Shown: positions 1 to 64,000 of the stretch, in pieces
How the letters are laid out: the number at the start of each line of letters is the position of its first letter
Numbering within the stretch: the stretch's first letter is position 1
Source: Amphiura filiformis
Taxonomy: Eukaryota > Echinodermata > Ophiuroidea > Amphilepidida > Amphiuridae
Reading direction: 5' to 3'
Assembly (NCBI RefSeq): GCF_039555335.1
Contig: NC_092642.1
Span: 57,825,776 to 57,889,775, forward strand
Length of the DNA stretch: 64,000 nucleotides
Notes under the pieces: model-generated
The model's input: the letters and a program-made list of their open reading frames with translations, nothing else
Told to the model about the DNA's origin: nothing
Database searches by the model: none
Position numbers and translations under genes: made by a program

Positions 1-1190
1 GGATTCCCTGATTTAATTGTTTTATCGTCATCCTTCTTGTTTCCCAAAAGCTCCATCAAATTCAAAGTTTTATTTTTATTTTGATGCCATCCTGAGTGCT
101 TAAAAACAATCAAAACTTTTGACCTATACTATATTATCATCCATATGTACATGTTTTGCATTTGCTGGCGATTAAAAGCTTCAACAGTTGGTCGCCATTG
201 GCGCCATGGATTGAAGGTTTAGTCGCATCAGAAAAAATCTAGTCGCCAATGCGCCTAAAATGGTCGCACCGTACAGCACTGGCAATGATCCACCTTTACA
301 TTTAGGAACTGCGCCCGGGCACAGCAACTCCGATGGTGGATTCTCTGCGCTCGAGCGCAGAAATGATCCACCGATATTATAATAAGAAAATATGTTATTT
401 TGCTTCCGAGCGCATCAACTCCGATCGTGGATTCTCATGCCCGAGCGTAGCAATGATCCACCTTTAGGCCGAGTAAAAGAAATACATGTTTTCGTCCGCG
501 CCTCCTCCTTTTTTGAAGATTTTTCAAATTTCTTTTTATTTTGTTAATTTTCAGTTATCATGGTTATAACTTGTTGAAAAAGATGTTTCAGAAGTTGAAA
601 CCTATTTTACGGCTTTGTAAATGCATAATAGATCATTTAACGCGGCTGTGTACTCAAGACGTTGTTTCTTTCGCAAAATTGAGTTTTTTTGATATTTGTT
701 ACTTTGTTATGTTTTTTATAAATACAAGGAAAGAAAATCCAGATTTATAAACTCCAACTGCGCTATTTTATGGATTTTATTTCACTATTTCATTCGTGTT
801 TGCAATTTTAAAAAGAGAAAATCTTTGTTGTATCAGCGAGGTACACGCGGCATAACAACGCATTGCGCTGTGTATCGCGCAATTTGTTAACGCACAGATA
901 CGCTACGCATACGCGCCGCTTATCTGCATGCGTGGCGCATCCTTTGGAAACACTAATTTCAAGTGGTCAAATGGCTCCGTTTTAGCTGATAAAATGTGGG
1001 TTTTTCAAGTTCTCTCCTCGATTTGAATATCAAGTTATGAATGGATTTCGCTCAAACTTCTCAACGGGCTGTGGATTTACCCGATGTTCACGTAATATAA
1101 GGTAGAAAAACGAAAACTGCCGCATTCTCCTGTGAGATTCGATGAAAGGGCAAAATGTGACCACTTTAAACTTCAACGGCCATTATTTCA
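1..1190. other. Non-coding repeat-derived DNA
   Basis: No gene is supported here. About 160-280 is an inverted copy of sequence at about 55978-56100 (shared words such as GGCGCCATGG / CTGGCGCCAATGG). About 467-610 is an inverted copy of sequence ending each 1.5-kb repeat unit near 29400-29575. 290-450 has two related segments built around CTCCGATSGTGGATTCT, found again near 4860-4910. These are dispersed repeats of unknown class. Short open frames at 541-890 are not gene-like. Confidence 0.5.
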
Positions 1191-1196
1191 ATGTTC

Positions 1197-1480
1197 ATTT
1201 TCTCGGTAAAATGTGATGCAATCAAGCAAAATGAGTCGGATGTCGGGAATATTGATTTTGAGATATAATCAATAATAGTATTCAACTTCCTTTGTATTTT
1301 ATTGTTCTGAGCAACACTAAAATAGCCATATCTTTGGAACAATAAGTCTAATTATGATGGGGTATTCGGCAAAATAAAGCTCTGAGAATGGCTGATATAA
1401 TGATATTGAAAACTGAATTTTGATTTTGATCGACATCAGACTCATTTTGCTTGATCGCATCACAAATGACGATTTAGGTA
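1197..1480. repeat. Imperfect inverted repeat (stem-loop)
   Basis: The segment around 1210-1245 (GTGATGCAATCAAGCAAAAT...) returns in inverse orientation at about 1433-1467 with two or three mismatches. The arms are about 33 bp and the loop is about 190 bp. It may be a short hairpin-type element; no target duplication was recognised. Confidence 0.5.
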
Positions 1481-1490
1481 CACGATAACT

Positions 1491-1555
1491 CAATAAATAC
1501 AGCATCTATAGGTAAGCAAATAATATTTGCTTACCTATAGATGCTGTATTTATTG
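1491..1555. repeat. 65-bp perfect palindrome
   Basis: The left arm at 1491-1522 (CAATAAATACAGCATC...GCAAATA) is exactly repeated as its reverse complement at 1524-1555, with a single A (1523) between them. Read as RNA or single-stranded DNA it would form a 32-bp hairpin. Such uninterrupted palindromes are usually recent or artefactual, so it may mark a fold-back duplication. Confidence 0.85.
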
Positions 1556-2020
1556 GTAAGCAAATATGATCATCGTAAAAAGCATGATCGACTCAAGAAA
1601 CGGTTTTCTCATTTTTTTATATTTTGGTCTATTTCCGATTTTAGGCATCATTTTGTGCAAATAGGCATTTGTGAATTTTAAAAAGTTCATTTTGATGCCT
1701 TATATGGTCAATATCTCAAAAACTAAGGCCAATATCAAAAAAATAAAAAAAACATTTTTGGAATGGAGCCTCAAGATTGAACTAAAAACAAAATAAAATA
1801 TTTTGGAAAGAGTGTTTTTTGTTATGATGTACCTAACAAATATTGCCAAAAACTCACTTTTTGTGATTTTCTTCATAATTGTTGTTTTTACCCCAAATCT
1901 GTATTTATATTAAGATTGATGTCTTGCCTTATTGCCTTTATAAAAATGTATACTTTTATATGTCTTGCGCGAATAATTACAAAGTTATTGCACTTTTACT
2001 ACATGCATGTCTGAGAGTAC

Positions 2021-4577
2021 CAGGCTTCCCGTTAGTGTGCGTCATTGCGTCCAGACGCGTATTTTACGAATTTGGACGCAAGTTCACATGGCTAATCAAG
2101 TATTTTTGCGTCCATATCACATGCATGTGGGACGCAGACTAACTTCAAATTTAATCATTAATTGATGATAAAAATAAGACATTTTTATTCTTTTATGTTT
2201 TTAAGATAATAAAAGCCCCAAAATTTTGACCCACCTGCTTAAGAATTGTAGTAAATTCTGCAATATTTGTAAATGCAACGTCAGGAAATCGTGCACTTTT
2301 TGCAAGCTTTCCGTACAATCGCTGTTTTATGGGAAAGTCCCCATTGATGCTTTGTTTACAAAGCTTGCTCAACTGAAGATGTGCGGCTACCGTGCAGTTG
2401 CTGTTTATTTAATTATTTAGCACAAGCTAGTCACGATTATCGCACTTTCAGTTTCCCATGCGTTTGAACGGGAATTGGATTGCGTACTTTTTCGATGTCT
2501 AGTGAGCAAATTTTTCAATATTTTGAGAAAATGATGTCAAATTTTCTATTCTATATTGTTTGGTAATAATGTCTTTTGCCAATAGTATGTTTAAAGTTGT
2601 AATTTTGTGTTTTTGATCGCAAAGATCGGATATTTTCGTTCGATTCAATTCTGAACCCTTCGCTAGGGTGCCGATTTCGCAGAACTTTGACGATAATTTT
2701 GCCTTTTTGGACACTAAAATGCATTCGATCCTTAATTTTGTTTCAACCGAGTCTTAAATTAGCAAGCACAATAAGGTTGGTACCACTTTTATATACGGTC
2801 ATGTGTCTTATGGTGGGACCATAAAATACCTGGTGATGTTACATTTTTCTCTCCTCTTTCAGATTTAACTTGTTGTCACAGGGCTATTCTTGGTTCAATT
2901 GCATGAAGTTTGGGCTCATTATACAGCCTGATTATTCTAATTTTCAAATATGTTTCTCAATTTGGAATGCCAATTTGTTTAATTAGTGAAAAATACCAAA
3001 ATGTTAACGAAGATAAACCTGGTGGATAAGCGGTAGTGGATAAGCGGTAGTGGAGTATGTGCATTCTCTATGGGAGACATGGCATCCTTTTGAATTTTAA
3101 ATTATATAATTGCCAAATTGTGTGCTATACTTGCAAATCATACCTCAAATGAAAGCTTGATCATTCATTATTCATATTCAGCTATTAATTTTATCTAATC
3201 GTGTTAACAAGTATTAATTGAGAACCGCAAGTCACAAGAACCTCAATTTTTTCCTATTCACTTACACACAAATGCCAAGATTTTCAGTCACGACATGCGT
3301 TTTGGCTTTCAATTGTTGTATCTTGAGAATTATACACCCTAAGATAGGAAAATTATACATTTTTGGAAAGCTTTTACCCCAGGAATCCAAATATGCAGTT
3401 AAAATAAATGTAGGATACACTCTAAAGAAAATATCTTCAAAAATGTAATCAACATTTTGTGCATGAAGTTACGTATATTTTCACACCCTGTATCACCACT
3501 TTGGTCAATCATAACATGGCAAAAGTATACATTTTATTTAAGCTCATAGTGTTGCCTGCCACAAAGTTAGATTACATTTGAGATATTCCATATCAGTAGC
3601 AAATGCAATAAATTATGAATTCACAAGTAAAATTAATTTTTTTTCATGATATCACCCTTTATATTTTCTTACGCACCCTGTATACCAACTTCATTTTTGC
3701 ATAGTTGGATTCCTTGGAACATAAGCTTTCCAAAAATGTATAGTTTTGTTGATGTGAGATGTATAGTTTTAGAGATGTAACAATTTAAGTGAAAAGGAGG
3801 ACAAATGATCAAAATCAGTACTTGTAACGCAAATGTGCCCCACCATATGACACATGACCATACATTGATAAAATTTTAATGATTTTTTTTCAAGTTTCTA
3901 ACCGGCGCAAATCGTTAAGTGTGTATTTCCCATTGACATCCAAAATGGGAAATACGAGTCTGATGGACATAGGAACGGCGTCCATGAGACTCAGCGAGTC
4001 TAGCACAAGCTGACAATATTCAGTTTTTAATGTTTTAAGTTTATTTTCTCATAAATAATCTACGTTTCCTTTATTAGTATTATAGTTACGATGAATAAAA
4101 GCAATTTTAAAGACAAAATCCAAATGATAACCTTTTTTTTTGTATTATTTGTGGCAGCGCGTGTTTTAGCTTTTATAGCATCAACAGCACGTTTTAAAAT
4201 TAAAGAAACCCGGAAGTAAAAGTACGAAAATTTGTGCATGTTTTTGCAGCTGTTTCTGACCACGTTTCCGACCAAAACTGACACAAAAATGAGAAAAATT
4301 ATCATAGCGACTGGAGATGGAATATCACGGCGAAAATGCACTTTTATTTTATTTTAACAATCAACATTTGATGAAGTGTAGACCCGGGGCACGGGTACGT
4401 GTGTTAGCAAGAAGGGGCTGCCGTTCTGATCATGAAATTCCGCGGCGTTTCCCGGTATGATTGATCGTGAATTTCAGATGGACGCACAAAAATATGTCTG
4501 GACGCAAGTTTTTTCAACCTTGTCAGCAAACTTGCGTCACTCATGACGCACATTTTAAATCCTTAACGGGAACCCTG
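2021..4577. mobile_element. hAT-like DNA transposon, non-autonomous
   Basis: The ends are CAGGCTTCCCGTTA (2021) and, in inverse, CAGGGTTCCCGTTA (4577). Subterminal GTGCGTCAT words occur on both sides. The element is flanked by a perfect 8-bp direct repeat, GAGAGTAC, at 2013-2020 and 4578-4585. An 8-bp TSD with CAGGG-type ends is the hAT pattern. No transposase frame survives in 2.56 kb, and the middle is occupied by another inverted-repeat element (2792-3875). Confidence 0.8.
2792..3875. mobile_element. Inverted-repeat element nested in the hAT-like element
   Basis: The termini TATACGGTCATGTGTCTTAT and, in inverse, ATGTATGGTCATGTGTCATA form imperfect inverted repeats of about 28 bp. The interior repeats CACCCTGTAT words near 3485 and 3675. 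No coding frame or clean TSD was found. It lies wholly inside 2021-4577, so it entered later or was part of that element when it moved. Confidence 0.55.
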
Positions 4578-4585
4578 GAGAGTAC

Positions 4586-5493
4586 ACAGCTGCCTTAAGA
4601 AGAGTTTTGTGATCACTAGAGGGGCCTACCTATCAAAACAATAAAATAAAAAGGGCCTCCTCCTTTTTCTCAGATATCAATCTGTATGTCGAATACCCGA
4701 AAATATGGTGCCAAAACTGCCAAATACAGGTATTTAGCGTCGTTTTCCAATAAAAAATAGAAAATAAAAAGCCCCTCATCCTCCTAATTTTTAAAAACCC
4801 GGACGAGAAACATATTTTTATTTTTACTTGGCCTTATAAGAAAATATATTATTTTGCTTCCGAGCGCAGTTACTCCGACAGTGGATTCTTTGCGCCCCCG
4901 AGCGCAGAACATCCACTACCGGAAGTTCTGCAGAGGGGCGCAGGAGCTCCACTGGTAGATCACGTACATAACTCCATATGTTTTACGGTCATTCCTTTGG
5001 GTTGCGTGAAATTGTCGGGTTTGTTGGGGGCCTTGGTCTTGTCCTTCCTTGTCGGCAAACTCACGCTCCCTCAGAAAATTACCTCTCAGCCCAAAACAAA
5101 CCCCTCTGATTTCCCACACTGACCTCAAAACAGATAGTGCGTTATTATTGTCAACTCAAAGGCCCCATAAACAGTTTACATACTCTGTAAACATGGTAAA
5201 TCTGTGTGTTGTTGTGCATAAATAAATTTAAGTAAGCTTACACTTCCGGTCGCGGATCACGACGTAAAAAACACGACACAGCGGCTCTTGAATCCGTAGT
5301 CCAACTGCTGCACTTCTGATGGATATAAATTCGTTGTTCTCTTTTCAGCACTTTTTTTAAAAACAGGGTGTTGTTTCAAATCCTGAATATTTAAAAATAA
5401 AATTTATCAACGTTACGTTGACTCAAATCTGTACCGGCGATCTGCGGCGATGACAGCATAATGAAAAAATTGCCTTTAAAAGGGACGGGCCAA
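4586..5493. other. Non-coding dispersed repeats
   Basis: 4620-4703 is an inverted copy of the stretch near 29013-29095 in the 1.5-kb repeat units. 4770-4910 resembles 370-450 and the AGGAGG...GACGAGAAACAT part of the same units. Nothing else is recognised, and no gene is supported. Confidence 0.45.
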
Positions 5494-6030
5494 TCCCGGG
5501 GGGCACTCAACTTTGGAAGTGACGGTATACGATACCGGTAGCTACCGGTATGTGCCTGTCCCCTCTTTTGAAGTCGACAATACCCGATGACCCCCTTTTT
5601 TTAAAAGTCATACCCGATGACCCCCTTTTTTTTAGTTTCGGCTACCCAATGACCTCTTTTTTTTGGTTGCGGCTACCCAATGACCCTCTTTTTTTTCTAG
5701 ATTTTCTGGAATAGCATCATTAAAATGCCATAAAATAATGCCGAAACTTTCAAATTTTGCTCAATTTTTTCAAAATTATGTTGAAACTTTAAAAATTCTG
5801 CTCCATTTTTTCAAAATTTTCTAATCGATGACCCTTCTTTTTAAAATCTTATACTCAATGACCCCTTTTTTCAAAATATTATACCTAATGACCCCCTTTT
5901 TTATTTTGTTTGTACCCAATGACCCCCCTTTTTTTAAATAACGCTTTGTAAAATTGTACCCGATAGGCCCCTACTTCGCGACGCCGGTAGGCACTTCCCC
6001 TCACTTCTAAAGTTGAGTGCCCCCCCGGGA
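5494..6030. mobile_element. Short TIR element with CCCAATGACCCCC array
   Basis: The ends TCCCGGGGGGCACTCAACTT (5494) and their inverse (TCCCGGGGGGGCACTCAACT from 6030) form about 28-bp terminal inverted repeats. Between them, 5580-5930 is a degenerate tandem array of TACCCRATGACCCCC followed by T-runs of about 20-60 bp spacing. It has no coding capacity and a MITE-like size (537 bp). No certain TSD was seen. Confidence 0.7.
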
Positions 6031-6034
6031 CTTC

Positions 6035-6340
6035 AAATGGCTTCAATTAGGTCTTCATTTTGCAAAAGTTTCTCACTTTTGAGGGGGGAATATCCCCCTC
6101 AGACCCCCCCTGTGTGCGCAACTTAATGGGTACTAATTATAATTTATATAATAATAAAGTCAAAACTTGTCCACGAATGGCTTCAATTGGACCATCTTTT
6201 CGCAAATTTTTTTTTCAAACTAATATTTTACACTGCAATAATAGTGACAAAATGGTCCACCAAATGGCTTCAATTGGGTCTTCATTTTCCAAAAGTTTCT
6301 AACTTCTCGGGGGGCACATCCCCCTCAGCCCCCCCCCCCC
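6035..6340. repeat. Three partial copies of ATGGCTTCAATT repeat
   Basis: Related segments start at about 6035, 6175 and 6257. Each has ATGGCTTCAATT(A/G)G, then GTCTTCATTTT. Two are followed by a G-run and CCCCCTCAG. Inverted relatives occur at about 52560-52640 and 52840-52925. This is a dispersed repeat of unknown class. Confidence 0.6.
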
Positions 6341-6984
6341 CCGCGTCGCACAAGTGCTCCAGAGCTCTCCAGGGTGGCCGTTTCATACTTTTTTTCTCTC
6401 AAGTTGCCCCCCCTGACTACTCTAGATCCGCCCCACTGCATGAGAGTGTATACTTCAACGTCAAGTTAATTTAGTTTGAAAAAAATTTTTTTTTGCTATT
6501 CACTTTTTCAAACCATGCAAAAAAATTTTGGGTCAACAAATCACAACTTCCGTCGGCAAAAAATATTTCCGTCGGTACATTTACAGGTTGTGCCCCCTCG
6601 GTTCCAAAATCCTGGATACGCCACTGATTGGTATACTAGCCCGGATTCTAGTGGCATCACAAATGTCTATAAACATCTCAACTGTGCCCGAGACTACTTC
6701 ACACATGCACCATCATCATTTTTATAGCTTCAAGTTCAATATGACAAACTTTTTAGCGCGCGATGTGAAATGAAAAGATATAATAAAGACAAGTAGATAC
6801 GAGCGTAAATAGAAATATAAGGAAAATGATGGGAATGAGAGAGGGAGGGTGAGAGGGGACAAGGAGAGCGACTGGGAGTGATAAAGTGTATAGGTCTAGG
6901 AAAGAATAAGTACAAAGAAGGGAAAAGAAAGGAATGATGAATACATTTAATAATAATATTAGGCCTATAAAATAACTAAACACA
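6341..6984. other. No recognisable feature
   Basis: I see no gene and no clear element. Open frames on both strands (to 128 codons on the minus strand at 6753-7139) lack family motifs and overlap a TIR element. Confidence 0.4.
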
Positions 6985-6986
6985 TA

Positions 6987-7450
6987 CCGTAAAATGGGGT
7001 AACTTCGGTCAGCGGGGTAACTTTGGTCGGGCAAATATATTTTTTGACCAAAATGAGCATTTTTTACATTTTTTCTGAAAAATAAAAATCGACATTTGTG
7101 AGCAAGGATGGGTGCTTGATTAATTTTGCAAGGGGTCAAATGTCACAAAAAAACAATAACTTGCCCATATACAGCGAAGATTAATTTTTTTGATTTTTTT
7201 TTCTTCATGGAATCCGGGCATGGAATTTAATACTCTGACCAATTGCCCCAAATGCGGGGTAACTTTGGTCAAACTATTCTTTAACCCCGAGGGCACCCTT
7301 ACAAAATTATTTAAAAATCTTTTTCAACTTCAATGTGTAGAAGGGATCCATAATGTCACAAAAAAGAGTTAATTACAAATATAATTGGTTTTGTTTGGAA
7401 GCAGTGGTTTAAAAACTCTGAAAAGTGCCCAAAGTTACTCCATTTTACGG
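6987..7450. mobile_element. TA-flanked TIR element (mariner-like MITE)
   Basis: CCGTAAAATGGGGTAACTT at the left and its inverse (one mismatch) at the right are flanked by TA at 6985-6986 and 7451-7452. The GGGGTAACTTTGGTC word recurs inside. The element is 464 bp and non-coding. A TA TSD and a CCGT start suit a Tc1/mariner-derived MITE. Confidence 0.7.
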
Positions 7451-7452
7451 TA

Positions 7453-8086
7453 ACCGCACTGGGCAGCCATTCTATGATGTCAATGCGTTTATTCGTTACG
7501 TATATTAAACGCCCAATCAGATGTATTTCACACCTGCCATTCCCAAACACAAGTCACCCAATTTCGAAAACTGGACGTTGAATGTACACTCTCATGAATA
7601 TTGATTGGCAACATTTTCCAATATGTCAGCGCTCTAATCGGAAAAATAGAACAATAGACCCTGCAGAGCGTTGACTGAACATGCCTGCCCAGTAGGGTGA
7701 TAACGGGCCAACCCCTAATATTGTTCTGCCTCCGCCAGGAGGTAGTATGATTTGAAATTTACACCTAAAATGCCGCACATTGCGCGGCATATAGGCCGAT
7801 TGTACAAATTTATATTCTGACAAGTACTCTAATTTCCGCCCAATATCGAAAGCCCAATATATATCCCCCACCACTTTGCGCCATACATAAATTCGCCTAT
7901 CGCCATTTCCGAATGTTCAAAAAGGTAATCACGCTTCCTCAGCATGTGCAATAAATTAGCATTAAAATTAATCTTATTCTATAGGGATTCTAGAAACACC
8001 TAGCACGTGGCGCCAATGGTGCGAGTCTATCAAGCTCATGAATTATGCATTAGAATTTTTTCAAACTCATATGTTGTATAATTGAA
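7453..8086. other. No recognisable feature
   Basis: I find no gene, RNA or element boundary here. Short CGCC-containing words occur, but there is no repeated structure. Confidence 0.35.
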
Positions 8087-8087
8087 G

Positions 8088-8220
8088 ACCGAATTAAAAA
8101 GACTAGCTTGCGTATGCCGTCCTGTCAACCAGACCAAAAATGCCATACTGCGCAGGTCAGCAACCAATCACGGCGCGCCTTTGTCATGACGTCAGACGCA
8201 AACTAGTATTTTTAATTCGG
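8088..8220. mobile_element. Short MITE-like inverted repeat
   Basis: ACCGAATTAAAAAGACTAG at the left is matched in inverse by the right end (CTAGTATTTTTAATTCGGT). It is about 133 bp and non-coding. The TSD is not certain. Confidence 0.6.
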
Positions 8221-8221
8221 T

Positions 8222-9439
8222 ATTTAATTATGGGTTGTAGCCTCATCATGGAATAAAGATAGAGCACATCAGCAATATCGTAGAAATAAAGTCGGACAAC
8301 CGTTATGCTGTGTGTGGCAATGGGAAAACACATTAAACAAGGTTTAATTTCATGATTACATGAAACCTGATTATCAATGCAAAAACTTTGGCTGGAGAAG
8401 TTGAAGCTGACGTTCATGGCGACACTTTGGATGTGATAATTTGACATCATGGATTGTTTTGTGCAAAATTTGAGGTATTTTTGTGTCATTTAATACGCGG
8501 TGAGTCAGCAGGCCGACTGGCATGCATGCTAGGCTCGACTAGGCCGCAATCATCGTGCATGCGTGTCTACATCATAATAATAGGTTGAAATGATGGGATT
8601 GAAAAGACCGGCTAGCTATTTGATTTCTCTGCATACGAGATGTATGTGCTGTGCCGTGTTCAACTATGATGCGCCTAGCCGCGCCTATAGCCGCGCCTAT
8701 GGCCGGCTTCATTGCTGTTCAAATCATGTACTAAAGTATTGCAATTTTATTGCGTTGATATAATTCGGAATAATTCGTTTTAAAGTATTTGCTTCCCATG
8801 CGTGGTTGGTCATGTTGGTGGTATGTATGTCAGTTTTTACATTCTACTGAGTACTGTTGCAATATTTTTGTATGCATACCCATGACCGTTTCAAGACTAT
8901 GACTGAGAAATTTGCTTTTTGTTTGTTAAGATAAAAATAAAAATAAAATGCAAGAATCATCTTTCCCCACACAATACTTCTTACAAACAAGGTGTTGATA
9001 TTGACCCTTTCGATGCAAAACAAAGCACAAATGAAGGAAAGAAAACAAAACAATAATGTTTTTGATTTTTTATTCAATTACACATACAAAAAAGTAATGG
9101 CCTATGAAAAGACCCCTAAATATAATAATATTAATATTATTTTAGTCCTGAATACAAAATGTAATAAACAAGCATAAAAGAATCTGATACGAAAATCTGT
9201 TACTCTGAAACGTTACAATTGTAATTTTCAGTCAAAAAATCCACAAGAAATGACTCTTGATACAACTTAGGCCTATATTTTAAAAAACAGAAACGGCTGC
9301 CTGCATCTGGAACTCTTCATATCTGAAAGTTTGAAGGTCTTATTTCATACATCAGAATTATCTGCAAGATGGCTTTAGGTGACCGTGGCCCTATTGGCTA
9401 ATGCACAAATTTAGATTTTCTTTCTATTTAAATAATACT
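8222..9439. other. No recognisable feature
   Basis: AT-rich non-coding DNA. Open frames of 60-100 codons on both strands show no family signature. Near 8680-8705 a GCCGCGCCTATRG word is repeated in tandem. Confidence 0.35.
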
Positions 9440-10020
9440 ATAGTATGTTAAAGCTTATGCCCTGTAGATTACATTCGGTTCTTGAGATATGGCCTGTCAA
9501 AATGGCGCCCCAGGGAATGGCGCGTGAAACCAAAACAAAAAATTGGCAACAACTTTCTTTTTATTTTCTATATTTTTGCAGTTTCCAGTTGCCAGATGAT
9601 TTTCTAATTACATGCATGAATTATGCAAAGTAAAGATTTCAGATAATCAGATACAATTAAAAGAGCTATGGCACTGAGGCATGGTAGGCCTACATGGGTA
9701 GAACACACACTATACTACAAAATTACGGTTGCGTTTTGGCAAATTTCAATTTGCATAATTAATCAGGGCCACTTATTAGAAAAGTTGATTAGGGCCCAAA
9801 TTAATTATGCAAATGGAAATTTGCCAAAGGCATCCATGGGTTTTATATCTTAATTTGTAGCCGATCTGAACATTTTACTTTGTATAACTCTTGCATATAT
9901 AATTAGAAAATAAGGCCTACCTGACAACATTGCATAACAAAAATAAAAGAAAGCCATTTTGACAGGCCATATTTTGGTAACCGAATATCCGATTAAAATA
10001 AAATTTTCAGTCTTGTAATC
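9440..10020. repeat. Long fold-back (hairpin) repeat
   Basis: Arms at about 9470-9640 and 9870-10000 match imperfectly in inverse (shared ATGGCCTGTCAAAATGGC and GCAAAGTAAA-type words). The centre has its own inverted pair around 9738-9840 (TTGGCAAATTT ... AAATTTGCCAA with ATTTGCATAATTAAT). The block reads as a degenerate fold-back element. Confidence 0.6.
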
Positions 10021-11191
10021 AGGAGAGAATGGGCTCACATATTTCAATCAGACAAAAATCTATATCCAATAGCGTTACCTTAAAGCTAGCATTATAAGTG
10101 TCTCCTTAACTAATAACAAAAGTTGCCCATTTGTATCTTGGAGGCATTGTCTTTTTTAAAGACATTTCTTGTTCATTTTGTTGTAAAAATACATCATGCA
10201 AAATTTCATGAAATTCAAATAATTTTTAGAGGGTGCGCCCGGGCTTTGAAGTTTTGTGTGTGAAGTCTATGGGGATTTTTGGTAATTTTCACTCAGCCAC
10301 CAGAAAGTAATAATCAACTTATCTAACTATGTTATAAAACTGTTAGCATGTAGACCTAGTCTTAGGTAGGCCTATTCATAAAACAAATATGTAAGAAAAA
10401 TTAAATGAAAATATACAAGCGGAGAAAATTCAAAATTTATCTCAATTGTTTCAATGGTGGCAATTTTGTATGCAACTATTGAAAGTCAATAGGGTTTTGG
10501 TGCAAAATTTTTTCCAACAGTTTTTTCACACAAAGCTAGACTCAACTTATGTGGATGAATTTCTCAGGTGTGTTAGATAGGCCTACACATGTTTCCTATG
10601 TAAACCCATCGGAATTTTAAATCACTAAGTTCAAGCCTTATTGTCTATATAGGCCTAATAATGAAAAAAGTAGGCCCTACATCTGACATTCACTGAAGAG
10701 GGAGTGAATCCTCTTAGTAGCACTGCTGATATATAGTCCAACTTCATAGTTAGGCATAATGCAACGGCAGATGAATAAACTCATGAATATTAACAAAGGC
10801 ATATATTATCCACTATCTAGGCCTATTGCAGGTTGTTACATAATTATGAAAGTATGAAAGAAGAAGACCTCCCACCACCAGACGTCAAGTTGATAGCTGT
10901 TGATTTTGGAGGATAATGCTTTCCTGCATAATGCTAGGATTTCTGGCCATTATGACAGCATTTGACCAATCGGAAGAGGATCGAGAGATGGACATTTTGT
11001 ATTCTCTATAATAATTAGTATTTCCAAGTGGATGACAGGTTATTGAAGCTGAAAACACAATAGAGATTATTTATACCATTCATTTATTCTATTAAGGCTA
11101 TCCTAATCATAATATTCCTGCGTGCTGGCCAAATGTTTTGGCTGTTCTGTTAGACTATGCCATAGTCGAATTTTATTAAAAATAGGGGTAC
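10021..11191. other. No recognisable feature
   Basis: AT-rich intergenic DNA with several scattered TAGGCCTA words (near 10370, 10580, 10650 and 10820). No gene or element boundary was found. Confidence 0.35.
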
Positions 11192-11725
11192 CTGCAGGTA
11201 ATATGGGACCATTAAGGACGTTTAGCTTATGTGCATAAAAACTATAGAAGATATGCCCAAAAGAGATTGTTATGATGAACAACCTGTCCTTTAAGATTAA
11301 TAAAACAGGCAATGTTATATCTTGTTTTTATGTTTGTTTGGACGCTATGACGTCAAAATGACGTCATCGTCAAGTGTCCCATATTACCTGCATGTGCAGG
11401 TAATATGGGACACTGTGTTATCTCTATGGTGAAAATCAAAATGTTCAGAAAATCACTCTCTTGTTCTAAAAACATTTTTGTTACATGATTTTGAATGTTA
11501 AATGCAAATTTCAACAAGAAAATTCAATTTTCTAAATAGTTTTGCTTTTCGCATTGACAATGCACACAATTTCCTATGTGTCCCATATTACCTGCACCCA
11601 TTCAGTTGAAAATCAGAGAAAATAATCATTTATAAAAGGAAAGTGCCACTTTTCAGTGGAATTTTACCTGCTGATAAGCTTAACCCATCACCTAAAGATC
11701 ATAAAAAGTGACAAATGCACCCTCA

Positions 11726-11729
11726 GTAC
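11726..11729. repeat. Left TSD of LTR retrotransposon (GTAC)
   Basis: GTAC immediately precedes the TGTAACG start of the first LTR and is repeated right after the CGTTACA end of the second LTR at 34859-34862. This is the 4-bp duplication expected for LTR retrotransposon integration. Confidence 0.8.
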
Positions 11730-13610
11730 TGTAACGCGGCTGGGCCGCGGTGGTGAATACTGAGAATCCGGAACCTGGAACGACTGGACAAAAAGACAAA
11801 CTGTACGAAATGCCATCTAAAATGGTGAACTATTCTTATTGAGCGAATTTCACTGGTTCTTAAAAATACTACTCATGGCGGGAGCTTTCGACTGATGCCA
11901 GCTTGTCTATCAGTTTGGCAATTGAGCAATTTAGGCCAATCAGAAGTCAAATTTCTTTGCGATATAAAAATCAATAAATAAAACAAGAAAATAATAGGCT
12001 TCAGCCCATTTAATTAATTTTGAAGTCACTGGCAGATTTTCCACGTACTTTCCTTGATTCTGAAGTATAGAACTGCACGATTGAAAGAATAAACAGGAAG
12101 TTCCTTTTTTAATTCATAAAACGACGAGTGCGCCTTTAATCCATAACACCTAAATTCAGAGCCACCATCTGCATGGCATGCAATACATGCATGCACATCA
12201 TAATGCAAGGCTAAGCTTAGCCTTTCTTGAAGACTAGGAACTTCCCCTTTTATATTCTATCGTAATTAAATTAAGATGATTAAGCCATTGTTTAACAGTC
12301 ACGATGAACCAAGATGTCCAAGAGAAGCAGAAGGCCCAAGAGCCTAAGTAAGCTTAAACTTTCCAGGCCACCTACAGGCGCTAAAAGTTGCAAGGCAGCA
12401 GCCTAGGCCACCTAAGTTTACCGATTTATGACGATTTGTGACTGTAAAGATGCTGAAAATGGTGCAGTTCTATAGGCCTATCTTCGAGGGAGACAATCAA
12501 GCATTCATGGGAACCAAAAATTATTAAACTACGCAGTGGAGAAAGCTAGGCTAGCCTTGAAAAAGGCTCGAAGATGACAACCCACTTTACACTGCTGACA
12601 TGGCTGCATGTCGTCTGCTACATTTTGACCACCATTTTTGGCTGAAAGTTCCCATAAATTGCATTAAATGTCTTCCACATCGAAGCTGAAATTTAGTGAA
12701 CCAATGTCAAGGAAAGCGAGGCTACGGCAGTGAGTGGCAATCACTTCCAATGCCCGATGAGTCTCATTTCAAATCTGCTGTGATAGAGCTGACCAGGGCG
12801 TGACTGCCCCTGGCAGCGTCAAACCAAAAAGTGAGCAATTTTGGCGAGCAGCCGCTTTTATAGTGAGCAATTTATCGCGAAAACACGCACAAAACGAGAG
12901 TTGAGTGAGCAGAAAAATCACTTTCCTTGCTCACGAGCAATTTATCGTCTTTTCTCGTGAGCAAGAAACAGCACATTCTGCTCACGAGAACTCGCTCACC
13001 GAAAAGGTTTCTGATTGACTGAAAAACATGAAAAACGAACGCGGCTCAAACCCAGACAAGCGAGAATCCGACCATAGACATCCCCAGACGGGGTCGATCT
13101 CCAGAATGAAAAGCGAGTTGCCAGGGCTGCAAATTTGACAGAATCTTTACTAGATTCAGAGAATTAAGCCCAAATCAACAAAGAACTGGCAACATGTAAA
13201 CAAATCAAAACTTTCCCAGATCGAAAATATGCACGAAACACATCATTTTAAACCAATTAATTTACGCCTAAATTCAATTCAGATTTCAATAAAAGTAATT
13301 TTGATAGTATTTCCACCTGTGCTTTACTGTAAACTTTTATTAATTTGCACAATAAAAGAATTTGGGTCATGAAAATCTGGCGACCAAATCAGTAACTGGT
13401 GAGTAATACAATACTCTTCATTCAGTAAGCTTATAAAAATGCATGACCAGAACATCGAAATCGAGGACGAATCGAAATTTGGTTATAAAAATCATGATAA
13501 CTAGTCCAAGAGATATAGGTACGTGTAACAATACAAAAATAAGACCATAAGCCTCACACGAGCTCAAATAACCAATTTTAGAGAATGAGCGAAAATCCAT
13601 TTTCGTTACA
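11730..13610 (-). repeat. LTR 1 (3' LTR in element orientation), intact
   Basis: 1881 bp, TGTAACG...CGTTACA. By eye it differs from the second LTR by about five substitutions and four short indels, mostly near 12790-13120 (for example GCTGACC versus GCTAACC). Such low divergence implies a young insertion, because the two LTRs are identical when made. Inner features of the LTR (promoter, polyadenylation site) were not identified. Confidence 0.85.
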
Positions 13611-13645
13611 CTACCCCCACCTCTGAAAAGAATTTCGTCCTCGAA
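13606..13645 (-). pseudogene. Possible remnant of pol C-terminus with PPT
   Basis: Read on the minus strand this gives F-E-D-E-I-L-F-R-G-G-G-S-V-T running into the LTR. The Gly-rich stretch is the polypurine tract. An acidic FEDE followed by a Gly-rich tail just before the 3' LTR is common in Ty3-type elements. A TAA lies two codons upstream in the same frame, so no protein is encoded. The family call is an inference from a very short match. Confidence 0.35.
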
Positions 13646-15959
13646 ATTTTATTTAATTTCTGAATTAAGTGAACAATCTAAATTGTGAACTATTATTAAA
13701 ATTCAAAACATTCAAAAGAGAATTGAATTTACCAAAATTTGAATAAAAGCCAAAATTTCATTAAAAAAATGCACAGGATTTAAACTGGTTAGATCGACCA
13801 ATTCCATACCTAAGTCATTTTAGTGCACTCATCATTGCCAAAAATTACTCGTCTTGTGACACGTGAACATTTCCACCACTGAGGTCTCCAGCGCTTGCTT
13901 TATGAAACATTTTAAAGAAGACATAACACCGTACTAGGAAGACCTTTGCAAGACAATCCCTGTCAACATTGAGCACACAATACATAGTATAAAATCTTAC
14001 TCTACAATTTGGTTTAATTTTGTTTTGATTTTCAAGAATTTTTTTTTAATTATTATTATTTTTATCATTTAAATTTTGCAAATCTATTTCAAATTTAACT
14101 GAAGTTAAGTATAAAGTTATTCCAGAAATATAATCAAAAGTTTTCAAAACATCTCAAATATTAATTCAAAACGATATTCTGAAATCTGTTTCAAAATCAT
14201 CACAATGTAAACAAAGGTTATTTTTATCTTCCAAAATTTCAAGTTTTAAAATTTCAATCAATTTTCAAATTTCCAATTATCCAAAACTCCAAATTTTTAA
14301 ATGTTTCCAATCATCACAAAACTTTAATATCAGAAATAATAGTATTTCACTTTCTGAGCTTTTCAAAATAACCAAAATTCATTTAAATTTTATTTTCCAA
14401 AAATCCAATTTTCAAAATTCAAAGATAAATTATTTATCAATTAAAATTTTGTGCTCCAAATTATTTGCTAGATTTTTGATGTGTGAATTTACAAATTTTA
14501 CATGCTGAATTAACTGAATCTTCGTATAGTCTTCTTCTGCAGGTTATCAGTCTCTCAGATGATCATCAGCTTGTACACCATCACACAGGTAGCCTGTCAT
14601 CTGACATCATGCTGAACCAGGTTCCAGATGGCAGTGAGAGTCACCTTGTCAAGACTCAAGTTGGGAAATGTTGCTTTGAAAAGATTTAACACTGGTATTG
14701 TTGGAAGAACCATCAAAGTTTCACCATACACACTCGGTAGCGCAGTCATCCCATCACACCATGTAGCTAGCACAGGGCTCTCATCAGAACAGGTTCAGAC
14801 CATCGCTCACATGACATCCCACATAGAGCCCAAGGTAGAGAATAAATAATACCAGTGTCAAACTTCTCATTGCAACATGTCCCAGGTGCGTGCCATCTCC
14901 AGGTTGAATACCATCGAAGACTGAAGAACCACCGTCACCACATGCTGACTGATGAACCATTGCTGAAAAGATACAACTAGTAAAGATGGTTGTTTACACA
15001 AGCAAAGCAATGGTACCATTCTTTAATTCACATCAACACAGTCAAGTTGATAGCATATGTACAATGTGTAGTACCAAATCATCAGAATTAATAAAGTTGG
15101 TTGAACAATAAAATATCATAAAACATGACATTTTGCAGTTATTTTGTTAAAGTTGAAGGTACATGTTAGACTTTTTTTTTTTTTCTCCATCAAATAAAGT
15201 TAATCTTCAAGGTTGGCAAGGTAGAGTGTAGCCAAACCATCTCTCCCTGAAAGGTAGGTAGGAAATATTGGTAATGAATTTTACAGTGTGATCAGTACTG
15301 CAAGCATCAATGTCAACATTCCAGAACACAATGTAGGACCCCTGATACTGTGGTGCACCAGCAACACCAGTACGTCATACATGTGAAAGGTAGGTATGTT
15401 TCATCACCCCAGGTGAGATCTATAATTTGAAGAAATTAATAAAGATTGCTAACTATCAAGATTGGTGTAAACAGTTGTTGGTTGGTAGCCACTCACTTTT
15501 AAAATTTCCATTCAGCAGCACTGTACAATTAGTACAGCACAGCTGATACAGCCACATCTTACCTCTCTCAGTTTATGTAAATTAAGTAGAATGATAAGAG
15601 TCTCACACACTCTCAGTCTCCCTGCAATCATCCTAAGGTTCCACCCATTTTGTAGTAGTCGTCTCAAGGCGTAGTACCAGATCAAAACAATGGCGCTTAC
15701 TCAACCATTGCGATCAAAAAACACATCTCCGTTAGCTGCTGAGCTTACCCTGCTCGTCCTGGCTACAACGGAGGTATCAACAAAAGCGGACCGGTCCTTT
15801 CCAATTCCAACAAATTCACATGTAAAAATACATCTTCCAGGCATGGCGCTATATCTCCCTCTTCCTCACTCCTTTATCGAGCACCTTCTCTGGGAACGGC
15901 GGGTGGTTACTACGTGGCCTTGCGACTACTTCCAGTTCAATGGGCAGTGGCGTCTACTA

Positions 15960-16092
15960 CTGTATGTATCCATTGCTGCAACCCCTGCTACAGCGTCTGC
16001 AGCCCCTGCTACTGCGCCTGCACTCTGCAGCCCCTGCTACAGCGCCTTGAGCCCCTGCTGCTGTGCCTGTAGTCCCTGTTACAGCGCCTGGA
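15960..16092. repeat. CCCCTGCTACAGCGCCTG minisatellite
   Basis: Five or six degenerate units of about 18-24 bp around CCCCTGCTACAGCGCCTG. It lies in the retrotransposon interior. On the minus strand it would encode Gly/Ala-rich peptide, but no longer frame contains it. Confidence 0.65.
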
Positions 16093-16667
16093 TCACCATC
16101 CACATTATTTTCTATCTAATTTCGGAGTTGGGTTGTCTACCAACCTTAGGATTGCTATACCACCAGATAATGTAAGATGAGGCTGTGACTGTAGGCCATC
16201 TGGCAACACTAAAAGTATAAAAACTTTGATAAAAGTTAACATGAAGGACATTTATGCAGTTGTAAATACTTGCAATTACATTGCATATTAAAGATGATAG
16301 ACTGGTCATTTGGTACTACTCAATTCTGAAGCTGCATTTGTAGGCCATAATTACATCAAGGAATACCGGCACTCACATGCTCAACAGGCTTTGAAGCATT
16401 TTAGACTCAATTCTGACATCACAAACACACAAACATCACCATCGCATTGGTAGCGTAGACATGGCATATGTGTAGCGTAGAACCGTAGCGGCGCAGAAAC
16501 AGTATACATTTTGAACACCATAGAATAGGCTAAATAGAGCTGCGAAGCCACAGGTAAGCTTACCATGGAATGTCGAAATTCATGTCCAGGCTGTTCCGGA
16601 CGATCTCAGTACTCAGTAGGTCTGTCATCTATGAAGAAGGTCAACTCTCCTAAGAAGCAAAGTTCAT

Positions 16668-16685
16668 CCACACAAGCTGCCACCA
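16668..16685 (-). promoter_or_regulatory. Possible tRNA primer-binding site
   Basis: On the minus strand TGGTGGCAGCTTGTGTGG begins six bases inside the 5' LTR. A TGG start pairs with the CCA end of a tRNA, and this is the expected place for a primer site. I cannot name the tRNA. Confidence 0.45.
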
Positions 16686-16691
16686 AAAATT

Positions 16692-16864
16692 TGTAACGCG
16701 GCTGGGCCGCGGTGGTGAATACTGAGAATCCGGAACCTGGAACGACTGGACAAAAAGACAAACTGTACGAAATGCCATCTAAAATGGTGAACTATTCTTA
16801 TTGAGCGAATTTCACTGGTTCTTAAAAATACTACTCATGGCGGGAGCTTTCGACTGATGCCAGC
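16692..16864 (-). repeat. LTR 2, first fragment
   Basis: It is identical by eye to 11730-11902 of LTR 1, starts TGTAACG, and stops abruptly after GATGCCAGC, where CATTACAAGG begins. The LTR resumes at 33149 with TTGTCTATCAG, exactly the next base of LTR 1 after the shared AGC. Confidence 0.9.
16862..16864. repeat. Left TSD (AGC) of 16.3-kb element
   Basis: AGC occurs once in the intact LTR (11900-11902) and twice here, at 16862-16864 and 33146-33148. That makes it a 3-bp target-site duplication. Confidence 0.8.
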
Positions 16865-17389
16865 CATTACAAGGTGTTGTCTAAGCTTTTTGGAGCGTCG
16901 AATACCGAGCTACCTCGGTATACCATTAAGTACATCTGTCAGCAGCAGGATTAGTGCCCCTGTTAAATCAATAACATTCAGCAGAAACCATATGCTACCA
17001 AGAGGCCGCGGGGCATATAGCGGGGTATCCAATTTCGTTTGCATCACAAGTCCTGACTGCTTTGCTTACTGTAATATCACCGACCTTGTTGCAAGGGCCA
17101 ATCAGAGCCAATATACTGCGCATGCTGAAATCCTCCGGTAATTAAAAATTCCTTTAAAAAGGAAAAGGGCAAACAAAGGATTGGGTGTAACTTTATGGGT
17201 GTACGCTAGTAATTAGTGTGAATGTGAATCAATGTGAAATGTGTTTCTTTATTATACGATATTCTCTGTAGATATAATGTGTCTATTTGTATGTGACTGC
17301 TAATGTCAATATGAGGCCGTCGTAGTTCGTACGGGGCTCAAACTCGGTGGGTGGATGTAGTTTTCTTTTGTTATTCTTATTATTATTTA
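16865..17389. other. Unique left arm of the 16.3-kb element
   Basis: It contains the TIR and the short palindrome near 16903-16918. A 94-codon frame (16857-17141) crosses the TIR boundary and so is fortuitous. No transposase motif was seen. Confidence 0.5.
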
Positions 17390-18415
17390 CTGAGTAGTCC
17401 TACGTGCATGGGGTGGGTGTTAGATGAAAGTAGTCCTACGGAGGACCTTTTTTTATACTTTGGTGTATGTAACCCTACAGGGGGCCCATTTTCCTTATTA
17501 ACTGAAGTCCTGCGTGTGTGGGGTGGTTGGGTGTTAGATGAAAGTAGTCCTACGGGGGGACCTTTTTATACTTTGTTGCATGTAGTCCTACAGGGGCCAG
17601 TTTTCCTTATTATTATTTATTAAGTAGTCCTACGTGTATGGGGTAGGTGGGTGGGTTTAAGATGAAAGTAGTCCTACGGAGGACCTTTTTTTTATACTTT
17701 GTTGCATGAAATCATACGGGGCCAATTTCCTTATTTACTGTAGTCCTACGTGTATAGGGTGGGGTGGGTGGGTGTTAGATGAAAGTAGTCCTACAGGGAC
17801 CTTTTTACACTTTGTTGCATGAAGTCCTACAGTACAGTAGCCCATTTTCCTTATTATTATTTACTGAGTAGTCCTACGTGTATGGGGTGGGTAGGTGGGT
17901 GTTACATGAAAGTAGTTCTACGGAGGACCTTTTTTATATTTTGTTGCATGTAATCCTACAGGGGCCCATATCCTTATTACTGTAGTCCTACGTGTATGGG
18001 GTGGGGTGGGTGTTTGGGTGTTAGATGAAAGTAGTCCTCTGGGGACCTTTTTATACTTTGTTGCATGTAGTCCTACAGGGCCAATTTTCCTTATTATTTA
18101 CTAAGTAGTCCTACGTGTATGGGGTGGGGTGGCTGGGTGTTAGATGAAAGTAGTCCTAGGGGGGACCTTTTTATACTTTGTTGCATGTAGTCCTACAGGG
18201 GCCATTTTCTTTATTATTTAATGAGTAGTCCTACGTGTTTGGGGTGGAGGGTGGTTGTTAGATGAAAGTAGTCCTATGGAGGACCTTCTTTTATACATTG
18301 TTGTATGTACTCCTACATGGGGCCATTTTCCTTATTTACTGTATTACTACGTGTATGGGGTGGGGGGGCGGGGTGGGTGGGTTTTAGATGAAAGTAGTCC
18401 TACGGTCCTACGTTA
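17390..18415. repeat. ~118-bp tandem array with G-runs
   Basis: About nine units starting near 17391, 17503, 17622, 17740, 17867, 17983, 18106, 18225 and 18340, with spacing of 110-127 bp. Each has GTCCTACGTGTATGGGG, a GGGTGGGTGGG-type run, GTTAGATGAAAGTAGTCCTA, GGACCTTTTT and GCATGTAGTCCTACAGG. Several runs fit the four-tract G-quadruplex pattern (17757-17773 and 17998-18019, for example). TTATTATT microsatellite lies between units and continues at 18415-18452. Confidence 0.85.
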
Positions 18416-18452
18416 ATTATTATTATTATTATTAGTGTTATTATTATTATTA

Positions 18453-18948
18453 ATATAGGTTTTCCCGTCCAATTTCGAACTTTGGTCGTTCAGTTTAGTA
18501 TAAGTGACATTCCTTTTCGCGCGAAATTTAATGAACGCTTACATTCTCGATTTCAATTAAGCGAATGTTCAATCTATTTCATTTAATACGCATTCAAAAT
18601 TCTAAAAAGTGCACCCAATTTCGCACATTGTGCAGCAAATTTTGCAAATTGTGCAGCCAACTTCACGTAGGCTTTAATTCAGAGCCTATTTGGAAATACA
18701 AATTAATATTATGCGAAAACAAAATGGAAAAATGTTCAATCGAATTCGCAAAGTGCAGAATCAAATCCTGAAGTTCTTAAATAGTTTACAATGGTTCAAA
18801 TATGAAAATGCTATTTATCGTGTTTACCCAGTGGGCACAGGTTAGGATTTCGCCGTTGAATCAACGTTGACACAACGTCGAAGTTTCAATCTAACCTGAT
18901 TTCAACCCGATTTCAACCTAAAAGTTAGTTGAAATCAGGTTGAAATAT
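18453..18948. other. Spacer between two tandem arrays
   Basis: Non-coding. 18835-18948 has an inverted pair, AACCTGATTTCAAC and GTTGAAATCAGGTT, forming a possible hairpin. It runs directly into the first 54-bp unit, so it may be the junction of an older short element. Confidence 0.5.
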
Positions 18949-21900
18949 GGGCACATGTATTTGGTGGTATATAGGAAAAGGGTAGCACAATTTTTGAAAG
19001 GGCAGCACATGTATTGTGTGCTATATAGGAAAAGGGTAGCACAATTTTTGAAAGGGCAGCTCATGTATTGTGTGGTATATTGAAAAAGGGTAGCACAATT
19101 TTTAAAGGGCAGCACATGAATTGTGTGGTATATTGGAAAAGGTAGCACAATTTTTTGAAAGGGCAGCACATGTATTGTGTGGTATATTGGAAAAGGGTAG
19201 CACAAGTTTTGAAAGGGCAGCACATGTATTGTGTGGTATATTGGAAAGGGTAGCACAATTGTTGAAAGGGCAGCACATGTATTGTGTGCTATATAGGAAA
19301 AAGGCTAGCACAATTTTGAAAAGGCAGCACATGAATTGTGTGGTATATTGGAAAAGGGTAGCACAATTTTTAAAAGGGCAGCACATGTATTGTGTGGTAT
19401 ATTGGAAAAAGGTAGCACAATTTTGATAGGGCAGCACATGTATTGTGTGGCATATTGGAAAAGGGTAGCACAATTTTTGAAAGGGCAGCACATGTATTGT
19501 GTGGCATATAGGAAAAGGGTAGCACAATTTTTGAAAGGGCAGCACATGTATTGTGTGGTATATTGGAAATGGGTAGCACAATTTTTGATAGGGCAGCACA
19601 TGTATTGTGTGATATATTGGAAAAGGGTAGCACAGTTTTTGAAAGGGCAGCACATGTATTGTGTGGTATATAGGAAAAGGGTAGCACAAATTTTGAAAGG
19701 GCAGCACATGTATTGTGTGGCATATAGGAAAAGGGTAGCACAAATTTTGAAAGGGCAGCACATGTATTGTGTGGCATGTAGGAAAAGGGTAGCAAAATTT
19801 TGAAAGGACAGCACATGTATTGTGTGGTATATTGGAAAAGGGTAGCACAATTTTGAAAGGGCAGCACATGTATTGTGTGGTATATTGGAAAAGGGTAGCA
19901 CAATTTTGATAGGGCAGCACATGTATTGTGTGATATATTGGAAAAGGGTAGCATAGTTTTTGAAAGGGCAGCACATGTTTTGTGTGGTATATTGGAAAAG
20001 GGTAGCACAATTTTGAAAGGGCAGCACATGTATTGTGTGGTATATTGGAAAAGGGTAGCACAATTTTGAAAGGGAAGCACATGTATTGTGTGGTATATAG
20101 GAAAAAGGTAGCACAAATTTTGAAAGGGCAGCACATGTATTGTGTGGCATATAGGAAAAGGGTAGCACAAATTTTGAAAGGGCAGCACATGTATTGTGTG
20201 GCATATAGGAAAAGGGTAGCACAAATTTTGAAAGGGCAGCACATATATTGTGTGGCATATAGGAAAAGGTAGCACAAATTTTGAAAGGGCAGCACATGTA
20301 TTGTGTGGCATATAGGAAAAGGTAGCACACATTTTGAAAGGGCAGCACATGTATTGTGTGGTATATTGGAAAAGGGTAGCACAATTTTTAAAAGGGCAGC
20401 ACATGTATTGTGTGGTATATTGGAAAAGGGTAGCACAATTTTTGATAGGGCAGCACATGTATTGTGTGATATATTGAAAAAGGGTAGCACAGTTTTTGAA
20501 AGGGCAGCACATGTATTGTGTGGTATATTGGAAAAGGGTAGCACAATTTTTGAAAGGGCAGCACAATTTTTGAAAGGGCAGCACATGTATTGTGTGGTAT
20601 ATAGGAAAAGGCTAGCACAATTTTTGAAAGGGCAGCACATGAATTGTGTGGTATATTGGAAAAGGGTAGCACAATTTTTGAAAGGGCAGCACATGAATTG
20701 TGTGCTATATAGGAAAAGGCTAGCACAATTTTTGAAAGGGCAGCACATGAATTATGTGGTATATTGGAAAAGGGTAGCACAATTTTTGAAAGGGCAGCAC
20801 ATGTATTGTGTGGTATATTGGAAAAGGGTAGCACAATTTTTGAAAGGGCAGCACATGAATTGTGTGGTATATTGGAAAAGGGTAGCACAATTTTTGAAAG
20901 GGCAGCTCATGTATTGTGTGGTATATTGGAAAAGGGTAGCACAATTTTTGATAGGGCAGCACATGTATTGTGTGATATATTGGAAAAGGGTAACACAGTT
21001 TTGAAAGGGCAGCACATGTATTGTGTGGTATATTGGAAAAGGGTAGCACAATTTTTGAAAGGGCAGCACATGTATTGTGTGGTATATTGGAAAAGGGTAG
21101 CACATTTTTTGATAGGGCAGCACATGTATTGTGTGATATATTGGAAAAGGGTAGCACAGTTTTTGAAAGGGCAGCACATGTATTGTGTGGTATATTGGAA
21201 AAGGGTAGCACAATTTTTGAAAGGGCAGCACGTGTATTGTGTGGTATATTGGAAAAGGGTAGCACAATTTTTGATAGGGCAGCACATGTATTGTGTGATA
21301 TATTGGAAAAGGGTAGCACAATTTTTGAAAGGACAGCACATGTATTGTGTGGTATATTGGAAAAGGGTAGAACATTTTTTGAAAGGGCAGCACATGTATT
21401 GTGTGGTATATTGGAAAAGGGTAGCACAATTTTGATAGGGCAGCACATGTATTGTGTGATATATTGGAAAAGGGTAGCATAGTTTTTGAAAGGGCAGCAC
21501 ATGTATTGTGTGGTATATTGGAAAAGGGTAGCACAATTTTTGAAAGGGCAGCACATGTATTGTGTGGTATATTGGAAAAGGGTAGCACAATTTTTGAAAG
21601 GGAAGCACATGTATTGTGTGGCATATAGGAAAAGGGTAGCACAAATTTTGAAAGGGCAGCACATGTATTGTGTGGCATGTAGGAAAAGTGTAGCACAAAT
21701 TTTGAAAGGGCACAAATTTTGGGATATAGAAAAAGTGTAGCAAAATTTTGAAAGGACAGCACATGTATTGTGTGGTATATTGGAAAAGGGTAGCACAATT
21801 TTTGAAAGGACAGCACATGTATTGTGTGGTATATTGGAAAAGGGTAGCACAATTTTTGAAAGGGCAGCACATGTATTGTGTGGTATATTGGAAAAGGGTA

Positions 21901-24900
21901 GCACAATTTTTGATAGGGCAGCACATGTATTGTGTGATATATTGGAAAAGGGTAGCATAGTTTTTGAAAGGGCAGCACATGTATTGTGTGGTATATTGGA
22001 AAAGGGTAGCACAATTATTGAAAGGGCAGCACATGTATTGTGTGGTATATTGGAAAAGGGTAGCACAATTTTTGAAAGGGAAGCACATGTATTGTGTGGT
22101 ATATAGGAAAAGGGTAGCACAAATTTTGAAAGGGCAGCACATGTATTGTGTGGCATATAGGAAAAGGGTAGCACAAATTTTGAAAGGGCAGCACATGTAT
22201 TGTGTGGCATATAGGAAAAGGTAGCACAAATTTTGAAAGGGCAGCACATATATTGTGTGGCATATAGGATAAGGGGAGCACAAATTTCGAAAGGGCAGCA
22301 CATGTATTGTGTGGCATATAGGAAAAGGGTAGCACACATTTTGAAAGGGCAGCACATGTATTGTGTGGTATATTGGAAAAGGGTAGCACAATTTTTAAAA
22401 GGGCGGCACATGTATTGTGTGGTATATTGGAAAAGGGTAGCACAATTTTTGATAGGGCAGCACATGTATTGTGTGATATATTGAAAAAGGGTAGCACAGT
22501 TTTTGAAAGGGCAGCACATGTATTGTGTGGTATATTGGAAAAGGGTAGCACAATTTTTGAAAGGGCAGCACATGTATTGTGTGGTATATTGGAAAAGGGT
22601 AGCACAATTTTTGAAAGGGCAGCACATGTATTGTGTGGTATATAGGAAAAGGGTAGCACAAATTTTGAAAGGGCAGCACATGTATTGTGTGGCATATAGG
22701 AAAAGGGTAGCACAAATTTTGAAAGGGCAGCACATGTATTGTGTGGCATATAGGAAAAGGGTAGCACAAATTTTGGAAGGGCAGCACATGTATTGTGTGG
22801 CATATAGGAAAAGGGTAGCACAAATTTTGAAAGGGCAGCACATGTATTGTGTGGCATATAGGAAAAGGGTAGCACAAATTTTGAAAGGGCAGCACATGTA
22901 TTGTGTGGTATATTGGAAAAGGGTAGCACAATTTTTGAAAGGGCAGCACATGTATTGTGTGGTATATTGGAAAAAGGGTAGCACAATTTTGAAAGGGCAG
23001 CACATGTATTGTGTGGTATATAGGAAAAGGCTAGCACATTTTTTGAAAGGGCAGCACATGAATTGTGTGGTATATTGGAAAAGGGTAGGACAATTTTTGA
23101 AAGGGCAGCACATGAATTGTGTGCTATATAGGAAAAGGCTAGCACAATTTTTGAAAGGGCAGCACATGAATTATGTGGTATATTGGAAAAGGGTAGCACA
23201 ATTTTTGAAAGGGCAGCACATGAATTGTTTGCTATATAGGAAAAGGGTAGCACAATTGTTGAAAGGGCAGCACATGTATTGTGTGCTATATAGGAAAAGG
23301 CTAGCACAATTTTTGAAAGGGCAGCTCATGTATTGTGTGGTATATAGGAAAAGGGTAGCACAATTTTTGATAGGGCAGCACATGTATTGTGTGATATATT
23401 GGAAAAAAGGTAGCACAGTTTTGAAAGGGCAGCACATGTATTGTGTGGTATATTGGAAAAGGTAGCACAATTTTGAAAGGGCAGCACATGTATTGTGTGG
23501 TATATTGGAAAAGGGTAGCACATTTTTTGATAGGGCAGCACATGTATTGTGTGATATATTGGAAAAGGGTAGCACAGTTTTTGAAAGGGCAGCACATGTA
23601 TTGTGTGGTAGGGTAGCACAAATTTTGAAAGGGCAGCACATGTATTGTGTGGCATATAGGAAAAAGGTAGCACAAATTTTGAAAGGGCAGCACATGTATT
23701 GTGTGGCATATAGGAAAAGGGTAGCACAAATTTTGAAAGGGCAGCACAATTTTGAAAGGGACAGCACATGTATTGTGTGGTATATTGGAAAAGGGTAGCA
23801 CAATTTTTGAAAGGGCAGCACATGTATTGTGTGGTATATTGGAAAAGGGTAGCACAGTTTTTGAAAGGGCAGCACATGTATTGTGTGGTATATTGGAAAA
23901 GGGTAGCACAATTTTTGAAAGGGCAGCACATGTATTGTGTGGTATATTGGAAAAGGGTAGCACAATTTTGATAGGGCAGCACATGTATTGTGTGATATAT
24001 TGGAAAAGGGTAGCACAGTTTTTGAAAGGGCAGCACATGTATTGTGTGGTATATAGGAAAAGGGTAGCACAAATTTTGAAAGGGCAGCACATGTATTGTG
24101 TGGCATGTAGGAAAAGGGTAGCACAAATTTTGAAAGGGCAGCACATGTATTGTGTGGCATATAGGAAAAGGGTAGCACAAATTTTGAAAGGGCAGCACAT
24201 GTATTGTGTGGTATGTAGGAAAAGGTAGCACAATTTTTGAAAGGACAGCACATGTATTGTGTGGTATATTGGAAAAGGGTAGCACAATTTTTGAAAGGGC
24301 AGTACATGTATTGTGTGGTATATTGGAAAGGGTAGCACAATTGTTGAAAGGGCAGCACATGTATTGTGTGCTATATAGGAAAAGGCTAGCACAATTTTTG
24401 AAAAGGCAGCACATGAATTGTGTGGTATATTGGAAAAGGGCAGCACATGTATTGTGTGGTATATTGGAAAAGGTAGCACAATTTTGATAGGGCAGCACAT
24501 GTATTGTGTGGTATATTGGAAAAGGGTAGCACAATTTTGAAAGGGCAGCACATGTATTGTGTGGTATATAGGAAAAGGGTAGCACAAATTTTGAAAGGGC
24601 AGCACATGTATTGTGTGGCATATAGGAAAAGGGTAGCACAAATTTGGAAAGGGCAGCACATGTATTGTGTGGCATATAGGAAAAGGGTAGCACAATTTTT
24701 GAAAGGGCAGCACATGTATTGTGTGGTATATTGGAAAAGGGTAGCACAATGTTTGATAGGGCACCACATGTATTGTGTGGTCTTTCGGACATAGGTTAGC
24801 ACAGTTTTTGAAAGGGCAGCACATGTATTGTGTGGTATATAGGAAAAGGGTAGCACAAATTTTGAAAGGGCAGCACATGTATTGTGTGGCATATAGGAAA

Positions 24901-27345
24901 AGGGTAGCACAAATTTTGAAAGGGCAGCACATGTATTGTGTGGCATGTAGGAAAAGGGTAGCACAAATTTTGAAAGGGCAGCACATGTATTGTGTGGTAT
25001 ATAGGAAAAGGTAGCACAATTTTGAAAGGACAGCACATGTATTGTGTGGTATATTGGAAAAGGGTAGCACAATTTTTGAAAGGACAGCACATGTATTGTG
25101 TGGTATATTGGAAAAGGGTAGCACAATTTTTGAAAGGGCAGCACATGTATTGTGTGGTATATTGGAAAAGGGTAGCACAATTTTGATAGGGCAGCACATG
25201 TATTGTGTGATATATTGGAAAAGGTAGCATAGTTTTTGAAAGGGCAGCACATGTATTGTGTGGTATATTGGAAAAAGGTAGCACAATTTTGAAAGGGCAG
25301 CACATGTATTGTGTGGTATATTGGAAAAAGGTAGCACAATTTTTGAAAGGGAAGCACATGTATTGTGTGGTATATAGGAAAAGGTAGCACAAATTTTGAA
25401 AGGGCAGCACATGTATTGTGTGGCATATAGGAAAAGGGTAGCACAAATTTTGAAAGGGCAGCACATGTATTGTGTGGCATATAGGAAAAGGGTAGCACAA
25501 ATTTTGAAAGGGCAGCACATATATTGTGTGGCATATAGGAAAAGGGTAGCACAAATTTTGAAAGGGCAGCACATGTATTGTGTGGCATATAGGAAAAGGG
25601 TAGCACACATTTTGAAAGGGCAGCACATGTATTGTGTGGTATATTGGAAAAGGGTAGCACAATTTTTAAAAGGGCAGCACATGTATTGTGTGGTATATTG
25701 GAAAAGGGTAGCACAATTTTTGATAGGGCAGCACATGTATTGTGTGATATATTGAAAAAGGGTAGCACAGTTTTGAAAGGGCAGCACATGTATTGTGTGG
25801 TATATTGGAAAAGGTAGCACAATTTTGAAAGGGCAGCACATGTATTGTGTGGTATATTGGAAAAGGGTAGCACAATTTTGAAAGGGCAGCACATGTATTG
25901 TGTGGTATATAGGAAAAGGGTAGCACAAATTTTGAAAGGGCAGCACATGTATTGTGTGGCATATAGGAAAAGGGTAGCACAAATTTTGAAAGGGCAGCAC
26001 ATGTATTGTGTGGCATATAGGAAAAGGGTAGCACAAATTTTGGAAGGGCAGCACATGTATTGTGTGGCATATAGGAAAAGGGTAGCACAAATTTTGAAAG
26101 GGCAGCACATGTATTGTGTGGCATATAGGAAAAGGGTAGCACAAATTTTGAAAGGGCAGCACATGTATTGTGTGGTATATTGGAAAAGGGTAGCACAATT
26201 TTTGAAAGGGCAGCACATGTATTGTGTGGTATATTGGAAAAGGGTAGCACAATTTTTGAAAGGGCAGCACATGTATTGTGTGGTATATTGGAAAAGGGTA
26301 GCACAATTTTTGAAAGGGCAGCACATGTATTGTGTGGTATATAGGAAAAGGGTAGCACAAATTTTGGAAGGGCAGCACATGTATTGTGTGGCATATAGGA
26401 AAAGGGTAGAACAAATTTTGAAAGGGTAGCACATGTATTGTGTGGCATATAGGAAAAGGGTAGCACAAATTTTGAAAGGGCAGCACATGTATTGTGTGGT
26501 ATATTGGAAAAGGGTAGCACAATTTTTGAAAGGGCAGCACATGTATTGTGTGGTATATTGGAAAAGGGTAGCACAATTTTTGAAAGGGCAGCACATGTAT
26601 TGTGTGGTATATAGGAAAGGATAGAACAAATTTTGAAAGGGCAGCACATGTATTGTGTGGTATATAGGAAAAGGGTAGCACAAATTTTGAAAGGGCAGCA
26701 CATGTATTGTGTGGCATATAGGAAAAGGGTAGCACAAATTTTGAAAGGGCAGCACATGTATTGTGTGGCATATAGGAAAAGGGTAGCACAAATTTTGAAA
26801 GGGCAGCACATGTATTGTGTGGTATATTGGAAAAGGGTAGCACAAATTTTGATAGGGCAGCACATGTATTGTGTGGTATATAGGAAAAGGTTAGCACAAT
26901 TTTGAAAGGGCAGCACATGTATTGTGTGGTATATTGGAAAAGGGTAGCACAATTTTTGAAAGGGCAGCCCAATTTTGTATGGTAGCAAATGTATAGCATG
27001 TGACAAGGGTAGCACAAATTGTTTAAGGGCAGCACATGTAAAGCATGGTATATACGGACAAGGGTAGCACACGTACATGTAGCGTGCTATATTGGAAAAG
27101 GTTACCACAAAAATTTCAAGGGTAGCACAGATTTGTTTAAGGGTAGCACACGTATAGTGTGCTATAATATTGGTAATTGTAGCAAAAATGGTTGATGGGC
27201 AGCACATATACATAATGGTATATAGGTCAAGTGTGTAAAAAAGATTATTAATGGGCAGCACATGCATAGCTTGGTATATTGGGCAAGGGTAGCATATTTT
27301 TTGATAGGGCAGCGCATGTGTTGCGTGGTATACTTGAAAATGTTA
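18949..27345. repeat. 54-bp satellite array (~150 units)
   Basis: The unit reads roughly GGTATATTGGAAAAGGGTAG, then CACAATTTTTGAAAGGGCAG, then CACATGTATTGTGT. Variants form classes: GGCATATAGG with CAAATTTTG; a linked pair GATAGGGCAGCAC...GATATATTGG with CAGTTTTTG; and GAATTGTGTG(G/C)TATAT. The classes recur in the same order in blocks, so higher-order duplications exist (for example, near-identical stretches at about 20240-20500, 22246-22500 and 25520-25770). The left edge is sharp. Units after 26960 decay progressively to 27345, the usual sign of an array edge no longer homogenised. Because 54 is divisible by 3, very long stop-free frames arise; they are not genes. Confidence 0.95.
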
Positions 27346-28145
27346 GCACATAAGGTACCCTTTTTGGACTCGTAATTTACTAAAATGTGAAACGGTACCC
27401 TAAACAAGTTGATCAGTTTCAGAAAACTACCCTTTTCTTGATAATCAGTGTTTTTAGACCCTAAATGCGTCACTCGCGTAACTTGCCTTGCCTAAAAAAA
27501 AACCACCCCATATTCCTTGTTTTTTGTTCACGCATGCGTACAGTTTATGTGAGTGGCTCCCGGTCAAATTTGATCAAATCCTCCTGAAAACCATACCAAT
27601 GTATTGCTCTCGTCAAATGGATTCAGAAAAACTATAGTTCGACATATCTCCGACGTACATTTTTTTGAGTTATAGGGAAAAGGTCAAATGTCAAAATTTC
27701 AACTCCATGGGGGGCAAATTTCTATGATAAAAATTGTCTCATATTGATCTGCTTGCAAAAGTATTAAATAAAAAGGAATATCTATCTGTTTCCACCTGTT
27801 TTTGAATGGTCTTTTATAAAGACCAAGAAATTCAATGTGTCGATGACGGGGCAATAAAATTGGTTATTCTGATATAATAATTCTATATGGAAATGAGGCC
27901 ATCCTAATGCCGCTGCGCTGTGTTGAAATTCTGCATACTTTTTAATAGAATATTATATTATTAATTTCTTTCATACAGGTTCCTTGCTTCGTCGAAAAAA
28001 AAAAAAATTGTTTGACTGGCGTAACCCCGTCCTACCTTAAAATTAGGCCCGACCTACCTATTTTTTTTTTATGTTCCGCCAATCAAACATTTTTTTAGGC
28101 CTAAGATATTGAGATATTATCTCAGTTTTATCTTTTATTTGGAAT
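27346..28145. other. Spacer within the 16.3-kb element
   Basis: Non-coding sequence between the 54-bp array and the 1.5-kb repeats. It has short homopolymer tracts at about 27995 and 28060. Nothing is recognised. Confidence 0.4.
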
Positions 28146-31100
28146 CCAGATATTCTTTATTTAAACACCAGTTAAGAAATTAAATGAAACTTCGACGTAC
28201 GACAGAGAGTATATTTAGCTGACCATGTAGGCCTACCAATATTACCCATAGGGAGATTAAATACTGAAAAAACACACTCTTGGAAACCCGTAGGCTCCAT
28301 TTGCTATTCGCGGTGGCATCGTATTTGTAACAGTCGAAGACCTTAGTGGATAAAGTAGTTAAGTGCCAAAATAACAGTTTCGAGAAAAGTGGGTTTAAAG
28401 TTATGAATTGTTTCTATTGACCTCAAACTGAGATATTTTTGTATAAAACTTGCTGTAATGAATTGTACTTAATGTAGCTATCAATCAACGATTTGTCATT
28501 TATTGATTTTTTATAATCAATAATCAGTATTTTGTACTTGACTATTTTTTCCACTAAAACCATGGTTCAGATTTAAACAATTGCATTTTTCACAAAATTG
28601 AAAGTTAATAATAGTTAAAAGTATACATTTTCAAAATGCCCATATCGGGAAGAACAATTTTGTGTATCATTTATGCAAATCGGATGTTGTTGAAAATTTG
28701 ACCTCGTTTGACCTTTGATTGACCTCGACCCTATAACTGCTAAACAAATCGGACCATTTTTAAGTTTTGACCCAATTTGACCCCTCAAGTGACCCCTACT
28801 TGTAGGGGGTCAAATCGACCCAAATTTTCAAAAAAAAAAGTTTGACCCTAGTGACTTATAATCTGCCAATAACATAATTTCGTCAAAATGGCACTTGACT
28901 ACTTTATCTACTGGGGTCTCGCAGGTGACGCTATGATGAAGAATTGCCACACATTGCGCAAGTAGGCCTATAATAGGCCTAGTAGGCCTACCCATATCAC
29001 TGATTAAAATTTTGGGTATTCGACATACAGATTGATATCTGAGTAAAAGGAGGAGGCCATTTTTATTTTATTGTTTTGAGAGGTAGGCCCCACAGTGTCA
29101 TCGCCCCGATATCTTCATGGCAGAAATCGCCATGGTAGATTGAATCCACCGCCACGCATGGTCATTATACATATCGACTATCACATCTGTTCAAAATATA
29201 TATTCATGTGCAAGGAACCACATCTGGCTTCTTTATACGAAATCATTTACGGGAGATATTCATAATTTTCTACACCGGTATCCAAAGATTTTCTTCTCAT
29301 ATCAAACTCGTGCATAGCAAATTCACGTGTATCGATCCTGGGTATCTATTTTAGTATCCCTGCTGTACCAGGTAATTATTAGCCAGACGATGTCGTTGTG
29401 GGGCCCTCTAGTGACCCCAATGATGTATTTTGCATTTACAAAGCTGTAAAATAAGTTTCAACTTATGAAACATCTTTTTCAACAAGTTATAATTGAAAGT
29501 TTACAAAATAAAAAAATTGAAAAATCTTCAAAAAGGAGGAGGAGCGGACGAGAAACATGTATTTTTTTACTCGGCCTTATTATTTCTTAAAATAAAATTG
29601 CCTAGTAGGCCTAAATGCCAATCTTTCTGTGAAAAATATTCACACTTTGCTTTGCCAGATATTCTTTATTTAAACACCAGTTAAGAAATTAAATGAAACT
29701 TCGACGTACGACAGAGAGTATATTTAGCTGACCATGTAGGCCTACCAATATTACCAATAGGGAGATTAAATACTGGAAAAAAACACACTCTTGAAACCCG
29801 TAGGCTCCATTTGCTATTCGCGGTGGCATCGTATTTGTAACAGACCTTAGTGGATAAAGTAGTTAAGTGCCAAAATAACAGTTTCGAGAAAAGTGGGTTT
29901 AAAGTTATGAATTGTTTCTATTGACCTCAAACTGAGATATTTTTGTATAAAACTTGCTGTAATGAATTGTACTTAATGTAGCTATCAATCAACGATTTGT
30001 CATTTATTGATTTTTTATAATCAATAATCAGTATTTTGTACTTGACTACTTTTTCCACTAAAACCATGGTTCAGATTTAAACAATTGCATTTTTCACAAA
30101 ATTGAAAGTTAATAATAGTTAAAAGTATACATTTTAAAATGCCCATATCGAGAAGAACAATTTTGTGTATCATTTATGCAAATCGGATGTTGTTGAAAAT
30201 TTGACCTCGTTTGACCTTTGATTGACCTCGACCCTATAACTGCTAAACAAATCGGACCATTTTTAAATTTTGACCCAATTTGACCCCTCAAGTGACCCCT
30301 ACTTGTAGGGGGTCAAATCGACCCAAATTTTCAACAAAAAAATGTTTGACCCTAGTGACTTATAATCTGCCAATAACATAATTTCGTCAAAATGGCACTT
30401 GACTACTTTATCTACTGGGGTCTTGCAGGTGACGTTATGATGAAGAATCGCCACACATTGCGCAAGTAGGCCTATAATAGGCCTAGTAGGCCTACCCATA
30501 TCACTGATTAACATTTTGGGTATTCGACATACAGATTGATATCTGAGTAAAAGGAGGAGGCCATTTTTATTTTATTGTTTTGAGAGGTAGGCCCCACAGT
30601 GTCAGCGCCCCGATATCTTCATGGCAGAAATCGCCATGGTAGATTGAATCCACCGCCACGCATGGTCATTATACATATCGACTATCACATCTGTTCAAAA
30701 TATATATTCATGTGCAAGGAACCACATCTGGCTTCTTTATACGAAATCATTTACGGGAGATATTCATAATTTTCTACACCGGTATCCAAAGATTTTCTTC
30801 TCATATCAAACTCGTGCATAGCAAATTCACGTGTATCGATCCTGGGTATCTATTTTAGTATCCCTGCTGTACCAGGTAATTATTAGCCAGACGATGTCGT
30901 TGTGGGCCCCTCTAGTGACCCCAATGATGTATTTTGCATTTACAAAGCTGTAAAATAAGTTTCAACTTATGAAACATCTTTTTCAACAAGTTATAATTGA
31001 AAGTTTACAAAATAAAAAAAATTGAAAAATCTTCAAAAAAGGAGGAGGGAGCGGACGAGAAACATGTATTTTTTTTACTCGGCCTTATTATTTCTTAAAA

Positions 31101-32668
31101 TAAAATTGCCTAGTAGGCCTAAATGCCAATCTTTCTGTGAAAAAATATTCACACTTTGCTTTGCCAGATATTCTTTATTTAAACACCAGTTAAGAAATTA
31201 AATGAAACTTCGACGTACGACAGAGAGTATATTTAGCTGACCATGTAGGCCTACCAATATTACCAATAGGGAGATTAAATACTGGAAAAAACACACTCTT
31301 GGAAACCCGTAGGCTCCATTTGCTATTCGCGGTGGCATCGTATTTGTAACAGACCTTAGTGGATAAAGTAGTTAAGTGCCAAAATAACAGTTTCGAGAAA
31401 AGTGGGTTTAAAGTTATGAATTGTTTCTATTGACCTCAAACTGAGATATTTTTGTATAAAACTTGCTGTAATGAATTGTACTTAATGTAGCTATCAATCA
31501 ACGATTTGTCATTTATTGATTTTTTATAATCAATAATCAGTATTTTTACTTGACTACTTTTTCCACTAAAAACCATGGTTCAGATTTAAACAATTGCATT
31601 TTTCACAAAATTGAAAGTTAATAATAGTTAAAAGTATACATTTTAAAATGCCCATATCGAGAAGAACAATTTTGTGTATCATTTATGCAAATCGGATGTT
31701 GTTGAAAATTTGACCTCGTTTGACCTTTGATTGACCTCGACCCTATAACTGCTAAACAAATCGGACCATTTTTAAATTTTGACCCAATTTGACCCCTCAA
31801 GTGACCCCTACTTGTAGGGGGTCAAATCGACCCAAATTTTCAACAAAAAAATGTTTGACCCTAGTGACTTATAATCTGCCAATAACATAATTTCGTCAAA
31901 ATGGCACTTGACTACTTTATCTACTGGGGTCTCGCAGGTGACGTTATGATGAAGAATCGCCACACATTGCGCAAGTAGGCCTATAATAGGCCTAGTAGGC
32001 CTACCCATATCACTGATTAACATTTTGGGTATTCGACATACAGATTGATATCTGAGTAAAAGGAGGAGGCCATTTTTATTTTATTGTTTTGAGAGGTAGG
32101 CCCCACAGTGTCATCGCCCCGATATCTTCATGGCAGAAATCGCCATGGTAGATTGAATCCACCGCCACGCATGGTCATTATACATATCGACTATCACATC
32201 TGTTCAAAATATATATTCATGTGCAAGGAACCACATCTGGCTTCTTTATACGAAATCATTTACGGGAGATATTCATCATTTTGTACACCGGTATCCAAAG
32301 ATTTTCTTCTCATATCAAACTCGTGCATAGCAAATTCACGTGTATCGATCCTGGGTATTTATTTTAGTATCCCTGCTGTACCAGGTAATTATTAGCCAGG
32401 CGATGTCGTTGTGGCCCCTCTAGTGACCCCAATGATGTATTTTGCATTTACAAAGCTGTAAAATAAGTTTCAACTTATGAAACATCTTTTTCAACAAGTT
32501 ATAATTGAAAGTTTACAAAATAAAAAACATTTAAAATCTTCAATAAAGGAGGAGGGAGCGGACGAGAAACATGTATTTTTTTACTCGGCCTTATTATTTC
32601 TTAAAATAAAATTGCCTAGTAGGCCTAAATGCCAATCTTTCTGTGAAAAAATATTCACACTTTGCTTT
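28146..32668. repeat. Three tandem units of ~1509 bp
   Basis: Units start with CCAGATATTCTTTATTTAAA at 28146, 29655 and 31164. The last ends near 32668 (CACACTTTGCTTT). By eye units 2 and 3 are almost identical and unit 1 slightly more diverged. Each includes a block of GACCTCG/TTGACC words, a self-complementary CCTACTTGTAGGGGGTCAAA region, several TAGGCCTA words, and pieces also found inverted outside the element at 4620-4703 and 467-610. Minus-strand frames of 60-71 codons recur only because the unit recurs. Confidence 0.95.
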
Positions 32669-33145
32669 AAAAAAATTAAAACATGCTTTAATCTGAATAA
32701 TTTTTTCTGTTCATTGCAATAATATACATAAAATATTACTGTCTTCACATTATAAAATGTAAGGAATATGGTGTAATTAAAATCAGTTAAAAATGTGAAA
32801 ATATAAAACAACGAAATGCAAGGAACTGAGCTGTGTGAGACAGCAAATACGAAAGGGTGTGTGTGTGTGGACAAGTGCTGAACATGTACAGTACAGCCCT
32901 ATGCTACAGTACACAGTGTAAACTGAATGGAGGAGACGGCCACAAGGCCGCAGAGCTAACGGTCGGCTAAAAATAAATCTGACCTCGAGGTGTTTTGGAG
33001 TCGAATTTCTTGACTTAAATTCGACTCCAAAATTCTTGTGTGGTAAAGTAATTATCCCGTCGGGTGTCGCGTGCCAGCTATTATCAGGGATTATGAACAT
33101 TTTATGGGGTCATCGTACAAAAAGCATACAGGCCACCTTGTAATG
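32669..33145. other. Unique right arm of the 16.3-kb element
   Basis: It has a (GT)n tract near 32858, an inverted pair GAGTCGAATTT / AAATTCGACTC at about 32999-33028, and the right TIR. No coding frame is recognised. Confidence 0.55.
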
Positions 33146-33148
33146 AGC
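33146..33148. repeat. Right TSD (AGC) of 16.3-kb element
   Basis: The second copy of AGC; the LTR resumes immediately afterwards. Confidence 0.8.
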
Positions 33149-34858
33149 TTGTCTATCAGTTTGGCAATTGAGCAATTTAGGCCAATCAGAAGTCAAATTT
33201 CTTTGCGATATAAAAATCAATAAATAAAACAAGAAAATAATAGGCTTCAGCCCATTTAATTAATTTTGAAGTCACTGGCAGATTTTCCACGTACTTTCCT
33301 TGATTCTGAAGTATAGAACTGCACGATTGAAAGAATAAACAGGAAGTTCCTTTTTTAATTCATAAAACGACGAGTGCGCCTTTAATCCATAACACCTAAA
33401 TTCAGAGCCACCATCTGCATGGCATGCAATACATGCATGCACATCATAATGCAAGGCTAAGCTTAGCCTTTCTTGAAGACTAGGAACTTCCCCTTTTATA
33501 TTCTATCGTAATTAAATTAAGATGATTAAGCCATTGTTTAACAGTCACGATGAACCAAGATGTCCAAGAGAAGCAGAAGGCCCAAGAGCCTAAGTAAGCT
33601 TAAACTTTCCAGGCCACCTACAGGCGCTAAAAGTTGCAAGGCAGCAGCCTAGGCCACCTAAGTTTACCGATTTATGACGATTTGTGACTGTAAAGATGCT
33701 GAAAATGGTGCAGTTCTATAGGCCTATCTTCGAGGGAGACAATCAAGCATTCATGGGAACCAAAAATTATTAAACTACGCAGTGGAGAAAGCTAGGCTAG
33801 CCTTGAAAAAGGCTCGAAGATGACAACCCACTTTACACTGCTGACATGGCTGCATGTCGTCTGCTACATTTTGACCACCATTTTTGGCTGAAAGTTCCCA
33901 TAAATTGCATTAAATGTCTTCCACATCGAAGCTGAAATTTAGTGAACCAATGTCAAGGAAAGCGAGGCTACGGCAGTGAGTGGCAATCACTTCCAATGCC
34001 CGATGAGTCTCATTTCAAATCTGCTGTGATAGAGCTAACCAGGGGCGTGACTGCCCTGGCAGCGTCAAACCAAAAAGTGAGCAATTTTGGCGAGCAGCCG
34101 CTTTTATAGTGAGCAATTTATCGCGAAAACACGCACAAAACGAGAGTTGAGTGAGCAGAAAAAGGACTTTCCTAGCTCACGAGCAATTTATCGTCTTTTC
34201 TCGTGAGCAAGAAAACAGCACATTCTGCTCACGAGAACTCGCTCACCGAAAAGGTTTCTGATTGACTGAAAAACATGAAAAACGAACGCGGCTCAAACCC
34301 AGACAAGCGAGAATCCGACCATAGACATCCCCAGACGGGGTCGATCTCCAGAATGAAAAGCGAGTTGCCAGGGCCGCAAATTTGACAGAATCTTTACTAG
34401 ATTCAGAGAATTAAGCCCAAATCAACAAAGAACTGGCAACATGTAAACAAATCAAAACTTTCCCAGATCGAAAATATGCACGAAACACATCATTTTAAAC
34501 CAATTAATTTACGCCTAAATTCAATTCAGATTTCAATAAAAGTAATTTTGATAGTATTTCCACCTGTGCTTTACTGTAAACTTTTATTAATTTGCACAAT
34601 AAAAGAATTTGGGTCATGAAAATCTGGCGACCAAATCAGTAACTGGTGAGTAATACAATACTCTTCATTCAGTAAGCTTATAAAAATGCATGACCAGAAC
34701 ATCGAAATCGAGGACGAATCGAAATTTGGTTATAAAAATCATGATAACTAGTCCAAGAGATATAGGTACGTGTAACAATACAAAAATAAGACCATAAGCC
34801 TCACACGAGCTCAAATAACCAATTTTTAGAGAATGAGCGAAAATCCATTTTCGTTACA
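33149..34858 (-). repeat. LTR 2, second fragment
   Basis: It matches 11903-13610 of LTR 1 almost base for base and ends CGTTACA, followed by the GTAC TSD. Together with 16692-16864 it restores a 1883-bp LTR. Confidence 0.9.
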
Positions 34859-34862
34859 GTAC
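34859..34862. repeat. Right TSD of LTR retrotransposon (GTAC)
   Basis: Direct copy of 11726-11729. Confidence 0.8.
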
Positions 34863-35140
34863 CAGAGTATTTGGATACACAATCATAAAATGTGGCGTCA
34901 TTGATTTTATATCATCAGGCCAAAAAACGACGTAAATTTTTGGGCAATTTCACTCTTTTTGGCATTGATTTCCAAGAGTTTGATACACAGACTCCAAAAC
35001 TGCATTTCTAGAAGCACAATTGATGTCTCTAAACACTTGACAAATCAACTTAAAGTGTGTACCTTCTCTAAGCTACTTTTTGTTAAAATGAAAACAGGTG
35101 TCCGTGTCCCATATTACCTGCTGTCCCATATTACCTGCAG

Positions 35141-35660
35141 CTACCATGTTATTATTAGTCATGATGAACCCATTTCGTTGAACTCAAAATTATACTGATG
35201 TTTATTAAAATTAAAGTATTCAATAGTAAAATGGTCATATCTTGCATAATTATAATGGCTCACTTTAAGGTTATTAATTATTTTAAACTGTGATTTGGTA
35301 GTTCACAGCATCTTACGAATGGTAGTGAGCTTTGGCAAAAACTGTATTGCTCAATTCATAGCGAGTGTGTAGAAGAATTAAAATATCACAGATATACTTT
35401 TATAGGTGCTGCGGTTCTTGAGTTACGTTGTAAAGAGGGCTGAAACAACAACACTTTTGTAAAACGTACATAACTCATTAACAACAATAAATTAAGCAAG
35501 TTTGCAAAGTATATGATTTGCAGAATGAACTTTTGCAAAACATCAAAGTGTTATTTTTCAATAATATATTGATCTAGATAATGAAAATCGATTTTTAGGT
35601 TGCTTCGACCAACAATACCTCGTCTACCCTTAATACTGAACAATTCTGATTTTGGAATCT
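35141..35660. other. No recognisable feature
   Basis: AT-rich non-coding DNA with no gene or clear repeat. Confidence 0.35.
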
Positions 35661-36498
35661 ACACTCTTAAAAATACCTAGTCGTTTTTCGACTAGAAATC
35701 CTAGTCAAAATAATTTGACGAGATTCTGGTCATTTTGAGGAGTTTTCTAATCATTTCAACGCTGATATAGTCATTTATGACTGGTCAACGCATATATCTA
35801 GTCATTTACGCCTGGTCATAAATTCTAGTCAAGAAATTCTAGTCAATTCCAAGTCGAGGATGCAGAATTTGGTGTGAGTTTTCACACCAATTTCGGTAAC
35901 AAATTGGGTAACAATTTTGTAACAAACGATTATTGTGATGAGTGCTAGTGTTTGGAGGACCTTCTCTAAATCCTAAATATTATACTCAGTTGAAATAATA
36001 GGAAACAAAACCACGGATGAAGAACACAGGGCAAACGCTATTTAACACCATAGATTTTATATTTTCAAGCAAATACATTATAATTTTCTGCCTTCCTCTT
36101 TTAAGACCGTAATTTTATAGATTATTTCTGTAATACGTGTCACCATGCTATCAAATACACTTGATGGCTATTTAACACCACAGTGTTGAGGCATAATGTT
36201 CTTCTCTTAGCGTGAAGCGGACAAGAGATGATGCATTTCCCCAAATTAACATGACTAGAATTTAAAATGACTAGAATCTAGTAAGATCCTATTGCACCCC
36301 GCAATCTAGTCAAATTTGACTAGTTTCTAGTCAAAAGTGAAAAATAAATGACTAGATATTCTGGTCATGTTTTGACAAGACTCCCTAGTCGTTCCTGTCG
36401 ACTAGATTATCCTAGTCAAAATGACTAGAGTCTAGTAAGATCCTATTGCACCCCGCAATCTAGTCAAATTTGACTAGTTTCTAGTCAAAAGTGACCAG
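35661..36498. repeat. CTAGTCAAA-rich repeat block
   Basis: Many copies of CTAGTCAAA/TTTGACTAG and TAGTCATTT on both strands. A 75-80-bp segment (AATGACTAGAATCTAGTAAG and onward to CTAGTCAAAAGTGA) is present twice, at about 36266-36345 and 36418-36495. Inverted words at the two ends suggest a TIR element with tandem ends. It is non-coding. Confidence 0.6.
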
Positions 36499-37185
36499 TT
36501 TATTGATAAACGTAATGACGCGGGCCCGGCAGATTTAAACCATAGCGAGATATGGGCGAACAATCACAAGGTAGATCCATTTAAAGATGCATTACATCAT
36601 GGCCAATTTTAGTTAGGTCAGAAATTGGCCTAACTCTCCATAGAGTCCTGTGTTAAAAATATTAACCGCAAGGCAAAGTCAGTAGTCCACTTGGGAAGCT
36701 AACAAACAGAGGGAGTGCGGTGACTGAAAAGATCAGATACAGATGTGAAAATCTATCAGTTGCACACAAATCAATATAAATCAGAGTTTTATGCTTAAAT
36801 GTAATAACCAGAGTATGCAAAATGGGCAAGTGGACTACGGAGAAGTCTACTGTTCTGTCAGCTTCTGTCTACTGCTTTGCCAAAACTTCAAAGCCTGGGT
36901 GCACTCCAAAATTGATCTAAATTTTATGAAATTTTGCATGATGCATTTTTACACCAAAATGAACAAAATTGGATGTTGGCCCATTAAAAAATAAAAACAT
37001 TTGTTTTTCTGAGTCACCCTTGCTCAGCCTCCAAGGTGGGCCTCCAAGCTCCTCCATGCAGACTTGCAGAGAGAGAGCAACTCTCAGGAGAGGGAAACGA
37101 CTGGAATGCGAGACTAGGAAGTCGCGAAAAGTTGTCAAAACTTTAACTTTTTGTCAACACGTGAAAGTTCCTGGCAAGATTCATC
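36499..37185 (+). other. Upstream region / possible 5' UTR of STK31-like gene
   Basis: This is sequence before the first coding exon. A stop (TGA at 37162-37164) is in frame upstream of the chosen ATG, and the region just before is G/C-richer than its surroundings (about 37015-37130). I cannot place a promoter, a TATA box or a transcription start. Confidence 0.35.
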
Positions 37186-37254
37186 ATGAACCCTGGTCGT
37201 GGTAAACCTACCTTTGATGTTTACGTTGGGAATTTGCCTTCAACTGCTGATGAA
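37186..37254 (+). CDS. STK31: STK31-like exon 1: start and RRM RNP2
   Basis: 69 nt, 23 codons: MNPGRGKPTFDVYVGNLPST and on to ADE. VYVGNLP (residues 12-18) is the RNP2 strand of an RNA-recognition motif. The ATG is chosen because a TGA stop lies in frame eight codons upstream and the next exon continues in phase. The donor is GAA|GTAGGT. Intron 1, about 12.1 kb, is by far the longest. Confidence 0.8.
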
Positions 37255-37580
37255 GTAGGTGCAAAATCAAGTTTTGTAAATTTGGTAGAATGCGGTAGTA
37301 TAAGTTTGTAAAATATCGTGCCGAAATTTGCTCGCGACTCGCAGCGCTTTTGCTCGGATGACGAATTCGGCATACATACATTTTTTTGTACAGACAGTTC
37401 TACTTCTTCTCATTTTGCAATTTATGGATATGATATGCAGTATACACTGTTGCAGCACGGCTCCCCAGCCTCAGGTTTAAAACATGTAGCAAGTTGGGCA
37501 ATTCTTGGTTTTTTAGCTAAATAAATTCATGATTCCATGAAATTATTTTTGGCATTTAGCCAATTTTTACTTTTAGGGAG
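37255..37580 (+). other. Start of intron 1, no element recognised
   Basis: Non-coding. Frames at 37267-37524 on both strands have no signature. Confidence 0.4.
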
Positions 37581-37588
37581 TCCGGCAC

Positions 37589-37862
37589 CAGGGCTGTCAA
37601 CTCTCACGCATTGGCCGTGAGTCTCACGCATTGGGTCACTTTCTCACGGTCTCACGCCAAGGTAGTAAATCTCACGCATAAAAAGCTGGAAAATTAGTAA
37701 AATCTCACGATCGTCATGAATAATTTGTTGCTCCTACCCCGCTTTTCACATTGTCGAGCGCCGTGGCTCAAGTAATCATGGTACAAAATTGAACATTGGA
37801 GTCGGCAAATCCCGGTACGCCTCTGTCTCACGCCAAGCAATACCAAAAAGTTGACAGCCCTG
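37589..37862. mobile_element. hAT-like MITE, TSD TCCGGCAC
   Basis: CAGGGCTGTCAACT at the left and AGTTGACAGCCCTG at the right are flanked by a perfect 8-bp repeat TCCGGCAC (37581-37588 and 37863-37870). It is 274 bp, with internal CTCACGCATTGG and TCTCACGCC repeats. Non-coding. Confidence 0.85.
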
Positions 37863-37882
37863 TCCGGCACTTTTTGCCTTTT

Positions 37883-38244
37883 TTAAGGGGGTACTACACC
37901 CCTGTGGTAAATTTGTGACTATTTTTGCATTTTTCTCAAAAAACACACTGGTAACAAAAGTTATGCATATTATTGGGGCAAGGAATCCAATTACTACATT
38001 GAAATTTCAGTGACTCAAGACAAGCGGTTCAGTATATATGATTGGAAATGAGGTACATCTTAGCGGTACCTTATTTCTTATCATAAATAACGAACCGCTT
38101 GTCTTGGGTCACTGAAAATCCAATGTAGTAATTGAATTCCTTGCCCCTATAATATACATAAATTTTGTTACCAGTGTGTTATCAGTTTTTGAGAAAAATG
38201 CAGAAATAGACACAAATTTATCGAGGGGTGTAGTACCCCCTTAA
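37883..38244. mobile_element. TTAA-flanked TIR element, copy 1
   Basis: TTAAGGGGGTACTACACCCC at the left and GGGGTGTAGTACCCCCTTAA at the right. The whole element is close to a fold-back, with arms meeting near GGTACCTTATTTC. TTAA ends fit a piggyBac-type non-autonomous element. Relatives are at 52073 and 56596. Confidence 0.85.
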
Positions 38245-39780
38245 GCGAACCTTATCAAGTTTGGTATCACTGGAAAGAGAATTTAAGAGAAAACCAACAG
38301 TCTTTAAATCAGCTCAGTAGCTTGAAGTATAGTGAAGTTATGCTCAATTAAAGTTGTGTTTGTGTGCGTACAGGTTTTGTGTCTGTCGCCGCGACCAACT
38401 GGAATGTGTGCAACGAAGTCCCTATTATGTCGATTACTGTTTCAAAATTTATTTGAAATCTAATAAAATTTGGAAAGGGAGTTAAAAAAGACAACTAGTA
38501 TTGTAATATCATATTGACAACAATTATTGAATAAAAAAGTAACAACATGATTACATAGTATGAAGTGCAGTTGTGTGTGTTTTATTTTTTTCTCAAGTCA
38601 CCCCAAACTTCGGTCCTATCGGGAAAAAAGCATAAACATTTTTATAACAAGTTTAGAACAGAGATTCTTATTATACTGGAGTTGATTAAAAGTAGTAACA
38701 TAAATAATATCAATTCATTGAAGTGGTTTTTTCTCATATTTCTCTGAAGCCCTCATGCAAAATGTTCTTGTCTTTAGAAGCTCATCTGACACTGCACTAC
38801 TCAACTTCAGAATTGAAAAAAAAAATACAAAGGAAGTGAAAAAAAAATTTAAAAATATTACACAGATTCTTTAAGTATCATAGAAATGATTAAAAGTAGT
38901 AACAAAAATAATATCACTTGTATTAAGTGTGCTTTCTTCATTTTTATCCTTGCCCTAAAGACCCGATAATGCGCTACATCTACCACCATAACCACCCGGC
39001 GTCAACCTGACAAGGCACATGACATGGCATGCACCGCTAACACACCGCTACACTCCCTGTACTTCACATGTTACCACAGTACCTCCCTGTACAAAATCAT
39101 GGTTCGCATTTTACCGCAACCTCCGATTGCTCTGCAACTTGGCCAACTTCTTCTTGAAAGTCTATAATTTAATCTAATACCAGTTTCATATGTAGGTTTC
39201 ATGGACTCTTTAATCTTATATAAACCGAATTATATTAGGCTTTTGACAAGAAAAATCGGGAAAAATTACCTTGATTTTGGTGCCTCAGAAATTGCTTTTG
39301 ACTACCGTTCATGCTTTATCAACGGGCATTTGTTTACTATTGCCAGATGGGGAATTCTTTTGTCTATCCCATAATAATCTCAGATTTTGGACTAGGTCAG
39401 GGGTTAATGAGATGTGATCCAAAAACTCCGTCACATCCGGAAGCTCATGTGACAAGATGGCGACGAATGCATCTACTGCTAATCTGTTGCTCTGAAGGTA
39501 GGCTACACCGTATTTATCGCATTGATCTAGTATTATACAGACTTTTTTGGAAAAAACATCATACAGTTAGAAAGATTAATCTTTAATCTCTTCGAATCAT
39601 AATTTATTTTTCCATTTGAACATAAAAATCATGTTTAAAACATACGACAATTCTTGCGTGTTTTACATGCTTCCAGATACAAATTCGGAAATCGGGAAAC
39701 TACTGGACTCCCTAATTTTATAACAACATCCCCCATGGGTCAATGGTATAATTTGGATTCAGATCAGAGTTCTGGTTAGG
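38245..39780. other. Intron 1, no recognised element
   Basis: AT-rich. An AAGTAGTAACA/ATAATATCA word is repeated near 38690-38712 and 38895-38920. No other structure was found. Confidence 0.35.
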
Positions 39781-39781
39781 G

Positions 39782-39950
39782 TATAGACCACTTGGCATGT
39801 GACGTCATTGCCCGGCAAATTGCGCGCAAATTATGGCAATTTCCATTGTTCTTTGCCCTGCAGTGTGCGTACGCATCATAGTTTGTAAGCATGTAAGAGC
39901 ACGTGCATTTTAAATTGCCCGCCACATTTCATATCTAGTACAACACTACT
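39782..39950. mobile_element. Left half of TATAGACCACTTG MITE
   Basis: It starts TATAGACCACTTGGCATGTG and follows the full copy at 48815 (GTGCGTACGCATC, GCACGTGCATTTTAAATTGC) to about 39945. It then departs, with no right end nearby. It contains an extra CGGCAAATTGCGCGCAAATT piece absent from the full copy. The matching right half is at 47090-47195. Confidence 0.65.
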
Positions 39951-40320
39951 ACAACTTTTATAGGGACCACACACCAAAAATTTGGCAGTGTCTGAACTCA
40001 ATAAGAGTTCTTCTATGCAAGAGAATGTTAAATTCTGAGCATTTTGATGCTTGAATCACCTCTGTACCTCAAACCGTTCAGCAGATATGACTCGTTGAAC
40101 TTCGGCATGGGGGCACTTTTTTCAGTCAAAATGTCTATGGCAATTTTGGGAAATTATTGGCATAAAACAGGTTCTATATTGGTTATTTTCTGGACTAGCA
40201 TAGTCATAAACAAAAAGGTAAACAAATTCAAATGCCTGTAAGTAGGCAATATCCATTAAAGTTTGTGCTGTCTCCTGCGCAACAGATCATAGAAAGTGCA
40301 TACATTTAAGTCGTAACTTT
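39951..40320. other. Intron 1, no recognised element
   Basis: Nothing recognised. Confidence 0.35.
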
Positions 40321-41193
40321 GGTTTGTTGCAACCCTCGAATTAAGGATCTGAAGGGGCACAGCAACTTTTTAGGGCAAGTTGATAATTGCCTTGGATTTT
40401 CACTGAAAAGGCAAGGCAGCACGGCAATTTGTAATATTTCAAAAGGGCATCATGGCAACTGTTGAAAATTTGAGAAGGGCACCAAGGCAATTTCTCAAAA
40501 GCGAATAGATGCATTGCTGTCAGCTGAATTCGAAAGTAAAATTCGACTCTCAACTTTACACTAAAACTAACCTGATTGCTCAAAAACCTGCTTAAATAAT
40601 ACAAAGCAGTCAAAAATCAACAGTTTAATTTACTTAAATTTTGCGATCCCTAGTTCTGAGCTGCAAAACTGACCCGAAACAGCGGTGAACTGTAACTTTG
40701 GTAATAATATTGATCAAATTCGCCGGGATAAAAACTATTTTGTGCAAAACATATCTAGAGATGGGCTCACATGTACAAGTTAAGACGATACCGGAAGGGT
40801 ATCGCCATCGGTTTGCAATGGGAAGTCAATGTTTGCTAATCGAGAGATCAATTGATTTGCCCAGCACTTGGATTTTGTTCGAGACACAAGGAAGCTGAGT
40901 TACTAACAGCGTTTCTGATTGGTCGATAGTAAGCTGAAGGTATTTCTCTGACCAATCGGGAAAATGAAGTCAGAAAATAGCAACCAGATAATGTATAAAA
41001 GCGGATGTGATTGGCTGAATATGTAAGCTTACGTAGGGGTAATGAATATTAATTAATAACCAACTATTGATTGATAGCTGGGTTACGATGCTGAAAATAG
41101 CGATCGTGTTCAAGATTATCGATTTTAATTTTACAAAATTTTTCGAGGTTTTAACCAGTACTTGTTAATGATTTTATAATCATGAAGGGGCAG

Positions 41194-43050
41194 CAGGGTT
41201 CATAGTGTCAAGACCACAGTGAAATCAATGACTTTTAATGACTTTCAAATACACTTTTCAATGACTTTTTATTAAATCTCATACCTCGGATGTGTTGAAC
41301 AGTATTGTTTGTACATCTTAATATAAGTACCAGTTATGTTTGTACCTCTTAATATATAAGTACCAGTTAGTTTTACCCTATACAAATATACATTGATACT
41401 ACAGCCTGCAGGTTCAGCTGCTGAATTCGGAAGGGTTACTCAACTAATCTACTGTTCTAATTTATCTAACGGGAAAGTATAAAGTAATACATAATAATCA
41501 CATACCTGCCAACCCCAGAAACCCCAAAAGTGGAACACATATTGCGAGGAGCACTTGTGCGACCGAGCATATAACAGCAGGGGTTCAGGGGCAAAGCCCA
41601 GTGGGGGTCGAGTGGATGAAGCCCCGAAGCCAGAGGTTTTTACACCATTTTTGACCTGTTTTAGACTTTTTGAAAAAATGCTTCCTTCATCCTAAAAAAG
41701 GGTTTTAAATTTTCAGTTTCCTATACTATTGTACATGAGAGACATTCTTCAAAGTTTTTTTTTGCCTGTATAACATGGCCTACATGACCGAAATTGATAT
41801 ATATAATGCATAATATAAAAACGATGATTCATTAAATTTTGCCCCCACCCCTCCTTCAGGTATGTGGGAGGGGCCCACATGGGGAGGGGGTACTAATGTG
41901 TATTTCAAAGCTCCTGGCTTGTTTTACACTTTTAATAAAAAGTGCTTCCTTCTTCCAGAAAACATGCTTTAAAGTTTTCAGTTTCCTATACTTTTGTACA
42001 TGAGAGACATTCTTCAAAGTTTTTTTTTGCCTAATAACATGGCCTACATGACTGAAATTGGTATATATAATGCGCAATATAAAAACAATGATTCATCAAA
42101 CTTTGACCCCCCCCCACACCTTCGGGTATGTGGGATGGGGCCCACATGGGGGGTACTAATGTGCATGAAGAATATATTGTATGATAAAAGTAATTTGTAA
42201 AATTCAGTATGTTAAACATACAGAGTGATGTCACTACAAATTGGGACTAAAATAGTAGGCCTATCCCAAGGGAAATACATACACACTTACCCACACCCAC
42301 CCAACCTCCCCACCCCCACCCCAAGTCCACCCCGACTGACGGCCACACAAAGCCAAAGGATACAGCTAAAAGGTTCATATCAAACCTTTGACCCAAGTTT
42401 GCTTCAATTTAATTTAGACTTAAACATGACTTGATATTAGAGTATACATATAGGCCTACACGACATCAGTCCAGCATCATCTCAAACGTCATCGTTCATT
42501 AATACACATTACATACTTCTTACTAAGGTAATATTCATTGAGGAAAAAGAGATGAGTTTTTGAACATAAAACCTGATAACATGCAGGTCCGATAATCCAC
42601 CAAAATGCATCAATTTTGGGAGTCTTTTGGGCATGAAAAGGTGACCACATGCATGTTAAATGAGTACCATTATCTAGCCTAGTCATCCAGTCAGGGTTCT
42701 AAGGAATTTTCATTTTAAAATTGGAAATATATGTGTCCAGAAAGAATCATCATTAATATTTCTTTTTCTCGGGAAAAGCGAAGCGTTCCGCTTTTTACCG
42801 ACTTTGAGGTTTAAAAAGTGTAAACAGTTCCGCCAAAAGCGGAACGGCTGGCAGGTATGTAATCATAAATTAAATAAAATAATTATTAAAATACATCGTA
42901 TTTTTATTTTTTCCTTCATACAAATATATTTCAAAGACTTTTAATGACTTTTTTTACTTTTCTACAAAATTTAATGACTTTTAATGACTTTAATGACCTT
43001 GCTTCAAATTCACTGACTTTTAAGGAATTTAATGACCGCTACGAACCCTG
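41194..43050. mobile_element. CAGGGTTC-ended element nested in MULE-like element
   Basis: The ends CAGGGTTCATAG and (inverse) CAGGGTTCGTAG have TTTAATGACTTT repeats beneath them on both sides (41225-41290 and 42930-43035). It resembles a hAT-type element. Flanking bases (GGGGCAG / GGCAGGG) are only an approximate TSD. Confidence 0.55.
41501..42859. mobile_element. CATACCTGCC-ended element, innermost of nest
   Basis: CATACCTGCCAACC at the left and GGCTGGCAGGTATG at the right are flanked by TAATCA at 41495-41500 and 42860-42865. A ~260-bp segment is tandemly duplicated within it (about 41675-41895 and 41935-42165), each copy with CAGTTTCCTATACT, GGCCTACATGAC and TATGTGGGA words. A lone similar end occurs near 60568. 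Non-coding. Confidence 0.65.
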
Positions 43051-43214
43051 GGCAGGGCTGGCCGGCTAGGGCACCCACGGCAACTTCATTAAAGGGCACG
43101 GCAAGTGACTGCCGTCGGTAAAGGACATATTTTGAGGGCATTACGGCAATGGGGGTGGGCACCCATGGCAATATGCCGTCGGTGCCGTGGGTTAATTCGA
43201 GGGCTGGTTTGTTG

Positions 43215-43689
43215 AATTGTTGTTTGAATTGTGCGTTGTTGTCATGTAAACAAAGAGTAAACAACTTAATTAGCATCTTACCTTAATTAGCATTTATTGG
43301 AACTGTTTATTTCTAAATGGATTGAAATTATGTTTTGTATGCAAAATAGAACCTCATTCGTGGTTTTGAATTTTTAACTCGTTGTATAACCCATTGAAAC
43401 ACAAAAGAAAACTATTTACAAGTAAACAAACTATGTAAACAAATTTAAACGGCTATTACATAATTAAATGTGAATCCAATTTATTTTTGCTGAACCATGA
43501 AATGGTCTCAGCCTAGCCCTATATTAGTGTAGGGCCTATGTTACTAGCTTACTTACTTACTAACTGACTAACCATTTGGTCTGAAATGGACATCTCTAAA
43601 TGCCACGAAGGTATGACCCCATGAGTGGTGTCATATGAAAGAGGAAAACATAAAGAATATAATAAAAATATTTCCAAACATCAGCGGTC
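43215..43689. other. Intron 1, no recognised element
   Basis: Only a small ACTTACTTACTAACTGACTA tract near 43552. Confidence 0.35.
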
Positions 43690-45715
43690 ATCCAGGGGTC
43701 ACAGGGGTCAAAAAAGGTCATTCTAACCGAAAATGCTCCGATTGAGCTTAAATTTAAATGCAAGGATCATTATGACACAGGGGTGTCTATTCTTCCAGAA
43801 AGTTGAAATTATTCCCTCACCCTACCGCACTGTGTCACATCCGTCCCCAGATTCTTCCCCAACTGAGATCCAAAAAAATGGACCAAAAGGGAAAATTTTA
43901 GGCTTGTTGCTATCTACTTGTACTTTTCCTTATTTTGTTGTTCCCTCCCTTCCTTGTCTGAATATAGATGTGTTGTCAGACCCAGAAACTTCTTTATACA
44001 ACTGTTAGGCTAAGTTGTGAGCTGTTTTATTCTGTCTTCCTTAAAAACATCAAATTCTTTCCTAGATGGTACAGTCTGGACACTGAACCATTGCATCTAA
44101 CTTAGGACTAATGGTTCAAAGGGAACTTAGGGAAGACAGGCTGGCAAACACCTCTAGGCTCTTTATTATTTTCAGAGCTAACTGTGATTTATTATTTATA
44201 GGGTGTGACAGTTCAGCTTCTTTTTTTTTTTTTGATTTTCAGCTTTATTTGTACCAGTATACTTGCTCTGTACAAAAGTATAGGATCTTCCCAAATTGAA
44301 GCTTTTTGCTAGGTGTTTTTAGCTTTTTGCTAACTGTTTTCAGCATTTTCAGCTCTTTTATACATGTGGTGACTCACATGCCCCTGATTTATAAAACCTT
44401 AGAATTAAAATTCTTCTGTAGCAGAGTTTGGAGATTGCCACTGAACTATTGCATCTAGGCCTAGGGAAGGATAATCAAGGATTTGGATCTGAAGCTGAGG
44501 TTTAAAAGGGAAGATAAACATCTTCCCTTAGAATCCCAAATGCTTCCCTAGATAGGCAGTTGTCCAAACTAAAAAGAAAATGGATTTTGTATGAAATATG
44601 CAAAGCAGAGCTCCCTTAATCTTTGTGTGCATTATTACCTATATAGTATGACCACTAGTCACTATTACCCGGGCAGGGAAGAATTACTGACCCAACTTTT
44701 CCCTGTTTTATGCTTAAGTCCATGGTTTCGCTCAAAATAATTATTTTTGGGATGGGAATGGGTAAAAGACAAGGGATCACTACATGCATGCTAATGCTAT
44801 GTACCCATTATAATTCTTCCCTAAATTATACTTGATGAATTCACCTACCCTGTAGAGCAGTCACTGCCAGCCTGTGACCATATATTTTATTCCAAAAATA
44901 GCCATAAAACATTTAATAATACATGTTCCAGTTATACATTTCCCCCCAAATTTGTTAATTTTATTTTTAATCTTCCTTGAATCTTGTTGACTTTCTTCTG
45001 TTTTTCCCCTCTATTTTTTTTTCTTTTTCAAAATGCAAAATTCTTCCCCAAAGGGGTAAAATTATTCCCTCCCCTTTGGGGGCGATTAACGGAAGAATAA
45101 ACGCCCCTGTATAATGACATTCTAAACATGTTTAAAACATTAAAAAATTTATTTAAAGGTCATTAAGGGGTCGTAAAGGGCTCAAAGGTCAAGTTTGTCA
45201 AAATGCTCCAATTGAGCTGAAATTGAAATGCAATGATCCTTATGACATTCTAAACATTTAACAAAAATTTTAAAATTCAATTTTAAGGTCATTAAGGGGT
45301 CATAAAGGGGTCAAAGGTCAAGTTTTTCAAAATGCTCCAATTGAGCTGAAATTTATATGCAATGATCCTTATGACATTCTTAACATTTTAAAAGCATTTT
45401 AAGATTAATTTAAGGTCATTAAGGGATCATAAAGGGGTCAAAGGTCAAGTTTTCTGAAATGCTCCGATTGAGCTGAAATTTAAACGCAATGATCCTTATG
45501 ACATTCTAAACATGTTGAAAATATTTTTAAATTCATTTAAGGTCATTGGGGCAATAAAGGGGTCCAAGTTCAAGTTTTCAAAATGCTTCAATTGAGCTGA
45601 AATTTAAATGCAACAATCCTTATGACATTCTTAGCATGTTTTAAATATTCTAAAATTCATTTAAAGGTCATTAAGGGGGTCATACAGAGGTCAAAAGTCA
45701 AGTTGTCAAAATGCC
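43690..45715. repeat. ~127-bp tandem array split by an insertion
   Basis: Units have AATGCTCCAATTGAGCTGAA, ATGCAATGATCCTTATGACA, then GGTCATTAAGGGGTCATAAA and GGTCAAAGGTCAAG. Starts fall near 43732, 45202, 45331, 45458, 45582 and 45710 (spacing 124-129 bp). The first unit is cut after TTATGACA at 43777, and the array resumes at 45112, so the array is older than the element at 43778. Confidence 0.8.
43778..45109. mobile_element. hAT-like element inside the 127-bp array
   Basis: CAGGGGTGTCTATTCTTCC at the left is matched in inverse by GGAAGAATAAACGCCCCTG at the right (two mismatches). The flanks TTATGACA and TAATGACA (2 bp out) resemble an imperfect 8-bp TSD. 1332 bp, with repeated AATTCTTCCC words inside and no transposase frame. 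Confidence 0.75.
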
Positions 45716-45977
45716 AGCTTTCCACGATCAAGGTATATATTAAAACGTCAATTAATGAAACAATCTTATTAAAATTAATACTATCCAGTATTGCTGCTTG
45801 ATCAGATCGTCACAGTCATCTGCCTAACTTACCTCGATCCCTTGCAAAGGGCACAGTTGCTCTAGTTTATTTTATATTCTTTACTTTTCCTCTTTCATTA
45901 ACACCACTCAGGCGGTCATACCTTCGTAGCATTTCGAGATTATGTCCATTACAGACTCCGGGTGACAGTGGTATAGG

Positions 45978-46493
45978 TAGGCACCGGAGTTTTGCGCGGT
46001 TCGCGCAAAAGCGCACATTTTCGCGCATTTGGGTGTCCAAAGCGCATTTTGGGTTCCATCGAGAATGTTCACGATTTTGACCCATCGATAAGCTTAAAGT
46101 TAAAACTTACGATTTTATGCCCCAAATCGGCAGCATTTACAAGAAAATTCACGCAATATTGGTTCTAACTTCACTTATGTACATCAAAATACAAATAACG
46201 ATCATTAAACCAAGCATAATGTGGGGAAATTTACCCTTGCTTTCGACATTTCGATCAACGATTTGTGATGGTCGCCATCTTTATTTTTTCCAGAAACTGG
46301 AAATGAACCCGGAAATGAGCCGGAAGTCGGTCATAATTGATTGACATGTCATCGTTTTACCGATGTTTTTTCGTGTTTTGCATTGATAACAGGGGATCAC
46401 GCATTTTAGCGCATTTTGACCTATTTTTTGGCGCATTTTGAAAAGTGGCCAGCGCATTTTGCTGTTTGAAATCGCGCAAAACTCCGGTGCCTA
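45978..46493. mobile_element. TIR element with 8-bp TSD GGTATAGG
   Basis: TAGGCACCGGAGTTTTGCGC at the left is perfectly inverted at the right. GGTATAGG flanks at 45970-45977 and 46494-46501. The interior is dense in GCGCATTTTG words. 516 bp, non-coding, hAT-type by TSD length. Confidence 0.85.
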
Positions 46494-46501
46494 GGTATAG
46501 G

Positions 46502-47089
46502 CCTACCACAATATACTGCCGAAGCCATATGGTTCAGCTATGGTGCGGTTATCGCTCTAGTTTTCTCGTCAACATGAAAGTGCTATATCCAGCAAATATA
46601 TTAGTGCCAGAAAATTGCTAAAATTTGCTTTAGTATTGAGTATGTTGACTTGCAAAGTTTAGATAAACAAAAGTAAACAAGAAGTAAACAACATAAAGTT
46701 TGCTATAACACTATGGCACTTTACAATATCCGTTTTAGCTATTTTTAGCTAACCGATTTTCAAAATTCAAAAACATTTTCTGAGTAATTTGACCATGCTC
46801 TTTCCAAAAATTTTGTATTCGTTCACATTCATGAATAGCAAAACCCCTAAATTGGAAAAATAATTAATTTCCAATTTAATTGACCTAATTAGGGAATTGC
46901 GGATGCATTTTAACACAATTTTTTGACATTTGGTGGTGACCAGTAACCATTTAAAATTGGTAATTTGCCTTAAATCAGCTCAGAATTTCAGTAAAATGCT
47001 AAAAATGTCAGTTTTTCTGATGCATTATTTTACACCATTTTTTGTATTGGGAAATTGACTATGCTCAGTAGACTTCTGCAGTCCCTACT
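46502..47089. other. Intron 1, no recognised element
   Basis: AT-rich, nothing recognised. Confidence 0.35.
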
Positions 47090-47195
47090 ACAAGAAAGGC
47101 TGAAAGCTATTTGAACAGTGCAGCGGCTCGTTCAAGCATATCAATAGACGAGTCCCTCGTCTTTGTTGATAAACAGTGATGTCAAGTGGTCTATA
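47090..47195. mobile_element. Right half of TATAGACCACTTG MITE
   Basis: It matches 48920-49015: GCGGCTCGTTCAAGCATATC, then GAGTCCCTCGTCTTTGTTGA, and ends GTCAAGTGGTCTATA. The left half lies 7.1 kb upstream at 39782. It may be one element opened by later insertions, or two independent truncated copies. Confidence 0.65.
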
Positions 47196-47713
47196 ATAGG
47201 CTGGAGCCTGTGGCATCACTGGCCTGTGAATGCATGTGACTGTGAAGGTAATAGTGCCATACTGTTACGCTGCCTTTCGTATTTGCCGAGGAGGACAATT
47301 TCGACCTCCTCGTTTGTTTACAAACAGAGAGGTAGACAAAAGGCCTGTCAAAAGCTGTTCCGCTTGTCCAAATACTCAAGTATCAAAAGGGTGGTCCACA
47401 ATAGAGTGATTCACGCAACATGAATAGGGGATTAAAAAACTGTGAAGTAGGACCATGTGCTTCTTTTGTCCAATTGGGCATCAAGATTTCGAATGGAAAC
47501 AGTTCAGACCCAGAACACGATCATGTCAGAAATTAATACTTTGTTCTGGGTCTGATTATTCGGACTATGTGCAGCTGTCATACATCAAATGTATGGAAAT
47601 ATGTATCAAATGTATGGAGCCGGTCAGTTGTAAATTTCGAACATTTGAGGACTTGTTCTCAAGTTGTAGCAGGTGCCATAGGGTGTCTTCAGTGTAAATT
47701 GTTTTCATTATAA

Positions 47714-48216
47714 GGAAGTGTTCATAAATACTTTGGTGGGGGGTTGAAAAAGTTGGAACCTCGGACGTCAAAAATTTTGGATTCCCCCTAAAAAAAGGTG
47801 GATTTTTTTTTATCTTCCCTTTTTATGGTCTAAAATTTTTTTGATCCCCCCTTTCATGTCCTAAGAAAGAAACCAAAAATATGATCATTAACAGTGGCAT
47901 AGATTTCTTTTTGACAATGGGGTTAGAGAAAATTTCTTGAAGTTCAGTGAATCCATTATCCAGCACCTTTTGCCGACAAAATAAGTTTTATGATGGTACA
48001 AAAAATTTGCCATATTGAAGCTTAATTGGTGAAGTATAGTACAAAACTGGAATTAATTTGCGCGAAGAGCAAAAAATTGGCACTTTTTTATTTTAAAATA
48101 AATGATCCCCCCTAATTAAGGACTGAACTTTTTTGATCTCCCCTTTTTAGGACCCAAAATTTTTTGATCCCCCATATTTTCCAACTCCCCCACCAAAGTA
48201 TTTATGAACATTCCCT
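47714..48216. mobile_element. Short TIR element GTTCATAAATACTTTGGTGG
   Basis: The left end GTTCATAAATACTTTGGTGG and its inverse at the right (CCACCAAAGTATTTATGAAC) form about 30-bp repeats. The interior has repeated TTTTTTGATCCCCC words. 0.5 kb, non-coding. Confidence 0.75.
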
Positions 48217-48317
48217 AAATGTCAAAAAATATTAATTGACAATAATTAACAATCTGTTTGACCTCTCCATATAGTCATACATTGCTCACCTGTGTTTTAA
48301 TATCATATTTTGTGGTG

Positions 48318-49178
48318 AAAAATGATTACAAATGGTCCTGCGCCATGAGTTGGGACCCCTATCCGTAACACATGGAAATTTTGAAAATTACAATGGCTTT
48401 CATCTTGCAGCTAAGTAACATCTTACTTGATGAGGCTTGTTTTCCTGAGCATTTTGACACCTTTTTAATAAAAATAAGCCAAGAAATGAGCTGGCGCTGG
48501 CCAAAATACCATTTTCAGAAAGGGGGGGTCTAAAAAATATATATTTGTAATAAAATGATGTTAATTTTTTATTTTAAAGCTTTTTATTTAATTTTGGTGT
48601 CTAATTATATGTATTTGGGGTCTGTTAATCCAGAAATTGTGTTTTCATGACACATGGACCTTCCTGTTTCTTTAAAATTAACATTTAAAAGTGGAAAATA
48701 TCTCCCTAGCCACTGGCTCCCTAGCCACCACCGCAATCACCAATTCATTAATTAATTAACCCTAATTAAAACTGAAACAATATGAACCAATTTTATTTAT
48801 TGCTATGGAAAGAGTATAGACCACTTGGCATGTGACGTCGTTGCCCTGCAGTGTGCGTACGCATCGTAGTTTGCTAAGGGCACGTGCATTTTAAATTGCC
48901 CGCCACATTTCATATAGTACAAGACAGCTATTTAACAGTGTAGCGGCTCGTTCAAGCATATCGATAAACGAGTCCCTCGCCTTTGTTGATAAACAGTGAT
49001 GTCAAGTGGTCTATAGATTACTCTTTAAAATGACACTAAATTTATTATTGTATGACAAGTATTATGGAAAATATGACATCATAAACATGGAAAAGGTGGA
49101 AAAGTGTTACCCCACCGCCAAATTAGGTATCCCAACTCATGACGCAAGACCAAATGTGTAATTTGCGGTCATTTTTGG
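48318..49178. mobile_element. TIR element CATGAGTTGGGA, hosting a MITE
   Basis: GGTCCTGCGCCATGAGTTGG near 48335 is inverted near 49127-49153 (CCCAACTCATGACGCAAGAC). The arms extend outward through ATGATTACAAATG-like sequence. The MITE at 48815-49015 lies inside. Non-coding. Confidence 0.65.
48815..49015. mobile_element. TATAGACCACTTG MITE, full copy
   Basis: TATAGACCACTTGGCATGTG and, in inverse, TATAGACCACTTGACATCAC form the ends of a 201-bp element. Palindromic GTGCGTACGCAT is inside. TA may be the duplicated target. Half copies are at 39782 and 47090. Confidence 0.8.
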
Positions 49179-49381
49179 AGCAACGATTTCTTCGTATCGA
49201 CTGCTACAATGTATGTGTGTATGTGAATGCACATTAAACACTAGTGCGAAAATGTTCACTTTTACTTCTTAACAAAGTCAGCCTAGTAAGTGAATGGTAC
49301 TTGGACAACTTGGTAAACTTATTCTCTACCAGGAATGTATCAAGTACTAATCTAAATATTGTTTGTTTGTTTTTTCTACAG

Positions 49382-49467
49382 GATGGGATGAAACGTCTAT
49401 TTGCATCATATGGAGGCATTCACAGTGTTCTATTGAAAGATGGCAAGCAGACTGGCACCAAATTCGG
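49382..49467 (+). CDS. STK31: STK31-like exon 2: RRM middle
   Basis: 86 nt. The acceptor is TTTTTTCTACAG and the donor is TTCGG|GTAATT (phase 2). It encodes DGMKRLFASYGGIHSVLLKD and on to GKQTGTKF, the alpha-1 / beta-2 part of the RRM, with the usual L-F-x-x-Y-G spacing. Joined to exon 3 it forms RNP1 as TKFGFVRF. Confidence 0.85.
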
Positions 49468-49483
49468 GTAATTGAATCAGAAT

Positions 49484-50105
49484 GGATCCATGGGCTGCAT
49501 TTCAAATCCACACCCACTGTGTGGAAGATTTCACTTCCATCTCAATTGCATCGTGTTCGTTTGCATCCGCCTCGTGTTCGTTCTAATCTTGCTGCTAACT
49601 CGATCAAAGTGCATGGAGTTAACATTTGGAACTCCATTCCCATTTCCATCCAAAATGCCACATCCACAAGCTCCTTCAAACATCATTTTAAGAGCAATTT
49701 GCTTTCTAAACCGGTTTACCAGTAATTATTCTTTGACTCCTGTTCACATCTTATTTTTTTTTGTAAGGTCTTGTCTTGTCCTGTTTGTATTTGTATTTTC
49801 GTTTGTACTGTTTGCCGGCAACCCGCACCCACGAGCTTGCTCCCAGCGTGTTGCCCCACAACTTTATTTTAGGTTTTTATTGATGCCCTCATAATCTTGT
49901 CTCAGGCCCACTCTTGACCTGTCTCTTGCCTTTTAATAGGTTGTTTGTTCTTACGTGATCGCATTTGACTGTCATCAGTGGGCCTGTGATCGGATTCACT
50001 ACTTTGCTTTGTATGTAATTGGTTTGAAAATTTATGGCATTTGTCATTTATACTATGTATTTTTGAAGTTGTGAAATAAATGTTTCTTGAATTGAATTGA
50101 ATTGA
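49484..50105 (+). mobile_element. LINE 3' fragment (RT C-terminus), 5' truncated
   Basis: A frame in the window 49500-49725 ends SNLAANSIKVHGVNIWNSIP, then ISIQNATSTSSFKHHFKSNL, then LSKPVYQ and a stop. The W-N-S-I-P ... T-S-S-F-K pattern is the common C-terminal end of CR1/L2/Jockey-type non-LTR reverse transcriptases. The 3' UTR ends in AATAAATGTTTC and then TTGAA repeats, as expected for a LINE tail. The 5' truncation leaves it beginning within about 20 bp of the exon 2 donor. Confidence 0.7.
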
Positions 50106-50235
50106 ATTTGCACCATATGTTCAATCCAGTTGGAAGGTTTTAGTTTAAAATTGTTTTCAAATTTATGATATTATCTTATGAGAAAATTCTGTATGGAATT
50201 ACAGAATCTTTCATACCATATCCACTTTTTATGTA

Positions 50236-50273
50236 TTATAATTGTTTGTATCGGAAATTATTGAAACGAATAA

Positions 50274-50309
<36 letters not shown>
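50236..50309 (+). repeat. (CAAT)n tail, possible second LINE 3' end
   Basis: ACGAATAAAAT followed by eight CAAT units. Such tails terminate several LINE families. The body (50106-50235) is not recognised. Confidence 0.55.
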
Positions 50310-50988
50310 TGTAGAATTTGGTAGGAATTCATAAGTCTTCCAGGTTGGGGGGGTTCAGGGGTTCAAGTGGCTTAGCATGTTACATACATATGTGATGCAA
50401 CAAACATTATTTTTTTTTATGACAAAAATGGTCAACTTTCTTTGTTTCATTGTGTTCAGTAAACTGTATGGAACAGGAGATAATGTAGCTAGTGTTTTCA
50501 GATTGTCAGTGTGCATGTTTGCACCACCAACCAAAAGTTGAAGTCATAATAAGGAACAATTTTAGCTTGAAATATGTTGTGCACAAGCATGTTCAAATTG
50601 GTAAAATGTTAAGAGGCATTTTTTTGGAACTGTTCAATGTTTAGTAGAGAAATAGGAACATTAACAAGTAGCTTTTGATATATGTTATAAAAGCACAGTT
50701 CAGTATCTAGAAATAAGCAGACTGCAACTTTTAATCAAACAATGTCATAGAAATGAAATGATAAAGGCTTTACAAATTTTCTAATGTTTTTTTTTATATT
50801 TAACTTGAAAAGTGCATGCTTCCATAATAATGCAACACAAAGCTGAATTGCAAATTTTACAAATGAGGATCTATATCATTCATAAAAATCTCTGCTCAAC
50901 ATTTCCTTTTACAGTTTTTGAGCATTGGTGAGCTCGTCATTATATAATGTATTCATATAGACTGTCTGTGTCCTATTCTCTGTGTCAG
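50310..50988 (+). other. Intron 2 remainder
   Basis: AT-rich intron with no element recognised, ending in the exon 3 acceptor. Confidence 0.4.
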
Positions 50989-51108
50989 TTTTGTTAGGTT
51001 TGTGGAGGAAGAGAGTGCACAGAAAGCCGTTTCAGATGCATCCGGCAAGTACGTTAACGGCAAGGTGCTGTTAGTAAAAAAGGCGGAGAGGAACCCAAAC
51101 AACCCAAA
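50989..51108 (+). CDS. STK31: STK31-like exon 3: RRM end (RNP1)
   Basis: 120 nt after TGTGTCAG. It encodes FVRFVEEESAQKAVSDASGK and on to YVNGKVLLVKKAERNPNNP. FGFVRF is RNP1. ESAQKAV is alpha-2, and GKVLLVKKA is the last beta strand. The donor CCCAAA|GTAGGT leaves phase 2, and the lysine codon is completed by exon 4. The RRM is full length (about 75 residues). Confidence 0.85.
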
Positions 51109-51683
51109 GTAGGTGCACATTCTCCTATAATTAAAAAAAATGGCACATATTTCTATAGCACAATTATATAAGATCATTGCTCATTACAGGAAGTCGCTGA
51201 CCACTTGGGCCCAAAACTCACCTTATATACCATTTATATTAACATCATTCAGGGACGTTACTGAAAGACGTGCCATTGCTTCTACACTCTTACAGGTGTG
51301 TCTGAAAGCCTAAATACCTCCACAGGTATGCATGCAGGTGTGTGACCCTCTCACTTTACCCCCACCCCATCAAGATGTTGATTGTAGTATCAGCTTTATG
51401 CTCATATTGTGTTCATACCCTGTGAAATTTTAGGCCTGAAATATGTTTTGGTGATATGAACAAAAACTGGTACATTTGGTGTTTACCATCTTGGAAGTTA
51501 CATTTTTGCCTCTAGAATCCCAATCTCAGGATCAATTTGACTCAAAACATGGAATAATAATGTTTGCCTGATTTGTGTCAATGTGATGTAAAACATTTAT
51601 GTGTAACAATTGGACCTCCACCTTTAACTCGCCCCTGCTTCTAATTGGATTCTCAAAGGAATGAATTAATTAAAACCACCATC
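51109..51683 (+). other. Intron 3, first part
   Basis: No element recognised. Confidence 0.4.
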
Positions 51684-51691
51684 ATCATGAT

Positions 51692-53170
51692 CAGGGTTTT
51701 CTTTAAGCATTTTGCTGAAGGGGTATTTTCAAATTTTGTTGACCCTTTCAATTGTGAATTTTTCCTCTGAAGGAGTCAAAAACATTGCCCAAGGGGTATT
51801 TTTATAATATTATTTTTGAAGACATTTTTAACAATATGTGTGTTTTTGGAGCCATAGGCGTAGATCCGGATTGGGATGGTGGGAGGGGGGATCTCCCCAA
51901 TATTTTGCCAGGGGATGGTCCATACAATCATCCCCCAATGTTGACGCCTGTATGTGGGTTTCTGACCAAATTAACCTTATATTTGGCCATTTTAGCCCCA
52001 AAAGTGCACATTTTTGCGCGCTTCTCGCGAATTTATTCTACTTTTGCACCATATTTCAACAGTTAAGGGGGTACTACACCCCTGCCCAATTTCGTGCCTA
52101 TTTTTGCATTTTTTTCAAAAATTATAGAGCATTGGTGACAAGTAAGATATGTATATTATAGGGGCAAGGACTACAACTACTGCACTGGAAATTTTATTTC
52201 AGCACAGACAACAGTTGTGGAGTTACAGTCAAAAATGAGGGAAAACCAATATTTGATCAATAAATCAATAACTACTTGCCTTGAGTTGCTGAATTTTCAG
52301 TGCAGTAGTTGTAGTCCTTGCCCCTATAATATACATATCTTTCTTGTCACCAATGCGCTATATTTTTTGAGAAAAATGCAAAAATAGACACAAAATTGGC
52401 CAGGGGTGTAGTACCCCCTTAAGCTTCAAAATGGCAAAATGTGTTGTACCATAAACTTATTCTTTCTCCAAAAGGTGCTGGATTCACTATACTTCAAGAC
52501 ACACACCCTCCCCCCCCCCCCCCGAGTCAAAAAGAAATCTACGCCACTGTTTGGAGAATAATATTTAAAGATTCCCCCTGAGAAGTAAGAAACTTTTGCC
52601 AAATGAAGACCTAATTGAAGCAATTTGGTGGATCATTTTGGCAATATTCATGTGTAAAATTTTAGTTTAAAAAAGCCGAACATTTGTGAAATGAGCAGTC
52701 CATGGAGTCTTTCGTGGACGACAAGTTTTCCCTATTATGGTAGGCCTATAAATTGTGTTAAACATAAATTGGCAAATGTCGAAACTCGAAAGCAGAAGTG
52801 AAAGTGGCCATATGTTTATCAACTACGCAGGGTGATGTTCCACCCCCCCTTAGAACTTGGAAAATTTTGCAAAATGAAGACCTAATTGAAGCGATTTGGT
52901 GGACCATTGAAAAGCTGAAAATTGTGAAATGCCGGTCCATAAAGCCTTTCGTTGTCCTACATATCGGGAGTAGGCCTATAGGTCCTAAATGCCAAAAGCC
53001 GAGAATAAATACACAATGTCAGGTGTTTCTCTATTCAATTCTTGCAATATCTGAACGCGTACGTTTTCAAGATTTTGTACGCATTGGACTTTGGAACTAG
53101 GGATTTGAAGGAGTCAGTAAAGTGCCTGAACGCGTAAATACGCGTGTTTTGTGCGTTAAAGAAAACCCTG
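51692..53170. mobile_element. hAT-like element, TSD ATCATGAT
   Basis: CAGGGTTTTCTTTAAGCA at the left and TGCGTTAAAGAAAACCCTG at the right (inverse) are flanked by a perfect 8-bp ATCATGAT at 51684-51691 and 53171-53178. 1479 bp, no transposase. It contains a TTAA element (52073-52422) and copies of the ATTGAAGC...TTCATTTTGC repeat. Confidence 0.88.
52073..52422. mobile_element. TTAA-flanked TIR element, copy 2
   Basis: Same ends as 37883 (TTAAGGGGGTACTACACCCC), 350 bp, nested in the hAT-like element. The central part differs (GACAACAGTTGTGGAGTTAC). Confidence 0.85.
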
Positions 53171-53208
53171 ATCATGATGATCAAGTTGTATTGATATGTA
53201 TCCCACAG

Positions 53209-53342
53209 GTACACCGGTGGTGGCGGCGGCGGCGGCGGTAGTGGTGGCGGTGGAAGTGGATTTGGCGGAACAGGAGGCAGCGGAGGTGGATTTGGCGGAG
53301 GAGGGGATGCTGGCAAAGATGGTACATCCGCCAGGACAAGAG
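53209..53342 (+). CDS. STK31: STK31-like exon 4: glycine-rich linker
   Basis: 134 nt, acceptor ATCCCACAG, donor AAGAG|GTAGGC. It encodes YTGGGGGGG, then SGGGGSGFGGTGGSGGGFGG, then GGDAGKDGTSARTR. Glycine-rich tails after RRMs are common in RNA-binding proteins and can add weak RNA binding or self-association. The run of GGY codons is close to a trinucleotide repeat. The exon sits between two transposons: a hAT-like element ends 38 bp upstream and a MITE starts 9 bp after the exon end. Confidence 0.8.
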
Positions 53343-53351
53343 GTAGGCAGC

Positions 53352-53539
53352 GGGCTATTCCACTTGAAATCCATACATCCGCTATGGAAGACATGACCTT
53401 AATCTCCCAAACTGGGGGTGTAGATTTCAAATGGAGCCACCACATTCCGGTAACCCATTTGAAATTCACATTCCCTGTGTGGAAAGTTAAGGTCATGTCT
53501 TTGGGGTGTAATGTGTATGGATTTCAAGTGGAATAGCCC
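53352..53539. mobile_element. Short MITE GGGCTATTCCACTTG
   Basis: GGGCTATTCCACTTGAAATC at the left is perfectly inverted at the right over 26 bp. 188 bp. It starts 9 bp after the end of exon 4. Related words (TTTGAAATCCATACACCCC) lie at 55871-55975. Confidence 0.8.
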
Positions 53540-54773
53540 AATGGACTAGTCCATATGAAAACTCAGACCTGCCTTGAAAAGTTTGGAGATCCAACCAACT
53601 TTGGCAGTTTGAGCCTTACCAGGTTCAACAGTTTTCATCAAAATGGTATAAAAGGTGTGGATCGTTTTGGATGATTTCCGAATTAGGGGCCAAATTGTGT
53701 AAAATCCAGCTGGATGTGAATATTTTCACAATTTTCTGCTCTATGTTATATCCTCGGCACGTCACGCTTGGCGGATTCCATTCACTGTCAGAGGAGGTTG
53801 TGTGGGTGTAAATGCAATGGAGCAAATTAAACGTGTAATCAATACAGCATTGCTTTGCTAAGAATTGATTAGGGCACCTGTCTCATCAAATCACTCTTAT
53901 ACCTCTTTGAAAATGAAGAGAGGTGTCATCAAAGTTGGAATATTCAGATAATACCATGAAACATCCAGCTGAATTTTGAAAAAAGTTCCCAATGGATCGA
54001 TTATTACACAATGTAAGCACAGCTAGAATTGAGACAAGGGTGTGGAGTGGCCTTAGGTAGGAATCTTTCCTTTGCATTTGGGACCCCTGATGTCATCATG
54101 CCAATGCAGACATCATTATTGCGCACTCAATGGCGGTAAATGTACAGTAACAATGTTCGCTAATCATGTGCACATAATTGGTGGTGTATCTAGAGGTCCC
54201 AAAAAAAGGCTTATTAGATTTACTGAAAAGGTCAATAGTGGATCATAGTGGAGCAATGTAGACATGTATGTTGATGTGTAGCGCAGTGTATTCTATTTAG
54301 AGCGTTGCATTGTGTTGGTTTATTTTATGAGTTAGGTGCTTGTTATGTTACATAATGATTCTGGAAGGGTGTTTCACTGTCAAAAATGTTGTTGTGCCAA
54401 ATGAAGTGCGTTTCCTAAAACATGATCTAATTTGATGCAAAATTGTTATATGTTTGCCTTGAGAAGGCAATTCTCTGGGGCCGGCCAAATCTCATGTTCA
54501 CTGCACCAAAATTGAGACATAATGCCTGTTTGGGCAATACTGCTTGTAGAAATATCACAGAAAATTCTTTCAGAATGGAGAATGAGGAATTGCAATGTTT
54601 CTGGTTTTACGTTGCAAACTAAAAATAAAAATTATGAAATTTTGTAGATTGAGGATAAAATTCCACAAATCATGAGAAGCCAGATATTATCAGAATATCA
54701 AACTTGTAAAACATTGTACAACCCATCCATGTTTTTTTGAGACCAATATTGGTGACATTATTTCACTTTGCAG
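53540..54773 (+). other. Intron 4 remainder
   Basis: No element recognised. It ends in the exon 5 acceptor. Confidence 0.4.
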
Positions 54774-54832
54774 GTGTGCGTCAAGATAGCCCAGCAACAG
54801 CAGCACCACAGAACCTGACAGTTGTTGCAGAG
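54774..54832 (+). CDS. STK31: STK31-like exon 5: short linker
   Basis: 59 nt, acceptor CACTTTGCAG, donor GCAGAG|GTAAGT. It encodes VRQDSPATAAPQNLTVVAE, linking the Gly-rich part to the Tudor domain. It enters in phase 1 and leaves in phase 0, which keeps the frame with both neighbours. Confidence 0.75.
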
Positions 54833-55423
54833 GTAAGTTGACTTCAACAAGGTGGGGATGTACTCTGGTAGAAACTGTCATTTAAGTAACACAGATGTCT
54901 ACTATATAATGGTGCATGGGAGGGACACTAACAAGACATGCAAAGTGTGGTGCAAGCATTATATCATCATTGTTCGAAATAAGCTAGTAACGCTGGTAGC
55001 ATTTTCACAATCGCTACCAGCAACCAGTCTTGGCTAGTTACATAGAAGTTGCCTTCAAGTTAACATCTTGACAATAACTTTTCTGATAAGTGACGGAAGT
55101 CACAAAAAAAACCCCGCTACACTGGTATGATATGCCTTTTAGGCCAGTTCCAGTATAATGTATTACACTAGGAGCCACAACATGCCACACAACATCTTTA
55201 ACCCCAATACAGTTGCACATTCATTGAATGACCTTTGGAAATTTAGGTACACAAACTCGTACTCTGTAATTTCAGGTCAAGATTTGCTCTATGATTGTTT
55301 AATTGAGGTTATTGAACTATGGCATTGGGATGAGGTCATTATGGTCCATAGTGTTATTTCCAGCTTGAAGTTGCTGCTGACAAGAACTAACCATTGTATT
55401 GCTGATATCTTCTACTATTGCAG
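54833..55423 (+). other. Intron 5
   Basis: No element recognised. Confidence 0.4.
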
Positions 55424-55660
55424 GAGTCGGTTATGCTTACTCATGCTAGTAATGCCTGCAGTGTCTATGTACAATTGAGTAGCCAGGCATCCATCGAACA
55501 GAGCAGCAGAATCATGGTGGAAATGCAGGAGTTCTGCCAAAGTGCCCCCAAGATATCCTCCAAGCCAGAGCCTAAGGTTCTGTACGGATCAGTGTTCAGT
55601 GAGGATGGGTTGTGGTACAGGTGCAAGGTGTTAGCCTATGGACAGAACAACACTAAAGAG
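55424..55660 (+). CDS. STK31: STK31-like exon 6: Tudor domain, first half
   Basis: 237 nt, 79 codons, acceptor TACTATTGCAG, donor AAAGAG|GTAAAA. ESVMLTHASNACSVYVQL is the N-terminal strand of an extended Tudor (Tudor plus SNase-like) domain. VLYGSVFSEDGLWYRCKVLA is the Tudor barrel start, with the W-Y-R motif. The sequence is very like STK31 in this stretch as I recall it. Confidence 0.88.
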
Positions 55661-55859
55661 GTAAAAATACTCCATAATTGCCGCTAAATTTCTCTTTTAT
55701 GGTTTGACCCCAAATGTGCATAGTCTCAAGTAGACTGAAAGATGAAGGAGTTCTAACTTATCAGGGGCTGGAAAATGTTGTTATTTTCTGATAAGATAAA
55801 TCAACTTTCCCACAATTTTGCCACAATATTTGTACGTATTTAGTTTCTTGGAAAAGCAA

Positions 55860-56100
55860 AATGACCATCCATTTGAAATCCATACACCCCATTATGGAAG
55901 ACATAATCTCCCTAAAGGTTGGTGTATATTTCAAATGGGTTTACCTGAATGGGTGTCTCCATTTGAAATGTACAGCAGTGCTGTACGGTGCAACCATTTT
56001 AGGAGCATTGGCGACTAGATTTTTGCTGATGGCGACTAAATATTCAATCCCTGGCGCCAATGGCGACCAACTGCTGAAGCTTTTAATCGCCAAAAACAAA
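55860..56100. repeat. Dispersed repeats in intron 6
   Basis: 55867-55975 is related to the MITE at 53352 (TTTGAAATCCATACACCCC, TATGGAAGACATAAT). 55978-56100 is the inverted counterpart of 160-280 (GGCGACTA, CTGGCGCCAATGGCGACCAA). Confidence 0.6.
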
Positions 56101-56595
56101 ACATGTTATTATGTAATGTAGCATTCAAGAGTACGAATGTATGCTATGAATATGCATTTATCATCATGTCTAAATGGGGACTTCCTGGAAAACATATGCG
56201 TATGAAGTATGTAGCGTTCAATGGGAATATGTAGATCAGAGTACAGCAGCTGTTCAGTTTACGTTGGTACCTCAGATTTTTTACATGGGAGCAAAATTTG
56301 GGCGCCTAAATTTATAAACTTAGGAGCCATTGGCTCCTCAATCAGTTTTTGTGACAAGTCTTTCATGGGGGTGCCTGGATTCCAACTGTAACGAGTGACC
56401 AAAAATCAAACCGAATTAAGTCATTTGGCCTAATTATTATTAGCTCAAGTCAAGTCAAGTGACTCGAGTCACTATTAAAATTCAATGGAGTTCATTCACT
56501 TAATATCACTTGAGTCGGATGCCTGAGTTTACCTTGAGTCACAAGTCATGACTCGTTACAACTCTGGTATGGTAAGTCTAGGCTATCCATCTGGT

Positions 56596-56921
56596 TTAAG
56601 GGGGTACTACACCCCTCAATAAATTTGTGTCTATTTTTTAATTTTCTCAAAAACTAATAACACATTGGTAACAAAAGTTATTTTCAGTGACCCAAGACAA
56701 GCGGTTCGTTATTTCTGATAAGAAATAAGGTACCGCTAGGACGTACCTCATTTCCTATCATATATACTGAACCGCTTGTCTTGAGTCACAGAAATTTCAG
56801 TGTAGTAATTGGATTCCTTGCCCCAATAATATCCATAACTTTTATTACCATGTGTTATTATTTTGTGAGAAAAATTCAAAAATAGTCACAAATTTACCAC
56901 AGGGGTGTAGTACCCCCTTAA
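56596..56921. mobile_element. TTAA-flanked TIR element, copy 3
   Basis: TTAAGGGGGTACTACACCCC ... GGGGTGTAGTACCCCCTTAA, 326 bp. The middle is very like copy 1 (GACAAGCGGTTC, GAACCGCTTGTC), so copies 1 and 3 are one subfamily. It ends 31 bp before exon 7. Confidence 0.85.
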
Positions 56922-56952
56922 AACACAATGTTAATTTTACTTCCTTGTCAAG

Positions 56953-57120
56953 GCTCATGTACGGTACATTGATTATGGTAATGAAGAGGTGACAGACGCC
57001 ACTCAGATGGTGCAGTTAACAGGTGAATTAGCTACCGTCCAACCACAAGCATGCAAACTACATCTACATGGATTGAAACCAACTTGTACAGCTATTTCTA
57101 ATGCTGAAGAACACAAACGA
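56953..57120 (+). CDS. STK31: STK31-like exon 7: Tudor domain, second half
   Basis: 168 nt, 56 codons, acceptor TTCCTTGTCAAG, donor AAACGA|GTAAGT. AHVRYIDYGNEEVTDATQMV contains the D-Y-G-N signature of the methyl-arginine cage. The helix and strand after it (ACKLHLHGLKPT) fit the extended Tudor fold. Both flanking introns are phase 0. Confidence 0.9.
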
Positions 57121-58219
57121 GTAAGTCAAATGAATACATAGCTATCTAACAGGTGTCACAAGTATCTGGTGGCCAACGTAGATGCTCAAAAATAGCAGCA
57201 CTGCTACACTCAGAATAAACTCTGATCCGATCTACTTCACTGAGAATCCTGTAGCATCAGACAGGGTCTAATTCTGCATAAAACCGGGCAAAGTTATTTC
57301 TATAGATCTGCTGCGCATTCAAATTGCATTGTATTGCATCGTAATTTCATTTGTGTCTATGCTAATTATGTTTACACAACATGAACTCACGTGTTTTCAA
57401 GCAAATTCGCCGATAATAGGTGATCAAAAGCGATCGGAATGTTACAAAAGTACAGATCGCATTCAGCTTACTTCATATGAGATGATCTTTGGAAAAATAC
57501 GGCATAATTTGTCTTGGTGTTTTGCGGAATGCCATGCAGTAAAATATTAATACGTTGCGGCAATTCATGATTGACAACTAACAATCGGCGTGTCCTTCAG
57601 TATCCTCCACTGTCAATTTCTTATCCACTCACTAATCCTCACAAAAGCTTTGTGTTGATTACGTAATGTGTGGAGGCAAATTGCAATAAGTACAATGAAA
57701 TAATGAGTAGGGCAGGCTCCGAGGCGGGTTTCTTCTTCATCTTACGTAACAGTATTGTTCTCCAAAAAACCCCGGAAGCTTGTCGTTTGGAGCTCTAGCT
57801 GAAATACAGCAAGATAATGTAAGATAGTAAATGTAAACCTGTATTTTAGCTAGAGTATCTCGAGCTATGTAGCATAGGTTGTGAACCACACACTTCAGCG
57901 ACACATTGTAAACTGGTAATTAGTTTCATTCAAAAGCTTCCTTCACCAAATGGAATTTGGGGAGCTGCACAGATAATTGGTGGATGTTACAGTATAAGCG
58001 TGGATAGGTTCGCACTGGGTTTGGCTGTAACCGGCCTAGTTGATGCGATCAGATTGTGATGATTCAACAGTGGCAGTGAAATTACAGCGTTTTGAATCTG
58101 CTGGAAAATTGCGCTGTATAAATCCAGAATTCTATTTATTTATTTGATTGCCCAATATGTATACATGTATTTTGGTTGCTTTTAGATTCTAAATACTATC
58201 TTTATCTTTTCCAATTTAG
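57121..58219 (+). other. Intron 7
   Basis: 1.1 kb, no element recognised. Confidence 0.4.
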
Positions 58220-58729
58220 GCGGTGAATTTCTTGATGGGTGTAGCAGACAACAAATTCATTAATGTACGCTTATACAAACCACTTGTCCATGGGGACCAG
58301 AGTGTCCCATGTGAGCTGCACTGTGAAGGACAGGATCTAAACCGTTTGATGCGGGATCATGGGTTTGCCGCACCCATCACTCCTGTTGCCAGTCCAAGTC
58401 GAGGTCCCGACCAGAGTCCCAAGCAAAGCTCCTCACAGAATGGATTCAGTAGTAATCAACAGCAAGCTCCACGTCAACAGAGACAGATCCAGCAACAGAA
58501 CAGACAGGAAGATGCAGCTGCAGGGAAACAGGGTACCACCAGTAACAACAGACAACAAGGTGCAAACAGGGCACCTACCAGTAGAAATGAACAAGGTGGA
58601 AACAGGGCACCGACCAGCAGAAATGAACAAGGCGCAAATAGCGCACCACCCAGCAATAAACAATTGGAGAATGCTACCCGTGAAATTAAGAAAAAGGATA
58701 GGCAGCTAAGTGCCCTAAAAACAGAAAAT
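58220..58729 (+). CDS. STK31: STK31-like exon 8: Tudor end, Q/N-rich linker, coiled-coil start
   Basis: 510 nt, 170 codons, the largest exon. AVNFLMGVADNKFINVRLYK and CELHCEGQDLNRLMRDHGFA complete the extended Tudor domain. A disordered Gln/Asn/Ser/Pro-rich linker follows, including three tandem 12-residue copies (GANRAPTSRNEQ, GGNRAPTSRNEQ, GANSAPPSNKQ) at about 58559-58665. The end, LENATREIKKKDRQLSALKT, starts a coiled coil. The donor is AAAAT|GTAAGT. Confidence 0.88.
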
Positions 58730-59454
58730 GTAAGTAGTTGGTACTCATGATTAAGGAATTGACAATGAATCAGTCAAAAAACATAAAGGTGCCTCAAGTC
58801 CGTCATAATAGTTTTTTAAAGCAATATAGTGGTTTGTCATGTATGTTGAACTGCCAACTGAGCACAAAACCATTCAATTATAGGTTATACTGGTCAATTT
58901 AAAAGGGCATTTCGTGATCCACAACCTCATCCCCCCACTTTTCTCCAAAAAAGTTGAGATTTTTATACCACTGGATACCTCTGGCTACATAATGTTTACG
59001 TACCAAATATTTCTTGCAGATTCATTTCGTTTAGCAAAAATATCGCCAAATTTGAATTTCGTTCTGGTATACCAGAACGAAATTACTACAGTGGCCTAGG
59101 GAGCAGTGTAATACGCATAATCATTAATAACTCGCAAATGCAAAATCGGAATCAACTGAAATTTTGGGAATAAGCTTTTTTCGTGGATATCTACTGAAAT
59201 ATGTCATAAAAAGAGGATGCTAGGTTCAGGAAATCCTCCTTTAAGTTTTTATCAATCTGAGAAAGGGACTGTCGTTCTTCTCTGAAAGCCAGTGTAGGAT
59301 AACTCTTTGAATATACTTATATGAAAATAATACTCTTAATGACTAGCTTTGTTTGGGGCTTTGTTATTCTTTTGAATGTTTTTTAGCTTGGCACATTTTG
59401 ATATAGACTAAGGAGAAGAGTGAATCAAGTATGAAATGTTTTGTTTGTTTCTAG
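58730..59454 (+). other. Intron 8
   Basis: A small palindrome, TTCGTTCTGGTATACCAGAA, lies near 59057-59083. Nothing else was found. Confidence 0.4.
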
Positions 59455-59540
59455 GAAGGGTTGCAGAGTCTCTTATCATCAGCCGTACAAGTCAAGTTTA
59501 CCAAGGTACAGAAAAGCTTTGAGAAGGTGCGCACATTGAG
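59455..59540 (+). CDS. STK31: STK31-like exon 9: coiled coil
   Basis: 86 nt, acceptor TTTGTTTCTAG, donor TTGAG|GTGAGT (phase 2). It encodes EGLQSLLSSAVQVKFTKVQK and on to SFEKVRTL. Heptad-like hydrophobics suggest a helix. Position and sequence fit the helical region after the Tudor domain in STK31. Confidence 0.8.
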
Positions 59541-59573
59541 GTGAGTGTGGAGTGTACTTGAAGCATTGTACTA

Positions 59574-59923
59574 CCGTATTGGTCCGAGTATAGTCCCACC
59601 CGTTTTTTATGTGAACATTTTTCACAATTGGGGGTGGGATTATACTCGAATTTCAAAAAAAACAAAAAAACAACAAAAAAACAAGTTTATTTTTTTCCGG
59701 TTTTGGAGTGTCCCTGGACCTAGACCTAGATGCTAGGATCATTCATGGTTAAAAAAAAAAAAAAAATCATTAATAGAGTATGACATGAATAAAAATTATA
59801 AATTTTCATATTAAAAATACAAAATATCTTGAATTTTTTTTTTTTTTTACAATTTCTGAAATTTTTCGAAAACTGGGGGGGCGGGTTATACTCGAACGTG
59901 GGACTATACTCGGACGAATACGG
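59574..59923. mobile_element. TA-flanked mariner-like MITE
   Basis: CCGTATTGGTCCGAGTATAG at the left and CTATACTCGGACGAATACGG at the right (inverse, one mismatch) are flanked by TA at 59572-59573 and 59924-59925. 350 bp, with A-rich and T-rich tracts inside. Intron 9. Confidence 0.8.
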
Positions 59924-60359
59924 TAATAGAAAGAGTCCTTGGAAGGTTTCTGGGAAGATCAGACTCAATTGTCAGTTTTTATTTCACTAACGAATGATGC
60001 CCCCCCCCCCCCACACACACACAAATTTTTCTTCATGTAGCTGTTCTTGTAGGTTCTTGACAAAGGCATCATCAAATTAGTATTTTCTGACACAGAAATT
60101 CTGACACAGTGCCTATGTGGCACTGTAATACAAACAATGCAATTATGCAGAACTCGCAACTTTGGAAATAATAATTTTTTTTGAACCATACCCTAAAATA
60201 AGGATGCTAGAATCATGAAATACACCTTAAAGTTTTTATTCCCTTCTCTGCATCATGCCTACCGAAAAGGGTGTTACATGTTCTGCTGACTTTAACATCA
60301 TTTTGAATATGGTTGTACACAAATGATTTTGAATCAAATATTTCTTTTTTCCCTGACAG

Positions 60360-60529
60360 GAAGGAGATGCCGCTGGATGTGACAGTTGATGGCGTGATTG
60401 AGACAGCAATAAAACTCCTACAGAATACCGAGACTAGTATTAGCAAGAAAGTATTGGATGCGAGGAGGTGATGGCGCTAACGATAGACTAGAGGAATGCC
60501 AGGAGAATCTACGCAAGTGTACTGATAAG
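60360..60529 (+). CDS. STK31: STK31-like exon 10 with 1-bp frameshift
   Basis: 170 nt, acceptor TTCCCTGACAG, donor GATAAG|GTAGGA. The first part reads KEMPLDVTVDGVIETAIKLL, then QNTETSISKKVLDARR, then TGA at 60470. Skipping one base near 60461-60469 restores GGDGANDRLEECQENLRKCT and on to DK, which meets exon 11 in phase. So the exon has a one-base excess: an allele defect, an assembly error, or an unusual local splice. Nothing else suggests a decayed gene. Confidence 0.75.
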
Positions 60530-61393
60530 GTAGGAATGAGTCTCTACCAGGAATCGGTTCTATGCATGTCATACCTGCCAACTACTCCGATTTTCGCGGA
60601 GTTACTCCGATTTCCTGAGTTTTAAACCCCCAAAATCGGAGTACTCCGATTTTCTGAAAAAAAATTAAAAAAAAAAAAGAAAAAAGAAAGATTTTTTTTT
60701 TTTTAATAATTTTTTTAAATTTCTTTTCCAAAGTTTTCGGCGACTTTGGAGAACCACTTGACCTATTCTGAAGTGCTAGGATCATTCACAGTTAATTTGA
60801 AAACAATTGGAAAAAATTACAAAAAAATTACAGTTTGTTATCCTTAATCAGGATTATTACTAGACTGAATTCATTGCCGGATATATTTTTATGTTATTTG
60901 TCCAAAATATAGTCTCGTTTTCCACCTGCTGGTGTGTAAGTCCACATATTCAGCGTTACAAATAGTGGCGGTCCCCCGGCCATTGTCATATAACTTTTTG
61001 GCTGGGCTGATAACTTTCCTAACTAGCAGAACTAGTTGCAGACCCAAATGGCCAGTAACTTTTTAAAGCTCTAACTATTAATTATTCAAACACATGATTC
61101 ATGCATGTATCATCAATCTGTTTTTCATTCCGGTCCAAAAAAATTCCCGATCTTGCAATAAACTTGATATTTTAACAGCCGCATCGACCAGCCCAAATTC
61201 AATACCGCAATCAGCGAAAGATGTTCCTACATCACTACCAAACACAAAGGGAAATGCTCTATAGACTTGGGTTTCAATTTTCAGATCAAAACAAATGATT
61301 GCTCTTCATTTTTGTTACACTTCTCTTAAGACTAGATAAAAATCAATTTTGAATACAGCATTCATTTGAATATTAATGCTTTTCTGATTACAG
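60530..61393 (+). other. Intron 10
   Basis: It begins with a TCATACCTGCCAACTACTCC segment near 60567, like the end of the element at 41501 but with no partner, then repeated ACTCCGATTTTC words and A/T tracts (60655-60720). Otherwise nothing was found. Confidence 0.45.
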
Positions 61394-61516
61394 GAGTTAC
61401 TACCTGATCTGATGGTAGCGCGCAATGAAGCACGCCAAGAAACATTCCAGGCAATCACTAGTTTCCTCTCCAAGACCAAATCCCTACCACTCGTTGACAG
61501 ACAGGAGAAAGTGAAG
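61394..61516 (+). CDS. STK31: STK31-like exon 11: coiled coil
   Basis: 123 nt, 41 codons, acceptor TGATTACAG, donor GTGAAG|GTAAGG. ELLPDLMVARNEARQETFQA is followed by ITSFLSKTKSLPLVDRQEKV and K. Both ends are phase 0. A degenerate partial copy lies at 61585-61644. Confidence 0.8.
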
Positions 61517-61584
61517 GTAAGGGCAAACCAGTGAAAACATTTAGATATGTTACATTGTATAGGGCATGTCTAAAATGATTCCAG

Positions 61585-61644
61585 GCATGACGGTTCTTGT
61601 CCAAGACAATATCTCTTCCAGTCTTGACAGAGGGGATGGACGAG
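61585..61644 (+). pseudogene. Decayed duplicate of exon 11 end
   Basis: In one frame RFLSKTISLPVLTEGMDE parallels exon 11 SFLSKTKSLPLVDRQEKV, and the segment ends in the same donor context (GAG|GTAAGG). The preceding bases ATTCCAGGCA match exon 11 ACATTCCAGGCA. A TGA directly before the aligned frame and the lack of a phase-0 reading from the AG imply that it is no longer a normal exon. It looks like a small tandem duplication of exon plus donor. Confidence 0.6.
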
Positions 61645-62050
61645 GTAAGGTTTTACCTGAATAAATACTTCATAGCCTGATGATAGTGTCCAGGTTTGTT
61701 AAGAATTCAAAGTGGGTGTTTCTATAGTTATCTGGGGTTCAACAGTATGAGAAAAACAAAACAAGTGACTTCACATTGGAGGCCAGATCTGCATTAATGC
61801 AGATTCCAGGAAAGCGCATCAATGTGATATGCTCTTGTACGTGCAGACAACGGCATGCCTTGAACGCCATACATGCACTGTAACACGTTGTAACATGCTC
61901 ACAAGAAACACGCTCACTACACGATCATTTCCCAGATGCGCATCCAAGTGCCATATAGACAGTTGTTAATATTGATGGGGATCCCAGAATGCACATTGAT
62001 GTGATCTCGCTCCAGTGTGAAGGTGCCCATTATCAGTCAACTTAAAATTA
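61645..62050 (+). other. Intron 11, first part
   Basis: No element recognised. Confidence 0.35.
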
Positions 62051-62080
62051 ATAATTCTGGTATACCCTGCACACAAATAT

Positions 62081-62166
62081 AATCCTAACCCTAACCCTAA
62101 CCTTAACCCTAACCCTAATCCTAACCCTAACCCTAACCCTAACCCTAACCCCAACCCTAACCCTAA
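62081..62166. repeat. Interstitial telomeric (CCCTAA)n tract
   Basis: About 14 hexamers of CCCTAA with a few variants (CCTTAA, TCCTAA, CCCCAA). It is flanked by an inverted pair: TTCTGGTATACCCTGCACAC at the left, and GTGCACAGGGAAACCAGAA / GTGTGCAGGGAAACCAGAA, present twice in tandem (62182-62242), at the right. Confidence 0.9.
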
Positions 62167-62614
62167 AACCAAAAAAATAGGGTGCACAGGGAAACCAGAA
62201 TTGTATTAAAAATACAGGGTGTGCAGGGAAACCAGAATTGTACGTAAAATTGATAGACATGATCATTATAATGTTACTTTTATTTACCATGTGTCAAATT
62301 CATGTAAGGTTATAGGTGAAGGGCTAGCATTACGGCAGGTGTGAAATATAGAATGTTGCATCTGGTCATGTCATTTTCTTACAAGCCAAATGCTCATGAG
62401 CCCCTATTGCCTTGTGTCTTTATAATAGAAGGCTTGGATGTAAGTACTGCACTACTACAAAAGGGCACACCTGACACTTTTGATCATGATTCTTTTGAGG
62501 TTTTTAACATTTCAAATAAAATTCTATATAATGCATACATTCTTGGAGTGTTACCGTTAATGACTGTTGTTTGATGGTCCGGTTGTTCATAGATATCTAC
62601 GTAGAAGAATATTT

Positions 62615-62866
62615 GTGACATGATCTGGTCCATGGGGGCCAAAGGCGGCAAATTTGAAACTTGGGTAAAGATGAAAATATGGGTAAAAAAAACAATAAAA
62701 TACATAAGAAATAGGCATCAAAAAACTTCATAACTTTTAGAACCAAGTATGCTAGACCTTTGGTGTTTTCAGTAAATGATAACCTATTGTATGTATGATG
62801 TAATAATTACAGTAACTCAATTTTTGAAAATGCCTCTGTTGGCCCCCATGGACCAGATCATGTCAC
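62615..62866. mobile_element. Short TIR element GTGACATGATCTGG
   Basis: GTGACATGATCTGGTCCATG is perfectly inverted over 26 bp at the right end. 252 bp, non-coding. ATTT on both sides may be a 4-bp TSD. Confidence 0.8.
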
Positions 62867-63048
62867 ATTTGAAAACATGCCAAAATTCATACTTCAGATT
62901 CAACCCTATAATATTGGTGTGTTTTAACTGAGCATGTTCATGTGCCATTATCTGAAACTAGTCATCATGTCAGTTGTGCCATTTTGTCATGGTTAGGACA
63001 GTGTAGTGTAGCAACCATATATTTTGTGCCGTTGTCTGTTTCCTACAG

Positions 63049-63099
63049 CCCACCTCTGGCCCACCACTTGCCCTGTTATACCATAGCGAGGATGTATCA
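63049..63099 (+). CDS. STK31: STK31-like exon 12, probable
   Basis: 51 nt, 17 codons, acceptor CTGTTTCCTACAG, donor GTATCA|GTAAGC, phase 0 at both ends. It encodes PTSGPPLALLYHSEDVS. The splice sites are good and the phase fits exon 11, but the exon is short and has no recognised motif, so it is the least certain exon. The rest of the gene would lie beyond the window. Confidence 0.5.
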
Positions 63100-63585
63100 G
63101 TAAGCACCCAATATGCAACAGATAGATAAACTCACTGTCCACATCAAATACAATGAATGGCTACAGGCTATATCATTCTTGTTTTATTCTGCTTGTGTTC
63201 TAAATGTTTTGTCTTGCAATATACACTCTGTCAAATATACAGATAATCAAATGATAGGACTAAACCTGATTTTACAAAGACTTATTCCACAGTGCAACGA
63301 AAAGTTTATACCCAGAGATATTTTCTGCTAAAATAAGCGAAGCAGTGCTTTTGCTACCAACTTTTTTGACTGTTTTGACTTGTCGTCTTTATGGTTGTAT
63401 AAAGCAGAAAATTGAAGGGCAACCTGATGTAAATTGTAATGGCTTAATAGTGTTACCAGGTTCTTATTGCTACTGCCACCAGAGGTACACTCACTGTAAA
63501 CTAAAAACGTCCTAACAAGGAAAATCAACCTAAGATTAACTCACTACTACAATGGGGAATTATCTCTTCACTCCTTTGTGCCTCA
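63100..63585 (+). other. Sequence after exon 12
   Basis: No further exon or element recognised. Confidence 0.35.
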
Positions 63586-64000
63586 ATTCAACTTAGGTGA
63601 AGTTAGGGCACTAAAGAATAGAGGCCGTCAGCGTGACGTCATATGCCGCCATCTTGTGGGTACACGCTGCGATGGTCGTTTGATCTCCATGCGTGATGAT
63701 GCGTGATAATAGTTGCGTGGCGAGCTGCGCCCTGTGCGTAGTGTCCAACGCATGAACACGTGTAGCATTTGTACCCACAAAATGGCACACGATGGCGAAA
63801 GGCTGACGGCCTCTATTGAATTTAGGGCACTTCTTAGGACACCACTTCACTTAACAAAGGTAATCATTTGACTTTTAGGACAGTCACTTCACTTCAGTGG
63901 GTTTCCTGGGAGTGAAGTGGTTTCATTATTATATTGAAGTGGGTGTCCTAAAAAGTTTTCTAACTTCAATTCTTTAGTGCCCTAATTTCACCTAAGTTGA
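63586..64000. mobile_element. TIR element TCAACTTAGGTGAA, reaching window end
   Basis: TCAACTTAGGTGAAGTTAGG at the left returns in inverse as the last bases of the window (CCTAATTTCACCTAAGTTGA). Subterminal CACTAAAGAA / TTCTTTAGTG also match. A second element is nested inside at 63619. Confidence 0.75.
63619..63815. mobile_element. Nested MITE TAGAGGCCGTCAGC
   Basis: TAGAGGCCGTCAGC and its exact inverse GCTGACGGCCTCTA bound a 197-bp element. TA at both ends may be the target. The host element (63586-64000) reads on at either side. Confidence 0.75.

Follow-up and report, generated by a model that had tools for sequence, protein, structure and literature searches.

In Amphiura filiformis, a young LTR element has its second LTR interrupted by a large insert, which is very probably a non-autonomous cut-and-paste transposon, most similar to CACTA/EnSpm elements, that landed there together with its 54-bp and 118-bp satellites. 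This reading is based on the ends of the insert, on its target duplication and on the result that no transposase was found in it. The sequence-only reading of this DNA had likewise proposed a single non-autonomous transposon holding three arrays, and the empty site, the duplication, the flush ends and the transposase result all support this. Positions below refer to the window, that is, the whole stretch of 64,000 nucleotides that was analyzed.

Insertion site and ends of the insert

Two copies of a 1,881-bp LTR (TGTAACG...CGTTACA), one whole and the other split, are present in the window 3 kb apart. The features of the site and of the insert ends are listed here.

11730..13610, no strand: intact LTR used as empty-site control, 1,881 bp (self-comparison)
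16692..16864, no strand: interrupted LTR, first 173 bp, 100% identical over 173 bp to 11730-11902
33146..34858, no strand: interrupted LTR, remainder, opening with the duplicated AGC (3 bases)
16862..16864, no strand: target duplication AGC, left copy (junction comparison)
33146..33148, no strand: target duplication AGC, right copy (junction comparison)
16865..33145, no strand: the insert, a probable non-autonomous TIR transposon, 16,281 bp (empty-site comparison)
16865..16892, + strand: left inverted end, a 12-bp perfect TIR followed by 8 mostly unmatched and 8 matched bases
33118..33145, - strand: right inverted end, counterpart of the left one
16902..16921, no strand: left subterminal hairpin, ATACCGAG-CTAC-CTCGGTAT
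32993..33032, no strand: right subterminal palindrome, 16/16 arms and an 8-bp loop

The LTR halves are separated by exactly 16,281 bp (16865-33145), and the break lies directly after AGC. In the self-comparison, 33146-34863 aligned with 11900-13615 at 99.4% identity over 1,719 columns; when the halves were rejoined by a script with one AGC removed, nine of 1,884 columns differed from the intact LTR. The junctions read GATGCCAGC followed by CATTACAAGGTG on the left and CACCTTGTAATG followed by AGCTTGTC on the right, while the intact LTR reads GATGCCAGCTTGTC. Hence AGC is single in the intact LTR and doubled around the insert in the one insertion event examined, and the earlier observation of a second LTR split by 16281 bp with a repeated AGC was confirmed by comparison with the intact copy. 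The LTR pair itself is flanked by a separate 4-bp duplication: GTAC stands at 11726-11729 and again at 34859-34862.

The 12-bp terminus CATTACAAGGTG opens the insert and its exact reverse complement closes it. Pairing of the two ends gives 12 matches in the first 12 positions, 3 in the next 8 and 8 in the last 8 (23/28 in total), and CATTACAAGGTG has one site per strand in the window, both at the insert ends. When 2,000,000 pairs of window positions were drawn at random, one showed a flush inverted match of at least 12 bases. Chance is no serious explanation for the inverted ends, because the LTR comparison sets the breakpoints independently of them. Thus the inverted ends described earlier were recovered as 12-bp perfect termini flush with the breakpoints.

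These junctions also bear on the idea that the satellite block is unrelated to the ends around it, which would come from two different elements or from an assembly error, so that the whole never moved as one unit. Assembly is generally difficult for tandem arrays and near-identical LTRs, but a misjoin is unlikely to place a 3-bp duplication directly against perfect inverted ends where the LTR is exactly broken, and we consider this explanation very improbable.

Within 200 bp of the ends and outside the TIR, we counted 11 repeated 8-mers against a shuffle mean of 1.9 (none of 500 shuffles reached 11); the corresponding numbers were 14 (shuffle mean 5.2, p = 0.004) for 300 bp and 29 (shuffle mean 17.3, p = 0.028) for 480 bp. 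This excess is mostly due to the two palindromes listed above and not to a many-times-repeated motif.

Searches of viral contigs gave no matches for the insert end pattern and none for a 22-base satellite pattern. Among bacterial and archaeal contigs, the end pattern had one match, in a Psychroflexus assembly, which was taken as chance; for 20 fixed bases, 257 billion bases and two strands, the estimated chance expectation is about 0.5 exact matches. Among the literature matches listed, those for CATTACAAGGTG were two papers on SARS-CoV-2 and one describing a Candida toolbox, with no title pointing to transposons, and the three satellite sequences did not occur in any listed match.

Coding content of the insert and its surroundings

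Outside the 54-bp array, the insert contains 29 stop-to-stop frames above the length limits, spread over three stretches. In the left stretch, the longest frame (102 aa) is shorter than the 95% shuffle value of 134 (200 shuffles); the longest frame of the stretch 26969-29654 (124 aa, with a 95% shuffle value of 122) lies in a repetitive edge and, scanned one codon short, had no Pfam match; and the longest frame of the right stretch has 108 aa. Ten of these 29 frames were scanned against Pfam, yielding two weak matches, both below the cut-off.

Open frames in the 54-bp array reach 1,261 aa, because the period of 54 bp is a multiple of three. Three of the four long frames scanned inside this array remained below the Pfam cut-off, and frame 22485-23462 scored above the cut-offs of Surp (46.8 bits, cut-off 21.1) and TMEM125 (28.5 bits, cut-off 27). 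No single stretch of the latter frame passes for either family, and we read the scores as weak ones added up across tandem repeats. Transposase families, including Transposase_21 (tnp2), were absent from all 15 scanned insert frames (10 outside the 54-bp array and five inside it or at its edge). The absence of Transposase_21 is expected if the insert is a non-autonomous copy. The window yielded no RNA families and no tRNAs. AGGCCT-rich sequence in it is reminiscent of echinoderms or hemichordates.

Several other features of the window were recorded. The internal region of the LTR element (13611-16691) has a longest frame of 166 aa, above its 95% shuffle value of 125, and the three frames scanned from it had no Pfam match. 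A 176-aa frame at 58220-58747 has two homologues at 46-49% identity (best E-value 1.5e-38) and no Pfam match; judging by these homologues, it is likely an exon of a real gene. Three palindromic repeats (37883-38244, 52063-52422 and 56596-56921) carry TTAAGGGGGTACTACACCCC at both ends and resemble a family of TTAA-targeting miniature elements. At 43579-45956, inverted arms (93 columns, 85%) enclose a 127-bp tandem array (45114-45714), and this region may represent another element of the inverted-repeat type, with a satellite as its core. Finally, a TAACCC array of 14.5 copies at 62080-62166 represents a telomere-like motif inside the window.

Satellite arrays and the order of events

The insert contains the following arrays.

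17411..18405, + strand: tandem array of about 118-120 bp, approximately 8 copies (8.3 by TRF)
18951..26968, + strand: 54-bp tandem array, 149 copies by TRF
26969..27350, + strand: degenerate copies at the edge of the 54-bp array, 71-75% identity to the array start
28146..32668, + strand: 1,509-bp unit in three tandem copies of 1509, 1509 and 1505 bp

Together the three arrays occupy 13.5 kb, or 13.9 kb with the degenerate edge, which is 83-85% of the insert and bears out the earlier description of 118-, 54- and 1509-bp arrays totalling about 14 kb. A core similar to AGTCCTAC has 22 sites with at most one mismatch in 17381-18410, around the first array. The 54-bp monomer is a pair of 35 and 19 bp, both parts of which contain a motif similar to AAAGGGYAGCACA.

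Positions 865-952 and 1274-1432 of the 1,509-bp unit match 4614-4702 (93%) and 466-637 (86%) of the window, respectively, on the other strand, and positions 1400-1435 match 4800-4837 at 87%. The matched region, 466-4837, may be an independent element about 4.4 kb long, whose short inverted ends read GGCCRAGTAA and stand beside TTA, a Harbinger-like look; an end and an inner piece of this region are present in each 1,509-bp unit.

The two LTRs of one element are identical at the moment of its insertion, and the LTR pair can serve as a clock; the 16.3-kb insert entered after that moment. It differs by five substitutions in 1,880 positions (0.27%; 95% CI 0.09-0.62%) and four gaps. An alignment by MAFFT gave 14 substitutions (0.74%) and two gaps; the count of five was preferred, as MAFFT had put mismatches where two gaps are more economical. 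Mean divergence is 6.1% among the 54-bp monomers (144 of 154 intervals, the ten irregular or edge intervals being dropped) and 8.4% among the eight 118-bp monomers, which are of unequal length. Both values greatly exceed the divergence of the LTRs by either count, which dates the diversification of the two arrays to before the insertion. If all of these sequences changed at one rate, neither array can have grown from a single unit once the insert was in place.

The three 1,509-bp units are much more similar to each other, with 11/1,501, 14/1,498 and 9/1,503 pairwise differences (0.6-0.9%). Compared with the LTR divergence, these give p-values of 0.07, 0.011 and 0.18, which is significant for units 1 and 3 only; with MAFFT, the differences number 25, 19 and 18, and the p-values against the LTRs are 0.015, 0.16 and 0.21. 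The age of the units is thus close to that of the LTR pair or somewhat greater, and their order relative to the insertion is weakly resolved. A 1.27-kb block within the 54-bp array has been copied 3.27 kb away with six differences in 1,268 positions (0.47%), yielding p = 0.37 against the LTRs and p = 0.04 when pooled with units 1-3. The block was bounded at 21744-23020, as the alignment 21737-23610 (55/1,863) overruns it. The tripling of the 1,509-bp units and the copying of the block seem to fall near or before the arrival of the LTR element, and either step may have followed the transposition.

The near-LTR youth of these units and of the copied block is what speaks for a short transposon having entered the LTR, with the arrays built in place later by slippage and unequal exchange. 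Against such in-place growth stand the monomer divergences of 6.1% and 8.4%, compared with 0.27% (0.74% by MAFFT) for the LTRs, and the array edge at 71-75% identity: at one common rate, this divergence and the degenerate edge require far more time than the age of the insertion, and we regard in-place growth as improbable. Gene conversion does not threaten the main dating point, because converted copies look younger, while a locally higher mutation rate could weaken the dating of the arrays before the insertion.

We therefore favour the order in which the 54-bp and 118-bp satellites diversified and then arrived together. The sequence-only reading had left two possibilities, that a satellite block moved or that it was seeded and then expanded inside the mobile unit; the divergence data favour arrival in a diversified state for the 54-bp and 118-bp arrays, and they resolve the order weakly for the tripling of the 1,509-bp unit. 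Under the preferred reading, unequal exchange within previous copies of the element would have enlarged the arrays, the 1,509-bp units would already have been tripled on arrival, and the 16.3-kb insert would have landed as one unit in the second LTR, its ends being recognised by a transposase encoded elsewhere. At least the 54-bp and 118-bp arrays would thus travel inside the element.

Family assignment

The flush inverted ends and the target duplication demonstrated by the empty site place the insert among TIR transposons. Its 3-bp AGC duplication has the length found in CACTA/EnSpm elements, and its first bases, CATTA, are one base off the CACTA core. Because of these first bases we do not file the insert as a CACTA member, although it appears to resemble this group in its ends and duplication. 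The CACTA/EnSpm likeness proposed earlier thus stands for the duplication but not for the core, and the label denotes a resemblance. In the part of PMC8978399 that was available, CACTA elements are described as having 3-bp duplications, TIRs and subterminal repeats.

Other identities were considered and rejected. A PIF/Harbinger identity does not agree with the duplication, which is AGC and not the 3-bp TWA of that superfamily. Helentrons move by a rolling circle, without TIRs of the kind found in the insert, and Helentrons and Helitrons produce no TIR-flush target duplication; the TIRs and the flush AGC duplication of the insert do not fit them. An animal TRC identity would imply CCC ends and a 2-bp duplication, where the insert has CATTA and 3 bp.

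The insert could also lie outside CACTA/EnSpm, in Zator, in Academ or in a superfamily that has yet to be described, each with 3-bp duplications. This alternative concerns the family only, overlaps with the preferred explanation and seems to us possible, though unlikely. Academ target duplications are 3-4 bp long. The start CATTA instead of CACTA agrees with this alternative, as does the result that the scanned insert frames contain no transposase linking it to a family, but eight of the first nine bases of the insert match the plant CACTA end, CACTACAAG. In the available parts of the sources, 3-bp duplications are reported for Zator (PMC10045372), and the CCC/2-bp type, which departs from the insert, is reported for the animal CACTA-related TRC elements (PMC1636069) and for the Hydra element Spongebob (PMC4298943); against the alternative, 3-bp duplications are documented for CACTA itself (PMC8978399, in part). 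The available parts of PMC11071193 and PMC9659126 contained no usable end motifs for comparison, and the sources consulted gave no reference ends for Zator or Academ.

Comparison with known satellite-bearing elements

How satellite arrays come to scattered sites is an old question, and the insert suggests that satellite blocks can move as cargo. Since the empty site, the duplication and the LTR-pair clock are present in one window, one can read off directly in which order the arrays grew and moved. Membership of the insert in a wider family and routine spread of satellites by that family we infer from one copy. It is a tentative idea that an undescribed animal family with CATTA ends and 3-bp duplications routinely gathers several unrelated satellites, allows them to expand within the element and disperses whole blocks of more than 10 kb per jump; if it is true, transposition would be a direct route for the spread of satellite "libraries".

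Satellites within mobile elements are already known. Among the matches listed in our literature search (titles and openings of abstracts, with few subscription journals covered), there was no animal CACTA-like element with several satellite arrays. A CACTA-like element of quinoa (Chenopodium quinoa) has 16,523 bp and carries a satellite array of 171 bp x 32.5, or 5,550 bp; like the insert, it is a TIR transposon of about 16 kb that encloses a tandem satellite and belongs to the 3-bp duplication class, but it contains a Transposase_21 coding sequence, has one array near its 3' end and comes from a plant (PMC8978399, in part). The insert differs from it in having three unrelated arrays, CATTA ends and no transposase found. 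In the same plant genus, the satellite with the highest abundance is built from monomers that come from the CACTA-like element Jozin, as deletion derivatives of its tnp2 domain (PMC7320549, in part).

Three animal systems share other features with the insert. The Cg_HINE Helentrons of the Pacific oyster are non-autonomous and spread satellite-like central repeats, which come from one or, exceptionally, two repeat clusters (PMC7492417, in part), whereas the insert has TIRs, a 3-bp duplication and three arrays. The foldback transposon Tetris of Drosophila virilis is apparently non-autonomous as well, and its repeats seeded longer satellite-like arrays, but these repeats of about 220 bp sit within the Tetris TIRs, while the arrays of the insert are internal and its TIRs are short (PMC4079207, in part). 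SmTRC1 and the animal TRC elements are animal relatives of CACTA, SmTRC1 with a tandem-repeat region, and differ from the insert by CCC ends, a 2-bp duplication and a Transposase_21 domain (PMC1636069, in part). Compared with these systems, as far as the available parts of the sources describe them, the insert stands apart as a single TIR element of such size that holds three unrelated arrays, has CATTA ends and no transposase found, and comes with both an empty site and a clock; in this combination it extends the precedents.
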